The translations under genes and the position numbers were made by a program. Below, piece after piece: positions 1 to 64,000 of a DNA stretch of 64,000 nt. The first letter of the stretch is position 1; every line of letters begins with the position of its first letter. The notes under the pieces were generated by a model, which did no database searches, was not told where the DNA came from, and saw only the letters and a list, made by a program, of their open reading frames with translations. Origin of the DNA: Dechloromonas sp. TW-R-39-2 (GTDB lineage Bacteria > Pseudomonadota > Gammaproteobacteria > Burkholderiales > Rhodocyclaceae); contig NZ_CP045202.1 in NCBI RefSeq assembly GCF_016864195.1, positions 2,945,001-3,009,000 of the forward strand, read 5' to 3'.

Positions 1-2546
1 CCGATATCTCGTCCCCGAACATTGGCGCTAACAACAATACGACGCTTGCCGTTTTCCCGACTGACCTGGTTCGGCCCCGGTGCAATCTCAAGACTGGCGA
101 CTTCCCCCAATGGGATATAGGTCGTACGTACATCAAGCCCATTCCCAGCAGAAGCCCCCTTCGGCAAAGCTATCGGCAAACGCTTTAGCGATTCGAGTTC
201 CGAACGCAGGTTATCCGGCAATCGCACGACAATATCGAAGCGTCGGTCACCTTCAAACATGGTTCCAGCTTCTCGACCACCAATCGCTGTCGAGATTGCA
301 TCCTGGACATCACCAATATTGAGTCCATAGCGCGCCGTTTTCTCCCGGTCAATATTCACGGTCAGCATAGGCAAGCCCGTCGTCTGCTCGATCTTGACCT
401 CGGAAGCGCCCGGGATTTTTTCCAACACAGCAGAAATTTTGCTGGCCGTATCGTTCATTACATCCATGTCGTCACCGAATATTTTGATGGCAACATCGCT
501 GCGTACCCCGGAGATCAGCTCATTGAAGCGCAACTGGATCGGTTGGGAAAACTCATAGCTATTTCCCGGCAGTTTTCCAACGGTTTTTTGGATAGCGGCC
601 AGCAGTTCGTCCCGAGATTTCCGTGGCTCTGGCCATTCCGCTTCGGGTTTCAACATGATGTAGCCATCCGAAATATTGGGTGGCATCGGATCTGAGGCAA
701 TTTCGGCCGTTCCTGTTCTCGCGAAAATCCTGTCGATTTCCGGATACTCCGCCTTGAGCCCCTTTTCCAACTGTTGCTGCATGGCTACTGACTGCGAAAG
801 GCTGGTTCCAGGAATTCGCAGTGCCTGAATCGCGAAGTCGCCTTCGTTCAGGCTCGGTACGAATTCGCTCCCCATGCGCGTAGCGACCAAGCCTGAGAGA
901 AGAACCATGACCGCCGTGAAGACAAGCACAACCGGCTTGTTCGCCATGACGCCAGCCAGAACTGGCTCATACCAGCGCTTGGCTGCCCGCATCAGGAAGT
1001 TTTCCGTTTCATCCACCTTTTCACCGATGAACAGTGCAACGCCAGCGGGAATAAAGGTGACGGAGAGGATCATGGCACCTACGAGCGCGGTGACCACGGT
1101 GAAAGCCATGGGGTGGAACATTTTTCCTTCGACGCCGGTGAGCGCGAAGATAGGCAGATAGACGATCATGATGATGAGCTGACCGAATAGCAGCGCTCGG
1201 CGAGCCTCTTTCGAAGCGGTAAAGACTTCGTGGAAGCGTTCGGTCCGGGTCAATGGTCGTCCGTGATGTGCCTGGGCATGGGCCAAACGGCGAACACAGT
1301 TCTCTACGATGACGACTGCACCATCGATGATGATCCCGAAGTCAAGAGCGCCGAGGCTCATCAAGTTGGCACTAATCTGGTAGGTCACCATCCCCGTAAA
1401 GGTAAACAGCATGGAGAGTGGGATGACCATGGCGGTGATTACAGCCGCCCGCATGTTGCCGAGGAACAGGAACAGAATGACGATGACCAGGATCGCCCCT
1501 TCCAGAAGGTTCTTCTTGACGGTATTGATCGCTTTGTCCACCAGGACGGTACGGTCATAGACTGTCACTGCCTTGATGCCTTCCGGCAGATTGCGGTTGA
1601 TTTCGACCATTTTCTGGTCGACCGCCCGTGAGACGGTGCGACTGTTCTCGCCAATCAACATGAACACGGTACCCAGAACGACCTCACGCCCGTTGTCAGT
1701 GGCGGCACCAGTACGTAGCTCGCGACCGATGCCAACATCGGCCACGTCGCGGATACGGATCGGCACGCCCTGGACATTGCCCAGGATGACGTTACGAATA
1801 TCCTCGATGCTACGCACTTGGCCAGGAGCACGAATCAGATACTGTTCGCCGCGCTTCTCGATATAACCGGCGCCGACGTTGCTGTTGTTGCGGTCGATGG
1901 CGATTACCACGTCCTGAAGTGTCAGGCCGTAGGAAGCCAGCTTTTCCGGGCTGGGTGCTACCTGATACTCTTTGGCAAAGCCACCAATCGAGTTGATTTC
2001 AGTCACGCCTGTCACGTTGCGCAGTTGCGGCTTGATGATCCAATCCTGTATTTCGCGCAAATCAGTCGGTGTGTAGGGAGTGCCATCCGGCTTTTTGGCG
2101 CCGTCCTCTGCTTCTACCGTCCAGAGATAGATTTCACCCAGGCCAGTAGAGATGGGCCCCATTGCCGGCGCTATTCCGGCAGGGAGTTTTTCCCTGGCTT
2201 CCTGAATCCGCTGATTGACCAGTTGGCGGGCAAAATAGATGTCCGTTCCATCCTTGAAAATCACCGAAACCTGCGACAACCCGTAACGCGACAGGGAGCG
2301 AGTCTGCTCCAGGTGAGGTAGGCCGGCCATGACTGTCTCGACCGGAAAGGTCACTCGCTGCTCGACTTCGAGCGGCGAATAGCCCGGCGCTGCCGTATTG
2401 ATCTGCACTTGGACATTCGTGATATCGGGTACGGCGTCAATCGGCAGGCGCTGGTAGTTATAGACTCCCAAGCCAGCCATGCCGAGGACGGCCAATAAGA
2501 CCAGCCAGCGGTGTTCGATGGCGAGGCGGATGATGCGTTCAAACAT
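1..2546 (-). CDS. czcA: CzcA-family heavy-metal RND efflux pump (3' end missing)
   Basis: Inner-membrane proton-driven RND transporter that expels divalent cations (Zn, Co, Cd by family) as part of a CzcCBA tripartite complex. The frame is open from the ATG at 2546 to the left edge, about 848 codons of a family of roughly 1,040-1,060 residues, so the C-terminus lies outside the window. The protein begins MFERIIRLAIEHRWLV, a typical RND first helix. TM4 carries the LGALDFGIIIDGAVVIVEN stretch with the two Asp and one Glu that relay protons in CzcA. It follows czcB by 16 bp on the same strand and is surely co-transcribed. Family assignment is strong; the exact metal range cannot be read from sequence. 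Confidence 0.95.
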   Translation of the reverse strand, partial: MFERIIRLAIEHRWLVLLAVLGMAGLGVYNYQRLPIDAVPDITNVQVQINTAAPGYSPLEVEQRVTFPVETVMAGLPHLEQTRSLSRYGLSQVSVIFKDGTDIYFARQLVNQRIQEAREKLPAGIAPAMGPISTGLGEIYLWTVEAEDGAKKPDGTPYTPTDLREIQDWIIKPQLRNVTGVTEINSIGGFAKEYQVAPSPEKLASYGLTLQDVVIAIDRNNSNVGAGYIEKRGEQYLIRAPGQVRSIEDIRNVILGNVQGVPIRIRDVADVGIGRELRTGAATDNGREVVLGTVFMLIGENSRTVSRAVDQKMVEINRNLPEGIKAVTVYDRTVLVDKAINTVKKNLLEGAILVIVILFLFLGNMRAAVITAMVIPLSMLFTFTGMVTYQISANLMSLGALDFGIIIDGAVVIVENCVRRLAHAQAHHGRPLTRTERFHEVFTASKEARRALLFGQLIIMIVYLPIFALTGVEGKMFHPMAFTVVTALVGAMILSVTFIPAGVALFIGEKVDETENFLMRAAKRWYEPVLAGVMANKPVVLVFTAVMVLLSGLVATRMGSEFVPSLNEGDFAIQALRIPGTSLSQSVAMQQQLEKGLKAEYPEIDRIFARTGTAEIASDPMPPNISDGYIMLKPEAEWPEPRKSRDELLAAIQKTVGKLPGNSYEFSQPIQLRFNELISGVRSDVAIKIFGDDMDVMNDTASKISAVLEKIPGASEVKIEQTTGLPMLTVNIDREKTARYGLNIGDVQDAISTAIGGREAGTMFEGDRRFDIVVRLPDNLRSELESLKRLPIALPKGASAGNGLDVRTTYIPLGEVASLEIAPGPNQVSRENGKRRIVVSANVRGRDI

Positions 2547-2562
2547 GTTGTTCTCCCTCGCC

Positions 2563-4164
2563 TTAGTGGCTGTGCTCGGCGCTACCCTTGCCGAGTTCCG
2601 ACTTCAGGACGAAGCTGCCTGACGCTGCATAAGAGGTTCCTGCTTTCATTCCACTAACCACTTCGATGAATTTGCCATCCGAACGGCCCAAGGTCACCGG
2701 TTGCGCAACGAAACCGTCAGGGACCTTGATGAAAACGACGCTCTTGTCACCAATCGTCTGAATGGCGTCGGTTTGAACGCTGACTGGAACTTCGGCTTCA
2801 CTGGAAACGACTTCGATATTCACGAACAATCCAGGACGCCAAGCCATCTTCGGGTTGGCCAAAGTGACCCGCGCTTTGGCCGTGCGCGTATCCTGTCCGA
2901 GCAATGCACCCACGTAGGAGATGCTGCCTTCGGCTTTCGAGTCGAAGGCAGTTGCCTTAACAACAACCTTTTCACCAACCCGGATGACGTTCAGATCTTT
3001 GGCAGGAACGACAATCTCCGCCCATACGGAAGACAAGTCGGAAATTGTGAAAATACTGGCATCTTCCTTGACTGCCTCGCCAAGTGCGATGTGTTTTTCC
3101 ACGACCATTCCGTCGAAAGGTGCGCGGATTTCATAACGATTGAGACTGCCCGAAACCGTGGCACTGGCACCCAGCGCAATCAACTTTTGCTGGCTGTTAG
3201 CAACGGCGATTTCGGCTTCCCTTAAAGTTTGTTGGGCTTGCAGGTAGTCTTGCTCGGCAGAGATTTTTTCTTCCCAGAGCTTCTTCTCACGCTCATAGGT
3301 CGATTTGGCGAGCGAAAAACGCTTCTGCGCAGCCAGAAGTTCACTGCGTTGCTCCGAAAGGCCAGTGCTGGCGATCACAGCCAGAACCTGACCGCGCTTG
3401 ACTGTTTGCCCCAGATTGGCAGGAACACTCTCGACGACTCCGGCAAGACGGGGTACGACATGCGCGGTACGGTCCTCGTTAAACCGGATTTCGCCGGGAA
3501 GCTGAGCCGCTGTTTTGATTTTGGCGGGAGTGGCCTTCTGGATACCGATGGCAGCAGCTTTAACTTGCTCGTCCGTTAGCTCGATTTTTCCTTCTTCCCG
3601 GGTATCGATGAACAGGAATGGGGTGTTTCCCATTAGCACGGATATGGAGGCTTCGAACACATGCGGCTCTGCAATTTGGCTAGTACTCTTCAGGTAATCC
3701 TTCTCGGCTGTAAAGAAGACTTCCTGCTTCTCGCCGCTAGGTCGAGCCAGTGTTAGAGAGACTTTTGCTGCGGTTGGCGCAAGCGGCTTTCCTTGCTGGA
3801 ACAACCAGACGCGGAAACCTGGCCCGCCACTATCTTCGGACAACAGCAACTCCAGACCAAAACCATCCTCGGAAAAAAGCTTGCCACCATGCGGCCCCGA
3901 TTTTGGTTCATCCTCATGGTGCTCTGTATCTCCATGTTCTTTGGCATGGTCGTGTCCATCACCAGCTTTGCTGCCATGATGCTCGGCATCGGCATGCCCC
4001 TTGGCTTCGGCGTGGGCGTGTTCATGTTGTTCTCCAGTTGGCTTGGAGGCACTGCCCCCTAATATCCAAGTGCCCGCGACAATTCCTGTCGCCAAGATCA
4101 CGGCAATGGCGATCCCTTGCTTTCTGGTGAGATTGAAGGTGTTCTTGTTAAATTTCATTTTCAT
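2563..4164 (-). CDS. czcB: CzcB-type periplasmic adaptor (membrane fusion protein) with His-rich N-terminus
   Basis: Periplasmic membrane-fusion subunit linking the RND pump to the outer-membrane channel. 533 residues: a short cytoplasmic N-terminus, one TM helix (about residues 17-36), then a strongly His/Asp/Glu-rich segment (about 45-95, many HDH/HEH pairs) likely to bind or buffer metal. The lipoyl/barrel-sandwich halves follow (LAGVVESVPANLGQTVKRGQ and IRAPFDGMVVEKHIALGE), flanking a coiled-coil hairpin (about 265-325). The start has a GGAG-like RBS and lies 9 bp after czcC. This protein is longer than many HlyD adaptors because of the His-rich insertion. Assignment is secure at family level. 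Confidence 0.94.
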   Translation of the reverse strand: MKMKFNKNTFNLTRKQGIAIAVILATGIVAGTWILGGSASKPTGEQHEHAHAEAKGHADAEHHGSKAGDGHDHAKEHGDTEHHEDEPKSGPHGGKLFSEDGFGLELLLSEDSGGPGFRVWLFQQGKPLAPTAAKVSLTLARPSGEKQEVFFTAEKDYLKSTSQIAEPHVFEASISVLMGNTPFLFIDTREEGKIELTDEQVKAAAIGIQKATPAKIKTAAQLPGEIRFNEDRTAHVVPRLAGVVESVPANLGQTVKRGQVLAVIASTGLSEQRSELLAAQKRFSLAKSTYEREKKLWEEKISAEQDYLQAQQTLREAEIAVANSQQKLIALGASATVSGSLNRYEIRAPFDGMVVEKHIALGEAVKEDASIFTISDLSSVWAEIVVPAKDLNVIRVGEKVVVKATAFDSKAEGSISYVGALLGQDTRTAKARVTLANPKMAWRPGLFVNIEVVSSEAEVPVSVQTDAIQTIGDKSVVFIKVPDGFVAQPVTLGRSDGKFIEVVSGMKAGTSYAASGSFVLKSELGKGSAEHSH

Positions 4165-4173
4165 GACGGGCTC

Positions 4174-5496
4174 CTACGGACGGCTGGGGACTGCAGATTG
4201 CATTGACTCGATGGAGCCCAAAATGCGCTCCAATTCGGCAGCGGTCCGATGAGCATCGGACAAACTTCTCAGGTATTGGGCTCTCGCCTGAAAGAAAGTA
4301 CGTTGTGCATCCAATACCTCCAAAAAGCTGAACTTCCCCAATTCAAATCCTTTGCTGGCGGCCTCATAGGCGCTACGAGCCCCCGGCATGATTTCGCTTT
4401 GCAAGGCTTGTGCTTCAACAAGCAGCGCTTTTAGCCGCTCCTCGTTTTGTGTCACTTCAGTGCTCAAACGAACCTCGGTAACACTGAGCTCGTCCCGCGC
4501 CTTGTCGGCTCGACGCTGTGCCTCAAGCACATTGCCCTGATTACGGTCGAAGATCGGGAACGGAATTGAGAAACCCACAATGGTTTGGTTGCGCCCCAGC
4601 TCTTCAACCTTTTTGGATCCCAGGCTGACGGTAACGTCAGGAATCCCGCGAGAACGCTCCAAATCGGCGAGTGCTGAAAAGCGATCGACTTCATGGCGTG
4701 CGCGAAGAAGTGCCGGAGAAACGTTCAGGCGACGGGTGATTTCTTCGGTGGAGCGGACCGGCGGCAACATATCGGTGCGTCCTTCGGCCTGTTCGAAGCG
4801 CGGCGTCGAACTTCCCCAACTTGCGGCCAAACGTTTCCGGGCAATCACCAGTTCTCGTTGTGCCTGGTTCAACTCCACTCGTGCTGAGGCTTCCGCAACA
4901 CGGGCTTTTGTTTCCTCAACCGGCGAGATCTTGCCGGCGGTCACACGTCGTGAAGCCGCCTGGCTGGCGCGCTGGGCTAGGCTGAGCAAGTCCTCGGCCT
5001 GTTGAATACGTTCCTGAGCAACCAGAACATCAAAAAAGGCCCCGATCACGGTGGCGCGTACCTCAAGGCTTTTGGCTGCTAGATCGGCTGCTGCTACATC
5101 TCGACCCCGCTCGGCAGATGCAATTCGGGCAGACCGCTTGCCACCAAGCTCGATCCGTTGGTTCAACTGGATCGTCGTGGTCCGCGTGGCCTTATTCTGT
5201 GTATCTTCAACTAAAGATGAAAATTCCGGATTGGGCAGAATGCCTGCTTGGATTACAGCCCCTTCGACTGCACGTAATTCATTGGCGGCAGCGGACAATT
5301 CCGGATTGGACGTTAATGCGAGATCAATCGCCGCCGAAAGGGTCAAGGTTCCAACCGGCTCCTTGGCAAGCGTAGGTGCGAACGTCGTCGAAGTCAGCCG
5401 GTCTTGCGACTGGGCATTGAGATGGGGGCTGGCCAACACCGTCAATCCGAACAGGGTTCGGAGCAGCAATGCGGTAGCGAAATTCCTTGGGTACAT
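4174..5496 (-). CDS. czcC: CzcC-type outer-membrane efflux channel (TolC/OEP family)
   Basis: Outer-membrane channel of the cation efflux complex. 440 residues with a probable Sec signal peptide (residues 1-28, ending at LNAQS) and the two OEP repeats of the TolC superfamily. The opening LTLSAAIDLALTSNPELSAA is the classic first helix-loop of each repeat. Long amphipathic coiled coils follow (about 145-230 and 330-420). First gene of the czcCBA run on the minus strand, 124 bp downstream of czcI, with a stem-loop in between. Slightly longer than the roughly 420-residue CzcC of Cupriavidus. Confidence 0.92.
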   Translation of the reverse strand: MYPRNFATALLLRTLFGLTVLASPHLNAQSQDRLTSTTFAPTLAKEPVGTLTLSAAIDLALTSNPELSAAANELRAVEGAVIQAGILPNPEFSSLVEDTQNKATRTTTIQLNQRIELGGKRSARIASAERGRDVAAADLAAKSLEVRATVIGAFFDVLVAQERIQQAEDLLSLAQRASQAASRRVTAGKISPVEETKARVAEASARVELNQAQRELVIARKRLAASWGSSTPRFEQAEGRTDMLPPVRSTEEITRRLNVSPALLRARHEVDRFSALADLERSRGIPDVTVSLGSKKVEELGRNQTIVGFSIPFPIFDRNQGNVLEAQRRADKARDELSVTEVRLSTEVTQNEERLKALLVEAQALQSEIMPGARSAYEAASKGFELGKFSFLEVLDAQRTFFQARAQYLRSLSDAHRTAAELERILGSIESMQSAVPSRP

Positions 5497-5529
5497 CCGA
5501 TTCTCCAGTGATGAAATACACGTTGGGGA

Positions 5530-5621
5530 ATCGGCGGGGCGCCAACTGACAAGCAGAATGGCACAGAGCGCGGCTCAGGCCGCAGCAAAAAGGTTTGGGA
5601 AAATACCCCAGCCCCGCCGAT
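5530..5621 (-). repeat. Inverted repeat in the czcI-czcC intercistronic gap
   Basis: ATCGGCGGGGC at 5530-5540 is exactly complementary to GCCCCGCCGAT at 5611-5621, giving an 11-bp GC-rich stem around a 70-nt loop. The second arm runs into the stop codon of czcI. This could set a different mRNA level or stability for czcI and czcCBA. There is no U-tract, so it is not a canonical terminator. Confidence 0.6.
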
Positions 5622-5965
5622 CAGGCGGAGATGGACCAGTTGGGGCGTTCGGGCTGGTCGCCAGGCGGTGAAGTCAACAACGGAACTGTCTGAAAAAGAT
5701 CCTCAACGCCCTCGAATTCGGGCAGAGAACCGCTGAAGGCAGTCAACGCAGCAATACAGCCCGCATGACAGACACCGCAATCATTGTCCACATCAGAAAT
5801 AGAACCTTTGGCAAGCTTCTCGCTGTCGTCTGTCTGATGCTTGTGGTCGTGGTGACCGAAGTGCTTCGCCGATCCCGTTTCGTGCTGGCAATAGGTCGCT
5901 GCCACCGCCCAGGAAATCTGGAGCGGCAAAACAATCAACAGGAAAATGGATAGCCAGCGACGCAT
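5621..5965 (-). CDS. czcI: CzcI-like small metal-resistance protein
   Basis: 114-residue exported protein beginning MRRWLSIFLLIVLPLQISWA, a clear signal peptide or anchor. It is followed by a His-rich stretch (HFGHHDHKHQ, about residues 36-45) and a CGVCHAGC double-Cys motif near residues 64-71. This layout (signal, His cluster, Cys pairs, directly upstream of czcC) matches the CzcI family of beta-proteobacterial cation-resistance operons, whose role is accessory or regulatory and poorly defined. The frame and start are supported by its position as first gene of the czcICBA run. Confidence 0.8.
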   Translation of the reverse strand: MRRWLSIFLLIVLPLQISWAVAATYCQHETGSAKHFGHHDHKHQTDDSEKLAKGSISDVDNDCGVCHAGCIAALTAFSGSLPEFEGVEDLFQTVPLLTSPPGDQPERPNWSISA

Positions 5966-6041
5966 GGGATGAATGGTAACAGAACAAAAGTGTGTTCAAA
6001 CAACAAGTCTGCGGAGGTAACGTAGGGAAAGGCGGGGTGCG

Positions 6042-6066
6042 GATGACCAGGGTTTTCCTGGTCATC
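6042..6066 (-). terminator. Strong hairpin downstream of the 6102-6479 gene
   Basis: GATGACCAGG (6042-6051) pairs perfectly with CCTGGTCATC (6057-6066) around a 5-nt loop. It lies between the small periplasmic gene and czcI, both on the minus strand. There is no clear U-run, so it may attenuate transcription or protect the mRNA rather than terminate fully. Confidence 0.5.
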
Positions 6067-6101
6067 GTCCGATGGGCAACACATCAGTCCTCGGGGCGGA
6101 A

Positions 6102-6479
6102 TTAACCGCCCAGGTACAACGCCTCGCGTTGCTTCTTTTCTTCCGGCGTCATTTGCATGGAAGGCGCGGGGGTGTTGTGCTGGAGTTTGTCGACGTGTTG
6201 CCATTTCCCATCGCGATAGGCATATTCGTGCGGAATCAGCACCCAGCCCTGATCGCCGCCAACATAGCGATACTGGCCGTCCGCACTTACTGGGTTGCGT
6301 TTGAAGTCATCGAGTTCCTGTTGCACTTGCTGGGCGGATTTGCTGCCCGAACCGTGCGCCGGGTAGAATTTTGTCGCACCCTCCGATGGGTTATGCATGA
6401 CTGATTCGGCCAACACCTGGCCTGACAGTGCCAAACCGGCACAAAGAACGGGGATGGAAAGGGCTTGTTTGACGTTCAT
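6102..6479 (-). CDS. Small exported protein of the metal-resistance cluster, family unknown
   Basis: 125 residues with a signal peptide (MNVKQALSIPVLCAGLALSGQVLA, cleavage near residue 24). The mature part is about 100 residues, hydrophilic, with a Trp/Tyr/His-rich middle (GQYRYVGGDQGWVLIPHEYAYRDGKW) and a charged tail ending EALYLGG. I do not recognise the family; there is no Cys in the mature part and no TM. It lies divergent to the czcR/czcS pair (145-bp shared upstream region) and upstream of czcI, as periplasmic metal-responsive genes such as czcE do elsewhere. A role in periplasmic metal sensing or buffering is inference from position only. Confidence 0.7.
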   Translation of the reverse strand: MNVKQALSIPVLCAGLALSGQVLAESVMHNPSEGATKFYPAHGSGSKSAQQVQQELDDFKRNPVSADGQYRYVGGDQGWVLIPHEYAYRDGKWQHVDKLQHNTPAPSMQMTPEEKKQREALYLGG

Positions 6480-6624
6480 GATGGAACTCCTTCATTGATC
6501 TTTCGGTTCATCGGTTTTGTGGAATGCCGAACAACTGAACGGCATGGATGAACTATAAAAAATCAGCACTGACAGAACGCCAACAGGAAGTTTACAAAAT
6601 TGACATCTTTCGATTCGGGACGAG
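6480..6624. promoter_or_regulatory. Divergent control region between the small periplasmic gene and czcR
   Basis: 145 bp between divergent genes. It is AT-richer than its surroundings, with a TATAAA-like box near 6555 and AAAATTGACA at 6595-6605, just before czcR. The latter resembles a half site of CusR/CopR-type boxes. A response-regulator-controlled divergent promoter is expected here, but no complete palindromic box could be established by eye. Confidence 0.35.
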
Positions 6625-7308
6625 ATGAAGCTACTGGTTGTCGAAGATGAGCAAAAGCTTGCCCAATACCTGCAAAAGGGATTGGGTTCTGCAGGCTTTG
6701 TCGTTGACCTTGCCCATGACGGTGTAACCGGGCTCCACATGAGTCTGGAGTTCGATTACGCGGCCATCATCCTCGACTCCATGCTGCCCGGCATGGACGG
6801 ACTTGCCTTGCTGGCTGCCTTGCGTACCAAAAAACAAACGCCGGTCTTGATGTTGACCGCGCTGGGTAAAGTGGAAGACCGGGTCAACGGTTTGCAGACG
6901 GGCGCCGACGACTATCTGGTCAAGCCGTTTGCCTTTTCGGAGCTGATCGCTCGAATCCAGGGACTGCTGCGCCGCTCGGCGCAGCATCAACCGGAAAGCA
7001 CGTCGAACCGTCTGGCATTGCACGATCTTGAAATGGATCTGGCTCGCCGTAAGGTCTCCAGGAATGGTCAGCGTATCGACCTGAGTGCCAAGGAGTTCTT
7101 GCTGCTTTCTCTGTTTCTGAGGAAACAAGGCGAGGTGCTATCGCGTACCGAGATTGCCGAGCAGGTTTGGGATATGAATTTCGACAGCAACACCAATGTA
7201 GTCGAAGTTTCGATCAAGCGACTTCGCGCCAAAATGGATACACCCTTCGAGCTCCAACTACTGCACACCGTACGAGGCATGGGTTATGTCCTCGAAATGC
7301 GCGAATGA
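6625..7308 (+). CDS. czcR: OmpR-family response regulator (CzcR/CusR-like)
   Basis: 227 residues. The receiver domain (1-115) has phospho-acceptor Asp51 (LDSMLPGMDG), the acidic pair at residues 7-8 and the switch Lys in DDYLVKPFAF. A winged-helix DNA-binding domain (about 130-225) ends in the family signature VVEVSIKRLRAK and LLHTVRGMGYVL. It is divergent from the metal-efflux genes and overlaps the sensor kinase by an ATGA, so the two are translationally coupled. Control of the adjacent czc operon is inferred from position. Confidence 0.9.
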   Translation: MKLLVVEDEQKLAQYLQKGLGSAGFVVDLAHDGVTGLHMSLEFDYAAIILDSMLPGMDGLALLAALRTKKQTPVLMLTALGKVEDRVNGLQTGADDYLVKPFAFSELIARIQGLLRRSAQHQPESTSNRLALHDLEMDLARRKVSRNGQRIDLSAKEFLLLSLFLRKQGEVLSRTEIAEQVWDMNFDSNTNVVEVSIKRLRAKMDTPFELQLLHTVRGMGYVLEMRE

Positions 7309-8639
7309 AACTTGGCAAACAGATTAACCCGACGCTGAGTGGTCGCCTTGTACGCTGGCTCGCCTCACTAAGTTTGGGTGTCCTTGGATGTTTGTGTCTC
7401 GGAGTATTTTTCTCGGTCAAAATCAATCTTGAGTCACAACAGGATCTACGCCTTGAAAAGCTCAGTACGGCAATTCAGCACCTGTTTGAAGAAACGCCGG
7501 CACACCTGCAACCGGAAACACTGGAACATGACCTGGAAGATCTTCTGAAGATCAATCGGGACTTGCATCTCAAGTTGCTCGATAGATTGGGTGAGGCTCG
7601 TTTCATTTCGACGCCAAGTGCGTGGCCGTTAAAAGCGCGCTTTCACTCGCTTGCACTTCCCGACGGAGCTCCGAGGACAAATTTTGCCGTTGCCGAACTG
7701 GCGCTCGACACCGCGCCGGACGAGGCTATTCTGGATCGCCTCGCAGCCATTCTCTGGGGGGCTGCATTGATCGGCAGTGCTGCGATCACCGTGGGCGGTT
7801 ACCTGCTCGTTTATTTTGGACTGGCCCCCATTCGGACACTGGCTGAGCAAACGCGCTGTCTCGCAATACTTTCCCTCGACAAACGGTTGGAAACTGAGGG
7901 GATTCCCGCCGAGCTACAAGTGCTTGTCGATCAGTTCAACGATTTGCTAAACCGACTGGAAAAAGCCTACCAGCAGCTCGAAGGATTCAATGCCGATGTA
8001 GCGCACGAATTGAGAACGCCGTTGGCGAGTATCATCGCTAGCAGTGAATTGGCTTTGCGTAGCAACGACAAGGATGAAAATCTGCGTGATTGCATCGGTG
8101 CGAATCTCGAAGAAATGCACAGGCTGTCGGGCATAGTGAATGACATGCTGTTCCTGTCGCAAGCCGACCGGGGTGCAAAAGCCCGGCGGAAACCCATTCA
8201 AAGCCTCGCCCAACTCTGCACTGAGGTGGCTGACTACTATGAAGCCGTGCTGATTGAGTCCGACCTTCAGTTGTCGATTGAAGGTGACGCTTCCGGCCTG
8301 TTCGATGCTGCACTGCTACGGCGCGTACTGTCCAATTTACTGAATAATGCAGCTCGATATGCCGATCACGGGAGTGCAATCGTGATCCGGATAACGCCGA
8401 AAACAGATGGACGACTTAAACTCTCGGTGATCAACCGAGGCAAACCGATTCCTGATGAAAGCCTGCCTCATATCTTCAATCGTTTTTACCGCGTAGACAC
8501 GTCACGTAGCCACGGCCACCAAAATCACGGACTGGGCCTCGCCATCGTTAGCGCGATTGCGCGGATGCATGACGGGGAGGCATTCGCAATATCGGGGAGC
8601 GATGAAATCGAAATTGGTGTGTTGTTGACTTCTGGGTGA
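7305..8639 (+). CDS. czcS: Heavy-metal sensor histidine kinase (CzcS/CusS-like)
   Basis: 444 residues from the ATG that overlaps the czcR stop. An upstream in-frame extension exists but lies inside czcR. Architecture: TM1 (about 20-45), a periplasmic sensor loop of roughly 120 residues, TM2 (about 160-185), HAMP, DHp with the phospho-accepting His234 in FNADVAHELRTPLAS, then HATPase_c with N-box (NLLNNAARYA) and G-box (HGLGLAIVSAIARMH). Partner of the response regulator at 6625. Metal sensing is inferred from neighbours. Confidence 0.88.
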   Translation: MKLGKQINPTLSGRLVRWLASLSLGVLGCLCLGVFFSVKINLESQQDLRLEKLSTAIQHLFEETPAHLQPETLEHDLEDLLKINRDLHLKLLDRLGEARFISTPSAWPLKARFHSLALPDGAPRTNFAVAELALDTAPDEAILDRLAAILWGAALIGSAAITVGGYLLVYFGLAPIRTLAEQTRCLAILSLDKRLETEGIPAELQVLVDQFNDLLNRLEKAYQQLEGFNADVAHELRTPLASIIASSELALRSNDKDENLRDCIGANLEEMHRLSGIVNDMLFLSQADRGAKARRKPIQSLAQLCTEVADYYEAVLIESDLQLSIEGDASGLFDAALLRRVLSNLLNNAARYADHGSAIVIRITPKTDGRLKLSVINRGKPIPDESLPHIFNRFYRVDTSRSHGHQNHGLGLAIVSAIARMHDGEAFAISGSDEIEIGVLLTSG

Positions 8640-8729
8640 AGCCTGCCCCAATGCAGCAATGGCATATATAGTCGCTTTGCTGGATTTAGCTTAAGCTTTG
8701 CCTAGCTGATACAATCGAAAATTGTTCGC

Positions 8730-8890
8730 GGTGCCTGCTTGCCTTTTTGGCAGCGGGTGAAACGGGAAACAGGTCAAATGCCTGTGCTGCCCCCGCAACG
8801 GTAGGGAAGTGCGGAATCATCTCAAGGCCACTGGGTTCTATCCTGGGAAGGCGATGGTTCAAAACTCCTGAGCCCGGAGACCGGCCACGG
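8730..8890 (+). ncRNA. Cobalamin (B12) riboswitch
   Basis: All core blocks of the AdoCbl/cobalamin aptamer are present in order: GGTGCCTGC at 8730, GGTGAAACGGGAAACAGG (8756-8773), CTGCCCCCGCAACGGTA (8787-8803), GCCACTGG...GGGAAGGCG (8827-8853) and AGCCCGGAGACCGGCC (8871-8886). A 6-bp stem (CGTTGC/GCAACG, 8905-8922) and a 128-nt leader separate it from the porin-like gene, whose AAGGGG ribosome site lies at about 9008. High B12 should lower expression of the downstream genes. A TACAAT box at 8710 is a possible -10 element. Confidence 0.92.
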
Positions 8891-9018
8891 ACAATCAGCG
8901 GAAGCGTTGCGGGGATGCAACGGCCGGCGCGATTCCTATTGCCCCTGCTTTTCCCCGTTCCGTCTCCACCTTCGTCGATGACCGGCTGCGGGGACGCTCG
9001 CCGGAACAAGGGGCCATC

Positions 9019-10473
9019 ATGCATCACCACCTCAAACGCACCGTCATTGCGGCTGCGTTGCTTTCAGCACTGCACTCCTACGCCGCAGAAATAACAACCC
9101 AACCAACGTCCGGCAAAACCGGCTCTGGGCGCAAAGCACTGCTTCAACGCATCGAAACGCTCGAAAAACAACTCGGCGAGATGCAGCAACTCATATTGTC
9201 TCAACAAGGCCAACCGAGCAAAAACACTCAGCCGACTGAACCCGTCGCCGGCAATAAAGTGGTCGTAGCACGTCTGAATGAAATGGAAGCACGACTGGCC
9301 ACGGTAGAAACCACCACCGTTCTCTCCGAACCCAAAACGGCAGTAAAGCAGATTCAGGTCTACGTCGATGCCGATGGCAATCAATACGATCACCCCGTCG
9401 CGGGCGCAACCCCGACGCTGACCTATCAAAGGGAGCGCGTCTATCGGCGGCAAACCATACGCGAGGAAATCGAAGAGGCACTGGCGGCCGAAAAGAAAGG
9501 CAGCATCGAACTGGGCGTCAGCAATGTCACCACAGCACAAATGGCCTTGCAGACAGGAGGACCGTCATCACGGGCCAATCGTCATACCTATGGACTATCA
9601 GCGGCCGATGTGACCTTCCGGGCAAAATCGGCCGCACTGAATACCGAGTTCTTTGCCGACGTCGTCGGCATCGGCGGCTCCGCTCCTGACCAGGAAATTT
9701 CGGCCATCAATTTGCTCAACAGCCAAGCGGCTCGCCTCAGCAACAACCAGCTAAATCTACGTGAAGCGTGGATCAGAACCGAATTGCTCAATCAAAAATT
9801 GGGGTTGAGTGTCGGTCGTCTTGATCTGACCAACTATTTCGATCGTAACGTCGTGGCCAACGATGAAACGGAGCGCTTCATCAGCGACGCGCTGGTCAAT
9901 AACCCGGTCCTCGGTTTGACAACGAACGGCCTTGGCTTCGCCGCAATCTACGACCCGAAGAGCAACATCAATTTCAAGCTGGGTATGCAGCAAAGCAGCA
10001 CTGAAGCGACCAGTCTATCCACCTCGCTTTACTCGCTGGCGGAGGTGGAATATATCGCTCGGCCGCTTTCCTTGCCTGAAGGCCGTTATCGACTCTGGGG
10101 ACGGCAAGACAACAGCACCGGCAGCAACAAGACCGGTGCCGGCGTCAGCTTCGACCAGAAGCTGACCTCGGCTGTGACCTTGTTCGGGCGTTACGGCAGC
10201 GGCTATGTCGGCAGTGTTGGCGGAACGATGAAGTTCTACAGCGGCGGCCTGGCCTTCCAGGCCCCCTACACCTTCAATCCGCTCGACATGTGGGGCGTCG
10301 GCTACGCACAAACCGACCTGTACAACGGCAACACGGAAAAACTGGCCGAAGGGTTCTACAACCTTCGTCTGGCAGATCACCTCTCCCTCTCATTCCTGCT
10401 GCAGTACGTCATGGAATCGAAGACGAAGGAAAGCTATCTGATTCCGGGTGTTCGCATGAAGGTCAGCTTCTAA
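9019..10473 (+). CDS. B12-riboswitch-controlled outer-membrane porin-like protein
   Basis: 484 residues. Signal peptide at 1-22 (cleavage after SYA), then a coiled coil (about 38-60, LLQRIETLEKQLGEMQQLIL) and a second short one near residues 80-100. This resembles the trimerising N-terminal coils of OprO/P- and DUF3138-type porins. The rest (about 165-484) alternates amphipathic strands and loops and ends in a terminal Phe (VRMKVSF), the usual outer-membrane insertion signature. It is the first gene after a cobalamin riboswitch, the position normally held by the TonB receptor BtuB, but there is no plug domain or TonB box. Uptake or release of a cobalt or corrinoid compound is inference. Confidence 0.75.
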   Translation: MHHHLKRTVIAAALLSALHSYAAEITTQPTSGKTGSGRKALLQRIETLEKQLGEMQQLILSQQGQPSKNTQPTEPVAGNKVVVARLNEMEARLATVETTTVLSEPKTAVKQIQVYVDADGNQYDHPVAGATPTLTYQRERVYRRQTIREEIEEALAAEKKGSIELGVSNVTTAQMALQTGGPSSRANRHTYGLSAADVTFRAKSAALNTEFFADVVGIGGSAPDQEISAINLLNSQAARLSNNQLNLREAWIRTELLNQKLGLSVGRLDLTNYFDRNVVANDETERFISDALVNNPVLGLTTNGLGFAAIYDPKSNINFKLGMQQSSTEATSLSTSLYSLAEVEYIARPLSLPEGRYRLWGRQDNSTGSNKTGAGVSFDQKLTSAVTLFGRYGSGYVGSVGGTMKFYSGGLAFQAPYTFNPLDMWGVGYAQTDLYNGNTEKLAEGFYNLRLADHLSLSFLLQYVMESKTKESYLIPGVRMKVSF

Positions 10474-10496
10474 CGGAAATGCAAGGAGAACAAAAA

Positions 10497-11735
10497 ATGT
10501 CGAAATCAAAGCTAAATCAGGTTATGGGTGTGCTCCTGGCTGCTGCCAGCCTGATGACAGTTTCATCATCAATGGCACAGATGAAACACACGCCCGGCAT
10601 GTCGATGCCGGCCCCTTCATCCTCTTCAAAAGTGATTATCAGCGACCCAGCATCGGCCATGATGATTGTCGATCGCGACTCCAACGATATTGCATTCATG
10701 GATCTCAAGAGCCGCAAAATCCTGGGCCGAACCTTCCTCGGCAACAACGTTAACCCGCACATGGCGATGATGTCGCCTGACGGCCGCTACGTTGTCACCG
10801 GCGGTACCCGCGCCAACACCGCCTACGTCATCGATGCCCGTACGCTGGAACTGGTCAAAAAGATTCCGGTGGGAATCTCTCCCGAGCACTTCTCGTTCTC
10901 CCCGGATGGCCGCTATTACTACCAGGGAAATCCGGAGGGCGATTCGATTACCGTGATCGACATGGCGTCGCTCAGCGTGATCAAAACCATTGAAGGGCTG
11001 GCCGAGCCGCTCAACATTACCTTCACGCACGACGGCTCCAAGGCCTACGTCGGCAACTACGGGGCGCACTGGGTTGGCGTCATTGACGTCACACGCCACC
11101 AGTTGCTCAAGAAAATCCAGATTGCCAACGTACCCGGCATTTCGCGCCTCGATCCGGGCAAGTACCTGAAGGAGATCAAGGGCATCTCCATGCCCGCCAT
11201 GAGTCTCGACAATCGCTACATCTATGCCGCCGATGGCGACCTGGGCGTGGTAGGCGTGATCGACACGCGTGAAGACAAGGTGGTCAAAGTCATCCGCGTC
11301 GGTCAAAACCCGTGGCGTATTTACATGGGGCATGACGGCAAGTACGCCATTACCGTCAATAACGGCGATGAGACCATATCGATCATCGATCTCCAGAGAA
11401 ACGAAGTGGCCGCCACCCTGCCGGCGGGACCGGACATGACCGGCGTCAACTTTGCCGCGGGCAAGGCTTTCGTCATCAGCTCGACTACCGGCTTTGTCTA
11501 TGTCTACAACATGAAAACCTTGAAGCCCGCAGGCCGGATCAAGATCGGCACCAACATTCAGTTGGAAACAGCGACCACCGACTTGGCCGACGAGAAGATC
11601 TATCTGGCGGCATCCACCGACCACTCCATCTACATCATTGACGGCAAGACGGAAGCAGTCGAGCGGATTCCCAATGTCGGCCTGTATCCATGGGGAACAC
11701 ACATCATGGATAGCAAAGACAATTATTGCCATTGA
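10497..11735 (+). CDS. Exported YVTN-type beta-propeller protein
   Basis: 412 residues from the ATG at 10497 (AAGGAG at 10483); an in-frame upstream extension lies inside the porin gene and is rejected. Signal peptide (about 1-26, ending SSSMA), then MKHTPGMSMPAPSSSS, a Met/His-bearing linker that could bind a soft metal. The body has repeated blades with YVTN-like motifs (YVVTGGTRANTAYVIDART, AYVGNYGAHWVGVIDV, AITVNNGDETISIIDL), consistent with a seven- or eight-bladed propeller. The protein ends DNYCH. It lies 23 bp downstream of the porin and is in the same riboswitch-led transcript. Such propellers serve as scaffolds or metal-binding periplasmic partners; no enzymatic motif is seen. Confidence 0.85.
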   Translation: MSKSKLNQVMGVLLAAASLMTVSSSMAQMKHTPGMSMPAPSSSSKVIISDPASAMMIVDRDSNDIAFMDLKSRKILGRTFLGNNVNPHMAMMSPDGRYVVTGGTRANTAYVIDARTLELVKKIPVGISPEHFSFSPDGRYYYQGNPEGDSITVIDMASLSVIKTIEGLAEPLNITFTHDGSKAYVGNYGAHWVGVIDVTRHQLLKKIQIANVPGISRLDPGKYLKEIKGISMPAMSLDNRYIYAADGDLGVVGVIDTREDKVVKVIRVGQNPWRIYMGHDGKYAITVNNGDETISIIDLQRNEVAATLPAGPDMTGVNFAAGKAFVISSTTGFVYVYNMKTLKPAGRIKIGTNIQLETATTDLADEKIYLAASTDHSIYIIDGKTEAVERIPNVGLYPWGTHIMDSKDNYCH

Positions 11736-11740
11736 CCTGA

Positions 11741-11775
11741 ATGGTTTCCCGCAGTTGCCAACTGTGGGAAACCAT
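11741..11775 (+). repeat. 35-nt near-perfect inverted repeat between propeller and adaptor genes
   Basis: ATGGTTTCCCGCAGTT (11741-11756) folds against AACTGTGGGAAACCAT (11760-11775), about 16 bp with a single G.U and a 3-nt loop. It begins 6 bp after the propeller stop codon. No U-tract follows, so it is probably an mRNA-processing or partial-termination hairpin that separates the first two genes from the pump genes. Confidence 0.65.
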
Positions 11776-11820
11776 CAAGCCAGAAATAGCTGATCCAGCT
11801 TCCTGAAAGAGAGAATAGCC

Positions 11821-12531
11821 ATGCGTCGTTTTGTTTTTGTGAGTGCCGCATTCTGGTGTCTGTTACCGCCCCTCGCGCAAGGCGCGGACCTCCGTGAACG
11901 CATGCGGACGCAGGCTGATGGCATCAAGGTGACCGGAGCGCAAGCCAGTGATCTCACGCTGACCTTGACTGAGGCAGCCATGCGCCCCGTTCAGACCTGG
12001 ATACGCACAGTGGGAACGATCGCTCAGGATGGTCAAAGCATCTCGGCGCAACTGCGTGCATCCGAGGCAGAAGGTGTGCAGATTGGGCAGCGAACACGCA
12101 ACTTTGCAGCCAATGCCCGAACGCAAATGCATCAGGGCAAGGTCATCAAGGTCGCCCCACAGGCTGGCGGCCCTCTGGTGCTATCGACCTTGGCTGACCG
12201 AGGACACACACCCGGCACGCGCTATCTGATGGAGATCGTTGTTGAGCGCGGGCCGTATCTGTCGATTCCCAACGTCTCGATCATTGAAGAAGGCGGCAAT
12301 CAACTCGCTTACATCGAAATGCAACCGGCAGGGAGTGGCATCTATGCGCCACGCGTGATCCAGACAGGCATCCAAGGGGAACAGTATACGGAGGTCAAGC
12401 AGGGGCTATTTGAAGGAGACCGCGTCGTTTCGATCGGCAGTTTTTTCGTCAATGCCGAAGACAAACTGAAAATGCCGCGGCAAGGCATTTGTACAACCAT
12501 CGGACCCAGCAATGAACTTCACCATCATTGA
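11821..12531 (+). CDS. Short periplasmic adaptor-like protein of an RND system
   Basis: 236 residues with a signal peptide (1-21, ending AQG). The mature protein resembles the outer parts of RND/HlyD adaptors: a beta-domain start (TWIRTVGTIAQDG) and a C-terminal membrane-proximal part (TGIQGEQYTEVKQGLFEGDRVVSIGSFFVNAEDKLK, close to CusB/CzcB C-termini). The long coiled-coil hairpin and a recognisable lipoyl motif pair are missing. Typical adaptors have 380-530 residues, so this is a reduced or degenerate form. The C-terminal tail is overlapped by 20 bp with the pump start. Adaptor function is inference from the C-terminal similarity and the neighbouring RND gene. Confidence 0.65.
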   Translation: MRRFVFVSAAFWCLLPPLAQGADLRERMRTQADGIKVTGAQASDLTLTLTEAAMRPVQTWIRTVGTIAQDGQSISAQLRASEAEGVQIGQRTRNFAANARTQMHQGKVIKVAPQAGGPLVLSTLADRGHTPGTRYLMEIVVERGPYLSIPNVSIIEEGGNQLAYIEMQPAGSGIYAPRVIQTGIQGEQYTEVKQGLFEGDRVVSIGSFFVNAEDKLKMPRQGICTTIGPSNELHHH

Positions 12532-15500
12532 AAGCGTCATCCGGCGCAAGGCCGCGGTCTTGCTGACGGTACTCGCCGCCGTGCTGCTGAGCGCCTATGC
12601 CATCCTGACGGCGCCGCTGGATGCGACTCCCGACATGTCCGATCCGCAAATCGTCCTCTATGCCAAGTGGGCACGCAGTCCGCAATTGCTGGAGTCCCAG
12701 GTCAGCACCCCGATCATCAAGTCCTTGGCCGGCACCCCGGGCATTCAATCAATCCGCAGTACCTCACACATGGGGTACTCCTTCATCTACATCATCCTTA
12801 AGGGCGAGTCGCAGCGCCCGGCCGTCCAGAAAGTCGTCGCCGACCGGCTGAATGCCATCCGCCCACAACTGCCCGTCGATGCCACGGTAACCCTCGGGCC
12901 GAACGCCAGCAGCATGGGCTGGATTTATCAATACGCAGTGGTTGATACCAGCGCCACACTGGATCTCCGTGACCTCCGTTTGCTGCACGAGAACCAGATC
13001 AAGCCGGGCCTGCAGACCGTGCCCGGTGTCGCCGAGGTGGCATCGGTCGGCGGTCTTGAGAAACAATACCAGTTCAAGGTTTTTCCGCCGCTACTGGCTG
13101 AGTCAGGCCTGTCACTCAAGCAAATCGTGACCTCCCTCCAGAACGCTTTTCAGCAAGCGGGCGGACGCACGATCGAAGTGACCAATCGCGACTACCAGAT
13201 TCGCGGCATTGTCAGCTACGACAACATCGACCAGCTCGAACTGATGGTCGTCGGCTATCGACCGGACGGCAAGCCGGTTCGCCTGAAAGACATCGGTTAT
13301 ATCCAGGTCGGCTACGACCAGCGCCGCGGGGTGGCCGAGCTCGACGGCAAGGGCGAAGTGGTGGGCGGCATCGTCATCATGGAGCAGAAGCACAACGTGC
13401 TGGAAGTCACTCACGCCCTCGACCAGAAGCGGAAGGAAATCCAGGCCGGACTGCCGCCAGGCGTCGAACTCGTCACCACCTACGATCGTTCGGCACTGAT
13501 CTGGGGGACGCTCGAGCACTTCCTGAGCACGCTGGGGTACGAACTCGTCGTCGTTATCGCGGTAATGCTTCTCTTCTTGCGCAATGCCCGCACTGCCGTT
13601 GCGCCGGTGGTCATCCTGCTGCTGGGCGTCGCCTTCACCTCGATCCCTCTGGCAGGATTTCACCAGACGATCAATCTCTTCTCGCTCGCCGGCCTGTTCA
13701 TCGCGATCGGCGAAATGGTCGATGCGACGATCGTCATTGTCGAGAACTGCACGGCAGAACTGGCAGCGCGTCGCCGATCCAATGGCGAGCTCAGCGCAGC
13801 GGAAAAGCGAGCCGTCATCATCCATTCCATCGCCAACGTGGCGCGGCCCCTGCTGTTCTCGCTACTCATCATTCTCGTATCCTTCCTGCCGGTCTTCTTC
13901 CTGACCGAGAAGGAAGGCCGGCTGTTCGATCCGCTGGCCTACAGCAAGACCTTTGCCATGCTCTTTTCCACCTTGCTGACCATTTTCCTGTTGCCCATCA
14001 TCATTGACTGGGTTTTTGGGAAGAGCACCAAAGTCTCCGGCCACGAAGGACATGCCGAATCGGGGTTGGCCCCCGCCTATCGTTACGCTATCGGCAAGGT
14101 CATCCGCTATCGCTACCTGTTCCTGGCGGGCAGCGTGGCGGCCATGGTCGGCGCGGTGCTGTTGCTGAGCCAGTTCCGGACGGATTTCATGCCGCAGATG
14201 GAAGAAGGCTCGGTGCTGTACATGCCGACGACGCTGCCCGGCGTGCCGGTGCGGGAAGCAGCCTGGATTCTGCAGCAGATGGACAAGAAACTCGCTGCCT
14301 TCCCCGAGGTCAAGCGCGTCTTCGGCAAACTTGGCCGCGCCGATACCTCGACTGACCCGGCACCGGTATCGATGATCGAAACGACCATTTCGCTCAAGCC
14401 TCAGAACGAGTGGCGCCCGGGGATGACGAAGGACAAGCTGGTCGCTGAAATGGACGCGGCGATGAAGGTCACCGGTTATGTGAATACCTGGGTACAACCG
14501 ATCAGTGCCCGCGTGGCCATGCAGGACACGGGCATTCAAACGGCGGTCGGCATCAAGATCAAAGGCAGCGACATTGCCACGCTGGAGAAGCTCGGCCAGG
14601 ACATCGAAGATCTGCTGCGGACGCTCCCGAAGACAAAATCGGTCATCGCTGAACGCATTTCATCAGGCTATTTTATCGACACGCAACTTGATCCGGTGCG
14701 CATGGCGCAGTTGGGCATGAGCGCCGATGAGGCGATGCTGACGGTGCGCTATGCCATCGGCGGGGATAACGTCGTTGCTATTAAAGACCAGAATAATCTG
14801 ACCATCCCGCTCGCCCTGCAATATGCACCGGACTACATCGATACCCTGGAAAAAATCCGCAACACTCCGGTGATGGGATCAGGACAACACGCGGTGCCCC
14901 TGAAAGAGATCGCCGATGTGGCGGTGCGCAAGATGCCAGAGATGCTGCGCAACGAAAATGGTGCACAGACCGGGTACATCTATATCGACATTGGTAATGC
15001 CAGCGCCACCGACTACGTTGATAGCGCACAGCAGTTGCTCGCCAATCGTCTCGTGCTGCCGGCAGGCTATACCCTTGAATGGACCGGCGATCATCAGAAC
15101 GTGGCCCGCTCGCATGCCCAACTCAAGATGATCGTACCGCTGACCGTGGCGATCATTTTTGTCTTGCTGGTCCTGGCGTTCCGCTCACTAACCGACAGCC
15201 TTGTCATCATGTTATCGATCCCGTTCGCCTTCGTTGGTGCCGTGGCACTCCAGTGGGGGCTAGGCTATTCAATGACCACCGCGGTGATCATCGGATACAT
15301 CGCATTGTTCGCGGTCGCCATCCAGACGGGCATCATCATGATCATTTTCATCCGCCAGGCACTGAAGCGCAAAACCGAGGGCACCAGCTACATGACTGCG
15401 GTGATCGAAGGTTCGGTCGCTCGCTTGCGCCCCAAATTGATGACCGTCGCCTGCGCCACCCTGTCACTGCTGCCAGTTATGATTTTAAGCGGCCCCGGCA

Positions 15501-15691
15501 TGGAAATCATGAAACCGATCGCGACACCCACCATCGGCGGCATGATCAGTTCATCCATCTACGTGCTATTTTTGATTCCCTGTTTGTTCGCAATTGGACA
15601 GGACATGAAGTGCTGGTGGCAACATCGTCCGCCATTGACGCTTCGCAACTTCTGGCGGTTGAAAACCTGGAAGCTGCGCGCATCCGACTAA
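12512..15691 (+). CDS. CusA/CzcA-type heavy-metal RND pump in the B12-riboswitch operon
   Basis: 1,059 residues, full length for the HME-RND family, with 12 predicted TM helices and two large periplasmic loops. TM4 carries IAIGEMVDATIVIVENC, closer to CusA (GAMVDAAIVMIEN) than to CzcA (DFGxxIDG). Other CusA-like stretches are EEGSVLYMPTTLPG, FGKLGRADTSTDPAP, WRPGMTKDK and VAMQDTGIQTAVGIK, where Met residues near the CusA copper-binding positions are retained. No outer-membrane TolC factor lies nearby. The start overlaps the adaptor gene. Family is certain; the substrate is open, since the regulation suggests a cobalt or corrinoid link while the residues suggest a CusA-like site. Confidence 0.9.
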   Translation: MNFTIIESVIRRKAAVLLTVLAAVLLSAYAILTAPLDATPDMSDPQIVLYAKWARSPQLLESQVSTPIIKSLAGTPGIQSIRSTSHMGYSFIYIILKGESQRPAVQKVVADRLNAIRPQLPVDATVTLGPNASSMGWIYQYAVVDTSATLDLRDLRLLHENQIKPGLQTVPGVAEVASVGGLEKQYQFKVFPPLLAESGLSLKQIVTSLQNAFQQAGGRTIEVTNRDYQIRGIVSYDNIDQLELMVVGYRPDGKPVRLKDIGYIQVGYDQRRGVAELDGKGEVVGGIVIMEQKHNVLEVTHALDQKRKEIQAGLPPGVELVTTYDRSALIWGTLEHFLSTLGYELVVVIAVMLLFLRNARTAVAPVVILLLGVAFTSIPLAGFHQTINLFSLAGLFIAIGEMVDATIVIVENCTAELAARRRSNGELSAAEKRAVIIHSIANVARPLLFSLLIILVSFLPVFFLTEKEGRLFDPLAYSKTFAMLFSTLLTIFLLPIIIDWVFGKSTKVSGHEGHAESGLAPAYRYAIGKVIRYRYLFLAGSVAAMVGAVLLLSQFRTDFMPQMEEGSVLYMPTTLPGVPVREAAWILQQMDKKLAAFPEVKRVFGKLGRADTSTDPAPVSMIETTISLKPQNEWRPGMTKDKLVAEMDAAMKVTGYVNTWVQPISARVAMQDTGIQTAVGIKIKGSDIATLEKLGQDIEDLLRTLPKTKSVIAERISSGYFIDTQLDPVRMAQLGMSADEAMLTVRYAIGGDNVVAIKDQNNLTIPLALQYAPDYIDTLEKIRNTPVMGSGQHAVPLKEIADVAVRKMPEMLRNENGAQTGYIYIDIGNASATDYVDSAQQLLANRLVLPAGYTLEWTGDHQNVARSHAQLKMIVPLTVAIIFVLLVLAFRSLTDSLVIMLSIPFAFVGAVALQWGLGYSMTTAVIIGYIALFAVAIQTGIIMIIFIRQALKRKTEGTSYMTAVIEGSVARLRPKLMTVACATLSLLPVMILSGPGMEIMKPIATPTIGGMISSSIYVLFLIPCLFAIGQDMKCWWQHRPPLTLRNFWRLKTWKLRASD

Positions 15692-15743
15692 CCCAGGCAT
15701 CTGTCCGTTTTGCGATGCTTACCCCCACCCAATATGGATGCAG

Positions 15744-17966
15744 CTATCGCGAACGGACCATGCGCAGCCCGTTTCCGACAACCAGCAGACTGGCCCCCAT
15801 GTCGGCGAATACCGCCATCCACATGGTGGCATTTCCGAACACAGCCAGTCCAAGAAATATGACCTTGATCCCCAAGGCCAGTCCGATGTTCTGCCAGAGC
15901 ACGGCGTGCGTCCGACGAGACAGGCGGATGGTCTCAGGAATGCGCCGCAAATCGTCGTTCATAATGACAACATCGGCGGCCTCCATAGCGGTATCTGTGC
16001 CGGCAGCCCCCATGGCGACACCGATATCAGCGCGTGCCAAGGCGGGCGCATCGTTGATGCCATCACCGGTCATGGCTGTCGGGCCATGACGCCCCTGCAA
16101 TTCCTCGATTGCAGCCAGCTTGTCTTCCGGCAGCAAATTGCCTCGTGCATCGTCGATCCCTGCCTGGCGGGCAATACTGGTTGCGGTTGCGACGTTGTCG
16201 CCGGTGAGCATGACCGACGTGACACCAAGGCGATGCAGATCGCTAATTGCTTCCCGCGAGCTTTCCTTGATGGTGTCAGCCACCGCGAATATGGCCAGTA
16301 CCCGATCCTCGGTAGCCAGCAGAGTGGCGGTTCGCCCTTGATTTTCATGAACGGCAAGACGCGCCTCGATCTCGGGGCTGCACAATCCGCGATCTTCAAT
16401 CAACCGATGGTTGCCCAGTATCAAGGTATGTCCATCTAGGCGGGCTTCAATGCCGCGACCCGGAAGCGCGGTGAAGTCGGTGAGACCGTTTTCCGGGAGA
16501 TTCAGTCCCTTGGCAATTGCTTTCGAAACGGGGTGGTCCGAATGGCCGGCTAGGCTGGCGGCCCAGGAAAGCACCTTTGCTTCTGGATCGGAGGGGGACA
16601 GCACCTCTGTGGCTACCAGGCGAGGCTTGCCTTCCGTGATGGTGCCGGTCTTGTCGAGAGCAATGACGCGCAGTTTGCGAGCTTCTTCCAGATAGACGCC
16701 GCCTTTGATCAGGATGCCGCGCCGAGCGGCTGCGGCCAGTCCGCTGACAACTGTAACCGGCGTAGCGATAACTAGCGCGCAGGGACAGGCAATTACCAGG
16801 AGAACCAGTGCCTTGTAGAGCGCCTGTGTCCACATCCAGTCGAACAGCCAGGGGCCGCCAATTGCCACGGCCACGGCAATTGCAAAAATGGCCGGCGTAT
16901 AAATGGCGGCAAAGCGATCAACGAAACGCTGGGTTGGAGCCCGCGTGCCTTGGGCTGCCTCGACGGCATGGATGATGCGAGCCAGGGTCGTGTTGTTGGC
17001 GGCAGCCGTCACCTCGAATTCCAGCATGCCGGTCTCGTTGATGGTGCCGGCGAAAACAGGATCGCCAGTCGTCTTGTCGACAGGAATGCTCTCGCCGGTG
17101 ACCGGCGCCTGGTTGACCGCACTGCTGCCGGCGGTTACTCGCCCATCCAGCGGGATGCGGGCGCCAGGTTTCACCCGGGCGAGTGCACCAATGGCAACCT
17201 TGTCGGCCGGCGTCTCCAGCCAGCCACCATCGCCTTGGCGAATCTCGGCGGTTTCCGGGGCTAAGGCGAGGAGCCCCTTGATGGCGTTGCGTGCCCGATC
17301 GACGGACCGTGCCTCGATTAGTTCGGCGATGGCGTAAAGCGCCATGACCATGGCGGCCTCCGGCCATTGGCCGATCAGGAAGGCACCGGTCACGGCGACG
17401 CCCATCAGGGCATTCATGTTCAACTGGCCGCGCCGCAATGCGGCCAGTCCCTTGCGATAGGTGGAGAATCCAGAGAAAGCGATGGCAGCTGCTGCCAACG
17501 CCATACCCAGCCCCTTGAACGGCAAGGTGTCGGGTGCGAAGAAATCCAAAACCTCGGCCCCGATGGCCAATGCCAGGGCGATCAATGCCTTACTGATCTC
17601 GCCGAGACCTGATGGGGTTTCAGCCATCTGTTCATGCTCGATGGGCAGCACTTCAAAACCAAGGTGGCGGATGACCTGTAACGCACTTTCCTGGGCAGAC
17701 TGCTCGCCATCGATGGTCAGGGTCCGGGACGCCAGTTCGAAGCGTAGTGACCGAATCCCCTCAATGCCTGTCAGCACCTTGCGGATATCGTTTTCTTCGT
17801 TCGGGCAGTCCATGGCGGGAATCCGAAAAACGCTCGAATTCCCTGAGGAGTTAGGTACAGCGACACGCGGCACATCCTGTATGGAGGTCGTATCCGTCAC
17901 ACCGCCACCTGAACACGCGCAACGCTCAGGCTCATTGGATCGGTGCTTCTCGGCATGGGTGGGCAT
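15744..17966 (-). CDS. cadA: P1B-type heavy-metal translocating ATPase (CadA/ZntA-like)
   Basis: 740 residues. An N-terminal soft-metal tail (ERCACSGGG) is followed by one ferredoxin-like metal-binding domain with a single-Cys MDCPNEE motif (Cys54) instead of GMTCxxC. Then come eight TM helices with the CPC transport site at Cys394/Cys396 ([13 protein letters not shown]), phosphorylation Asp438 (DKTGTITEG), the SDHP nucleotide-binding His-Pro and the [16 protein letters not shown] hinge. Exports Zn/Cd/Pb from the cytoplasm at ATP cost. Transcribed divergently from ynfA-cadR, with a shared MerR-type promoter region. It ends facing the RND gene. Confidence 0.93.
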
Positions 17967-17990
17967 GGCAATCTCCTATTCGTTGATGCC

Positions 17991-18032
17991 ATTAAAAACC
18001 CTTGAGTCGCTACAAGGTCAAGCGGCTACAAT
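17991..18032. promoter_or_regulatory. Overlapping divergent MerR-type promoters (19-bp spacers)
   Basis: Plus strand: -35 TTGAGT (18002-18007), a 19-bp spacer, -10 TACAAT (18027-18032), reading into ynfA-cadR. Minus strand: -35 TTGACC (18021-18016), a 19-bp spacer, -10 TTTAAT (17996-17991), reading into cadA. The 19-bp spacing is the hallmark of promoters untwisted by MerR-family activators. The spacers overlap, with an imperfect dyad around ACCCTTGAG...CTACAAGGT (17998-18018). The cadR-like gene downstream is the obvious regulator. Confidence 0.72.
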
Positions 18033-18054
18033 GAAAATGTTCAAGGAGAAAAGT

Positions 18055-18390
18055 ATGTTGGAGTTCCTGAAGATATTGGGGCTCTTCGTCGTCACCGCGC
18101 TGGCCGAAATCATCGGCTGCTATTTGCCCTGGCTGGTGCTGACGCAGGGTCACCAGCGTTGGCTTCTGATCCCGGCAGCCGTGTCACTGGCTCTGTTTGC
18201 CTGGCTGCTTACATTACATCCGGGCGCCGCCGGTCGCATCTACGCAGCTTATGGCGGTGTCTATGTTGCGCTCGCCTTGTTGTGGCTATGGCAGGTCGAT
18301 GGAATTCCCCTGACCCGTTGGGATTTGCTGGGCAGTGCCGTATGTCTCGGTGGCATGGCCATCATCGCTTTGCAGCCTGGCCGGACGTGA
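18055..18390 (+). CDS. ynfA: YnfA-family (UPF0060) small membrane protein
   Basis: 111 residues, four hydrophobic helices. It has the family pattern: the opening helix [17 protein letters not shown], then [16 protein letters not shown] and the final GMAIIALQP helix. The ATG at 18055 is chosen because AAGGAG lies at 18043 and the alternative upstream ATG at 18031 would overlap the -10 box. YnfA proteins are SMR-like transporters of uncertain substrate and often sit in metal-resistance clusters. It is co-transcribed with the MerR-type regulator, 22 bp upstream of it. Confidence 0.9.
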
Positions 18391-18412
18391 TGAGCGAACC
18401 AGGGAGACAGAA

Positions 18413-18886
18413 ATGAAAATCGGCGAACTGGCGCGTTTAGCAGGAAGTAATGTCGAAACGATCCGCTACTACGAGCGGAAAGGACTGTTGCCGAAACCAG
18501 GGCGGAGCGAGGGAAATTACCGCATCTACGGTGTAATGCACCAGGAGCGACTGACCTTCATTCGGCACTGTCGTAGCTTGGACATGACACTCGACGAGAT
18601 TCGGACGCTATTGCGCTTCAAGGAATCACCGGAGGAAAACTGCGGCGAGGTCAACCGCTTGCTGGATGAACACATCGGGCATGTCGTCCGTCGCATCGGT
18701 GAACTCCAAGCGCTGGAAAAACAGCTTCTTGAGCTGCGCAGTCGTTGTCCTGATGACCGTCGAGCCTCGACTTGCGGGATTCTTGAAGGCTTGTCGCAAT
18801 CGGGCATAAGCGCGGAGCCGATGGGAAATCACATTCCAGGGGTACACGGAATGGCGTTACCCCCCTCTACGGACCTGCATGAATAA
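18413..18886 (+). CDS. cadR: MerR-family metal regulator (CadR/PbrR-like)
   Basis: 157 residues from the ATG at 18413. The N-terminal winged helix (MKIGELARLAGSNVETIRYYERKGLL) is followed by a dimerisation helix (about 78-112) and metal-site cysteines Cys77, Cys112 and Cys121, the spacing seen in Cd/Pb-responsive CadR/PbrR proteins. The tail after residue 125 contains His residues (NHIPGVHG) that may widen metal binding. Expected to bind the dyad between its operon and cadA and activate both by DNA untwisting. Whether Cd, Zn or Pb is the inducer cannot be decided here. Confidence 0.88.
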   Translation: MKIGELARLAGSNVETIRYYERKGLLPKPGRSEGNYRIYGVMHQERLTFIRHCRSLDMTLDEIRTLLRFKESPEENCGEVNRLLDEHIGHVVRRIGELQALEKQLLELRSRCPDDRRASTCGILEGLSQSGISAEPMGNHIPGVHGMALPPSTDLHE

Positions 18887-19013
18887 GCAAGACCGGTGTC
18901 TCCTCCTCAATTTCTCTAATTGAACCAATAGGTGTGATCTGGATATACACGAAAGGAAGAGAGCAAACACCATGTTTCCTAGTACCGATGCGCGCCAGAC
19001 TACGAGTGAGGCC

Positions 19014-19118
19014 TTACTCCACTAGGTAACCCTTGTCGGCCCCATCCATCTCGAACAAGTGCTCGGTGAGATAGTCCTGGGAGAGTGCCTGTAGAGAGCG
19101 GCTATCTAGCGCGTGTAG
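19014..19118 (-). pseudogene. Possible 3' remnant of a decayed gene
   Basis: A 34-codon frame closed by TAA at 19014-19016 and opened only by an in-frame TAG. It reads LHALDSRSLQALSQDYL followed by TEHLFEMDGADKGYLVE. The composition (alternating amphipathic, acidic C-terminus) looks protein-like, but there is no start with a ribosome site. It could be the tail of a gene lost when the element was rearranged. The family is not recognised and it could be chance. Confidence 0.25.
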
Positions 19119-19311
19119 CTATAGATGACCGCTTGCCGAACGAATGAATCACCTCATCGCTGTTAGATACTCGGTTACCAGTGACAGCGTATTAACGGCA
19201 ACATAGAGTGGGATTGCGGACGACATTTTGCCCTTCCCCAAGTGATGGCTTCGGCCGAGTCTCTGCCCGGCAAGCCTCAAAAAACCCCAAAAAAAATAAC
19301 TGCAAAAGGAC

Positions 19312-19331
19312 GAAGGGGCCGCAGCCCCTTC
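19312..19331 (-). terminator. Intrinsic terminator of the outer-membrane protein gene
   Basis: GAAGGGGC (19312-19319) pairs with GCCCCTTC (19324-19331) over a CGCA loop. In the minus-strand direction it is followed by T-rich DNA (the complement of AAAAGG and of the A-run at 19290-19298). It lies 25 bp past the stop of the 19356-20654 gene. Confidence 0.7.
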
Positions 19332-19355
19332 TCTCTATGCAGTACGTTGATCCTC

Positions 19356-20654
19356 CTACAAGCCGACCCGTACCCCTGCCATGACCATCCCGATATTGCC
19401 TTTTCCTAGCGCCGCATCGCTGCCGGACAGGAAGTAATGCTCATAGCCAAGCCGAGCCTCGATAGCCTTGGTCAGCTGATAGCCAATAACCAGCCCCGCC
19501 GTTGGGGAGAGCACCATCTTCTTCACCACTGAACTCTGTGCTGAACCACCGACACCTGCGAAATCCAGGCTGTTGTAGATTTCATCCCGCGTGTGCACCG
19601 CCGCCAGACCCAGCTTCGGCTGGATGGTCAGGGATTTGATCGGTTCGAAGCGATAGCCGACGTTAGCCCCCAGAGCATTCGCCGTCCTTGTCGTTGCGCC
19701 AGTCAGGGCATTCCCACCACCGGTGATGCCATCGTTGGCACTGCGTGACTGGAACTCACCCAGCGTGGCCAGATACACCTCGTACTCGATGCTTCCCTCG
19801 TTCCGGAAGAGCGACAGGCGATAGGCCGTATCGGTCTTGTCGTCCGACATGCCGCCGGCCACCTGGGCATTGACAGTATGGGTCTGTAGATTCCAGACAT
19901 TGCCGTTGTAACCTCCGCCGCTCATGCGAGCCGAAGTTTTCGACCAACCACCGGCCAAGCCCATCGACCATTTGCTACTCCCCCAATCCGTCTGGTTCGG
20001 TTTAGCGCCGAAGCTGTAGAGCAATCCCAAGGTAGTAATCGAGGCATCCCGACGAATGGTGCCATTGTCGATGTTGTTGATGGTGTCGACGCTGGCGTGG
20101 TAGATCACGGTATGGTCGAGACGGACAGCCACAGCTTCGGTGACTTGGTACTCAAGACCGAGGCCGTAGATCGGCCGGACCACATCCGTGGTACTGGATT
20201 CGTTGTTCGGATTCTGGAACAACAAGCCCGGATCGTTCTTGTTTGCCTTCCGGTCCTGATGCCCATACATCAGACCGAGGCGAACATAGGGTGCAAAGCT
20301 GCCGATGCGATAGCTACCGAGAACGGAGAGACCCAGGCCTTCGAGACGGGTCTTGCCGTCGACACTGGCGGTGCTGCCACCGCCAGTGACATAGCCGCTG
20401 ATCTTGCGGGTACCCAAGTTCATGTAGCCCAGCTCGACGGCCAGGTAGTCATTGAGGCGTTCACCGACATAGAGGCCGACAGCCGTAGGTTTGTCTTTCT
20501 GTTGCGTGACATTGAGGGAATCCCATTCCATGTCGCGCAGGGTGAAATCGCTGTAGTCGGCCTTCCCTGCACCGATGCCAACATAGGTTTGGGCCAGACC
20601 GGACAGCGGCAGGCAGGCGAGCGCCAGGAGGGCGCAGGTAGTCGGTGTTCTCAT
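19356..20654 (-). CDS. Outer-membrane protein with two OmpA-like beta-barrel segments
   Basis: 432 residues with signal peptide (1-21, cleavage after GLA). Residues 22-215 form an eight-strand-type OMP_b-brl pattern: opening TYVGIGAGKADYSDF, with later strands such as AVELGYMNLGTRKISGY, SFAPYVRLGLMYGHQD and AVAVRLDHTVIYHASVD. A second segment (about 220-432) repeats the pattern and ends in ARLGYEHYFL...GVRVGL. Internal alternation and the aromatic girdles support a barrel, although it does not end in Phe. First gene of the element backbone; the function is unknown. Could be a surface or porin protein carried by the mobile element. Confidence 0.7.
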   Translation of the reverse strand: MRTPTTCALLALACLPLSGLAQTYVGIGAGKADYSDFTLRDMEWDSLNVTQQKDKPTAVGLYVGERLNDYLAVELGYMNLGTRKISGYVTGGGSTASVDGKTRLEGLGLSVLGSYRIGSFAPYVRLGLMYGHQDRKANKNDPGLLFQNPNNESSTTDVVRPIYGLGLEYQVTEAVAVRLDHTVIYHASVDTINNIDNGTIRRDASITTLGLLYSFGAKPNQTDWGSSKWSMGLAGGWSKTSARMSGGGYNGNVWNLQTHTVNAQVAGGMSDDKTDTAYRLSLFRNEGSIEYEVYLATLGEFQSRSANDGITGGGNALTGATTRTANALGANVGYRFEPIKSLTIQPKLGLAAVHTRDEIYNSLDFAGVGGSAQSSVVKKMVLSPTAGLVIGYQLTKAIEARLGYEHYFLSGSDAALGKGNIGMVMAGVRVGL

Positions 20655-20721
20655 TTCTCTCCCTTAAGCATTTTGGTTATGTGATCCACTATCGGCCATA
20701 CACGGCCGATACCGAATCGTT

Positions 20722-21060
20722 TCACTTCACGTATTTGACGGTGACCGTGCCGGCCAACTTGTTTTTGGCAATCTCGTAGTCAGGATTGAAGGTAGCGAGG
20801 TTGTGCAACCCGATACCGACCGCCGCCCCCAGCCCGACCACGGCAGCCGGACTGAAAGTCGCCGCCATCGCCGCAGAGCGGTATTCGGAATAGACACGGC
20901 ATTTGAGATCCTGTTTTTCCAGTCGCCCTTCGATTTTTTCAACGACAGCGCTGATGTTGGAAACGGCGACGACCTGGAACGACTCGTGGCGCATGGCCAG
21001 CGTGTCGAGCTTTTCCAGGGTGAGTTCGTCGGCGGTAAATTTCTGAATATCAATCGACAT
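20722..21060 (-). CDS. Small protein with a hydrophobic glycine/alanine segment, unknown
   Basis: 112 residues from the ATG at 21060 (AAAGGA at about 21068); a longer frame reading from further upstream lacks a ribosome site. The N-terminal half is soluble (MSIDIQKFTADELTLEKLDTL). The C-terminal half has an Ala/Gly-rich hydrophobic run (AAMAATFSPAAVVGLGAAVGIGLH, about 70-93) that may insert into or associate with a membrane, and a tail NKLAGTVTVKYVK. No family is recognised. It is probably in one transcript with the 47-residue membrane protein just upstream. Confidence 0.65.
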   Translation of the reverse strand: MSIDIQKFTADELTLEKLDTLAMRHESFQVVAVSNISAVVEKIEGRLEKQDLKCRVYSEYRSAAMAATFSPAAVVGLGAAVGIGLHNLATFNPDYEIAKNKLAGTVTVKYVK

Positions 21061-21104
21061 GCATGGTCCTTTTGGTATGTGACGAGTAACTCGCCGATTA
21101 CTGA

Positions 21105-21248
21105 TTACGGGGAAACGACCGGACCAGTGACACGGCCCTGCTGCTTCATCCATTTGCCGTAAGCCGCCACACAAACCGTGGTCAGAGCGCCGGCAACGAA
21201 CGTGATGGCATAACTCGCGAGGGTTTCGAGAGGTGATGGGTTGTTCAT
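21105..21248 (-). CDS. 47-residue single-TM protein
   Basis: Short ORF with ATG at 21248, preceded by AAAGGAA at about 21258, and TAA at 21105-21107. It encodes MNNPSPLETLASYAITFVAG and then a helix continuing ALTTVCVAAYGKWMKQQG, a single TM helix (about residues 11-30) with a basic cytoplasmic end. It lies between the operator region of the XRE gene and the 20722-21060 gene, all facing left, so the three features form one small regulated unit. Small membrane proteins of this kind are common in phages and integrative elements; no specific function can be assigned. Confidence 0.6.
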   Translation of the reverse strand: MNNPSPLETLASYAITFVAGALTTVCVAAYGKWMKQQGRVTGPVVSP

Positions 21249-21323
21249 CAGAGTTCCTTTAAGTTTTTGCGCGATGAGCAAACGTGATGCAGCACTTACT
21301 CTGCTGACATAGGCAAAGCGATG

Positions 21324-21372
21324 CTAAGTATTCCTTAGTATCGTGTCAATTAAGAAACTAAGAATCTCTTAG
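21324..21372. promoter_or_regulatory. Twin operator: two CTAAG-N5-CTTAG dyads
   Basis: CTAAGTATTCCTTAG (21324-21338) and CTAAGAATCTCTTAG (21358-21372) are two 15-bp perfect-arm palindromes, 34 bp centre to centre. They lie between the divergent XRE gene (start 21396) and the 47-residue gene (start 21248). They are the likely binding sites of the adjacent XRE repressor and would control both directions. Confidence 0.7.
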
Positions 21373-21395
21373 GTCAAATCTGGGCCTTGGGATTC

Positions 21396-21728
21396 ATGAA
21401 TCAATCGACGTATTTCGCACGACGTTTGCGAGAAGCCCGTCAGAAAAGCGGCCTCTCGCAAAAGGCGCTGGGGATCAAAGCAGGCATTGATCAATTCAGT
21501 GCTAGTCCGCGCATGAATCAGTATGAAAAGGGCAAGCACCTACCTGATTTGCTAACGGTCGAGCATCTGGCAAACGCAACAGGTGTTCCCATTCCGTTCT
21601 TTTTCACACCAGAGGACGAGCTTGCAGAATTGATTGCAGCTTGGGGGCAATTGGAAGCAAATCAGCGGACGTCACTGCTTGAGGCTGCAAAACAACTCCT
21701 GCCTATCCCAACACCGCCAGAGCCTTAG
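21396..21728 (+). CDS. XRE/Cro-family transcriptional regulator
   Basis: 110 residues from the ATG at 21396; an alternative TTG at 21387 would add three residues. A helix-turn-helix of the XRE type fills residues 5-65 (FARRLREARQKSGLSQKALG, recognition part DQFSASPRMNQYEKGKHLPD), followed by a C-terminal helical segment. Preceded by two identical-armed palindromes, so autoregulation is probable. Its 3' end overlaps by 26 bp the end of the convergent Cys-rich gene. Typical of element-borne repressors that govern maintenance or transfer genes. Confidence 0.85.
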   Translation: MNQSTYFARRLREARQKSGLSQKALGIKAGIDQFSASPRMNQYEKGKHLPDLLTVEHLANATGVPIPFFFTPEDELAELIAAWGQLEANQRTSLLEAAKQLLPIPTPPEP

Positions 21729-22605
21729 CCTCTAGTTTCTGCCCCAGCGTCTTGTTCATTGGCGTATCTGGAATTGTAGAAGCTGCCGAAGGATTGGCAT
21801 CCGGAGTAGAAGAGAAGAACTCCTCCACTACTGCGCCTCCGTCTTCCTCTCCCTCTTCAAACGCCCCATTTCCCAGACCCAGCTTGGCTACTTGATCCAA
21901 GGCTTCCTGATCAAACCCAGCCTGCCGGCGTGCCTCATCCAATTGCTTGGCCTGCAGCAGCATTTCCTCTGTCGACAGCCCTGACCGTGGGGTGATATCC
22001 ACGTAGTAGATCGGCGTGCCCATACTCTGGCGCGTCGACTTGCCACGCAAGCGCAGTTCCAGTGCCAAACAGGACAGCTTGTTTCCCGAGATTGCCTGGA
22101 AATACTGCAGTCGCGCACTTAGTGTCCGGATACTGTTGAAGCCGGTCGTCCGGAAGACAAAGCTCCCAAGCGGATCATCATCACCCAACGCAACATTCAA
22201 GCGTCCGTAGGGTTTGCATGCATTGCCCTTCGCCAGCGGACAGGCATCCGGTGACGGGCACGGAAACGATTTGATGCCCTCTTCCGTCTGCCGCTTGCAG
22301 TTCTGTCCGTCGCCAACACAGAGTGGCCGCCCGGTTGTCCGGTCAAACAAGCTGTACTCGGCACGGAAGTTGAGATCGGGATCATTGAACAACAAGCGGA
22401 TCGGGATATTTCGAATCTTGCCGCCCTGTTCCTTGCGCAGGGATTCATCGAGCGGGTGCGGCAACCAACCGTCCTTGTTCTGAACCTGGCTGGTGATGGT
22501 GAATTGATCGTCCTTCTCGGGCAAACGCTTGCCATTCTTCTCGACCACCTTGCCTATAGAAATTCTTCCAAGGACAGGTGGCGTGATGGCGAGACCTTTC
22601 AACAT
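21703..22605 (-). CDS. Cys-rich element protein linked to recombination (hydrolase/metal-binding annotation type)
   Basis: 300 residues from the ATG at 22605 (AGGAG upstream); the frame continues upstream but the ribosome site decides. The N-terminus (MLKGLAITPPVLGRISIGKV) is followed by a Cys cluster (CVGDGQNC, FPCPSPDACPLAKGNACKPYG, about residues 120-155) likely to hold Zn or Fe, then a beta-rich core and an acidic low-complexity C-terminus (about 245-285). Known from integrative elements beside DUF932 and YqaJ genes; usually labelled 'hydrolase or metal-binding protein'. The biochemical role is unproven; see findings for the annealase idea. Confidence 0.7.
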   Translation of the reverse strand: MLKGLAITPPVLGRISIGKVVEKNGKRLPEKDDQFTITSQVQNKDGWLPHPLDESLRKEQGGKIRNIPIRLLFNDPDLNFRAEYSLFDRTTGRPLCVGDGQNCKRQTEEGIKSFPCPSPDACPLAKGNACKPYGRLNVALGDDDPLGSFVFRTTGFNSIRTLSARLQYFQAISGNKLSCLALELRLRGKSTRQSMGTPIYYVDITPRSGLSTEEMLLQAKQLDEARRQAGFDQEALDQVAKLGLGNGAFEEGEEDGGAVVEEFFSSTPDANPSAASTIPDTPMNKTLGQKLEAKALAVLG

Positions 22606-22632
22606 ATCAGTGACTCCTGTAAAAAATGCCTT

Positions 22633-22669
22633 CAGCCTGCACCGCGTGAGTGGCAGGTCGGAAAGGCTG
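22633..22669 (-). repeat. Competing short hairpins in the leader of the Cys-rich gene
   Basis: CCTGC (22636-22640) can pair with GCAGG (22653-22657), while CAGCCT (22633-22638) can pair with AGGCTG (22664-22669). The two pairings share CCT and exclude one another. They lie between yqaJ and the Cys-rich gene. Possible leader structure; weak evidence. Confidence 0.35.
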
Positions 22670-22696
22670 ATTGGCTTGTGATGGCTGGAGGGAAAA

Positions 22697-23704
22697 TCAA
22701 GCAACCAGAAAGCGCCGGCTGCCTGGCTTGGTCAGTGCATAGCGCTGTTGGAACTCAGGGTGATCCTTGAGCAGACCCGAGATATCGAGCACGACACTGT
22801 CCTTGGCTTTCTTCCAGGTGACGCTGCCGGTTTCGAAGTTCGCTCTCGTGGCACTGCCCATGGCTTGCTGCAGGCTTTGCTTGAGTTGTGCCTCCAGCTT
22901 CTCGGCCTCGGCAATGCTTTGCCGAACCGACAGCCAATCGGCGAAGGCGGCCGACAGGTTGCGCTCCTCTGTGAAATCGAGTGTCTGGCCATCGTCTGCC
23001 GGATAGAGACAACGTAGCGCCAGGTCGGCGGATTCACTGCCATCGGCTGGTGGCGGCGTATCGTTCTCGACGTAGTGCCAGAAGTGCCGTTCCAATTCGA
23101 TCAAGCGGGCAATCAAGCGCTCATCGCGTTCGATACGGTGGATTTCGAGATGCTGACCACCGAGCAGAACGGCGACATCCGCCGCTTGCTTGCCGGTGAC
23201 GGCGAGCTGGTGCATGACCTGGAGTTGAACGTATTCGGGTACGCCTTCCTTCCAGAGCTTTGCCCCATTGATGCCGGCCGTCTTGCATTCGAGGATTTGT
23301 ACCTCGCTGGAACCGGTGACTTCGCGGTCAATGTTGGCCAGCATCCACGGCAGATTCGGATCGGGATGCTGCAGGACAGCGTTGATGCGCCGTACCCGAT
23401 TGCCGGTGCGTTTGGTGTAGTGGGCTGCGACGATTGGTTCAAGGATATTGCCCCAGTAAGTAGGGCTCTCTTCATCGTGTGGATCGGCCTTGGGCAGCGC
23501 GCCATCACGACCGGTCTTCTCCATCCACAGTTCGAGCTGGCTCTTGTAAGGGTTCAAGCCAACCGCTGTTGCGGCATCCGAACTACCGATGCCTTGCTTG
23601 CGAACGGCCAGCCAATCCTCGCGGGGCAGTTCCTTGGTCTTGACCAGTTTGAGTGCCGGACGATGGTTGATCGGACTGGCACTGGGTAAGGCGTGTGGTT
23701 GCAT
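22697..23704 (-). CDS. YqaJ-family viral recombinase (lambda-exonuclease fold)
   Basis: 335 residues from the ATG at 23704 (AAGGAA ribosome site). Hallmarks of the YqaJ/lambda Exo family: WLAVRKQGIGSSDAATAVGLNPYKSQLELW near residues 33-62, where GSSDA is the phosphate-binding start, and the PD-(D/E)XK core LPWMLANIDREV...VQILECKTAG (about 120-150) with the catalytic Asp, Glu and Lys. A coiled-coil region follows (about 255-290). It should resect dsDNA 5' to 3' for single-strand annealing recombination. It lies between DUF932 and the Cys-rich protein; no RecT/Beta-type annealase is recognisable in the window. Confidence 0.88.
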   Translation of the reverse strand: MQPHALPSASPINHRPALKLVKTKELPREDWLAVRKQGIGSSDAATAVGLNPYKSQLELWMEKTGRDGALPKADPHDEESPTYWGNILEPIVAAHYTKRTGNRVRRINAVLQHPDPNLPWMLANIDREVTGSSEVQILECKTAGINGAKLWKEGVPEYVQLQVMHQLAVTGKQAADVAVLLGGQHLEIHRIERDERLIARLIELERHFWHYVENDTPPPADGSESADLALRCLYPADDGQTLDFTEERNLSAAFADWLSVRQSIAEAEKLEAQLKQSLQQAMGSATRANFETGSVTWKKAKDSVVLDISGLLKDHPEFQQRYALTKPGSRRFLVA

Positions 23705-23728
23705 GCTTTGATTCCTTCCAGAAATGCA

Positions 23729-23765
23729 AAATGCCCAGTCCGCCAATAAGCGGAACTGGGCATTT
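23729..23765 (-). terminator. Strong hairpin between DUF932 and yqaJ genes
   Basis: AAATGCCCAGT (23729-23739) pairs with ACTGGGCATTT (23755-23765), extended by CCGC/GCGG inside, about 15 bp in total with one bulged base and a 6-nt loop. In the minus direction it is followed by TTTTGCATTT. It probably reduces read-through from DUF932 into yqaJ, or acts as a 5' stabiliser of the yqaJ message. Confidence 0.6.
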
Positions 23766-23803
23766 GCGAGGGATGAATGGTGAAACGTGGATTCAGGTGA
23801 TGA

Positions 23804-24772
23804 TCAGGCGACGAGTTGCAGGGCCGTATCGAGAGCGCGTTGCTTAAGGACGGCACCCTGGCCGAACCAGGCTGAGTCCATGCGGTACTCGGTGCTGCGG
23901 GCACGACGTTCGTGATCGACGTACTCGGTGACGGCATTGAGCAGCCCCCAAGCGGTGCCCTTGGCTGCATCAAGTTCAGCACCCTTGCCTTGTCCGTCGT
24001 AGAGAGCTTGCACCCGCTTCAAGGCACGCTCGTTGGCCAGACCAGATGACTCGACATTGCCTGGCTGGACATCACACATCACGCGCAGAAAGTAATTCAT
24101 GGCCTCGTGCGATTTCACTTTGCGCTCGGCCAGTGTTTTCATGCGGTACATGAAGCCATCGAATTGAGAAACACAGATGCCGAGTTGCTGTTTGACGGCT
24201 TGCGGATCAAAACGGGTGCTATGCGGTACCTTGATCGCCTGGCTGGCGCCGTTCACCGCGATGGTCAGGGTGTTGTTGCAGACGACACGAACGGTCGTCG
24301 GGGTTGCCGTGGTGGCGAGTGTTCCGTCACATGACGTAGCCAACAACAGGTAACCATTCACCTGATCGTTGCCCTTCAAGGCGGTAGATTGACCGGTCTT
24401 GGCCAGTGCCCAGAACTTCTTGCCACCTTTCAGCACACCAGCCGTCTCCAACTGGTAGCCCGAGATGTCAGTGAGATCGCGATAGAACTCCAGCACCTCA
24501 CGGGGCTGAACCACCTGGTAACGCTGAGACACCACGGAAAGGGCTTCCTTGGTATCTGACCGATAGAGCACCTTCTGATCTTCGAAAGAATGGATGCTGC
24601 CCAGACTACCAATGCTATCGGCCATGAAACGGACCGCGGATTCCTGGATGGTCCAGGCCATGCCTGCGGATTTGGCCCAGACTTCGATGGGTTGTTTGGC
24701 AGGAAGACGATTGCCGAGGCCATGCCAGGGTTCGGCGCCGACATAGGCCATTTGTTGGACGAGGTGTGCCAT
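23804..24772 (-). CDS. DUF932 phage/plasmid-like protein
   Basis: 322 residues from the ATG at 24772 (AAAGGAAA upstream); the upstream extension of the frame has no ribosome site. It begins MAHLVQQMAYVGAEPWHGLG, the signature opening of the DUF932/TIGR03299 family found in phages, plasmids and integrative elements. Later conserved parts are PREVLEFYRDLTDISG, VVCNNTLTIAV and TAWGLLNAVTEYVDHERRAR. Its biochemical function is unknown. It heads a DUF932-YqaJ-Cys-rich set that recurs in mobile elements. Confidence 0.87.
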   Translation of the reverse strand: MAHLVQQMAYVGAEPWHGLGNRLPAKQPIEVWAKSAGMAWTIQESAVRFMADSIGSLGSIHSFEDQKVLYRSDTKEALSVVSQRYQVVQPREVLEFYRDLTDISGYQLETAGVLKGGKKFWALAKTGQSTALKGNDQVNGYLLLATSCDGTLATTATPTTVRVVCNNTLTIAVNGASQAIKVPHSTRFDPQAVKQQLGICVSQFDGFMYRMKTLAERKVKSHEAMNYFLRVMCDVQPGNVESSGLANERALKRVQALYDGQGKGAELDAAKGTAWGLLNAVTEYVDHERRARSTEYRMDSAWFGQGAVLKQRALDTALQLVA

Positions 24773-24910
24773 GAGATTTCCTTTCGGGAATGAATGGGCG
24801 CAACCGCTCCGCCGGGTGCACGGCAGAGACGGAAGGCGTTGAATCAATGGGAGAGAAAGACGAGAACTGCGATGCCGTCCATTGCAGACGACAGAGGTCA
24901 AACCAGCCGA

Positions 24911-25258
24911 TCAGTACGTGGTCGGCTCGGGTGCGGTGAGGCTAAAGCAGTGGCCGCAGGCGAGGCAGCGGTAGTTGTCGAGGATGCGACGGTCGACGAG
25001 TTCGCCCAATCGGGCACCGGACAGGCCACCGGCCGTGCCGCCAACCACGGCGCCAAAGAGTGCGCCGAGGACACCACCGAAGACCATGCCAGGCGGACCG
25101 GCGACGATGCCGACGGTCATGCCGATTTCGATTCCGGACAGACTACCGGTGGCACCACCAACACAACCGCCGACGGTACCGATCAGGCCAGCAGTCTTAC
25201 GGGCACGATTGCGGGTGGTGATACGAGCAGAGTGACAGTTTGGGCATTGAATGTTCAT
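24911..25258 (-). CDS. Zinc-ribbon plus glycine-zipper small protein
   Basis: 115 residues from the ATG at 25258 (ACAGGAGTCA ribosome site); the longer upstream frame is rejected. It starts MNIQCPNCHSARITTRNRAR, and a second pair CLACGHC lies at residues 100-106, so the two CxxC knuckles of a zinc ribbon are split by an insertion of glycine-zipper helices (GLIGTVGGCVGGATGSLSG...GGVLGALFGAVVGGTAGG). This suggests a Zn-bound soluble end fixed to a membrane-inserting hairpin. First gene of the leftward element set. Family not otherwise recognised. Confidence 0.65.
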   Translation of the reverse strand: MNIQCPNCHSARITTRNRARKTAGLIGTVGGCVGGATGSLSGIEIGMTVGIVAGPPGMVFGGVLGALFGAVVGGTAGGLSGARLGELVDRRILDNYRCLACGHCFSLTAPEPTTY

Positions 25259-25467
25259 TGACTGACTCCTGTAAATGGAAAGGACGAACGAAATCAGCGA
25301 ACACCATGTCTGGCACTCGCTGATTTGAACGTGATTAGGAGTTAGGTACAGGGCCAGGTGCTTGACTCTGGCCAATCTGCCATGTTTTGCGGCAGACGAT
25401 CACCTTCTCATTGAAGTGATATGTGATTGAAAAAAACTAAAATCCACAGGATATTGCGTTGGATCAC

Positions 25468-25606
25468 TCAGCATGATCATTTCAAACCATACATTCCCGG
25501 GTCACAAAACAGGCCCCGCGAATAGTCAGAAAACGCGGGCACTTCCCTGCGAAGGAGTGGCATGCAAATACTTCCTGCCCTACTCCACCCCAAGTTATCA
25601 TGCTGA
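25468..25606. repeat. 139-bp nested inverted-repeat segment
   Basis: Outer arms TCAGCATGAT (25468-25477) and ATCATGCTGA (25597-25606) are perfect complements 119 bp apart. Inside, CCCGCG (25515-25520) pairs with CGCGGG (25534-25539), and GGAGT (25554-25558) with ACTCC (25582-25586). A multi-branched fold is possible on either strand. No protein-coding sense was found. Candidate transfer origin, recombination site or structured RNA. Confidence 0.45.
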
Positions 25607-25672
25607 ATTGATTAACAGGTGGTCGGTATAGTGTTGATCGCCACCGGAGCAACCAAGGAGCAACGGACAATG

Positions 25673-25702
25673 AAAAACAAAAAAGCCACTCCGAAGAATG
25701 GC
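25673..25702 (-). terminator. Intrinsic terminator of the tRNA gene
   Basis: In the minus direction GCCATTC (25702-25696), a UUCG tetraloop and GAGTGGC (25691-25685) form a 7-bp stem with one G.U pair. It is followed by TTTTTTGTTTTT (complement of 25684-25673). It starts 18 bp after the CCA end of the tRNA. Confidence 0.85.
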
Positions 25703-25720
25703 CTAACTGCTTGATTTTGC

Positions 25721-25794
25721 TGGTGCCCCCGAACGGAATCGAACCATTACCTGATGATTACAAATCAACTGCACGACCTTCATGCTACGGGGGC
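25721..25794 (-). tRNA. tRNA-Thr (UGU anticodon), atypical
   Basis: 74 nt with encoded CCA. Acceptor stem GCCCCCG/CGGGGGC is perfect. D-stem GCAT/GTGC carries a short 7-nt loop with GG, but lacks A14 and A21. Anticodon stem GTTGA/TCATC has one U-U mismatch around loop TTTGTAA, giving UGU (Thr, codon ACA). Variable loop AGGT; T-arm AATGG-TTCGATT-CCGTT. A TATAAT box lies at 25818-25813 and a terminator follows, so the gene looks expressed. The odd D-arm and the mismatch suggest a divergent or secondary Thr tRNA. Its 3' end faces the accessory region and could be an integration site. Confidence 0.82.
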
Positions 25795-25839
25795 CCAAAG
25801 CAATGGGGCCGGATTATAGCCTGTTAAACAAGATTCGAC

Positions 25840-27615
25840 ATGTCTACGCTGACCAATCCCTTTGAAATCGCCCGAGAAACGCTGCGTTTGCTGGCAACAC
25901 GCCGCACGCCGCCAACGCCGGACAATTATCTGACGATTTATCACGAAATCAGCGGCACCAAACCTGTTGGTGCGCCTTTTCCTGAAAAGCAGTTACGCAC
26001 GCTCGCAGCCGCACTGCCAAAGTCATCGCCGGATCAACTTCGGCTCGCCCGGCAACTGGACGAGGCCGTCAAAAAAGAAAACTGGGATGATTTCCGAAGC
26101 AGCCTTGGTGATTTCGTCGCCAATCTGACCGAAATGCAGAAGCTTTCCTGGGCGCAATTGATTGGCGACCTGATCGGTCAATGGGATGCCAAGCACATCG
26201 GATTGACCACGGCACGCAAGCGTGAAGCACTGGAGCATGTGCTGGCCGGCGCCGGCGCCAATCCGGAAACCCTGTTCAATCGCCTGCAAAACCTGATGAA
26301 ATCCTGGGGCGAAGGCAAGGAGAACGAACGGGGCGAAGAAGCCGACGTGCCGGCCCTGGCTGAGCCGTCAGGAACGCCTGTCGCTGCGGTGGCTCTTGTA
26401 CCGGGCAAGGCCAACAATTTACTGCCTGAATTGCGGGAGTTGTTTGCCTTCACACTGGAAACGGCAATTGCCACCCAGCTTCTTGAGTCACCGCCGCTCT
26501 CCAGCGATGCCAAGATACTGGCCGGTGACATCCGTAGCGCAGCAACGCCGGAGCAACTGCGCGAATTCCTGACCCGCCTCAAGCGCTTCGCCTTCAAGCT
26601 GGAACTGCTGGCCGAAGATCAGGCGGAACTGCGGCGCAGCCTGCTCAGCCTGCTGCGCCTTCTCGTCGAAAACGTCACCGAACTGGTGCTTGACGATCAC
26701 TGGCTGCACGGACAAATCGAAGTCGTTCGCGACATCATTGGCCAGCCCCTGTCCCAGCGCACGCTCGACGATGCCGAGCGACGCCTGAAAGAGGTCATCT
26801 ACAAGCAAAGCCAGCTCAAATTCAGCCTGCAGGAAGCCAAATCCTCGCTGCAGAAAATGCTCGCCGGTTTCGTCGACCAACTGGCCGATTTTGCCGATGC
26901 GACCTCCGACTATCACGACAAGATCGAAGGCTGTGCCGAACGGATCAGTTCGGCCAAGGATATTTCCGAACTGGGCACCGTACTCGGCGAAGTCATGCGC
27001 GAAACCCAGGTCATCCAGCGCACCGCACGCAATTCACGCGACGAGCTGCGGTCGACCCAGGCCAAGGTCAAGGAATCGGAAGCGCGCATCAAGGAACTGG
27101 AAAGCGAACTGGCCTCGACCAGCAATTTGGTCCGTTACGACCAGTTGACCGGGGTACTCAACCGGCGCGGGCTGGAGGAAATGTTCGACAAGGAAGTCGC
27201 CCGAGCAACGCGCCATGACACCTTGTTGTGCGTCGGTCTGCTCGATATCGACAATTTCAAGAAGCTCAACGACTCCCTCGGTCACAGCGCGGGTGACGAG
27301 GCGCTGGTTCACCTGGCCCGCGTCTGCCGCGAAACCTTGCGCCCACAGGATACCGTTGCCCGCTATGGCGGCGAGGAGTTCATCATCCTCTTGCCGGAAA
27401 CGCCGCTGGACGATGCCGCCAACGCGCTGGCACGCCTGCAGCGCGAACTGACCCGGAAGTTTTTCATGCACGACAACGAAAAGGTCCTGATCACCTTCAG
27501 CGCCGGCGTAACCCAGATGACGCCGGATGACGACCAGACCAGCGTCATCAAGCGGGCCGACGAAGCAATGTACGAAGCCAAGAAATCCGGAAAAAACCGG
27601 GTCGTCAGCGTGTAA
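25840..27615 (+). CDS. Diguanylate cyclase with long helical N-terminus
   Basis: 591 residues. The C-terminal GGDEF domain (about 430-591) makes cyclic di-GMP from two GTP. Its active-site loop is GGEEF (residues 510-514), preceded by the Asp/Asn metal ligands in LLDIDNFKKLND, and the inhibitory I-site RPQD (501-504) is intact, so product feedback is expected. Residues 1-425 are helical, with a coiled coil just before GGDEF (about 395-430) that would align a dimer; no TM segment, so the protein is cytoplasmic. It ends 24 bp before the GT2 gene, probably co-transcribed. Input signal unknown. Confidence 0.92.
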   Translation: MSTLTNPFEIARETLRLLATRRTPPTPDNYLTIYHEISGTKPVGAPFPEKQLRTLAAALPKSSPDQLRLARQLDEAVKKENWDDFRSSLGDFVANLTEMQKLSWAQLIGDLIGQWDAKHIGLTTARKREALEHVLAGAGANPETLFNRLQNLMKSWGEGKENERGEEADVPALAEPSGTPVAAVALVPGKANNLLPELRELFAFTLETAIATQLLESPPLSSDAKILAGDIRSAATPEQLREFLTRLKRFAFKLELLAEDQAELRRSLLSLLRLLVENVTELVLDDHWLHGQIEVVRDIIGQPLSQRTLDDAERRLKEVIYKQSQLKFSLQEAKSSLQKMLAGFVDQLADFADATSDYHDKIEGCAERISSAKDISELGTVLGEVMRETQVIQRTARNSRDELRSTQAKVKESEARIKELESELASTSNLVRYDQLTGVLNRRGLEEMFDKEVARATRHDTLLCVGLLDIDNFKKLNDSLGHSAGDEALVHLARVCRETLRPQDTVARYGGEEFIILLPETPLDDAANALARLQRELTRKFFMHDNEKVLITFSAGVTQMTPDDDQTSVIKRADEAMYEAKKSGKNRVVSV

Positions 27616-27639
27616 CCGGCCAATACTCCCGCACCGATC

Positions 27640-28860
27640 ATGATCTCGCTCTGCATGATTGTCCGCGACGAAGCCTGCCAGCTTCCGCGCTTTCTCGCCA
27701 GCACCGCCGGTTTATGGGATGAACTCTGCGTGGCCGATACCGGATCAAGCGATGAAACACGCGAAATCCTGCAACAGGCCGGCGCAAAAATCAGCGACTT
27801 TCCCTGGATCGATGATTTTTCGGCAGCGCGCAATGCCAGCCTGGCCTTGGCGACCGGCGACTGGATCATTTACCTTGATGCCGACGAATACCCGGCCCCC
27901 GCGCTGATCGATGAAATCCGTACGCTGGAGCGCGACGCTCAAGCCGGAGCAGCCACGCTACTTATCCAGAACCTTCGGGAGCAAGGAAAGGTCGAGGAAC
28001 AGCGCCTGCTGCGCATGTTCAGGCGCGACGGATACATTCGTTTCGAGCATGCCATCCATGAAAGTGTCGCCAGCCCGGTCGCAACGATGCTGGCCGAGCG
28101 AAACCTGAGTACTCGGCACCTGGGCAGCCCGGTTGAACATATCGGCTACCACCCGACGCTGATGCAGCGCAAAAACAAACGCGAGCGCGACCGGCTCATT
28201 CTGGAAAACTGTCTCGCCCGCCAACCGGACGACCTTTACTCCGGGTTCAAACTGCTCGAGCTGGCCAACTACTGGTCTGAAGCCCAACTGGCGGAGCAAA
28301 CCGCCAGGCATCTGGAAGCACAACTCCAGACATTGCCGCCCGAAGCGCTCGCCAGAAATCATTGGTCCGGCGACCTGCTGGCCCGCGTGGCGCGGACGCT
28401 GTATCTCTCTGCCCCCGACGAGGCGCTGCGTTTTCTGGCACAGCACCCGGTCACGCCAAGCCGTGATTATCTGGAAACCCGCGGCCTGTTCCTTGAGGCG
28501 CTTGGCCATCAAGCTGCCGCCGAACATGATTTTTCGGCAGCACTGGCCTTATGCCGCCAAGCATGCCTCCCCGCCCCGATGCATGTGGGTGCCCTGCTCG
28601 GCCTGGGTCGCTTGAAGCTATGCATCGGCGACATGATCCAGGCAAAAAACCTGATCGACCAGGCAATCGGTCTCAACCCGGAAAATGCGACCAGCTTGCG
28701 CTACGCCTTGCTAATTGCCGAACTAAGTGGCGGCAAACCAGCCGTTCAGCAGCGCTGCTGCGAACTCGGCGAGCTTTATGGCGTAACGCAGACGCTCGCC
28801 GATTTAGCCGCCGAATTCGGGTTGACCGTAGCAGCGACGAACTCAGTCCTTGCGCCGTAG
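27640..28860 (+). CDS. GT2-family glycosyltransferase with TPR-like C-terminus
   Basis: 406 residues. Residues 1-110 form a GT-A fold: ISLCMIVRDEACQLPRFLAS, the nucleotide-binding VADTGSSDETREI and the metal-binding DADE (WIIYLDADEYPAP). The rest (about 190-406) is helical with TPR-like pairs (FLAQHPVTPSRDYLETRGLF, MHVGALLGLGRLKLCIGDM), as in SunS- and flagellin/cell-surface-related transferases. Follows the diguanylate cyclase and overlaps, tail to tail by 18 bp, the leftward glycosylation block. The acceptor is unknown; position suggests a flagellar or surface-glycan role. Confidence 0.85.
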   Translation: MISLCMIVRDEACQLPRFLASTAGLWDELCVADTGSSDETREILQQAGAKISDFPWIDDFSAARNASLALATGDWIIYLDADEYPAPALIDEIRTLERDAQAGAATLLIQNLREQGKVEEQRLLRMFRRDGYIRFEHAIHESVASPVATMLAERNLSTRHLGSPVEHIGYHPTLMQRKNKRERDRLILENCLARQPDDLYSGFKLLELANYWSEAQLAEQTARHLEAQLQTLPPEALARNHWSGDLLARVARTLYLSAPDEALRFLAQHPVTPSRDYLETRGLFLEALGHQAAAEHDFSAALALCRQACLPAPMHVGALLGLGRLKLCIGDMIQAKNLIDQAIGLNPENATSLRYALLIAELSGGKPAVQQRCCELGELYGVTQTLADLAAEFGLTVAATNSVLAP

Positions 28861-29571
28861 ATAACCGCAACCGACCAGCGAGGTCATCAGTTTGTCGGCG
28901 TAGTGGGCATCAGTTTCAAATTCCGGGTGCGTCGACAAGAATTCCATGACCGCGGTTTTCGGGTTGTCACCCACTTCCCACGGGCGGTTCGGGAAGGAGC
29001 CCGGCGGCATGTCTTCAACAATGGTGTCGAAGACGATGCAGTAGCTGCCCGGCGAAACCAGTGGGCCGTAAGCGGCCAGTTCAGCCATGACGTGTTCGTG
29101 CGTGTGATTCGAGTCGAGGCAGACCAGAACGCGCTTGCCCTTGGCCAGTTCGTGCACCTGAGCCACCACGGCGGGGTCGATGCTGGAGCCCTGGATCAGT
29201 TTCAGGCGCTTGCCCATCTGGTGTTTTTCAATCAACGGACGGTTGTGGTCGCGGATGTCGATATCGATACCGATCACTTCACCATGCCCGACCAGTTCAA
29301 GCAGCGAGGCCGAGTAAATCACTGAGCCGCCGTGCGCCACGCCGGTTTCGATGATCAGGTCCGGCTTCACGTTCCAGACGATTTCCTGCAAGGCAATCAT
29401 GTCGACCGGGTTCTGGATGATCGGACGGCCCATCCAGGTGAAGTTGTACACCCAGTATTTGCGCATCGCCTGGGAAATCCAGGCCTGCGACAAGCCCTTG
29501 AACTCCGGGTCGCGGGTATAGCTCTCGATACGTTCCTTCTTTTCCTGCTCAAACTGTTCAATCGGGTTCAT
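28843..29571 (-). CDS. CmcI/cephalosporin-hydroxylase-family protein (putative methyltransferase)
   Basis: 242 residues from the ATG at 29571 (GAGGAA ribosome site). Class-I methyltransferase-like core: IIETGVAHGGSVIYSASLLEL (SAM-binding loop), VIGIDIDIRDHNRPLIE, then VCLDSNHTHEHVMAEL with the His/Asp cluster typical of the CmcI/rhamnosyl O-methyltransferase family. In sugar clusters these proteins methylate O-linked sugars. Last gene of a leftward block that starts at the GT41 genes. Exact substrate unknown. Confidence 0.83.
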   Translation of the reverse strand: MNPIEQFEQEKKERIESYTRDPEFKGLSQAWISQAMRKYWVYNFTWMGRPIIQNPVDMIALQEIVWNVKPDLIIETGVAHGGSVIYSASLLELVGHGEVIGIDIDIRDHNRPLIEKHQMGKRLKLIQGSSIDPAVVAQVHELAKGKRVLVCLDSNHTHEHVMAELAAYGPLVSPGSYCIVFDTIVEDMPPGSFPNRPWEVGDNPKTAVMEFLSTHPEFETDAHYADKLMTSLVGCGYLRRKD

Positions 29572-29589
29572 GGCGTTCCTCGTGATCAA

Positions 29590-30402
29590 TCAAAAATTCA
29601 GATAGCGTTCGGCGTTGCTGCGGTGAATATAGATGGCTTGTCCGGTATGTAGCGGAATAACACCTGGCAAGCCCTGTTCGGAAAAATACTCGTCAGTCAC
29701 CAGCTTGCAGTCGACATAAGCTGGCCAGCCGTAATCGTCGAGCACGACAACAGCACCGTCGACCAAGCGCGGCACCAGGTATTCGAGACAAGCCAGCGTC
29801 GCCTGCCCGGTATTGATGTCGATATGGGCATAGCGCACCTGGCCAATCCCGGCGTCTGCAAAGGTATCTGGCACAAAACCGGGATGAAACTCGACGAAAT
29901 CGGCAAATCGTTCGAGATTTCCACGGGTTTCATCGACCGACACATCACCGAAACTGCCACCGATGCGCGCCGCCTTTTCCTCGTTGGTCAGATCGGCATC
30001 CGGCACGCCGGCAAAGGTATCGAACAAATGAAACCGGCCTTGTGCGCCGGCCTTGGCGAACACGTCGGCAGCAAGAAAAGCTGTGCCGCCGCGAAACACG
30101 CCGCATTCGACGAAATCACCGGCCGGACATTGCAAGGCCAGTTCGGCCATTTTCAACAGAATATAAGCCCGTGGCTCAACACTGAAGCCGCCCCAGGCTC
30201 CGCGTTCAATGGCATTAGCCTGGGCGTAGATCATGCTGAACATCGCATCATGCTTCCAAGGCATGGCAAATGGGCCAACGACTGCCGTATCGTAACGTTC
30301 CCCTCCGGCCATCATCGGGCTGATCCGGTTGAGCGCCTCAATGATCCGCCCTCCCGCCTTGACGTGTTGCAGGATGTATTCCGCCAGTTTCAGATCACTC
30401 AT
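29590..30402 (-). CDS. TylF/MycF-family sugar O-methyltransferase
   Basis: 270 residues from the ATG at 30402, which overlaps the preceding gene's TGA (ATGA). Motifs of the metal-dependent TylF family: FVECGVFRGGTAFLAADVF (SAM site, about residues 95-113), HLFDTFAGVPDAD, YAHIDINTGQATLACLEYL and VVVLDDYGWPAY, the DD metal ligands. Such enzymes methylate hydroxyls of deoxy sugars. Translationally coupled to the upstream SDR gene, which suggests the two act on the same sugar. Confidence 0.85.
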   Translation of the reverse strand: MSDLKLAEYILQHVKAGGRIIEALNRISPMMAGGERYDTAVVGPFAMPWKHDAMFSMIYAQANAIERGAWGGFSVEPRAYILLKMAELALQCPAGDFVECGVFRGGTAFLAADVFAKAGAQGRFHLFDTFAGVPDADLTNEEKAARIGGSFGDVSVDETRGNLERFADFVEFHPGFVPDTFADAGIGQVRYAHIDINTGQATLACLEYLVPRLVDGAVVVLDDYGWPAYVDCKLVTDEYFSEQGLPGVIPLHTGQAIYIHRSNAERYLNF

Positions 30403-31220
30403 TGCAGGGACTCGGCATAAAGGGCGCACAGCTCGGGAACATCATCCAGAGCCGAACGCGGATTAAAGGGGAATTCAGCGTGCAGGCGACGCACATCGAT
30501 CGCCGGAAAGTCAAAAACCAGCGCGCCCGGACGAACCGACCAAGGCACATTCAGCACACCGGCGATGGCCTCAACCAATGGGCCGTTGGCCACATTGCAG
30601 CCGCTCGCCAGATTGTAGAGATCGTGTTTCCCGTCGCGCAACATGGCGACCAGCATCGGCACCACATCGGCCACGTGGATGTAATCCTTGCCCGAATCAG
30701 CCGCCGTGCCCAGCTCGATGGCACCACGCTCAAGGCCTTCCAGGATCAGGCTGGCCAAAAAGTTGCGCGAACTGAAATCCGGGCCATAGACATTCGACAT
30801 CCGGACCACCTTGACGCCGGGACGCCGGGCATTGAAACACAGGCTTTCCCCCAGCAGTTTGGACAGGTTGTAGAGGTCGCTCATCGGGCGCGGCTGGACG
30901 ATCATCGATGCGTCCTCGGCCGTGCCGCCGTAATCGCCGTAAACACGGGTGCTCGACAGGTAGATCAGGCGCTCGAAGCGGGCTTGGCTCAAGATACTGG
31001 CGAGATAAGAGACATGGGCCTCGACCGTCTCGAACGGGCGCTCGCGAAAATCCGAGGTCATTCCGATGCAGTAATAAACATCACCGAGCGGACGCTCGAA
31101 GATCGCCGCATCGCCCCGCACCGGCGCCCAGACCGACTCTTCCTGCAGTTGAAAATGCTTGACCAGACTAGAGCCGACAAAGCCCGTTGCCCCCAGAACG
31201 GTATTCAGCGCGGCGCTCAT
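30399..31220 (-). CDS. NAD(P)-dependent sugar epimerase/reductase (extended SDR)
   Basis: 273 residues from the ATG at 31220. Rossmann start NTVLGATGFVGSSLVKHF (glycine motif GATGFVGS), catalytic Tyr/Lys in LYNLSKLLGESL (YxxxK) and the substrate part VKVVRMSNVYGPDFSSRNF. Shorter than most nucleotide-sugar SDRs (300-350). In this cluster it is the best candidate for a 4-keto reductase acting after the dehydratase and RmlC-type epimerase; it could also be a 4-epimerase. Coupled by ATGA overlap to a 28-codon ORF upstream and to the TylF gene downstream. Confidence 0.83.
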   Translation of the reverse strand: MSAALNTVLGATGFVGSSLVKHFQLQEESVWAPVRGDAAIFERPLGDVYYCIGMTSDFRERPFETVEAHVSYLASILSQARFERLIYLSSTRVYGDYGGTAEDASMIVQPRPMSDLYNLSKLLGESLCFNARRPGVKVVRMSNVYGPDFSSRNFLASLILEGLERGAIELGTAADSGKDYIHVADVVPMLVAMLRDGKHDLYNLASGCNVANGPLVEAIAGVLNVPWSVRPGALVFDFPAIDVRRLHAEFPFNPRSALDDVPELCALYAESLQ

Positions 31221-31303
31221 TTGCCGCACCAGCCAGTCGATCTTAAGGGATTGCCGAGACGGATCACTTGCGGCTCAGTCAAAAAAACCGGTATAACAGC
31301 CAT
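31217..31303 (-). CDS. Possible 28-residue ORF coupled to the SDR gene
   Basis: ATG at 31303 and TGA at 31217-31219, which overlaps the SDR start (ATGA). Product MAVIPVFLTEPQVIRLGNPL followed by RSTGWCGK. An AGGT-rich stretch precedes the start. It could be a leader peptide that couples translation, or the remnant of a truncated gene. Length is so short that chance is a real alternative. Confidence 0.35.
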   Translation of the reverse strand: MAVIPVFLTEPQVIRLGNPLRSTGWCGK

Positions 31304-31310
31304 GTGTGGA

Positions 31311-32390
31311 TTACCTACCTGGCATTCCATCAAATGGATGATGAAGTGCAGGATTTTTGTGGCGCAATAATTTAGGACTTACATTCTCAACACGCTTGAA
31401 CAAACTCCGATCCAGACTGGTTTCGTCCAGTACAGCAAGCATGTTAAAGCCATGTGGCGGTCCTTCGAGATAAACATGGTCAGCCGGAATCAATTCAATC
31501 GGCAGCATTCCCATTTCCTGATTCGTATTGAAATCACGTACAGCAAAGATATGGTAACCAAGCGAGCTCAAGAGAACGCATATCGGTGTTTTAAGCAAGC
31601 CCTCAGACCAATCAACATAATCTCTATGCACTTCAAACACGATGGCCGGACGGTCCTTGCGCAGTGTCTGAGTAGCCCCTTGCAGGGCACGCAATTCAGC
31701 GCCTTCGATATCCAGCATAATTAGACTTAAATGACAGCCTTGATCGGCACAGTAATCATCAATCGTTACCGTCTCGAAGCCCTCTTCAGCAGCCCCCACC
31801 TGCACGACATTAGCAAATGAATCAAAGCCATCAAGCCGCAACTTCTGGCTTCCTTCATCCCACAATCCTTGTTTTCGAATGAGCAGATTGTCCAGACCAT
31901 TTAACGCCACATTACTTAGCAACATTCCAGCCTGAGCCTGATTCGGTTCAAAGCAATGCACATGGCGTCCGGATTCGCTCAATTGTCGCCCCAACAGTAC
32001 GGCATGATCGCCAAAGTAAGCCCCCCCAACAAGAACATCCGAGTCGCTATGAGCAGCGAGATACTTGAGCAACCGAGTGGTTTGTGGCTCCCAAACATGG
32101 GTGGGGGTTTCAGACGTAGCCAGTAGAAAATCACGAGCAATTTTGGTGCGGTAAAAAAACTGAAACTGCGTACCATCAGCCAGCGTTTTTTCGTACACAT
32201 CAGCGTCGCAATGCAAAGCATCAATGATCGGTCCGGTAATATCGTCGCGCACCGAACCCTTATAACCGATACGCTGCTCTGCTTGTTTCAACCATTGCAC
32301 TAACTCCTGGCGCAACTGACGATCTCGCCCCAGCATCAACAATGCTGCATTCAATTTTTGACCGTTGAGGTCACGTGGATCATTTGCCAT
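31311..32390 (-). CDS. FkbM-family methyltransferase
   Basis: 359 residues from the ATG at 32390 (AGGAGAAAACGA upstream); an in-frame extension to 32462 overlaps rmlC and lacks a ribosome site. The C-terminal half has the FkbM pattern: VLVGGAYFGDHAVLLGRQL (SAM loop), VHCFEPNQAQAGMLLSNVAL, GFETVTIDDYCADQGCHLSL followed by IMLDIEGAELRALQGA, and AIVFEVHRDYV. The N-terminal about 110 residues are helical and unassigned. Base composition appears more AT-rich than its neighbours, a hint of separate acquisition. Probably methylates a sugar or sugar-linked group in the glycosylation block. Confidence 0.85.
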   Translation of the reverse strand: MANDPRDLNGQKLNAALLMLGRDRQLRQELVQWLKQAEQRIGYKGSVRDDITGPIIDALHCDADVYEKTLADGTQFQFFYRTKIARDFLLATSETPTHVWEPQTTRLLKYLAAHSDSDVLVGGAYFGDHAVLLGRQLSESGRHVHCFEPNQAQAGMLLSNVALNGLDNLLIRKQGLWDEGSQKLRLDGFDSFANVVQVGAAEEGFETVTIDDYCADQGCHLSLIMLDIEGAELRALQGATQTLRKDRPAIVFEVHRDYVDWSEGLLKTPICVLLSSLGYHIFAVRDFNTNQEMGMLPIELIPADHVYLEGPPHGFNMLAVLDETSLDRSLFKRVENVSPKLLRHKNPALHHPFDGMPGR

Positions 32391-32437
32391 TCGTTTTCTC
32401 CTATCTAAGCATTGTAGGCAAGGCAGCAGCACGCCTT

Positions 32438-32983
32438 CTACAAAGATGTAATTCCAGAACACAAAAGGGGTTGCATTTGATCGCGGGCTGAGACACCCAC
32501 GGGTGCCAACGGCCAGTCGATGCCGAGTGCCGGATCATCGAAACGCAGACCGCGCTCGGCCGCCGCGCAGTAGGGCTTGGACACCATGTAAAGCAGCGAG
32601 GAATTTTCCTCCAGCGCCTGGAAACCGTGCGCGAAACCTTCGGGAATCAGCATCATCATGAAGTTGTCCGGTGTCAGTTCCTGGGCAAACCACTGGCCCC
32701 AGGTTCTCGAGCCTTCGCGGATGTCGACCGCGACATCCCAGATCCGACCGCTGACGCAGCGCACGAACTTGGTTTCGGCATGCGGTGCAAGCTGGAAATG
32801 CATACCGCGCACCGTTCCTTTTGCCACGGTCAACGACTGATTTGACTGCAAAATGGGATCGGGAAAACCGGCTGCGGCAAATTTTTCCTGACAGTAAATA
32901 CGCGAGAAATAACCGCGTTCATCGCGGATCGGGGCCAGCCTGACCAGACGCAGGCCGGAAATCGGTGTGTCAATGAACTCCAC
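32438..32983 (-). CDS. rfbC: RmlC-type 3,5-epimerase of nucleotide-linked 4-keto-6-deoxyhexose
   Basis: 181 residues, the usual length of dTDP-4-dehydrorhamnose 3,5-epimerase. Cupin fold with conserved catalytic His62 (RGMHFQ), Tyr138 (SKPYCAAAERGLRFDDPALGIDWP) and Asp168. Presence of this Tyr supports true 3,5- rather than 3-only epimerisation. It sits behind the CDP-glucose 4,6-dehydratase gene (14-bp overlap) rather than among dTDP-glucose genes, so the likely substrate is CDP-4-keto-6-deoxyglucose; this is inference. No rmlA or rmlB is present in the window. Confidence 0.9.
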   Translation of the reverse strand: MEFIDTPISGLRLVRLAPIRDERGYFSRIYCQEKFAAAGFPDPILQSNQSLTVAKGTVRGMHFQLAPHAETKFVRCVSGRIWDVAVDIREGSRTWGQWFAQELTPDNFMMMLIPEGFAHGFQALEENSSLLYMVSKPYCAAAERGLRFDDPALGIDWPLAPVGVSARDQMQPLLCSGITSL

Positions 32984-34073
32984 GGCCGCCCCCGAGCAAA
33001 TTCCGGTAAGCCGCGATTTGCCCCAACGTCAGTTCAAGCACTGCAGCAACCGGGGCATTTTCGGCCTGTTTGTACCAGTCGACCGTGCAAGCCAGCGCCT
33101 GATCGACGCTCCATTGCGGACGCCAGCCGAGACGCTGACGCGCCTTGGCCGATGTCAGACTGAGCAGGCCGGCTTCGTGCGGCGCATTCGGATCAACCTG
33201 ATGGCGAACTTCGGCCGCCCGCCCCCAAAGCTCAGCCATCGTTGCCGATACTTCGCCGACACTCCTCACGCCGGACTCATCCGGCCCGAAATTCCACGCT
33301 TCGGCAATCGCCTCGCCGGCAAACAAACCTTCGGCCACCCGCAGATAACCGGAGAGCGGCTCCAGTACATGCTGCCACGGCCGCGTTGCCGAGGGGTTAC
33401 GCAAAGTCAGCGGCTGACCGGCCGCAAAAGCCCGCATCGCATCCGGCACCAGCCGGTCTTCCGACCAGTCGCCGCCGCCAATCACATTGCCGGCCCGCAC
33501 CGTGGCCAGCGCCACGCCCTGCCCGCGCAAAAACGAACTGCGCCAGCAATGCGCCAGCAACTCGGTCGCCGCCTTGCTCGCGCTGTACGGATCCTCGCCA
33601 CCGAGCGCCTCGTCTTCACGATAGCCCCAGGTCCATTCGCGGTTCAGGTAGCATTTGTCGCTCGTCACGACAACGATGGCCCGAACGCTATCGACCTTAC
33701 GGCAAGCTTCGAGCAAATTCATCGTTCCGGTGACGTTGACCGCGAAAGTCTCGGCCGGCTCGCGGTAGCTCTTGCGGACCAACGCCTGCGCCGCGAGATG
33801 GAGCACGATTTCCGGACGAAAATCGGCCATCACCCGCTCGACACCACCGACATCACGCAGATCGACGACGTGATGCTGCAATCGCCCGGCAATTCCTGCC
33901 GCTGCGAACAATTGCCCGGCATGATCGGGCGGCAGCGCCAGGCCGGCCACTTCGGCGCCCATGTCGGAGAGCCACAAAGCCAGCCAACTGCCCTTGAAGC
34001 CGGTATGCCCGGTCAGCAGGACGCGCTTGCCGCGCCAGAAATCGGCCGTCGGGCCGCGCCAGAGTTCAGGCAT
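32970..34073 (-). CDS. rfbG: CDP-glucose 4,6-dehydratase
   Basis: 367 residues from the ATG at 34073, which overlaps rfbF by 8 bp; an upstream extension lies inside rfbF. Extended SDR with the characteristic [14 protein letters not shown] nucleotide motif (GxTGFKG distinguishes CDP-glucose from dTDP-glucose dehydratases), [18 protein letters not shown], and the YxxxK pair in [13 protein letters not shown]. Converts CDP-D-glucose to CDP-4-keto-6-deoxy-D-glucose, the second step after RfbF. Confident. Confidence 0.94.
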
Positions 34074-34842
34074 TCCAGACTTTCCACGGCGCTTCGCCGG
34101 AGGCCCAGAGCTCTTCGAGCAGATTCTTTTCGCGCAAGGTATCCATCGCCTGCCAGAAACCGGAATGGTAATAAGCCTCAAGCTGACCTTCGCTGGCCAG
34201 GCGATTCATCGGGTCCTGCTCCCAGGGCATCGCATCGTTGTCGATATAGTCGATCACCTTGGGCGACAGCACGAAGAAGCCGCCGTTGATCCAGCCACCA
34301 TCGCCGGGTGGCTTCTCGCGAAAGCCGCTGACCCGGTTGCCGGTCAGCTCCAGCGCACCATAACGCCCCGGCGGCAGGACGGCCGTTACCGTCGCCAGGC
34401 GACCGTGCGCCCGGTGGAATTCGATCTCTTTGCTGATGTCGACCGTGGCAACACCGTCGCCATAGGTAAAGCAGAAGTCTTCGCCGTCATCGAGATATTT
34501 GCGCACCCGGCGCAAACGACCGCCGGTCATCGTTTCCTGCCCGGTATCGACCAGCGTGACACGCCACGGCTCGGCGTGCTCCTCATGCACTTCCATGCGA
34601 TTGCCGCGCATGTCGAAGGTGACATCGGACGAATGCAGGAAGTAATTGGCGAAATACTCCTTGATCACGTAGCCGCGATAGCCGAGGCAGATGATGAACT
34701 CGTTGATCCCGTGGCTGGAGTACATCTTCATGATGTGCCAGAGAATCGGCTTGCCGCCGATCTCGATCATCGGTTTCGGGCGCAGGTGCGACTCTTCGGA
34801 AATCCGGGTGCCCAGGCCGCCGGCAAGAATGACTGCTTTCAT
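34066..34842 (-). CDS. rfbF: Glucose-1-phosphate cytidylyltransferase
   Basis: 258 residues, standard for RfbF/DdhA. Nucleotidyltransferase signature [47 protein letters not shown] (metal Asp) and the C-terminal [17 protein letters not shown]. Makes CDP-glucose from CTP and glucose-1-phosphate. Overlaps by 4 bp (ATGA) the stop of the large GT41 gene and by 8 bp the dehydratase, so sugar synthesis and transferase are encoded in one coupled transcript. Confidence 0.95.
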
Positions 34843-37439
34843 GATTGCTTGACCTCGTTTTGCTGATCACACCAGTGCTGCCACATGCCACTCAACGCTG
34901 CTTCGAAGTGACGCGCGAAACGCGGCGCATCCATCAACGGACTGATCAGCATCTTGTCGCGCAAGCCCTGGCGCAGGGCGAACAGGCGCTCACGATCCTC
35001 GGCCAGCTTGACGGCCAGCCCGACGTATTCATCCTCGGTCGCGGCGATCAGCGAGTCCAGCCCGACATTCGACAGGATCATCACGCCCATGCGCGACATC
35101 AGGTGATGGCCGGCCAGCGTGATGTAGGGCACGCCCATCCAGATGGTGTCGAAACCGGTGGTGCCACCATTGCACGGGAAGGGATCGAGCGCGATGTCGA
35201 TCTGGTTGTAAAGCTTGTACTGGTTTTCCTTGCGGCGCGGCACCAGCTCAAGACGCTCGCGGCCCACACCGAAACGGGCGAAGCGGCTGGCAAACTCATC
35301 GCACAGGGCCGGATCGCTGAAAGTGGTCCATTCCAGCATCAAACGGGAATTCGGCACGGCAAGCAGCACCTTGCTCCAGACGCGGATCACGTCCTCGGTC
35401 ACCTTGGCCAGATTGTTGAAACAACCAAAAGTGATGTAGCCACGTTCGACACAGGGCGCCACTTCGACAACTTCCGGACTGTTCTGGCCCGGACGATAGA
35501 CGCAGTAGCTTTCCGGCAAGCGCCACAGCGTCTCGCTGCTCAGATGCTCGGTCATGCCGACTGGCTCGGCATAGGCATTGGTCAGCAGATAATCCATCTG
35601 CTTGACGCCGGTCGTTGCCGGATGCCCCAGCCAGCCGAACTGCACGGGCGCAGCGCGACGGGCGAAAGTGAGCAGACGGTTGCCCGCCGTGTGGCCGCTC
35701 AAATCGACCAGGATATCGACCTGATCGTCACGGATCTGCTGGCAAAGCGCTTCGTCGCTCATCGCCCCGACACCGCGCCAGCGCGTCACCAGCTGCTTCA
35801 GGCGACGGGTGACATGGTCGGTGGCGAAATGGCTGTAGTAGGCATAAATCTCGAAACGCTCGCGATCCAGCGCCTGCCAGACCGGTTCGACAAAATAGGC
35901 GACTGCATGATCACGCAGATCGGCCGAGACAAAACCGACCCGGATTTTCCGCTTCGGGTCCGGCGAATTGGTCAATTTGACACCGTCGACCGGGACAAGC
36001 GCCTGGCAGTGCATGGCCTCGAATTTCTGGGCCTCGGTAATGATTTCCTCGGGCGCAACGTGCGAGGCATACATCATCGAAAAAATCAGGTTGCTGTGAT
36101 ATTTGGCGATGGAAACGGCTTTGTGCTGATACTCAAGCCCCTTGGGCATGTCGCCCATATCCTTGTAGATCATCGCGATATTGGTTGCCGCGCCGACCAG
36201 ATCGGCTTCCTCCGGGTCGTTGTCGAGGATGGCCTGCAGCACTTTTTTCCCCTCCTCCGTCCGTCCAGCCTTGTGCAGGCACAAACCGTACTCGTAGCCC
36301 AGGCCGGCAATATCGGGGTCCAGCGCCTTCGCCTTTTCAAACTCGGCCAGCGCCGCCTCGGCGCGCCCCAGGCCGCTCAAGGTAGTCGCGAGCAGTTTGT
36401 GGGCAACCGCATCATCCGGATCCAGTTCAAGCACTTTCCGGAAGCAGGATTCGGCATCCTGCATCTTGTGCACCAGCAGGAAAGTCCGGGCCAGCGAGCC
36501 CCAGGCCGGGAGATAGTCGTCCTTCATCCCGATCGCCTGGCGGCACATGCGAATCGCCCGCTCCGGGTCACCTTGCAACTGGGCAACGGTACCCAGCGCG
36601 ACACTGACTTCGGGGCGCGGGTGAATCTTGCCCGACTCGATCAACGCCGCTTCGGCATCTTTCAGCTTATCCATCCGGATCAGCAACAAGCCGCGCTCCA
36701 GCAAAAGATCGCTGGTCGCCGAAAAATCGGCAACCGCCTGGTCGAGCACCTCCAGCGCCTCATCGTATTTTTCCTGACGACGCAGCAGGCGGCAGAAACT
36801 CAGGCGAATATCGATATCTTCAGGGGCCAGCGCAATCCCTTGCCGAAGAAACGCCGCACCTTCTTCAAAATCACCTCTCAAAACCAGAGCCGATCCCAGA
36901 TTGGTCAGGAAAGTCAGACTGCTGGGCGCCAGCGCCAGGGACTTGCGGTAACACTCGATCGCTCCGTCCAGATGGCCTTGCAACTCAAGTACGACCCCCA
37001 GATTGCTCAACGCCTCCGGCGACTGGGGACGAAGCGCCAAGGCACCGACCATGTAGGGCAAGGCATCTCCCGGCAGGTTCTGGGCGCGGTAAAGCAGGCC
37101 AAGCCCGGTCATCGCCTCGAAACTATCCGGTTTGGCATCCAGCGCGGCCTTGTAAGCACCTTCAGCGCCTTCCGTATCCTTCAGGTCACGCAGAATATCG
37201 CCCAATGTCACCCGAAACAGCGCAATTTCCGGTGCCAGTTCAATGGCTTGACCAACCAGCTCCTGTGCCACATCGAGCATCGAAATTTCGCGAGCCAGCA
37301 AAGCCAGCAGATGCCAGGCGTCGGCACAGGCGGGATTGGCTTCGATGGCGGCGTGATAACAACGCTCGGCGGCATCTTGGCGTCCCGCCCGGTGATGTTC
37401 CAATCCTTCGGCAATGAGGGCTTCTGCGTCGTTAACCAT
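34839..37439 (-). CDS. TPR-GT41 glycosyltransferase (SPINDLY/OGT-like), large paralogue
   Basis: 866 residues. N-terminal superhelix of about 12 TPRs (residues 1-430, for example [21 protein letters not shown], then [19 protein letters not shown]). The catalytic GT41 part (about 470-855) has [56 protein letters not shown] and [20 protein letters not shown]. These enzymes attach a sugar to Ser/Thr. The gene lies between the CDP-sugar genes and flagellin, so flagellin is the natural target. Spacing to the second GT41 gene is 69 bp. Confidence 0.9.
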
Positions 37440-37508
37440 AAATAGGTGACCGTTCTAATCAAAGTAGAATTTCAGGATGATTCTGGCTAGCAAAGACCAT
37501 TCCAGCTA

Positions 37509-39302
37509 TCAGGCAACAGGGGCTTTTCGTTGAGCGCACCATTCACGCCACATGCCGCGCATTGCATCCTCGAAATTGCGCGAGAAAAGAGCGGCATCCA
37601 TCAAGGGGCTTTGCCGGACACGATCCCTCAGCCCGTCACGCAGATGCCGGAGGCGGGGCCAATCGTTCGCCAGCTGGATCGCTACCGAGGCGTAATCATC
37701 TTCGTTGGAAACAACCAGCTCATCCAGACCGGCATGGCGCAGTAGATCCCCACCCATCCGGGCCATCATGTGGCCGCCTTCAAGTGAAACGAGCGGCACC
37801 CCCATCCACAAGGTATCGAATGTGGTGGTTCCGCCGTTGCAGGGGAATGGATCAAGCGCAATATCGATCCGGTTGTACAAGTGATACTGATGCTCCGGAC
37901 GACGTCCCAGCAATTCAAGGCGCGCCGGATCAACCCCGCCCTCGGCAAAACGGTTGCGCACATCGTTGGCGAAAGAGGGATCTTCGAGAGCGTTTGCCTC
38001 CAGCAGCAGACGCGCCGTGGGCACCTTGACCAGTATCTGGCACCACAAGGCGATCACCTGCGGTGTCACCTTGGCAAAATTGTTGAAGCAACCAAAAGTG
38101 ATGTAGCCATTGTCATCAACCGGCGGGTGATCAATCGGTTCCGGACTGCCATCATGGGGACGATAGACACAGAAAACGTCTTTCATGCGCCACGGCTTTT
38201 CAACCAGCAGGTGCTCCGTCAAGCCGGGCGGGTCGAGCGATGCATCAGTCAGCAGCCAGTCCATCGCACGCAAACCCGTCGTCGATGGATAGCCCAGCCA
38301 GGTCAGTTGAACCGGCGCCGGCTTCCGGGCGAAAGCCAGAAGGCGGTTACCGGCGGTATGCCCGGCCAGGTCGACCAGAATATCAATCTTGTCCTCCCTG
38401 ATCTGCGCCGCCAGTTGATCGTCACTCAGGCCGACCACCGGGCGCCATTCATCGGCCAGGGCTTCCATCCGGTCCGTCACCCGATCCCGGGTTGCCTGGT
38501 TGTAATAAGCGACCAGATGAAATTGCTTGCGATCCAGGTTCTGCCACAAGGGCTCGACAAAATAAGCCACGGCATGACGACGCAGGTCCGGTGAAACGAA
38601 ACCAATGCGCAGCGGACGTTCCGGCTCGGGGGTATTTTCGTGCCCCCAGTCGTCACGCCAGTAGCGACGGGCATGCACACGATCGAAATTGCGCGCTGTT
38701 TCGGCGGTGTAGTCCGGCATCCAGCCCTGACCACAATAAATCGAGGTAAATACCAGATTGCTGTAAATCATCGGATTGGCAGGCGAGGCAAGAATCCCCT
38801 TCTGGAAATAACTCACCGCCTCGAGCAAACGCCCCCGGTCCTTGTAAATGCCGGCCAGATGGTTCCAGGCAACGTAATCGCCCGGATCGATCTCCAGTGC
38901 GTGGCGGGCAAACATCTCGGCTTCATCGAGTCGACCGTAGCGATAGGCTGCTTCCGCCAGGTTATCCCAGGCCCCCAGGTATTCCGGCTCCTGATCGACA
39001 ACCTTGAGCAGAATAGGCAAGGCCTCATCGCGCAAACCAAGACTCAGCAAAACTCCGGAGAAATTGGTCAGGATGCCCGAATGATCCGGGTAATAACACA
39101 AGACATATTGATAAACGGCGATCGATCGCGCCGTCTCCCCCTTGTAACGAAAACCCAGGGCCAGCATGTCGGCTCGAGCACAGAATGCCTGCTCGTCCGA
39201 CTGTAATGTAGCCAGTTCATCGAAGACCTCGGCGAGAACAGCATCATCTTCGCGTGCAGGGATTTTCAGTCCGCCCGACTGACCAAGAAGTTCAGGTTTC
39301 AT
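37509..39302 (-). CDS. TPR-GT41 glycosyltransferase (SPINDLY/OGT-like), small paralogue
   Basis: 597 residues. A shorter TPR part (about 30-195, LGFRYKGETARSIAVYQYVL, EAEMFARHALEIDPGDYVAW) is fused to the same GT41 catalytic module as its neighbour: [52 protein letters not shown] and [19 protein letters not shown]. It is paralogous to the 866-residue protein, with different TPR length and thus probably different acceptor choice. Its start is 129 bp from the flagellin gene on the other strand. Flagellin O-glycosylation is the leading inference. Confidence 0.9.
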   Translation of the reverse strand: MKPELLGQSGGLKIPAREDDAVLAEVFDELATLQSDEQAFCARADMLALGFRYKGETARSIAVYQYVLCYYPDHSGILTNFSGVLLSLGLRDEALPILLKVVDQEPEYLGAWDNLAEAAYRYGRLDEAEMFARHALEIDPGDYVAWNHLAGIYKDRGRLLEAVSYFQKGILASPANPMIYSNLVFTSIYCGQGWMPDYTAETARNFDRVHARRYWRDDWGHENTPEPERPLRIGFVSPDLRRHAVAYFVEPLWQNLDRKQFHLVAYYNQATRDRVTDRMEALADEWRPVVGLSDDQLAAQIREDKIDILVDLAGHTAGNRLLAFARKPAPVQLTWLGYPSTTGLRAMDWLLTDASLDPPGLTEHLLVEKPWRMKDVFCVYRPHDGSPEPIDHPPVDDNGYITFGCFNNFAKVTPQVIALWCQILVKVPTARLLLEANALEDPSFANDVRNRFAEGGVDPARLELLGRRPEHQYHLYNRIDIALDPFPCNGGTTTFDTLWMGVPLVSLEGGHMMARMGGDLLRHAGLDELVVSNEDDYASVAIQLANDWPRLRHLRDGLRDRVRQSPLMDAALFSRNFEDAMRGMWREWCAQRKAPVA

Positions 39303-39333
39303 CTGTAACTTACCAAATTATTAATAATTGCCC

Positions 39334-39359
39334 TCAAGTTTATTCTTGATTGCCCGTAA
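39334..39359 (+). promoter_or_regulatory. Sigma28-type promoter of fliC1
   Basis: TCAAGTTT (39334-39341), 10 bp, GCCCGTAA (39352-39359), close to the FliA pattern TCAAGTTT-N11-GCCGATAA. It lies 72 bp before the fliC1 start. Confidence 0.6.
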
Positions 39360-39431
39360 TTGACTCAAGGGATCACGGAATAGCCTCACAAACCCGGTGG
39401 TCACATCTCACGTACTGTAAGGAGAATTGAA

Positions 39432-40250
39432 ATGCCCCAAGTCATCAATACCAATATTCCTTCGCTGACCGCCCAGCGCAATCTGAATACATCGCAAGGC
39501 ACGCTGAGCACGGCGCTTTCCCGCCTGTCCTCCGGTCTGCGCGTTAATTCTGCCAAGGATGACGCTGCCGGCATTGCCATTGCAACCCGCCTGGAAGCCC
39601 AATCCCGCGGCATGAGCGTTGCCATCCGCAACTCCAACGATGCTCTCTCCTTCCTGCAAACGGCAGAAGGCGGTGTTTCCAAGATTACCGAATCCCTGAA
39701 CCGGATGCGCGAACTGGCTGTTCAATCCGCCAACGGCACCTACACCTCCGGCGACCGCACCAACCTGAACGCTGAGTTTGGTCAGTTATCGAGTGAAATT
39801 GCTCGCATCGCATCGCAAACCGAATTTAACGGCATTGCCATGTTTACCAGCACACTAGGACAACAAACCTTCCAAGTGGGCGCGAATACCGGCCAAACGA
39901 TTGATGTCAACATCAGCGCCCTGACCAATGCAAGCTACACATTTGCCGGTTCGAATATCAGTACAGCAGCCACTGCCACAAATATGATCGCTGCAATTGA
40001 CTCGGCAATGGATTCAATCAACACCCAACGCGCCAATCTCGGCGGCGCCCAGAGCCGCTTTCAATCAGTTATCTCACAATTGCAAGTCGCCCGTGAAAAT
40101 CAGGAAGGTGCTCGTAGCCGCATCATGGATGCCGACTTTGCCGAAGAAACCGCCCGCCTGACCCGCGCCCAGATTCTGCAGCAAGCAGGGACCGCAATGC
40201 TGGCCCAGGCCAACTCCCTGCCGAACAACGTACTCAGCCTGCTCCGCTAA
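39432..40250 (+). CDS. fliC: Flagellin (copy 1)
   Basis: 272 residues, the filament subunit. N-terminal D0/D1 (MPQVINTNIPSLTAQRNLN, SSGLRVNSAKDDAAGIAIATR) and C-terminal D1/D0 (residues about 200-272, ending QANSLPNNVLSLLR) are well conserved, with a very short central part, so there is hardly any exposed D2/D3 domain. Ribosome site AAGGAG at 39419. A stem-loop (40277-40303) separates it from flaG. About 80% like the second copy by eye; the centres differ. Confidence 0.95.
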   Translation: MPQVINTNIPSLTAQRNLNTSQGTLSTALSRLSSGLRVNSAKDDAAGIAIATRLEAQSRGMSVAIRNSNDALSFLQTAEGGVSKITESLNRMRELAVQSANGTYTSGDRTNLNAEFGQLSSEIARIASQTEFNGIAMFTSTLGQQTFQVGANTGQTIDVNISALTNASYTFAGSNISTAATATNMIAAIDSAMDSINTQRANLGGAQSRFQSVISQLQVARENQEGARSRIMDADFAEETARLTRAQILQQAGTAMLAQANSLPNNVLSLLR

Positions 40251-40276
40251 CCGGCAGTTTTTACCGGTCAACCATC

Positions 40277-40303
40277 CGGAGCGGCATCTAAGTTGCCGCT
40301 CCG
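40277..40303 (+). terminator. Hairpin after fliC1
   Basis: CGGAGCGGCA (40277-40286) pairs perfectly with TGCCGCTCCG (40294-40303) over a 7-nt loop. There is no U-tract, so it is likely a partial terminator or mRNA protector that lets flagellin exceed the downstream flaG/fliD output. Confidence 0.6.
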
Positions 40304-40327
40304 CTGGCCTACAAAAGGATTTTCATC

Positions 40328-40714
40328 ATGGCCATTCAAAGCATCAGCAGCGGAAATCCGGCTGCATACGCATCTCCGCCAGGCGATCAAGTCCAACGCC
40401 AGGCTGCCGCCGCAGCCCAGCGTGCCGAAGCCGAAAAGGCAACCGAACTCGCGCCAACGCCGGAAACCAAGAAATCTGTCCGCGAAATTCAAAAGGAAGA
40501 CGTCAAGAAAGCCGTTGATGACGTCCAGAATTTCGTCAACACCAAGAATCAGGACATTCTTTTCTCGATTGATGAAGATCTTGGAAAAACGGTAGTCAAG
40601 GTCGTCGACCGCAGCACCAAGGAACTGATCCGGCAATTCCCCTCGGAAGACATGCTGCAGATCGCCAAGGCTCTGGATAAACTGCAGGGACTGCTGGTCA
40701 AACAACAGGCATAA
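40328..40714 (+). CDS. flaG: FlaG-family flagellar protein
   Basis: 128 residues. An N-terminal disordered, Ala/Gln-rich part is followed by the FlaG domain (about 55-125) with the conserved core LFSIDEDLGKTVVKVVDRSTKELIRQFPSEDMLQIA. FlaG influences filament length in related bacteria. It lies between fliC1 and fliD, the usual place. Confidence 0.9.
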   Translation: MAIQSISSGNPAAYASPPGDQVQRQAAAAAQRAEAEKATELAPTPETKKSVREIQKEDVKKAVDDVQNFVNTKNQDILFSIDEDLGKTVVKVVDRSTKELIRQFPSEDMLQIAKALDKLQGLLVKQQA

Positions 40715-40755
40715 TTCCTGCTATTAAGAGGTACTTCTTGTTGTAAGGAACTGAC

Positions 40756-42165
40756 ATGGCTAGCATTTCATCACTCGGCGTAGGTAGCGGCTTGGATGCG
40801 GAAAGTATCGTAACCAAGCTGATGGCCGTCGAAAAACTGCCACTGACTCGCCTGACAACACGAACCGCTGGCTATAACGCAAAGATCTCGGCCTACGGCG
40901 CGATCAGCAGCGCCCTGGCAACGCTGAAAACAGCGGCCAATGCGTTCTATTCGACCAAGACCAATCTTCTCACCTCGACGGTCTCGGATGCCACGGTCGC
41001 ATCGGCAACCAGCGGAACCAGCGCCTCTTCCGGGACATACGCCCTGGAAATCTCCCAACTCGCCAAAGCACACTCGTTATCAAGCCGGGTAGCCGGTGCG
41101 AGCGAAACGATGGGCACGGGCTCGCTTGCGATCTCCAACGGCAGCAACAGCTTCTCGGTCACGATTGACAGCACGAACAATACGCTGGCCGGTATCCGGG
41201 ATGCCATCAATGCCAGCAGCACCAACACATCGGTACGCGCCAACATCCTGACCGATACAAGTGGCGCACGCTTGGTCCTGACCAGCAAGGAAACCGGGGC
41301 AAGCAATACGATTTCGATTGCGGTCACCGACAACGACGGCAACAATACCGACGCATACAACGTCCTGAGCAACACGAACCCGGGCCTGTCGCAGCTTTCC
41401 TTTACCGCGGGCGGCAATAACCTGACACAAGTCCAGGCAGCCCAGAATGCCCAGGTCAAGCTGGACAACGTCGATTTGTCTTTCAGCTCCAATACGGTTG
41501 TTGACGCAATTCCCGGCGTAACCCTCAAGCTGACCAAGGAAAATGTCGGTACGCCAGCCACGGTGACCATTGCACGAGACTCGACCGGCATCAAGAAAGT
41601 CGCCGACGATTTCGTAAAGGCCTACAACGACCTGCACAGCACCATCGTCAAGAACACCGCAGCGAACCCCAGCACGACACTGTCAACGTCGACGGATGCT
41701 GCATCAACCGCCAGCGCGCTAACCGGAGACTCGACCGCACGCTCGATCGACCGCCAGATGCGTGAAGCACTGCGTACCGTACCAAGCGGCGTGACAGGCG
41801 CCCTCACGCAACTTGCCGACGCAGGCATCAGCATTGACTCAAGCGGCGTCATGTCGGTCGATGCCACAAAATTCCAGAAAGCAGTCGACACTAACTTCAG
41901 TGGACTGCAAAGCATGATGGACGGCTACGGCAAAGCGGTTAATACGCTGGTTACGACACTGACGGACACCAACGGGGTGATCAGCGCCCGGACAACGGGC
42001 CTGAAAGACTCGATCAAGTTGCTCGACAACCAGAAAGAAATGCTCAACAACCGGCTAACCTCAATCGAGAAACGGTACAGAGCCCGCTTTTCTTCACTCG
42101 ACACGATGATTTCAGGCATGCAAACCACCAGCACATTCCTGACGCAACAGATTGCAAAAATGTAG
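40756..42165 (+). CDS. fliD: Flagellar filament cap protein FliD
   Basis: 469 residues. N-terminal FliD_N begins MASISSLGVGSGLDAESIVTKLM, followed by a central variable part of Ser/Thr-rich repeats and the FliD_C domain (about 225-465: VKKVADDFVKAYNDLHSTI, ending TTSTFLTQQIAKM). Caps the growing filament and orders flagellin. It lies 41 bp after flaG and before a strong terminator. Confidence 0.94.
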   Translation: MASISSLGVGSGLDAESIVTKLMAVEKLPLTRLTTRTAGYNAKISAYGAISSALATLKTAANAFYSTKTNLLTSTVSDATVASATSGTSASSGTYALEISQLAKAHSLSSRVAGASETMGTGSLAISNGSNSFSVTIDSTNNTLAGIRDAINASSTNTSVRANILTDTSGARLVLTSKETGASNTISIAVTDNDGNNTDAYNVLSNTNPGLSQLSFTAGGNNLTQVQAAQNAQVKLDNVDLSFSSNTVVDAIPGVTLKLTKENVGTPATVTIARDSTGIKKVADDFVKAYNDLHSTIVKNTAANPSTTLSTSTDAASTASALTGDSTARSIDRQMREALRTVPSGVTGALTQLADAGISIDSSGVMSVDATKFQKAVDTNFSGLQSMMDGYGKAVNTLVTTLTDTNGVISARTTGLKDSIKLLDNQKEMLNNRLTSIEKRYRARFSSLDTMISGMQTTSTFLTQQIAKM

Positions 42166-42182
42166 TTGACCGCGAAAATCCC

Positions 42183-42225
42183 GTAGAAACAAAAACGGCG
42201 CCTTGTGCGCCGTTTTTGTTTCTAC
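42183..42225 (+). terminator. Terminator after fliD
   Basis: A 19-bp perfect stem (42183-42201 with 42207-42225) around CTTGT. The upper part is GC-rich (CGGCGC) and the lower arm contains TTTTTGTTT, a strong intrinsic terminator. It ends the fliC1-flaG-fliD unit and insulates fliC2. Confidence 0.85.
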
Positions 42226-42236
42226 AGCGAAAAAGC

Positions 42237-42252
42237 TGGCACGCTTAATGCT
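42237..42252 (+). promoter_or_regulatory. Sigma54 promoter of fliC2
   Basis: TGGCAC (42237-42242), then GC at 42250-42251; the GG-N10-GC spacing matches the -24/-12 consensus. It lies 64 bp before the fliC2 start, directly after the fliD terminator. Confidence 0.7.
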
Positions 42253-42315
42253 CTAGTTAGTTCAACGATCGATCAGTAAAAGGATCGTCCAGCTAACTTT
42301 TGCAGGAGGAGTGCC

Positions 42316-43134
42316 ATGCCTCAAATCATTAACACCAATATTCCCTCGCTGACCGCTCAGCGCAACCTCAACACATCGCAAGGTTCACTGGCTGTCGCAC
42401 TGAATCGCCTGTCTTCGGGTCTGCGAGTCAATTCCGCCAAGGATGACGCAGCCGGGCTGGCTATTGCAACCCGACTTGAAGCCCAGTCCCGCGGCATGGG
42501 CATGGCCATCCGGAATGCAAACGATGCAGTTTCGTTTGTCCAGACGGCAGAAGGCGGTGTGGCAAAGATCAACGAAGCGCTGCAGCGCATGCGCGAACTT
42601 GCCGTACAATCAGCCAACGGCACTTACACCACCAGCGACCGCGCCAATCTGAATGCCGAATTTCAGCAACTAAGCTCAGAGGTTCTGCGGGTTGCCCAAC
42701 AAACTGAATTCAATGGACTGCAGATGTTTAGCGGCTCCGGCAACCAGACTTTCCAAGTAGGAGCCAATGTCGGTCAGACAATAAACATTCAAATTGGTGA
42801 TTTTACTGATATCTCCATCGCTCAAACCGGATCGAATATTTGCAGCACAGCAAATGCCAATAACGTATTAACATCCATTGACGCAGCCATGAACGCCGTC
42901 AATACGCAACGTGCAAACCTGGGTGGTGCGCAAAGTCGTCTCGACGCCGTGGTTTCCCAGTTGCAGGTCTCCAGGGAAAATCAGGAAGCATCGCGCAGCC
43001 GGATCATGGATGCCGACTATGCCGAGGAAACCGCTCGCCTGACCCGTGCGCAAATTCTCCAGCAAGCAGGCACAGCCATGCTGGCACAAGCCAACTCGGT
43101 CCCCAACAACGTTCTGTCCCTGCTCCGCCAGTAA
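42316..43134 (+). CDS. fliC2: Flagellin (copy 2)
   Basis: 272 residues, same length and ends as copy 1 (MPQIINTNIPSLTAQRNLN...NVLSLLRQ), with differences in the middle (about residues 130-190). It contains one cysteine, Cys176 (SNICSTANANN), unusual for flagellins. Its upstream region has a sigma54-type promoter, in contrast to copy 1. Ribosome site GGAGGAG at 42304. A second flagellin gives a composite filament or condition-dependent switching. Confidence 0.94.
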   Translation: MPQIINTNIPSLTAQRNLNTSQGSLAVALNRLSSGLRVNSAKDDAAGLAIATRLEAQSRGMGMAIRNANDAVSFVQTAEGGVAKINEALQRMRELAVQSANGTYTTSDRANLNAEFQQLSSEVLRVAQQTEFNGLQMFSGSGNQTFQVGANVGQTINIQIGDFTDISIAQTGSNICSTANANNVLTSIDAAMNAVNTQRANLGGAQSRLDAVVSQLQVSRENQEASRSRIMDADYAEETARLTRAQILQQAGTAMLAQANSVPNNVLSLLRQ

Positions 43135-43159
43135 GCCTTGATTGAGTAGTAACATGCTC

Positions 43160-43186
43160 TCAAGTTGGCGGACTTGAATCCGTTAT
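43160..43186 (+). promoter_or_regulatory. Probable sigma28 promoter of fliS
   Basis: TCAAGTTG (43160-43167), 11 bp, TCCGTTAT (43179-43186). The -35 part fits FliA, the -10 part only moderately. TCAAGT...ACTTGA also forms a 6-bp dyad here (43160-43165/43172-43177). Confidence 0.45.
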
Positions 43187-43287
43187 AACTGGGGAGACCT
43201 TGAGCAGCCCGCGGAATCGGCCTTTACACAGGTGTTCCGTGACTGCTCCAGGAGAGCTTCGATCAACAAGACTGTGAGTGACATTTC

Positions 43288-43698
43288 GTGTTTGGCTTTG
43301 GACAACGTAGCGCTGGCGCCTATTCTCAGGTTGGACTGGAAACATCCGTCCAGACAGCGGATCCGTACAAACTGATCCTGTTGCTGTTTGAAGGCGCCAG
43401 AGATGCAATCCTGCTTGCACGCTCCGCGATGGAGAACAAGCAAATCGAGGCACGAGGCAGTGCGATTTCGAAAGCCATCGACATCATCACCAATGGGCTG
43501 AAAGCCAGCCTGGATCTTGAGCAAGGCGGCGATCTGGCTGACCAGCTGGCCAGCCTGTATGAATACATGACCGTTCGGCTGCTACACGCCAACATGAAAA
43601 ACGACAAGTCAATTCTAGACGAAGTCCTTGAATTACTTGAAGAAATTCATTCTGCCTGGCGGCAAATCCCGGCCGAAGAACGTCATTTGCCAGGCTAA
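43288..43698 (+). CDS. fliS: Flagellin export chaperone FliS
   Basis: 136 residues from a GTG start at 43288 (no in-frame ATG fits). FliS four-helix core: VQTADPYKLILLLFEGARDAI, MENKQIEARGSAISKAIDII and YEYMTVRLLHANMKNDKSILDEVLELLEEIHSAW. Binds the flagellin C-terminus in the cytoplasm before export. It follows fliC2 and precedes fliT by 6 bp. Confidence 0.92.
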   Translation: MFGFGQRSAGAYSQVGLETSVQTADPYKLILLLFEGARDAILLARSAMENKQIEARGSAISKAIDIITNGLKASLDLEQGGDLADQLASLYEYMTVRLLHANMKNDKSILDEVLELLEEIHSAWRQIPAEERHLPG

Positions 43699-43704
43699 GC
43701 AACC

Positions 43705-43986
43705 GTGGCAGAAAAATCGCTTCTCGCTTTTTTCGAAAAGCTGCAGGAAATCTCGCAGACGATGCTTGCAACCCGGGAAGATGGCAACTGGGACCAGCTC
43801 GAACTGCTGATTGCAGCACGCAGCGAGATGATCAGGAATCATCAGGACGGCAACTACCCGGCACCATCCCCCGTGGACCGGCAAAAAATTCGGGTTATCT
43901 GCGAAAACATTCAGCGCTCGGACAAAGGAATTCTGGAAGACGCCACCGAATGGCGGGACCAGATTCGTCAATTCATATTAAAGTAG
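43705..43986 (+). CDS. fliT: FliT-like flagellar chaperone
   Basis: 93 residues from a GTG at 43705. Small all-helical protein, first helix LLAFFEKLQEISQTMLATREDGNWDQL and a second with RVICENIQRSDKGILEDATEW, as in FliT, which chaperones FliD and modulates FlhDC. Sequence of this family is weakly conserved, so assignment rests on size, helices and position after fliS. Confidence 0.78.
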   Translation: MAEKSLLAFFEKLQEISQTMLATREDGNWDQLELLIAARSEMIRNHQDGNYPAPSPVDRQKIRVICENIQRSDKGILEDATEWRDQIRQFILK

Positions 43987-44026
43987 TTACCCGCCTCTCA
44001 CTCACGGCCGACCAGGTCACTACACG

Positions 44027-45244
44027 ATGATCCCCGCCGATCTAGCCAGTCGCCTGCGGCAGGTTACCCAAGACCTTCCTGCGCCGGTACAGCCCGCACC
44101 AGCCGCCCAAAAAGTAGCCGACGTCCTCAGTGAGTTTTCTGTCGGACAACGGATCATGGCTGAAATCCAAAGCCTGCTACCGAACGGGACTTACCGGGCT
44201 GTGATCGCCCAGCGCGACCTGACACTGGCCCTGCCATTTTCGGCCAAAGCGGGTGACACGATTGAGCTCGAAGTCGTAGAAAACGACGGCAAACTCACCC
44301 TGGCGGTGGTGGGCAATAAAACAGCGAGCGAGGCAGGCGGCAAAGGTAATGATTCGGTTTCAACCAGTCTGAGCAAGACTGGCAATTTGATTGGCGAACT
44401 GCTCGGCAAAGTGGAACAGCAAGGCGGGCAGGCCAAACCTGCCGCCCTGAATGCCAATCAACCACTGGTCACCCACTTCTCAGGACAAGCCAGCGAGCTT
44501 CTTCCCGCACTCAAGGAGTCGCTGAGCAAAAGCGGCATGTTCTACGAGGCGCACCAGGCGCAATGGCTCGAAGGCAAGCTGAGCACAGCCAATCTGCTAC
44601 AAGAACCCCAAGGGAAACTTTCAACCCTGATTCCGGCACCGACCAATGCCGCCCCCTCTTCCGTCCATGCTGACTCGGCAGATATTGCCGCTCACGTCCA
44701 TTTATCGGAAGGGGCCCTGCAAAAAACGCAGGCTGAATCACCGCCCGCCAATCCATCTCAAGCAGAAGTCGCAGCAAAAACGGCAGTCACCAGCAACACC
44801 GAGCCAAAGACCACCAGCACGGTACAACCCACCGAGCAACCGATCAACCAGCGCACAACGGCCATCCACCCAGAGCTTACCCCCATCGTCCAGCAGCAGC
44901 TGAATGCCCTCGCCACCCAAACCTATGTCTGGCAGGGACAAGTCTGGCCGGGGCAACCGATGCACTGGGAAATCACCGAAGACGACGGTCGACCGCGCTC
45001 AGAGATCGATGAAACCCCAGCCCGCTGGCAAACCCGGCTCAAACTTGACCTACCGAACCTGGGCGGCATAGAAGCACGCTTGCGCCTGGGGAACACAGGA
45101 AGCCTTGAGCTAACGCTCACCACAGATAACGACTCGAGCGAAGCCACGCTTCGCGCTGCCGCCAAGCAACTCGGCAACGCCTTGGAAGCATCCGGGCTAC
45201 AACTCAACAAATTTGCGGTCACCCATGGCGAAATCACACCTTGA
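44027..45244 (+). CDS. FliK-like flagellar protein
   Basis: 405 residues. N-terminal part (1-115) has a small beta-domain (VGQRIMAEIQSLLPNGTYRA, DTIELEVVENDGKLTLAVVG). The centre (about 165-285) is Ala/Pro/Gln/Thr-rich and probably disordered. The C-terminus (about 315-405) resembles the FliK C-terminal domain (LKLDLPNLGGIEARLRLGNTGSLELTLTT, ending NKFAVTHG). A separate full FliK lies at 54710-55852. Its partner is the next gene, a FlhB C-terminal homologue, with which FliK proteins interact. Function inferred. Confidence 0.7.
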   Translation: MIPADLASRLRQVTQDLPAPVQPAPAAQKVADVLSEFSVGQRIMAEIQSLLPNGTYRAVIAQRDLTLALPFSAKAGDTIELEVVENDGKLTLAVVGNKTASEAGGKGNDSVSTSLSKTGNLIGELLGKVEQQGGQAKPAALNANQPLVTHFSGQASELLPALKESLSKSGMFYEAHQAQWLEGKLSTANLLQEPQGKLSTLIPAPTNAAPSSVHADSADIAAHVHLSEGALQKTQAESPPANPSQAEVAAKTAVTSNTEPKTTSTVQPTEQPINQRTTAIHPELTPIVQQQLNALATQTYVWQGQVWPGQPMHWEITEDDGRPRSEIDETPARWQTRLKLDLPNLGGIEARLRLGNTGSLELTLTTDNDSSEATLRAAAKQLGNALEASGLQLNKFAVTHGEITP

Positions 45245-45503
45245 GCATGTACGCGAGGCGATTGCCCTCGCCTACGGCCAGGCCGATGCCGCCCCTCGCG
45301 TTGTCGCCAAGGGACGCGGTCTGGTTGCCGAACAGATTATTGCCAAGGCTCGGGAATCCGGGGTATATGTACATGAATCCCCGGAGATGGTCGCATTATT
45401 GACTCAGGTTGATATTGACCAATCGATTCCCGCCGAACTTTACCTTGCCGTTGCCGAACTTCTTGCCTGGCTTTATCGCCTTGAAAACAAAGATAACCCA
45501 TGA
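45225..45503 (+). CDS. flhX: FlhB C-terminal domain homologue (FlhX-type)
   Basis: 92 residues from the ATG at 45225 (MAKSHLEHVREAIALAYGQ). Corresponds to the cytoplasmic C-terminal domain of FlhB/YscU: PRVVAKGRGLVAEQIIAKARESGVYVHESPEMVALL and IPAELYLAVAELLAWLYRL. The autocleavage NPTH site is absent, so it mimics the cleaved FlhB-CC fragment. Overlaps the FliK-like gene by 20 bp and is coupled to it; both may act in export substrate switching. Confidence 0.88.
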   Translation: MAKSHLEHVREAIALAYGQADAAPRVVAKGRGLVAEQIIAKARESGVYVHESPEMVALLTQVDIDQSIPAELYLAVAELLAWLYRLENKDNP

Positions 45504-46288
45504 CTATTGATCAGGATTCCAGCGCCCCCATTTTTGAAATTGACCGGCCCGAAACCTACGGCCAGTTTCTCTTGACCCAGCCGATGGAAATCACCTCCTA
45601 CCTGCGATCGCTTGAGAAACAACATGCCATCATCACTATCTACGTCGATGGCGGCCGAAAATTTTTCATCAGCACCATTCTCGCGGTCGACGAAGCAACA
45701 GGCCATACTTTCCTGGATTTGGCCAACTCCGATGAAATTCGACGCCTGACAGAGCGCTCTCCGGAACTGACGCTGACTGCGATTTTGGACAAGGTCACGA
45801 TCCAGCTGCGCGTGACCAATCAATACGCCGGCAACATCAACGGACGTGACGCGCTGGGGATTCCGCTCCCGGCAACCATGCTGCGCCTGCAGCGTCGCGA
45901 ATATTTCCGGCTTGAAACACCTCACGCCCTGCCGCTGCATTGCAAACTGGCCAGGCTGCGCGAAGACAACACCACCGAAGTATTCAACCTGTCCCTGCTC
46001 GACATCAGTGGTGGCGGCATCAGCCTGATGGGCAAAATCGAGCAGAGCGACGCATTCTCGCCGGGCAGCATTTTTCCGGATTGTCGCCTTGAAATTCCGG
46101 GAGACGGATTCATTGCCGTGAATTTGTGCGTCCGCAAGGTCAGCCAGCAAGAAACACGCGGCGGACTGCCTTACTTGCGAATTGGCTGCGAATTTACCAG
46201 TTTGCCGGGTACCCGCCTGGCGCAGATTCAGCGCTACATCACGCGCATGGAGCGCGAAAGAAAAGCCCGGGAATCCGGGCTATCCTGA
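45500..46288 (+). CDS. ycgR: Flagellar brake protein YcgR (PilZ domain, c-di-GMP effector)
   Basis: 262 residues. N-terminal YcgR_N domain (about 12-118) and C-terminal PilZ domain (about 125-250) with both c-di-GMP motifs: RLQRREYFRLETP (RxxxR) and DISGGGISLMG (DxSxxG). On binding c-di-GMP it brakes the motor at FliG/FliM/MotA. Overlaps flhX by 4 bp (ATGA). It fits with the diguanylate cyclase 18 kb upstream. Confidence 0.93.
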   Translation: MTIDQDSSAPIFEIDRPETYGQFLLTQPMEITSYLRSLEKQHAIITIYVDGGRKFFISTILAVDEATGHTFLDLANSDEIRRLTERSPELTLTAILDKVTIQLRVTNQYAGNINGRDALGIPLPATMLRLQRREYFRLETPHALPLHCKLARLREDNTTEVFNLSLLDISGGGISLMGKIEQSDAFSPGSIFPDCRLEIPGDGFIAVNLCVRKVSQQETRGGLPYLRIGCEFTSLPGTRLAQIQRYITRMERERKARESGLS

Positions 46289-46290
46289 AA

Positions 46291-46316
46291 AACATGCAGG
46301 CTCAGACCTGCATGTT
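46291..46316. terminator. Bidirectional hairpin between ycgR and fliE
   Basis: AACATGCAGG (46291-46300) pairs perfectly with CCTGCATGTT (46307-46316). It overlaps the 3' end of fliE and lies just after ycgR, which converge here. A second hairpin (GCCCGG/CCGGGC, 46265-46280) is inside the ycgR end. Confidence 0.65.
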
Positions 46317-46622
46317 CATTACGTCCTGGTAGGCACTGACCAGCTTGTTCCGTACCTGCACCATTTCCTGAAAAGAAACACTGGCCGTCTGCAACGCAAT
46401 CATGACTTCGTGAAGATTCTGGTTGGTGTCGCCGGCGGCAAGTTTTTCCGCCATCTGATCAGCCTGAGTTTGTGTCTGGCTAACCTTGTCGATGGAATTT
46501 TGCAGCACGGAAGCAAAACTGGACGTACCGGTGGCTGCCGTCGTTTCCGCCGGTTTGCCCGTAGCCTGTGATGCGGTTGTCCGCAACACATTCAACATTT
46601 GTTCGATACCTTGCGTGTCCAT
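46302..46622 (-). CDS. fliE: Flagellar hook-basal body protein FliE
   Basis: 106 residues, typical of FliE. N-terminal disordered part, then the conserved helix LQNSIDKVSQTQTQADQM and the C-terminal VSFQEMVQVRNKLVSAYQDVMNM. Links the MS ring to the rod. Unusually for this group it is separated from fliF and reads the other way, with its own sigma54 promoter (46653-46668), 54 bp downstream of flrC. Confidence 0.94.
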   Translation of the reverse strand: MDTQGIEQMLNVLRTTASQATGKPAETTAATGTSSFASVLQNSIDKVSQTQTQADQMAEKLAAGDTNQNLHEVMIALQTASVSFQEMVQVRNKLVSAYQDVMNMQV

Positions 46623-46652
46623 AAGACGCTCCTTTAATCCCGGTCAATTCAA

Positions 46653-46668
46653 AGCAAACATCAGGCCA
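46653..46668 (-). promoter_or_regulatory. Sigma54 promoter of fliE
   Basis: TGGCCTGATGTTTGCT on the minus strand (46668 to 46653): GG, 10 bp, GC, with a good -12 TTGCT. It ends 31 bp before the fliE start. The FlrC activator gene lies immediately upstream. Confidence 0.72.
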
Positions 46669-46676
46669 GGAAGCCG

Positions 46677-48057
<1,381 letters not shown>

Positions 48058-48065
<8 letters not shown>

Positions 48066-49254
48066 CAGTATTTTTTTCCATATCCGCAGAAATCAGCGGC
48101 AAACTCATTACGAACTCCGCCCCGCACCCCGGTTCGGAAAACAATTCAATCGCACCACCGTGCGCCCGCGCCACGCCCAGCGCAATGGCCAGACCCAAGC
48201 CCGTCCCCTGCCCTTTGGTCGTAAAAAACGGCTCAAAGATGCGCGCCTGGGTTTCCTTGGAGACGCCAGGCCCGGAATCGCGCACGGAAAGAGTCAGCAC
48301 ATCGCCGCGCCGAATGCCCGAAAGGCAAATCTTGCCGCCCACCGGGGTCGCCTGCATGGCATTTTCGAGCAAGTTCACCAATGCGCCGAACAAGGCCTTT
48401 CGCCCGCCAACGATTATCGCCTGTTCGCACTCGTCGACCGTGACAAACTCAAGCCGGTGCTCGCGCATCAAGGGCTCCACTGTTTGCGCTGCCTCCAGCA
48501 ACAAATCTCCGGCCGGGATCACATCACGTCCAATACTTTCGCCGCGGGCAAAAAGGAGCACATCCTGAATCAAGCGTTCGAGGCGCCGCAGTTGCCCCGT
48601 CGCCTTCTCCGAGAAACGCGACCGCGCCTCATCACTGACGCCGGACTGCCCCAGATTCGAGGTATAGAGCAAGGCTGCAGCCAGCGGCGTACGCAGCTGG
48701 TGGGCCAAAGAGGCAGCCATCTCGCCCATGGCCGCCAAGCGCTGATTCCGCTCCAGCTCGGTTTTCATCCGATGCGCCGCCGTCACATCATGAATCAGCA
48801 GGATTTTGCCACCGGCGGAAGGTAGCGCACTTTCAGCGACAGAAAGCCGGGAATCCCCGGACAGCCACTCGCCAACCGTCATCGTCGGCTCCAGGTGCTG
48901 ACGCGCCACGTCCCCCCAATGCTGCCCCATCACCGATGCGCCAAAAAGCCCCATCGCCACCGGGTTGACCGCAGCAACCGTTGCACTGGCATCAAGCAGG
49001 ACTACGCCGGCAGGCAAGGCATCGAGCAGCGATGACAAGCGCTCCGACAAAGCCTCTTTTTCCTGGTACTGACGCCGCAATTCGCCATTGGCCACGGCCA
49101 ACTCTTCCGTCAGAGAGGCAACTCGCGTCTGCAAGGCCTCGTAAGCCTGCGTCAGCTCGGCAGAAACCTGATTGAAAACGGCAAAGGCACGTTGCAGCTC
49201 CTCTGCCTTGGCGTCTGCAACAAGACTGGCTGGAGCACTCTGCGGAATGGTCAT
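48058..49254 (-). CDS. flrB: Flagellar sensor histidine kinase (FlrB/FleS)
   Basis: 398 residues, no TM segment, so cytoplasmic. Coiled coil (about 14-72), PAS-like domain (about 73-160), DHp with phospho-His185 (AASLAHQLRTPLAAALLY) and HATPase_c (VNLLENAMQATPVG; GQGTGLGLAIALGVARAHGG). Paired with FlrC in the next gene. It should monitor assembly of the basal body as in Vibrio/Pseudomonas. The start is 107 bp from fliF on the other strand. Confidence 0.92.
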
Positions 49255-49361
49255 TGAAAAAAGGGGGTCGTTTAGGCGTTGATAATAGTAGAATATTTCT
49301 AGGAAAATTTGGCTTCTCTATTGATTCTTCTTCTGTTTCACCGCAATTTACCCAGGCATTG

Positions 49362-51098
49362 ATGGCAGCAACCACAGAAACGACGGCAGGCAACGCCCCC
49401 CCAGGCAACCCCCTGGAGCGCATGCGCGAGGCCTTCAATCGCCTTGGCATCCAGCAAAAAATTGGTTTCATGGTGGCCTTGGCCGCCATTGTTGCCATTG
49501 TTGTTGGCTCCGTTCTCTGGAGCCAACAACCTGACTGGAAAGTACTTTTTTCGAATTTATCGGAGAAGGATGGGGGGGCCATCGTCACCCTGCTTGAACA
49601 GCAGAACATTCCACACCGCATGTCCGACAATGGCTCGATTCAGGTTGCAGCCAACCGGGTGCATGAAATCCGCCTGAAGATGGCCTCGCAAGGTTTGCCG
49701 CGTGGCGGCATGGTCGGCTTCGAGCTGATGGAAAACCAAAAATTCGGCATCAGCCAGTTTGCCGAGCAGGTCAATTACCAACGTGGCCTGGAAGGCGAAC
49801 TGGCACGCACCATCATGTCGATCGGTTCAGTCCAGTCGGCACGGGTACACCTGGCGATTCCCAAGCCGTCGGTTTTTGTCCGCGACGAACAAAAACCGAC
49901 CGCCTCGGTCATGCTCAATCTTTACCCGGGCCGCACACTCGATGGCGGCCAGGTGGCCGGCATCACCCATCTTGTTTCCTCCAGCGTGCCGCAATTGCCG
50001 ATGGCCAACGTGACGGTCATCGATCAAAACGGCGCCCTGCTCTCCCAACTCAAAAGCAAGCTGACCGAAGCCGGGCTCGACCCGGCACAAAACAAATACA
50101 TCCGCGAAGTTGAAGACAGCATCATCAAGCGCATCGAGGAAATCCTCAAACCAGTACTCGGCCCGGAAAACTACAAGGTCCAGGTTGCCGCTGACATCGA
50201 CTTTTCGCAGACAGAGCAAACGGCTGAAAGCTACCGTCCGAACAACACACCGGAAACCAGCAGCATTCGCAGCCAGCAGAAAAACGAAACCGCCAGCGTC
50301 AACCAGGCCGCCGGCGGCGTTCCCGGCGCGCTGACCAATCAGCCGCCGGTGCCTGCCACCGCGCCACTGACCCAACCAGCAACCGGCACGACCCCGACGC
50401 AACCCGGCAAGCCCGTGCCGCCGCAAGGGCAAGTTGATGCAGCGGGTGTTACCGCACCGCTGAATGCCGCCGGTCAACCGATCAATACCAGCAAAAACTC
50501 GACGATCAACTACGAGGTCGATAAAACAGTTCGTTACACCAAGCAAGCCATGGGTGCGATCCGACGTTTGTCGACGGCGGTCGTCGTCAACCACCGCAAG
50601 GATGTCGGCAAGGATGGCAAGCCGACGACCAAGGCGATCCCTGAAGCCGAAATGAAACAAATCAACGAACTGGTTCGTGAGGCCATGGGGTTCAGCAAGG
50701 AACGTGGCGACACGCTGTCAATCGCCAACGCGCCCTTCACAGCATCCGAGCCTGCCGACCATAGCTTGCCGATCTGGAAGGATCCGGAGAATATTTCCTA
50801 CGCCAAGGATATTTTCAAATACCTGATCATTGGCGGCATTCTGGCGCTGCTTTACCTCAAGATCATCCAGCCATCGCTCAAGACCATGTTCCCACCGCCC
50901 AAGGAAGAGGACTCAGGGACAGCCGAAACGGTTACCGATGCGCTGGGCAACATCATCGTGACCGGCGAGGATGGCGAAGACGTAGTCGCCATCGACCACT
51001 ACGCCGTCAAGGTTCAGAAGACACGCGATATCGCCCAGGCAGATCCAAAGGCGGTAGCCAACATCATCAAGGAATGGATGGGCGCAAATGCCGGCTGA
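49362..51098 (+). CDS. fliF: Flagellar MS-ring protein FliF
   Basis: 578 residues from the ATG at 49362; the frame runs on upstream to 49254, but that would start inside the flrB start and lacks a ribosome site. N-terminal TM (about 34-53), periplasmic ring-building motifs (YQRGLEGELARTIMSIGSVQSARVHLAIP, SVMLNLYPGRTL), a Pro/Thr/Gln-rich loop (about 345-385), the second TM (about 490-515) and a C-terminal FliG-binding tail ending AVANIIKEWMGANAG. It starts the 13-gene fliF-R operon. Confidence 0.94.
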   Translation: MAATTETTAGNAPPGNPLERMREAFNRLGIQQKIGFMVALAAIVAIVVGSVLWSQQPDWKVLFSNLSEKDGGAIVTLLEQQNIPHRMSDNGSIQVAANRVHEIRLKMASQGLPRGGMVGFELMENQKFGISQFAEQVNYQRGLEGELARTIMSIGSVQSARVHLAIPKPSVFVRDEQKPTASVMLNLYPGRTLDGGQVAGITHLVSSSVPQLPMANVTVIDQNGALLSQLKSKLTEAGLDPAQNKYIREVEDSIIKRIEEILKPVLGPENYKVQVAADIDFSQTEQTAESYRPNNTPETSSIRSQQKNETASVNQAAGGVPGALTNQPPVPATAPLTQPATGTTPTQPGKPVPPQGQVDAAGVTAPLNAAGQPINTSKNSTINYEVDKTVRYTKQAMGAIRRLSTAVVVNHRKDVGKDGKPTTKAIPEAEMKQINELVREAMGFSKERGDTLSIANAPFTASEPADHSLPIWKDPENISYAKDIFKYLIIGGILALLYLKIIQPSLKTMFPPPKEEDSGTAETVTDALGNIIVTGEDGEDVVAIDHYAVKVQKTRDIAQADPKAVANIIKEWMGANAG

Positions 51099-52086
51099 TG
51101 ACGGACTTGAAAAAAGTGCCACGCTGCTGATTGCACTGGGCGAAGATCATGCGGCCGAAGTGCTCAAGCACCTCGGCCCGCGCGAAGTACAGAAACTGGG
51201 ACATGCCATGGCCTCCCTCAAGTCCGTACCGCGCGCCAAGGTAGAGGCTGTTCTCGACGAATTCCTGACCACGGCCGAAGGCAGTTCGGCAATGCACGTC
51301 GACACCGACAACTACATCCGTTCGGTGCTGACCAAGGCACTCGGCGACGACAAGGCCTCCAACCTCATTTCGCGCATCCTGCAAAGCGGCGAAACGTCGG
51401 GGATCGAAGGTCTCAAATGGATGGATGCGCCCACTGTTGCCGACCTGATCAAGAACGAGCACCCGCAGATCATTGCGACCATCCTGGTGCACCTTGAGCA
51501 CGATCACTCTTCGGAAATTCTCAACCACTTCACCGAGCGCCTGCGTAACGACGTCGTACTGCGTATTGCCACGCTGGAAGGCATCCAGCCGGCCGCGCTG
51601 CGCGAACTGAACGAAGCCATGATGCGCATCCTGTCCGGCTCGGCCAGCGTCAAGCGTACGGCCATGGGTGGTGTGCGGACCGTCGCTGAAATTCTTAACT
51701 TCATTGGCACGGCCAACGAAACTTCCGTGGTCGATGCCATTCGCGAATACGATCCCGACCTGGCCCAGAAGATTCTGGACGAAATGTTCGTCTTCGAGAA
51801 CCTGATGGACATCGACGATCGCTCGATCCAGCTCATCCTGCGCGAAGTCCAGTCCGACTCGCTGATCCTCGCCCTGAAAGGCGCATCTCCCGACTTGCGC
51901 GAGAAGATTTTCAAGAATATGTCGCAACGCGCCGCCGAAATGCTGCGCGAGGATCTGGAGTCCAAAGGTCCGGTTCGCCTCTCCGAAGTCGAAGCCGAAC
52001 AAAAGGAAATCCTCAAGGTTGTCCGCCGACTGGCCGACGAAGGACAAATCGTCCTCGGTGGCGCCGGTGGCGAGCAAATGGTCTGA
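51088..52086 (+). CDS. fliG: Flagellar motor switch protein FliG
   Basis: 332 residues; standard three-domain FliG. N-terminal FliF-binding part (KSATLLIALGEDHAAEVLKHL), middle domain with the EHPQ motif (IKNEHPQIIATILVHLEHDHS) and C-terminal torque domain with the charged helix (RSIQLILREVQSDSLILALKGA, ENMSQRAAEMLREDLES-like). Overlaps fliF by 11 bp. Rotor component that contacts the stator; target of YcgR. Confidence 0.95.
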   Translation: MPADDGLEKSATLLIALGEDHAAEVLKHLGPREVQKLGHAMASLKSVPRAKVEAVLDEFLTTAEGSSAMHVDTDNYIRSVLTKALGDDKASNLISRILQSGETSGIEGLKWMDAPTVADLIKNEHPQIIATILVHLEHDHSSEILNHFTERLRNDVVLRIATLEGIQPAALRELNEAMMRILSGSASVKRTAMGGVRTVAEILNFIGTANETSVVDAIREYDPDLAQKILDEMFVFENLMDIDDRSIQLILREVQSDSLILALKGASPDLREKIFKNMSQRAAEMLREDLESKGPVRLSEVEAEQKEILKVVRRLADEGQIVLGGAGGEQMV

Positions 52087-52100
52087 TCGCTTAAGTCACC

Positions 52101-52790
52101 ATGTCCGGCATCATTCCAAAAGAACAACTGGCCAGCTATCAGCGCTGGCAAATCGGCTCATTCGACCAGAAGCCAAGCGTCACGCAGGCCGCACCGGCGG
52201 CCGCACCGGCTCCTGTCATCGAAACGCCGGCGGAGCTTTTTCAGCCCCCCAGCCCTGACGATATCGCCCTCATTCACGAAGAAGCCAAGGCCGAGGGCTA
52301 CGCAGCCGGCTTCGAAGAAGGGCGGCAAGCCGGCGAACAGGCCGGCCAGGAGGCTGTGCGTGAAGAAAGCACACAGATCCGGACGCTGATCGGCAATATC
52401 GAATCGGCCCTCGGTTCACTGGATCAAACACTGGCGGACAGCGTTCTTGCGCTTGCCCTTGAAGTGGCAGCACAACTGACGCATGGCGCGATAAAAGCCA
52501 ATCCGGAAGTCCTGCTCCCGGTCATTCGCGAGGCGATCAATACACTGCCCTTGCATCATGCCCAGATCACCCTACGCCTCAACCCGGTCGACGCATCGAA
52601 TATCCGCAAACACCTGGGCGAACAGCTGACGCAGGGAGGCAGCCAGATCATCGAAGATCCCGACATTTCACCGGGTGGCTGCCAGATCAAGGCCGGCACC
52701 AGTGAAGTCGATGCCTCGATAGAAACCCGCTGGCGCCGTGTTCTGGAAGCGATAGGCACACAGCCCACGGAATGGCTGAAGCAACCATGA
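52101..52790 (+). CDS. fliH: Flagellar export-ATPase regulator FliH
   Basis: 229 residues. N-terminal low-complexity Ala/Pro/Gln part, then the glycine-repeat helix ([29 protein letters not shown], AxxxGxxxG pattern of FliH) and the C-terminal V-ATPase E-subunit-like domain ([33 protein letters not shown]). Controls FliI. Overlaps fliI by 4 bp (ATGA). Confidence 0.9.
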
Positions 52791-54187
52791 GCACACTGCC
52801 CGACCACAGCGGGCGCTGGCAAAACTTCCTTGAAAACTGCCAGATTGCGGCGAGCAACGCCCAGCCACTTTGGCCGGTCGGCCGACTGACCCGAATCAAC
52901 GGTCTGGTCATGGAAGCCACTGGACTGAAATTGCCGCTGGGGAGTTCCTGCCAAATATTTCCGCTCGGTGGCGCACCGGTGGAAGCGGAAGTCGTCGGCT
53001 TTGCCGGCGAAAAGCTTTATCTGATGCCTTCCGATGATGTCTACGGCCTTGCCCCTGGCGCCAAAGTCGTCGCCTTCGATACCCCATCGACGCCGCCGCA
53101 AGTCGGTGGCAAGCCACCTCTGCACCGGCGCTCCATCGACCGGGCCAAGCAGGCGCCGGTTGGTGAAGAGTTGCTTGGACGGGTACTCGATGGGGTCGGT
53201 CGACCGCTCGACAACAAAGGTCCGTTACTCGCCCGTGAATCCAGGTCGCTACAGAGCCGGCCAGTCAATCCGATGTCCCGCGCAGCCATTCACCAGCCGC
53301 TTGATGTCGGAATTCGGGCAATCAACGCCCTGTTGACCGTAGGACGCGGCCAGCGGATGGGTCTTTTTGCCGGATCCGGCGTCGGCAAATCGGTACTTCT
53401 GGGCATGATGGCCCGCTACACCGAAGCTGAAGTGATTGTCGTCGGGCTGATTGGCGAGCGGGGCCGTGAGGTCAAGGAATTCATCGAGCAGATTCTTGGC
53501 GACGAAGGCATGCGTCGAGCCGTTGTCGTTGCCGCACCGGCCGATACCGGCCCGCTGATGCGCCTGCAAGGCGCCGCTTATGCCACAACGGTTGCCGAAT
53601 ATTTTCGCGACCAGGGAAAGCAAGTCCTGTTGATCATGGATTCGCTGACTCGCTATGCCATGGCTCAACGCGAAATTGCCCTGGCGATTGGCGAACCACC
53701 CGCGACACGAGGTTATCCGCCTTCGGTTTTTGCACGCCTGCCACAACTCGTCGAACGAGCTGGCAACGGCCCCGAGGGAGGCGGCTCAATCACCGCCTTC
53801 TACACCGTGCTGGCCGAAGGTGACGACCAGCAAGACCCTATCGCCGACTCGGCTCGCGCCATTCTTGATGGCCACATCGTCCTTTCACGGACGCTGGCGG
53901 ATGCCGGGCATTACCCGGCAATCGATATTGAACAATCGATCAGCCGTGCCATGGTCAACCTGATCGAACCGGCACATCTCGATCAGATTCGACGCTTCAA
54001 AGTTCTTTTTGCGCGCTATCAGCGCTCGCGCGACCTGATTTCAGTCGGCGCCTATTCTCCGGGCTCCGACCCTGTACTGGATCAGGCAATCAACTATTAT
54101 CCAAAGATGGAAAACTTCCTTCAGCAGCAGTTGACCGAGCAATCCGACTTTTCCCATAGCCTGGGCGCGCTCGCCACGCTGTTCTAA
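52787..54187 (+). CDS. fliI: Flagellum-specific ATPase FliI
   Basis: 466 residues from the ATG at 52787 that overlaps the fliH stop; a start 15 bp earlier is possible. F1-beta-like ATPase: Walker [13 protein letters not shown] (Lys201), Walker [16 protein letters not shown], and the [20 protein letters not shown] stretch. Energises flagellar export in the cytoplasm with FliH and FliJ. Confidence 0.95.
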
Positions 54188-54193
54188 CAAGCC

Positions 54194-54649
54194 ATGGCCC
54201 AGCCTTTTTCTCTTCAGCCCCTGCTCGAGTTGATGCAAACGCGCACCGATGAAGCAACGCGCAAACTTGGCCAGCTGATTGCAGCAGAGCAAAGCGCCAA
54301 AAGCCGGCTCCAGATGCTTGAGCAATACCGCGATGAATATGCACAACGCCTGCGCGACGCAACCGCCCAAGGTATTACCCGTCTGGCCTTGCGCAACTAC
54401 CAGGACTTCCTGAGCCGGATCGACGATGCCATCAATCAGCAAAGCCTGGCCGTTCAACAGACAGAACGCAGCACGGCCGCCGGGCAAGAGCACTGGAAGT
54501 CCGAAAACAAGCGTCTGAAAGCCATCGACACCCTTTCCCTGCGTCACGATGCCCGCGAACGCTACAAGGAAGGCAAGCAGGACCAAAAGCTCCAGGACGA
54601 ATTTTCGTCCCGCAAATACGCAACACAAGACCCAAACAATCAAGACTAG
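54194..54649 (+). CDS. fliJ: Flagellar export protein FliJ
   Basis: 151 residues, a long two-helix coiled coil (RTDEATRKLGQLIAAEQSAKSRLQMLEQY, DAINQQSLAVQQTERSTAAGQEHWK). FliJ is poorly conserved but its length, coiled coil and place behind fliI are diagnostic. Escorts chaperones to the export gate and is the gamma-like stalk of the FliI ring. Confidence 0.88.
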   Translation: MAQPFSLQPLLELMQTRTDEATRKLGQLIAAEQSAKSRLQMLEQYRDEYAQRLRDATAQGITRLALRNYQDFLSRIDDAINQQSLAVQQTERSTAAGQEHWKSENKRLKAIDTLSLRHDARERYKEGKQDQKLQDEFSSRKYATQDPNNQD

Positions 54650-54709
54650 AAAAATCCGGCACGCCAATTGCTTTTTAATGAGCAATTCAGTTCCTCGCCA
54701 GGATTCGTC

Positions 54710-55852
54710 ATGGGCATCACCATCACCTCAAGCGCCAGCATTCCCCCCGTCGCCAGCAGCACGGCAGCCTCTCAGGCAAGCAGCGCAGCCCAGCCGGAAG
54801 ATAGCGCGCCAACCACCGGTTTTGCCGCCTTGCTAGCCCAACTCAGCAGCGGGCAAATCCTGCCTCAAGCCCCAGTTCTCGAAGAAACCCCACTGGCTGG
54901 CAAACCAGAAGAAAAAGCAACGGATGAGCAAGCAGCGCTCGACCCGCTATTGCTCACCGACCCATCGGGCATGGTCCCGAACGGCCTGCCGCTGCCGCCG
55001 GCACAAGCAACCGTCGCTGTTGCCACAACAGAGACCCAGGATGCCATCTCATTGCTTGAAGGGCGTAGCCGCAAAGGTGGTGAGCCCAACACCGGCTTAT
55101 TGAACTCAAACTCAAGCGACGAAACTCACTCAGACAGCCTTGTGGCAATCTCGAACGCACTGCTGCCCGTACAGGCAGAAAAAACAACCATCGCACCGCC
55201 AAGCACAGAGATACGCCAATCCAGCATTTCGACAAAGCCGGATTGGCTTTCGGCAAGCACAGACAAGGCAGAAACAATTTTCAAGCCGGCGGAAACGGCA
55301 AATATTGCCGTGGAAAGTCCCCCCCAGCCGACCAGCAACAGCTTTTCCAGCACACTGAGCGCACTGACATCGACCCACGCCCAGCAAGAAAACCACTTTG
55401 CCGAACGGAGTCACAGCATATCAACGCCACTCCAGAACGCGGCCTGGGGCGGTGCATTTGGCGAAAAAATCGTCTGGCTTGCCAAAAACGAACAACAAAG
55501 TGCGCAAATCAGTATCAATCCACCACAATTGGGGCCGATGCAGATTTCTTTGTCGCTGAACGGCGATCAAGCTTCGGCCGTTTTCACTTCAGCCCACGCA
55601 GAAGTCCGTCAGGCTATCGAAACAGCCATGCCACAACTGCGGGAAATGCTTTCCAGCGCAGGAATCACGCTAGGTGACACCAGCGTTGGCGCACAATTGC
55701 CACAGCAGCAGCGTGAAACCCAACAGCAATTTGCTAACGGGAACCGCTCGACGGGCGAAAACGCTATACTTCCGGCCGATAGTGGCTCGGATACATTAGT
55801 CGGCGTAATGCCGATCCAGCGAGGGCGGGGTCTGGTAGACCTGTTTGCCTGA
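54710..55852 (+). CDS. fliK: Flagellar hook-length control protein FliK
   Basis: 380 residues from the ATG at 54710 (AGGA upstream); TTG further upstream is less likely. The N-terminal two-thirds are Ser/Thr/Ala/Gln-rich and disordered, the molecular ruler. The C-terminal domain (about 245-340) has AQISINPPQLGPMQISLSLNGDQASAVF and REMLSSAGITLGDTSVG, the FliK_C signature. Switches export from hook to filament by acting on FlhB. Confidence 0.9.
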   Translation: MGITITSSASIPPVASSTAASQASSAAQPEDSAPTTGFAALLAQLSSGQILPQAPVLEETPLAGKPEEKATDEQAALDPLLLTDPSGMVPNGLPLPPAQATVAVATTETQDAISLLEGRSRKGGEPNTGLLNSNSSDETHSDSLVAISNALLPVQAEKTTIAPPSTEIRQSSISTKPDWLSASTDKAETIFKPAETANIAVESPPQPTSNSFSSTLSALTSTHAQQENHFAERSHSISTPLQNAAWGGAFGEKIVWLAKNEQQSAQISINPPQLGPMQISLSLNGDQASAVFTSAHAEVRQAIETAMPQLREMLSSAGITLGDTSVGAQLPQQQRETQQQFANGNRSTGENAILPADSGSDTLVGVMPIQRGRGLVDLFA

Positions 55853-55885
55853 ACGGCCATCAAGATCAATCGATAAGGGGACAAG

Positions 55886-56449
55886 ATGTCAAAAGACGCC
55901 AAGCCAGCCGAAGAAGGGGCAGAAGCACCCAAAAAGAGCAAAAAACTCTTGATCATCATTATTGCCGTGGTGCTTGTTGTCGTTCTGGCAGGGGGCGGCG
56001 CTGCATTCATGCTGCTCAAGAAGGGCGATCACGCAGACGACGAGGAAGCGGCCGAAGAGACGGCCAAGCCGAAGAAGAAAGAAAAAAAGAAAGACGCCAA
56101 GGAAGCGCCTCCGGTTTTCGTCAATCTTGAGCCGTTCACCGTGAATCTTGTCCCGGAAAACGGTGACCAGTACTTGCAGGTCATCCTTTCCGTCGAACTG
56201 GACGATGCCCACTCGGAGCCAGCACTCAAAGCGCAGATGCCCAAGATTCGCAACAACATCACGCTCTTGCTCTCCAGCAAGAAAGCGTCCGAATTGCTGC
56301 CCAAGGAAGGCAAGGAAAAGCTGGCCGAAACGCTGAAGGATGAGGTCAACACGGCTATCGAGCCGCCCACCCGGACCAAGAAGGGTGAGTTGATCATGCC
56401 GGAAGGTCCTGCCAAGGCGGTCCTTTTCACTTCTTTCATTATTCAGTAA
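55886..56449 (+). CDS. fliL: Flagellar basal-body-associated protein FliL
   Basis: 187 residues: a short acidic/basic cytoplasmic start, one TM helix (about 22-45, LLIIIIAVVLVVVLAGGGAA), a charged Lys/Glu-rich linker (about 55-75, KPKKKEKKKDAKE), and the periplasmic FliL domain (FVNLEPFTVNLVPENGDQYLQVILSVELDD). Surrounds and stabilises stators. Ribosome site GGGGAC at about 55877. Confidence 0.93.
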   Translation: MSKDAKPAEEGAEAPKKSKKLLIIIIAVVLVVVLAGGGAAFMLLKKGDHADDEEAAEETAKPKKKEKKKDAKEAPPVFVNLEPFTVNLVPENGDQYLQVILSVELDDAHSEPALKAQMPKIRNNITLLLSSKKASELLPKEGKEKLAETLKDEVNTAIEPPTRTKKGELIMPEGPAKAVLFTSFIIQ

Positions 56450-56455
56450 GGAGCC

Positions 56456-57463
56456 ATGGCTGGCGACTTTCTTTCCCAGGACGAGGTTGATGCCCTACTG
56501 AAGGGCGTCACCGGGGAAACCGACGAACCCGAAGAAGGCGCGGGAGATGGCGGCGGGATACGCTCGTACAATCTTGGCACCCAGGAACGTATCGTTCGTG
56601 GGCGCATGCCAACGCTTGAACTTATCAATGAGCGTTTTGCCCGTTACCTGCGCATTGGCTTGTTCAATTACATGCATCGGAACGCCGAAATTTCGGTCGG
56701 TCCGATCCGTGTTCAGAAATACAGTGAATTCATCCGGAACCTGGTCGTCCCGACCAACCTGAACCTGGTCGTTGCCAAGCCTTTGCGTGGTACCGCCTTG
56801 TTCGTTTTCGACCCGAACCTGGTGTTCCTTGTCGTCGACAACATGTTTGGCGGCGATGGCCGCTTCCATACGCGGGTCGAAGGACGCGATTTCACACCGA
56901 CCGAGCAGCGCATCATCCAGGGGCTGCTGAATGTGGTGTTCACCGAGTACGGCAAATCGTGGAAACCCGTACACGACATCACGTTCGAATACGTCCGTTC
57001 GGAAATGAATTCGCAGTTTGCGAATATCGCAACACCGGCTGAAATTGTCGTTTCAACCACGTTTACGCTTGAATTCGGCGGAGCAACGGCCGACATGCAC
57101 ATCTGCTTCCCGTATTCGATGATGGAGCCGATTCGTGACTTGCTGTACAGCACGATGCAGAGCGACCAGTTATCCACCGACAAGCGCTGGATCGGAACCT
57201 TGCGCAAGCAACTGCAAGGGGCTGAAGTTGAAGTGGTTGCCCGCCTTGGCACAGCCAAGATTTCACTCGGCCAGATTCTGAAACTGAAGGTCGGTGATGT
57301 CATTCCGTTGAATATCTCCGAGCGCATTTCTGCCGTGGTCGACAATGTCCCGCTGATGGAATGTTCCTATGGCCAGCAAAATGGCCAATATGCACTTAAG
57401 GTCGAGCGTTTCATATCGGCGCTGCCTGATACACCCGCCGGGGAACCGGTAACGGGAGAATGA
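56456..57463 (+). CDS. fliM: Flagellar motor switch protein FliM
   Basis: 335 residues. N-terminal CheY-P-binding peptide LSQDEVDALL (residues 6-15), central CheC-like domain (about 50-235) and C-terminal SpoA/FliN-like domain (about 245-325, LGTAKISLGQILKLKVGDVIPL). Switches rotation direction. It lies 6 bp after fliL and 1 bp before fliN. Confidence 0.95.
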   Translation: MAGDFLSQDEVDALLKGVTGETDEPEEGAGDGGGIRSYNLGTQERIVRGRMPTLELINERFARYLRIGLFNYMHRNAEISVGPIRVQKYSEFIRNLVVPTNLNLVVAKPLRGTALFVFDPNLVFLVVDNMFGGDGRFHTRVEGRDFTPTEQRIIQGLLNVVFTEYGKSWKPVHDITFEYVRSEMNSQFANIATPAEIVVSTTFTLEFGGATADMHICFPYSMMEPIRDLLYSTMQSDQLSTDKRWIGTLRKQLQGAEVEVVARLGTAKISLGQILKLKVGDVIPLNISERISAVVDNVPLMECSYGQQNGQYALKVERFISALPDTPAGEPVTGE

Positions 57464-57464
57464 G

Positions 57465-57893
57465 ATGTCCGAGGACATGGAAAACACAGAAAACACCACA
57501 ACCGAAGAACAAATCAGCGAAGACGACTGGGCTGCCGCCATGGCGGAACAGGCGATCACCGATGCACCGGCAGCCCAGCCGGCCGACATCTTTCCATCCT
57601 TTGGCGGCGGCGGTGGTGCAAGCGGGATGATGAACGAGCTCGACATGATTCTGGACATTCCCGTCCAGATTACCGTCGAACTCGGCCGGACCAAGATCAC
57701 CATCAAGAACCTGCTGCAACTGGCTCATGGCTCGGTCGTCGAGCTGGATGCCATGGCGGGCGAACCGATGGATGTGCTGGTCAATGGCACGCTGATCGCA
57801 CAAGGTGAAGTCGTTGTCGTGAATGACAAATTCGGTATCCGCCTGACGGACATCATCACGCCCTCCGAGCGGATGCGCAAACTCAATCGTTGA
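57465..57893 (+). CDS. fliN: Flagellar motor switch protein FliN
   Basis: 142 residues. Acidic N-terminal extension (about 1-55), then the SpoA domain (MILDIPVQITVELGRTKITI, NLLQLAHGSVVELDAMAGEP, GEVVVVNDKFGIRLTDII). Forms the C-ring bottom with FliM. Followed by a 93-bp gap with a perfect palindrome, the longest gap within the operon. Confidence 0.95.
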   Translation: MSEDMENTENTTTEEQISEDDWAAAMAEQAITDAPAAQPADIFPSFGGGGGASGMMNELDMILDIPVQITVELGRTKITIKNLLQLAHGSVVELDAMAGEPMDVLVNGTLIAQGEVVVVNDKFGIRLTDIITPSERMRKLNR

Positions 57894-57904
57894 AATCAGC
57901 CCTT

Positions 57905-57924
57905 TGCTGCGGTCGACCGCAGCA
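57905..57924 (+). repeat. 20-bp perfect palindrome between fliN and fliO
   Basis: TGCTGCGGTCGACCGCAGCA is its own reverse complement. A smaller AAACC/GGTTT hairpin lies at 57939-57954. It is the only long intercistronic element in the fliF-R operon. Could be an mRNA processing hairpin or a regulator site. Confidence 0.65.
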
Positions 57925-57986
57925 GTTCGGCCAAACCCATTTCGGTTTAAGATAGCGCCCTGTTCACTTACCTGCGGGCCGTCCTT

Positions 57987-58394
57987 TTGCTGCGCTATCT
58001 GACCCTGCTTCTCGCTTCCTTTCCGGCCCTCGCAACCGACACAGCTGCGCCAGGCGTTTCTGCCAGCAGCTATGTTCAGGCGGGTTTGGCGTTATGCCTG
58101 ATCATAGGCTTGCTGCTTGGCACCACCTGGTTGGCACGCAAGGTGTCGGGCGGAAAGATTTTCGGGCAGGGGGGCATGAAAGTCATTGGCGGCGTTGCCC
58201 TGGGCCCCCGGGAGCGCCTGGTCCTGGTTGAGGTCGGCGACACCTGGCTGGTCATCGGGATCGTCCCGGGACAAATTCGCACCCTGCACTCGCTCCCCAA
58301 AGGAGCGCCGGCGGCAGACCATCTGGCAGAACATGCCGACGCACCCTTTGCCACCTGGCTGAAGTCGATTACCGATCGCCGCATCAATGATTAA
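57987..58394 (+). CDS. fliO: Flagellar export apparatus protein FliO
   Basis: 135 residues from a TTG at 57987. No in-frame ATG or GTG was found with a ribosome site; upstream CTG codons in the same frame leave the exact start uncertain. Signal-like hydrophobic N-terminus ([15 protein letters not shown]), one TM (about 30-50, [20 protein letters not shown]) and the cytoplasmic FliO domain ([36 protein letters not shown]). Helps assemble the FliP-FliR core. Overlaps fliP by 8 bp. Confidence 0.85.
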
Positions 58395-59133
58395 ACGCCT
58401 TTCACTTGCTCTTTGCCTGCTGGCGCCTGTCGGGCTGGCCCTGGCCCAGGCAACCGGCGGATTGCCGGCGATTACCAGCACGCCATCGGGCGGCGGCGGT
58501 ACGACATACTCGCTGACCATCCAGACCCTGCTGCTGATGACGGCGCTGACCTTCATTCCGGCAGCCGTGCTGATGATGACCAGTTTCACGCGCATCATCA
58601 TCGTTTTGTCGCTCTTGCGTCATGCCATGGGAACGCAGACCTCGCCGCCGAATCAGGTCCTGGTCGGGCTAGCACTCTTTCTCACTTTTTTCATCATGTC
58701 ACCGACGCTCGAGCGGGTTTATACCGAAGCCTACGTCCCGCTATCGGAGAGCAAGATCAACATCATGCAGGCGGGCGAACGGGCGGCCGTCCCGATGCGC
58801 ACCTTCATGCTCAAGCAGACACGCGAAGCTGACCTGGCGATGTTTGCCAGCGTCGCCAAGATTTCCCGCATCGAAAAACCGGAAGACACGCCGCTGCGCA
58901 TCCTGATTCCGGCCTTTGTGATCAGCGAACTGAAGACGGCCTTTCAGATCGGCTTCATCATCTTTATCCCGTTTCTCGTTATCGACATGGTGGTCGCAAG
59001 CCTGCTGATGTCGATGGGCATGATGATGATGTCGCCGGTCATGGTCGCCCTGCCGTTCAAGCTGATGCTATTCGTGCTGGTCGATGGCTGGCATCTGGTG
59101 ATCGGTTCGTTGGTTCAGAGTTTCGGCTCATGA
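58387..59133 (+). CDS. fliP: Flagellar biosynthesis protein FliP
   Basis: 248 residues with a cleavable signal (1-18, ending ALAQA) and four TM helices. Family landmarks: [52 protein letters not shown] and [29 protein letters not shown]. Core of the export gate. Overlaps fliQ by 4 bp. Confidence 0.96.
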
Positions 59134-59399
59134 CACCGGGCACCGTCATGGAAATTGGCCGGCAGGCGATCGAGGTCACCTTGCTGATGTCTGCACCGAT
59201 GCTGCTCTCGGCCCTGATCATCGGCCTGATCGTCAGTGTTTTTCAGGCGGCCACGCAGCTCAATGAGTCAACGCTGCAATTTGTCCCGAAGCTTGTCGTC
59301 ATGTTCCTTGTGCTGCTGCTGGTCGGACCATGGATGCTGCAATACATGATGGACTACATCCAGCGCCTCTTCGAGAGCATCCCGCAGTTGATCGGCTGA
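59130..59399 (+). CDS. fliQ: Flagellar biosynthesis protein FliQ
   Basis: 89 residues, two TM hairpin, with the family sequence [19 protein letters not shown] then [20 protein letters not shown]. Export-gate subunit with FliP and FliR. Ends 1 bp before fliR. Confidence 0.95.
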
Positions 59400-59400
59400 G

Positions 59401-60189
59401 ATGATCAATCTAACGACGGCGCAACTGGATGCCTGGATTGTTGCGTTTGCCTACCCGCTGATCCGGATTCTCTCGTTCATTGCTGCCGTACCGCTCTGGA
59501 GCACAGCGGGCATCCCCCGGCGAACCAGGCTCATCCTCGCCATTGCGATCACCATCGCACTGGCGCCCATGCTCCCCGCCATGCCCAACGTCGCCCCCGG
59601 CTCACTGGCCGGGCTCTGGATACTCTTCATGGAAATGCTCATCGGCATCGCGATGGGTTTTGCCGCACGGATTGTGTTTTCTGCGGTCGACCTGGCTGGT
59701 GAGTTCATTTCCTCGCAAATGGGCTTGGGCTTCGCCACCTTTTACGATCCGCTCAACTCGTCACAAACACCTGTGATTGCCGAATTTCTCGGGCTCATCG
59801 GCCTGCTGATTTTTCTTTCAATCAACGGCCACCTGGTGTTTGTTGCCACGCTGGCCCAAAGCTTCCAGGTCATCCCCGTCAGCCCCAATCCACTCGGCGC
59901 TGGAAGCTGGCTCAATCTGGCAGAACTTGCCGGCAAGATTTTTTCGGCCGGCCTGTTGATCGCCTTGCCCGTCATCGTCGCCCTGATGATCATCAACGTT
60001 GCACTGGCAGTACTGACGCGAGCCGCACCTCAGCTCAATATCTTTTCACTCGGCTTCCCGCTGACCTTGCTTGGTGGGTTCTTTGCGCTGGCCATCAGCA
60101 TGAATTACCTTGCCGTTCCGATTCAGGCGCTTTACGAATATGCCATGAGTGCGATGCTCGGCTTTGCTGTACCGGGCAGCCTGCGTTAA
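59401..60189 (+). CDS. fliR: Flagellar biosynthesis protein FliR
   Basis: 262 residues, six predicted TM helices. Conserved parts: FAYPLIRILSFIAAVPLWS, AARIVFSAVDLAGEFISSQMGLGFATFYDP and LNIFSLGFPLTLLGGFFALAISM. Last gene of the fliF-R run; overlaps by 4 bp, end to end, the convergent lipoprotein gene. Confidence 0.95.
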   Translation: MINLTTAQLDAWIVAFAYPLIRILSFIAAVPLWSTAGIPRRTRLILAIAITIALAPMLPAMPNVAPGSLAGLWILFMEMLIGIAMGFAARIVFSAVDLAGEFISSQMGLGFATFYDPLNSSQTPVIAEFLGLIGLLIFLSINGHLVFVATLAQSFQVIPVSPNPLGAGSWLNLAELAGKIFSAGLLIALPVIVALMIINVALAVLTRAAPQLNIFSLGFPLTLLGGFFALAISMNYLAVPIQALYEYAMSAMLGFAVPGSLR

Positions 60190-60659
60190 TTTCGCTCGTT
60201 GAGCATGAATGAGTCAGCCTGCTGGCGCTGAACCAGCCGGATCGTCCCTTCCGCCATGCGTCGGGCACCGATGGTTTGCGAGTCGATCCCTTCGCTGTAC
60301 TCCATGATCTGGTAGCTGGCGTAGCCTTGCTCATACTGAAGCTGGCTGGCCCGGCGTTTGAGAATCTGGATCGACTCACCGGCGCCTCCGGTGTGGTAGC
60401 GCTTCATCTTGAGTGAAAAACGATAGGTATCGTCATTCAGCCGCGACTCTTCGATTTCCCAATTGGGTGCCAGCGGGTCGTAGACAAGATGAATTGCTGC
60501 CGCGACAGCCAAACCGGTGGCCAGATTCGACAAGGAAATCGAGGTTTTCGCGGTCAACTGGATTGCTTTGTCAGGAATCAGCGATTTACCGGCCGTTCCT
60601 GTCGAACTGCAAGCAGTCAGCGTGGCGCACAGCGCCAGCAAGAAAGCCAAGCGCTTCAT
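60186..60659 (-). CDS. Lipoprotein coupled to flgL, unknown function
   Basis: 157 residues with a lipobox (LALCATLTACSSTGTAG, Cys17), so anchored in a membrane. The mature part is largely hydrophilic, with one hydrophobic stretch (about 47-60, LATGLAVAAAIHLVY), then beta-rich sequence (NWEIEESRLNDDTYRFSLKMKR, EQGYASYQIMEYSEGI). Family not recognised. Its start overlaps the flgL stop by 4 bp, so it is translated together with the hook-filament junction genes; a flagellar or envelope role is inference. Confidence 0.75.
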   Translation of the reverse strand: MKRLAFLLALCATLTACSSTGTAGKSLIPDKAIQLTAKTSISLSNLATGLAVAAAIHLVYDPLAPNWEIEESRLNDDTYRFSLKMKRYHTGGAGESIQILKRRASQLQYEQGYASYQIMEYSEGIDSQTIGARRMAEGTIRLVQRQQADSFMLNERN

Positions 60660-61612
60660 GAGATATAGTTAAACAAGCTCAAGCCACTCGTTTTGACGAA
60701 TGACTGTTGCGAGGCTTCAAGCTGCATTTTTTGCTGGCTCAACCGGGAAAAAGCCTCAACATAATCCAGGCCTTCAAGATTGGCCAGGCGCGTCTCATAT
60801 TTGACCGACAAATCGCCACCGGCTTCGGTCAGTGAATCAAGCTGATTGATCCGCGCACCAACCGATGCCCGCGCCTTCGAAATATGATCAAGCGAAGCAT
60901 GCAGGTCGCCCAGTGCCTGGTCGTAGCTTGGTGCCGGTACGACACCGCTGCTCGAATCCAGAGTGTCGATCATATTTTTCACGGCATCGAACACACTGCG
61001 CCCCAGCAAGTCACCGCTGGCATTCGTGACGCGCATGAACACATCCTGCCCGGACTCACTCGTTGCCACATCCTGAGAAGCTTCGACCTGCAACAGGCGA
61101 CGACCATCGTCGCCACTATAGGAAACGATCGGCGTCCCACCCAGGCTGTAATTGCCGCCACTGCCGCTGACACTGAAAGGCTTCGAATTGGTCGTGTTGC
61201 CGGCAAACATGTAATCGCCGGAACCATCACGAGCATTGGCAATATCGACAAGACTTTCAAGACGCCGTTTCAATTCCTCGGCAATCGCCTGCTTCTGCGT
61301 CGGACTGTAGGAGCTATTGCCCCCCTGGATACTGCGCGACAGCACATCCTGCAGGAGATCGCTGGCCAAGCCAAGCTGGGTATCGAGATCCCCCAGGTGG
61401 TCGGCGGCCATACCCTGATTTTTCAGGAAGGTGGCATTGACCTCCTTCGATTGGGTCGTCATCAGTGACAGGGTCGAGTCAACCGGATTGTCACGCGGAG
61501 AGAGAATCCTCCGCATCGTCGATAGCTGATTCTGCGTCTTATAGACAGCAGACTGACCATTAATGATATTGGTCGTCCCGGCGTAAAACATCTGACTAGA
61601 ACTAACTCTCAT
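60656..61612 (-). CDS. flgL: Hook-filament junction protein FlgL
   Basis: 318 residues. Flagellin-like N-terminus (MRVSSSQMFYAGTTNIINGQSAVYKTQNQLSTMRRILSP-type, with the conserved DNPVDST) and a C-terminal D0 helix (FSRLSQQKMQLEASQQSFVKTSGLSLFNYI). Sits between FlgK and flagellin. 14 bp after flgK, coupled to the lipoprotein gene. Confidence 0.93.
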   Translation of the reverse strand: MRVSSSQMFYAGTTNIINGQSAVYKTQNQLSTMRRILSPRDNPVDSTLSLMTTQSKEVNATFLKNQGMAADHLGDLDTQLGLASDLLQDVLSRSIQGGNSSYSPTQKQAIAEELKRRLESLVDIANARDGSGDYMFAGNTTNSKPFSVSGSGGNYSLGGTPIVSYSGDDGRRLLQVEASQDVATSESGQDVFMRVTNASGDLLGRSVFDAVKNMIDTLDSSSGVVPAPSYDQALGDLHASLDHISKARASVGARINQLDSLTEAGGDLSVKYETRLANLEGLDYVEAFSRLSQQKMQLEASQQSFVKTSGLSLFNYIS

Positions 61613-61626
61613 GGTATTTTGCCTCG

Positions 61627-63759
61627 TTAGTTGCGAGCGATCGACAACAATTCGTCGAAGAGCTTCTGGCCGACACTGATCGAACGGGCAGATGCTTGGT
61701 ACAACTGCTGAAACTCCAGCAGCTTAGCGGCCTCTTCATCCCGATTGACCCCAGACTCGGCACTTCTTGCCGCATTGGCCTGGTCGACCAGGGCTTTTTG
61801 AGCATCCTTGGTGACTTCGATTTCGCGAGCCTTGTTACCAATATCAGACACCATCTGGGCATAGACTCCCTGATAGCTGGTTGCCGCACCATCTGACGTA
61901 TTCTGGGTCTGCAGTTTGCCGAGCAACAGCATGTTGCCGCTATCCGAAACACCGATCTTGCCGCCGGTACTGCTGTCGTTCATATCCAGCGAAAACGTAT
62001 CGCCGGGACGCGCCGTACCGCTGATCGAGAACTGAACCCGGCTATTGCCGTCCCAGATTTCGTAAGTCATGCCGGAAGCCGTCGGCGGCGGCGTTGCACT
62101 GGCGGGATATTCGAGCGTATAGGTCGTCGGGGCTCCCCCGCCGCTCGGATAGGCCGTCACCTGAAATGGGCCGGGATTGGTCACGCCATAAGGTCCGCCG
62201 GCATCGCCCAGCGTCAGGGAAGCACCATCGGCACTGATGCCGATCTTGACCGGATAGGCCGGCCCCGGTGCTGTCGCGGTCAGATCCTGAGTGACACGGT
62301 TAACGCTGACCTTCATGGTCCCCTGGTTGGTCAAACTGACACTGGCGCGAACGGGCAACGCCGCGGCAATCAAGCGGACATCGTTGGCAATGCGCTCATC
62401 GACCTTGATGTTCTTGGCCATTTCGCGCGTCGGCTCGATCAGGAAAGAATCACCATCGGAATACGCGGCTCCATTGTCAGCCAGCGTAATCCCTTGCGCA
62501 CCGCGCGGGTCGGTCCGGTCATTGATTTGAGTATTCAAGCCGGCCAGGGTCGTGTCAGACCAATTAACACCATCCTGCAAGCGTGTCAGGGTGAAATTGG
62601 CACCGTTGTACTCAAGCCGGTAGTCGTTATTGGTGATGTCCGTAAAATAATTTCCATCCGTACCGGATGTCATTTTCGGCGGCGTGAATGTTGCACTGAC
62701 CTGCGGCCCGGCCGGATTGGAAGGAATGACCTTGGGATTCGGGATAGAGAAAAAATTCGCGATGAATCCACTGTCGTTGGCACCGCCCACACCGACGCTG
62801 TTTCCGAGAAGATCCATCCCGGTTGCGTGCTGCGCATTGAATGTCAGCGCCAGCGAGGCTGCAACTTTGCCGAGCGAATTAACTGCGGTATCCAGTGTTT
62901 CGCTGCGGAATGCCAGCAAGCCACCCAACTGCCCACCTTCAATAATGTTTTCGGGCAGTTCCTGCTTGCCATTGCCAAGATCGATAGCAATCGTTGTCCG
63001 GGTCGGGTCGGCACTCGAACGCACGGCAGACAATTCATTGGTATGCGTTCCCATGACCAGTACCTGGCCTTTGCCGATCATGACTTCAAGCCCACCCTGC
63101 CCAAGAGAGATCGTCTCGACCTTGACCAGTTTATTGAGCTCGCTGATCAGGTTGTCGCGCTGATCAAGCAGATCGTTGGCCGGCTGGTTAACCGCCGACT
63201 GGGCAATCGTGATTTGCTGGTTCAAGGCGGCAATCTGCTTGCCGTACGTGTTGATCAGCGCCACCGAATCAGTGATTTGCTGATTGACCTGACCGAACAG
63301 ATCCGAGATCCGCTGATTTGCCCCCTGAAAACGGGACACCAGCGCCTGTGCCGCAGAAACCATCGATTGGCGGGCTGGCAACGATGAGGGTGCGGCAGAA
63401 ACCTGCTGCAATCCCTTGAAAAAATCCTGCAATGCCGGAGAAACACCGGCATTTGCATCAGCCAGCAAATCATCGACCACCTGAACCTGATTGAAATAGG
63501 CTTCCAGTGAGCTGTATTCGGTGCTCGACTGACGAACCTGATCCGTCAGGAAGGAATTGTATTGGCGGCTAACCGTAGAAACCTGTGTGCCATTGCCGAT
63601 AAAACCAGAAGAAAACCCGACCGGCAACGAAGTCGCCTGAATAATCGACTGACGGTTGTAGCCAGGCGTGTTGGAATTGGTGATGTTGTGCTGCGTGACC
63701 AGCATGCCCATCTGGGCTGCTTGAACTCCTGACACGCCAATACCGAAAATTCCTGCCAT
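61627..63759 (-). CDS. flgK: Hook-filament junction protein FlgK
   Basis: 710 residues, longer than the roughly 550 of Salmonella. N-terminal rod-type motif (GIGVSGVQAAQMGMLVTQHN, then ITNSNTPGYNRQ) and the C-terminal D0 helix (AAKLLEFQQLYQASARSISVGQKLFDELLSIARN). The extra length lies in the centre (about 330-600), beta-rich with Ser/Gly/Pro, likely a surface-exposed insertion. Preceded by a good sigma28 promoter. Confidence 0.93.
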   Translation of the reverse strand: MAGIFGIGVSGVQAAQMGMLVTQHNITNSNTPGYNRQSIIQATSLPVGFSSGFIGNGTQVSTVSRQYNSFLTDQVRQSSTEYSSLEAYFNQVQVVDDLLADANAGVSPALQDFFKGLQQVSAAPSSLPARQSMVSAAQALVSRFQGANQRISDLFGQVNQQITDSVALINTYGKQIAALNQQITIAQSAVNQPANDLLDQRDNLISELNKLVKVETISLGQGGLEVMIGKGQVLVMGTHTNELSAVRSSADPTRTTIAIDLGNGKQELPENIIEGGQLGGLLAFRSETLDTAVNSLGKVAASLALTFNAQHATGMDLLGNSVGVGGANDSGFIANFFSIPNPKVIPSNPAGPQVSATFTPPKMTSGTDGNYFTDITNNDYRLEYNGANFTLTRLQDGVNWSDTTLAGLNTQINDRTDPRGAQGITLADNGAAYSDGDSFLIEPTREMAKNIKVDERIANDVRLIAAALPVRASVSLTNQGTMKVSVNRVTQDLTATAPGPAYPVKIGISADGASLTLGDAGGPYGVTNPGPFQVTAYPSGGGAPTTYTLEYPASATPPPTASGMTYEIWDGNSRVQFSISGTARPGDTFSLDMNDSSTGGKIGVSDSGNMLLLGKLQTQNTSDGAATSYQGVYAQMVSDIGNKAREIEVTKDAQKALVDQANAARSAESGVNRDEEAAKLLEFQQLYQASARSISVGQKLFDELLSIARN

Positions 63760-63781
63760 GACCTGCTCCTTTACCGCTTTA

Positions 63782-63808
63782 TTATCGACCGATCACCCAG
63801 AAAGTTGA
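63782..63808 (-). promoter_or_regulatory. Sigma28 promoter of flgK
   Basis: On the minus strand TCAACTTT (63808-63801), exactly 11 bp, then GTCGATAA (63789-63782). Only single mismatches to the FliA pattern in each half. It lies 22 bp before the flgK start, between flgJ and flgK. Confidence 0.75.
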
Positions 63809-63825
63809 GCGATCTGGCAGGGCTG

Positions 63826-64000
63826 TCAGCCGATGAGCGCTTGCCGGAGCGTTGGCCCGTTGATGATGCGCGAGAGCTTGTCGGCATACATCGGATCGGT
63901 GGCATAACCTGCCTGTTGCATACGACGAGCAAACTCCGTGCCATCCTGCGAGCCAATCACTGCTCCGTAGCGCGGGTTGTTGCGCAGCAAACTGGCGTAA
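63826..64000 (-). CDS. flgJ: Flagellar rod-associated muramidase FlgJ (C-terminal end only)
   Basis: Minus-strand frame entering at the right edge and stopping with TGA at 63826-63828. It reads YASLLRNNPRYGAVIGSQDG, then TEFARRMQQAGYATDPMYADKLSRIING and ends QALIG. This is the C-terminal part of the glucosaminidase/muramidase domain of FlgJ. About 57 codons of a protein usually 300-330 long. Position before flgK agrees. Confidence 0.88.
   Translation of the reverse strand, partial: YASLLRNNPRYGAVIGSQDGTEFARRMQQAGYATDPMYADKLSRIINGPTLRQALIG

Follow-up and report, generated by a model that had tools for sequence, protein, structure and literature searches.

A cobalamin riboswitch-led operon joining a porin and a cytochrome-cd1-type propeller to a CusA-branch RND pump, a candidate envelope system of the B12/cobalt economy

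The window, a 64,000-nucleotide stretch of the Dechloromonas sp. TW-R-39-2 genome, holds a complete cobalamin riboswitch aptamer that leads genes for a porin, an exported propeller, a short periplasmic adaptor and an RND pump. Computed here are this aptamer, the gene order and its conservation, the co-occurrence of riboswitch control with corrin synthesis, the d1-type fold of the propeller and residues equivalent to those of known d1 domains. A role of the operon in the B12/cobalt economy of its riboswitch-bearing hosts is likely. The specific reading that we favour, at just short of an even chance, is an envelope system derepressed at low coenzyme B12 that improves cobalt supply (as ion or tetrapyrrole-borne) for corrin synthesis.

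Results

The operon and its leader

The first-pass annotation spoke of a clear cobalamin aptamer, and the covariance-model search recovered it complete and far above threshold. The four-gene make-up it had proposed (porin, YVTN propeller, adaptor, CusA-type pump) was confirmed by four same-strand open frames and their family matches, with spacings from the aptamer on of 115, 23, 85 and −20 nt. The features, in window positions, are:

8712..8903, + strand: cobalamin riboswitch aptamer (RF00174; complete model 1–189, 116 bits against a gathering threshold of 31.5, E 2.2e-28)
8904..9018, + strand: leader from aptamer end to porin start, 115 nt
9019..10473, + strand: OprB-family porin with N-terminal coil, 484 aa (PF04966, 38.7 bits against a cut-off of 22.9; alignment)
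10497..11735, + strand: exported eight-bladed propeller of cytochrome-cd1 (d1-domain) type, 412 aa, with R60, H88, R105 and C-terminal NYCH
11736..11820, + strand: 85-nt gap between propeller and adaptor, with a 16-pair hairpin lacking a T-run (whole-gap fold −33 kcal/mol)
11821..12531, + strand: short periplasmic adaptor, 236 aa, beta core without alpha-hairpin (weak CzcB/CusB-type match, 1.5e-6)
12512..15691, + strand: CusA-branch RND permease, 1059 aa (TIGR00914, 803.7 bits against a cut-off of 701.45)
3–5965, − strand: RND/adaptor/OEP cluster, its RND gene running past the window edge
4177–5496: outer-membrane factor (OEP, PF02321) of that neighbouring cluster
6625–8639, + strand: CopR/CusR-type (CopRS) two-component pair, upstream of the operon
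15744–17966, − strand: ZntA-type ATPase, downstream of the operon
18335–18886, + strand: MerR regulator, downstream of the operon

The operon sits inside a metal island, with the RND cluster and two-component pair on one side and the ATPase and MerR gene on the other. As noted at first pass, a TolC-type channel is missing: the four genes include no outer-membrane factor, and one is found in the adjoining RND cluster. B12 is predicted to repress the operon through the RF00174 aptamer. Scans of the leader for terminator-like and sigma-70-like sites were empty and an expression platform was not found there, and the fold of 8712–9060 was no better than that of shuffled sequences (z −0.98). Both terminator-like plus-strand sites in 8600–15900 fall within the RND gene; the hairpin in the 85-nt gap is possibly an mRNA processing or stability element.

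The TW-R-39-2 genome (single contig, 3.46 Mb) carries seven cobalamin riboswitches. The other six lie 5′ of CbiM/CbiN/CbiQ; a TonB receptor; a putatively BluB-like gene of the nitroreductase family with CobD; CobT (PF02277); a second TonB receptor, followed at some distance by CobN; and a radical-SAM gene. At L063 1003–2833, a radical-SAM gene lies about 190 nt 3′ of a cobalamin riboswitch. The idea that the porin stands in for BtuB was rejected, as both TonB-dependent receptor genes of this genome lie behind cobalamin riboswitches of their own.

Conservation of the gene order

With the porin alignment as query, a scan of 84,980 species returned 30 loci; L058 (26% identity) was excluded and 29 were kept, a lower bound because the scan used two peptide patterns. 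The gene order, which the first-pass annotation had proposed to look for behind riboswitches elsewhere, is conserved: all four genes stand in order in 23 of the 29 loci, and in the remaining six the DNA ends 0–136 nt past the last gene found. Hosts belong to Dechloromonas, Burkholderiales, Alphaproteobacteria, Gammaproteobacteria and Acidobacteria. Close relatives of the porin and of the adaptor are also encoded by Azoarcus sp. DN11. The operon is rare, being present in 2 of 60 genomes (TW-R-39-2 included), besides a 42-residue remnant in G011, and in 2/40, 1/348 and 1/399 genomes of three orders with the centre genome counted each time; the 1/348 and 1/399 counts, without a further carrier, rest on at most four scored candidates per genome. 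At L011 1504–1623 (G011:C32), a porin remnant of about 40 residues, 81–85% identical, comes from a genome of the same genus, where its contig also bears several RND genes; it is perhaps a decayed operon copy.

Outside these groups, three plasmid records of Manganitrophus (Nitrospirota) carry the porin (33–36% identity) and propeller (43–44%) with no adaptor or pump adjoining. All three pairs stand behind a row of cob/cbi genes; in GAC1 and GAC2, the annotation splits one gene of the pair in two.

Riboswitch control coincides with corrin synthesis

An RF00174 aptamer at the Rfam threshold precedes the porin in L029 (36.3 bits, truncated by the contig edge), L046, L047, L048, L050, L051, L053, L056 and L057, and in all three Manganitrophus records. 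Eighteen loci had none at this threshold (L030–L037, L039–L045, L052, L054, L055); a search up to E 10 was empty in eight of them (L030, L031, L033–L037, L055), the other ten being scanned at the gathering threshold only. With L049 and L038 left out for too short upstream DNA, 10 of 28 decidable loci, the window included, are riboswitch carriers. The first-pass annotation had counted homologues mostly without riboswitches as evidence against its reading, and the raw tally (18/28 without) points that way, but absence is structured by lineage and B12 synthesis, which is why we do not count it as disproof.

CbiC, which assembly of the corrin ring requires, was found in the genomes of 8 of the 10 riboswitch loci (the exceptions being L050 and L056) and of none of the 18 others (Fisher p 1.4e-5, ignoring kinship and with most genomes incomplete MAGs). 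Within Pseudomonadota the split was 8/10 against 0/4 (p 0.015, again with kinship ignored and mostly incomplete MAGs), and among the two riboswitch-undecided loci CbiC was present in L049 and absent in L038. CbiD concurs (8/10 riboswitch loci, 0/7 tested others), being absent with CbiC from L050 and L056. In L047 the operon faces a riboswitch-led row of CobO, CobB, CbtA, CbiX, CbiC and CbiD, and in L057 it faces CobB; of the cob/cbi-adjoining cases, only those on the Manganitrophus replicons consist of porin and propeller alone.

In a concatenated FastTree, the carriers fall into two sets: a gamma group, which includes the non-carrier L055, and two Rhodocyclales loci placed within non-carriers. 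Manganitrophus forms the distant root, and support at the base is weak. The riboswitch was likely recruited to the operon more than once, but the basis for this is weak, the window aptamer grouping with that of its own genome's TonB receptor/CobN unit at 64% and being nearly as close (62%) to the gamma operon aptamer of L056. With an RND/adaptor/OEP cluster and two-component regulators to one side and a ZntA-type ATPase to the other, the setting would suit ordinary heavy-metal efflux to which a riboswitch became attached by chance. Its recurrence 5′ of the same operon or of the porin–propeller pair, in three lineages that span two phyla and with cob genes adjoining, makes such a coincidence very improbable.

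The first-pass annotation had inferred a cobalt or corrinoid transport system, of which the B12/cobalt-linked envelope system across both membranes is upheld by riboswitch, conservation and cob/cbi neighbours. Its corrinoid-uptake arm is weakened by the association of riboswitch control with the making of the corrin ring. In an uptake or salvage system the propeller would bind a corrinoid as BtuG or NirF might, scavenging without TonB, and both its d1-type fold with R60/H88/R105 and the cobalamin riboswitch are compatible with this. Control is, however, found in corrin makers (8/10) and in none of the 18 non-maker loci, even though 10 of 12 scanned genomes without an operon riboswitch carry cobalamin riboswitches elsewhere. 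Salvage is accordingly quite unlikely in our estimation, and a need specific to corrin makers, for cobalt or a ring intermediate, fits the pattern better, since riboswitch control tracks CbiC/CbiD with cob genes alongside.

Fur-family regulators were considered as another form of control. A Fur-family gene lies beside the operon in L030 (2099–2611, − strand) and a Zur-like gene in L036 (4549–5019, + strand), both with NCBIfam scores under the curated cut-off, in genomes with no cobalamin riboswitch match at all. Zur-type patterns had no match in the 29 upstream stretches, and no further carriers were found among at most four candidates scored per genome, so Fur/Zur was rejected as a stand-in for the riboswitch. 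Nor would such adjacency prove uptake, because Zur activates an RND efflux operon in Caulobacter (PMC4176598).

A propeller of the d1 type

The YVTN repeats of the propeller were confirmed, and its eight blades correspond to a cd1-type domain, which was also the best match in a fold comparison with VIA-align among the families listed there. Aligned to NirS, R60, H88 and R105 take the places of the axial histidine and the pair of carboxylate-binding arginines. This motif, defined post hoc from sequences already inspected, is present in 19 of 20 family rows, and the exception (L008) keeps R60 and H88. It is absent from all five NirN-like and two of five NirF-like genes, and global alignments to NirN and NirF were blade-shifted with H88 unpaired; a PH motif is also seen in a further YVTN protein. 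The alignment gave no counterpart of the distal His327/His369 and Arg372 of NirS. CxxCH and a cytochrome c domain are absent, and the sole cysteine, C411, leaves none at the N terminus. The N-terminal Met/His linker remarked on at first pass is no family feature. On these sequence grounds the propeller may be a tetrapyrrole holder of the d1 type. B12 is an amidated molecule and OprB porins let small solutes through; amidation sits poorly with arginines matching carboxylate binders, and both points count further against salvage of corrinoids.

A NosZ CuZ-type cluster was considered because seven histidines are conserved in the propeller family, and was dropped because NosZ was not among the best 60 of 95 profile matches and the fold best matches cd1. 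The related proposal, that N2O-lowered B12 induces copper handling for nitrous-oxide reductase, could draw on the weak match of the propeller to the L-NosZ family model (91.4 bits, cut-off 700) and on Paracoccus, where copper deficiency raises N2O and alters B12-riboswitch genes (PMC8390676). Only three of the seven riboswitch genomes tested, and one of twelve others, had long NosZ matches, so the link is not general; with the fold cd1-like as well, we regard it as scarcely credible.

The porin, adaptor and pump

The closest porin paralogue in TW-R-39-2 adjoins a PF10634 iron protein, a cupredoxin and an FTR1 permease (L060 5660–8926). Iron protein, coil-OprB porin, cupredoxin and permease stood together in 17 of 17 loci returned (L012–L028; 16 from the same genus, one from the same order), which argues that porins of this type accompany metal uptake.

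The structure model of the adaptor lacks the alpha-hairpin, so that normal docking to a TolC-type channel is not expected. In the pump, the periplasmic Met triad (573, 623, 672) that forms the Cu(I)/Ag(I) site of CusA is kept in 20 of 20 family members (residue table). Other CusA positions are changed: Glu939 is Gln and transmembrane Met391 is Phe or Leu in 20/20, and Met410 is Ile in 19/20. Among 30 RNDs of relatives, all ten triad-bearing pumps keep Glu939, Met391 and Met410. Relatives without the riboswitch show copper signs, namely CopC fused to the adaptor, CusF downstream in L036, and YtkA with PepSY in L041. Among metagenomic adaptors P0135–P0240, many of those listed bear a CopC domain (PF04234), and those aligned have Met/His-rich linkers.

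These signs bear on a copper guard, in which the CusA-type pump would remove periplasmic Cu(I) during B12 synthesis and so spare cobalt competition, with porin and propeller in copper traffic. The Met triad, CopC-joined adaptors, CusF and YtkA fit it, as does the finding that, at the thresholds applied, riboswitch carriers cannot be told from other loci by any residue of propeller, adaptor or porin (four scattered ones set them apart in the RND protein); the cargo may therefore be the same in B12 non-makers. Against it stand the lack of an outer-membrane factor and of an adaptor hairpin, the changes at Met391, Met410 and Glu939, and the three Manganitrophus replicons, where the search, limited to those replicons, found only porin and propeller beside cob genes. 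We hold the copper guard to be possible but unlikely, and prefer cobalt or a cobalt-related tetrapyrrole as the cargo.

Discussion

In the cobalt-supply reading that we prefer, plentiful B12 would silence the operon through the riboswitch. As B12 falls, the porin would open a path across the outer membrane and the propeller would hold an acidic precorrin- or siroheme-like tetrapyrrole, with H88 as axial ligand and R60/R105 on side-chain carboxylates. The RND pump and hairpin-less adaptor would pass cargo between inner membrane and propeller and not expel it. A more elaborate version, which we judge decidedly improbable, is a cobaltophore: at low B12, pump and adaptor would deliver a metal-free precorrin- or sirohydrochlorin-like tetrapyrrole to the NirF-like propeller, which would capture porin-borne cobalt for B12 synthesis. 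If true, this would be an RND machine for metal acquisition with a periplasmic tetrapyrrole carrier under B12 control.

The main counterpoints to a B12/cobalt role are the copper signs, including the Met triad in 20 of 20 family pumps, and the failure of propeller, adaptor and porin residues to set the two sorts of loci apart. RND pumps normally export, and besides the loci without a riboswitch, L050 and L056 have one without CbiC or CbiD.

Among cobalt transporters, CbiMNQO, CbtAB, IcuABC and cobalt TonB receptors share the linkage to cobalamin riboswitches or cob operons (CbiM/N/Q in TW-R-39-2 and CbtA in L047 were found here), but they are of other protein families and lack the porin–propeller–RND set. 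Icu and a CzcA-related RND are named putative cobalt transporters (PMC3621897), and a 2021 review states that a cobalt-specific outer-membrane receptor was not yet confirmed (PMC7689651). Among the matches listed from open-access PMC literature, neither the four-gene operon nor a CusA-type RND behind a cobalamin riboswitch is described. A conserved riboswitch-led operon of B12 makers is a concrete candidate for cobalt passage across the outer membrane.

Compared with CusCBA, the operon has no CusC and no alpha-hairpin in the adaptor, with porin and propeller in place, and its pump family differs from CusA by Gln for Glu939 and the loss of Met391 and (19/20) Met410. The Borrelia adaptor BesA, which serves drug efflux with BesB/BesC, is also short, but the window adaptor sits in another kind of operon. 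It would be unusual for an RND pump to serve a nutrient pathway. BtuG, the seven-bladed B12-binding propeller of Bacteroidetes, is a surface lipoprotein with an N-terminal Cys, encoded beside BtuB; it and the window propeller are both under B12-related control, whereas the latter has eight blades and no N-terminal Cys. The d1 domain is common to NirS, NirF, NirN and the window propeller, which differs from NirS by lacking the cytochrome c domain and the distal residues and by its NYCH C terminus and B12 riboswitch context. Joined to an RND pump, a nitrite-reductase-type propeller would tie denitrification-cofactor biology to B12.
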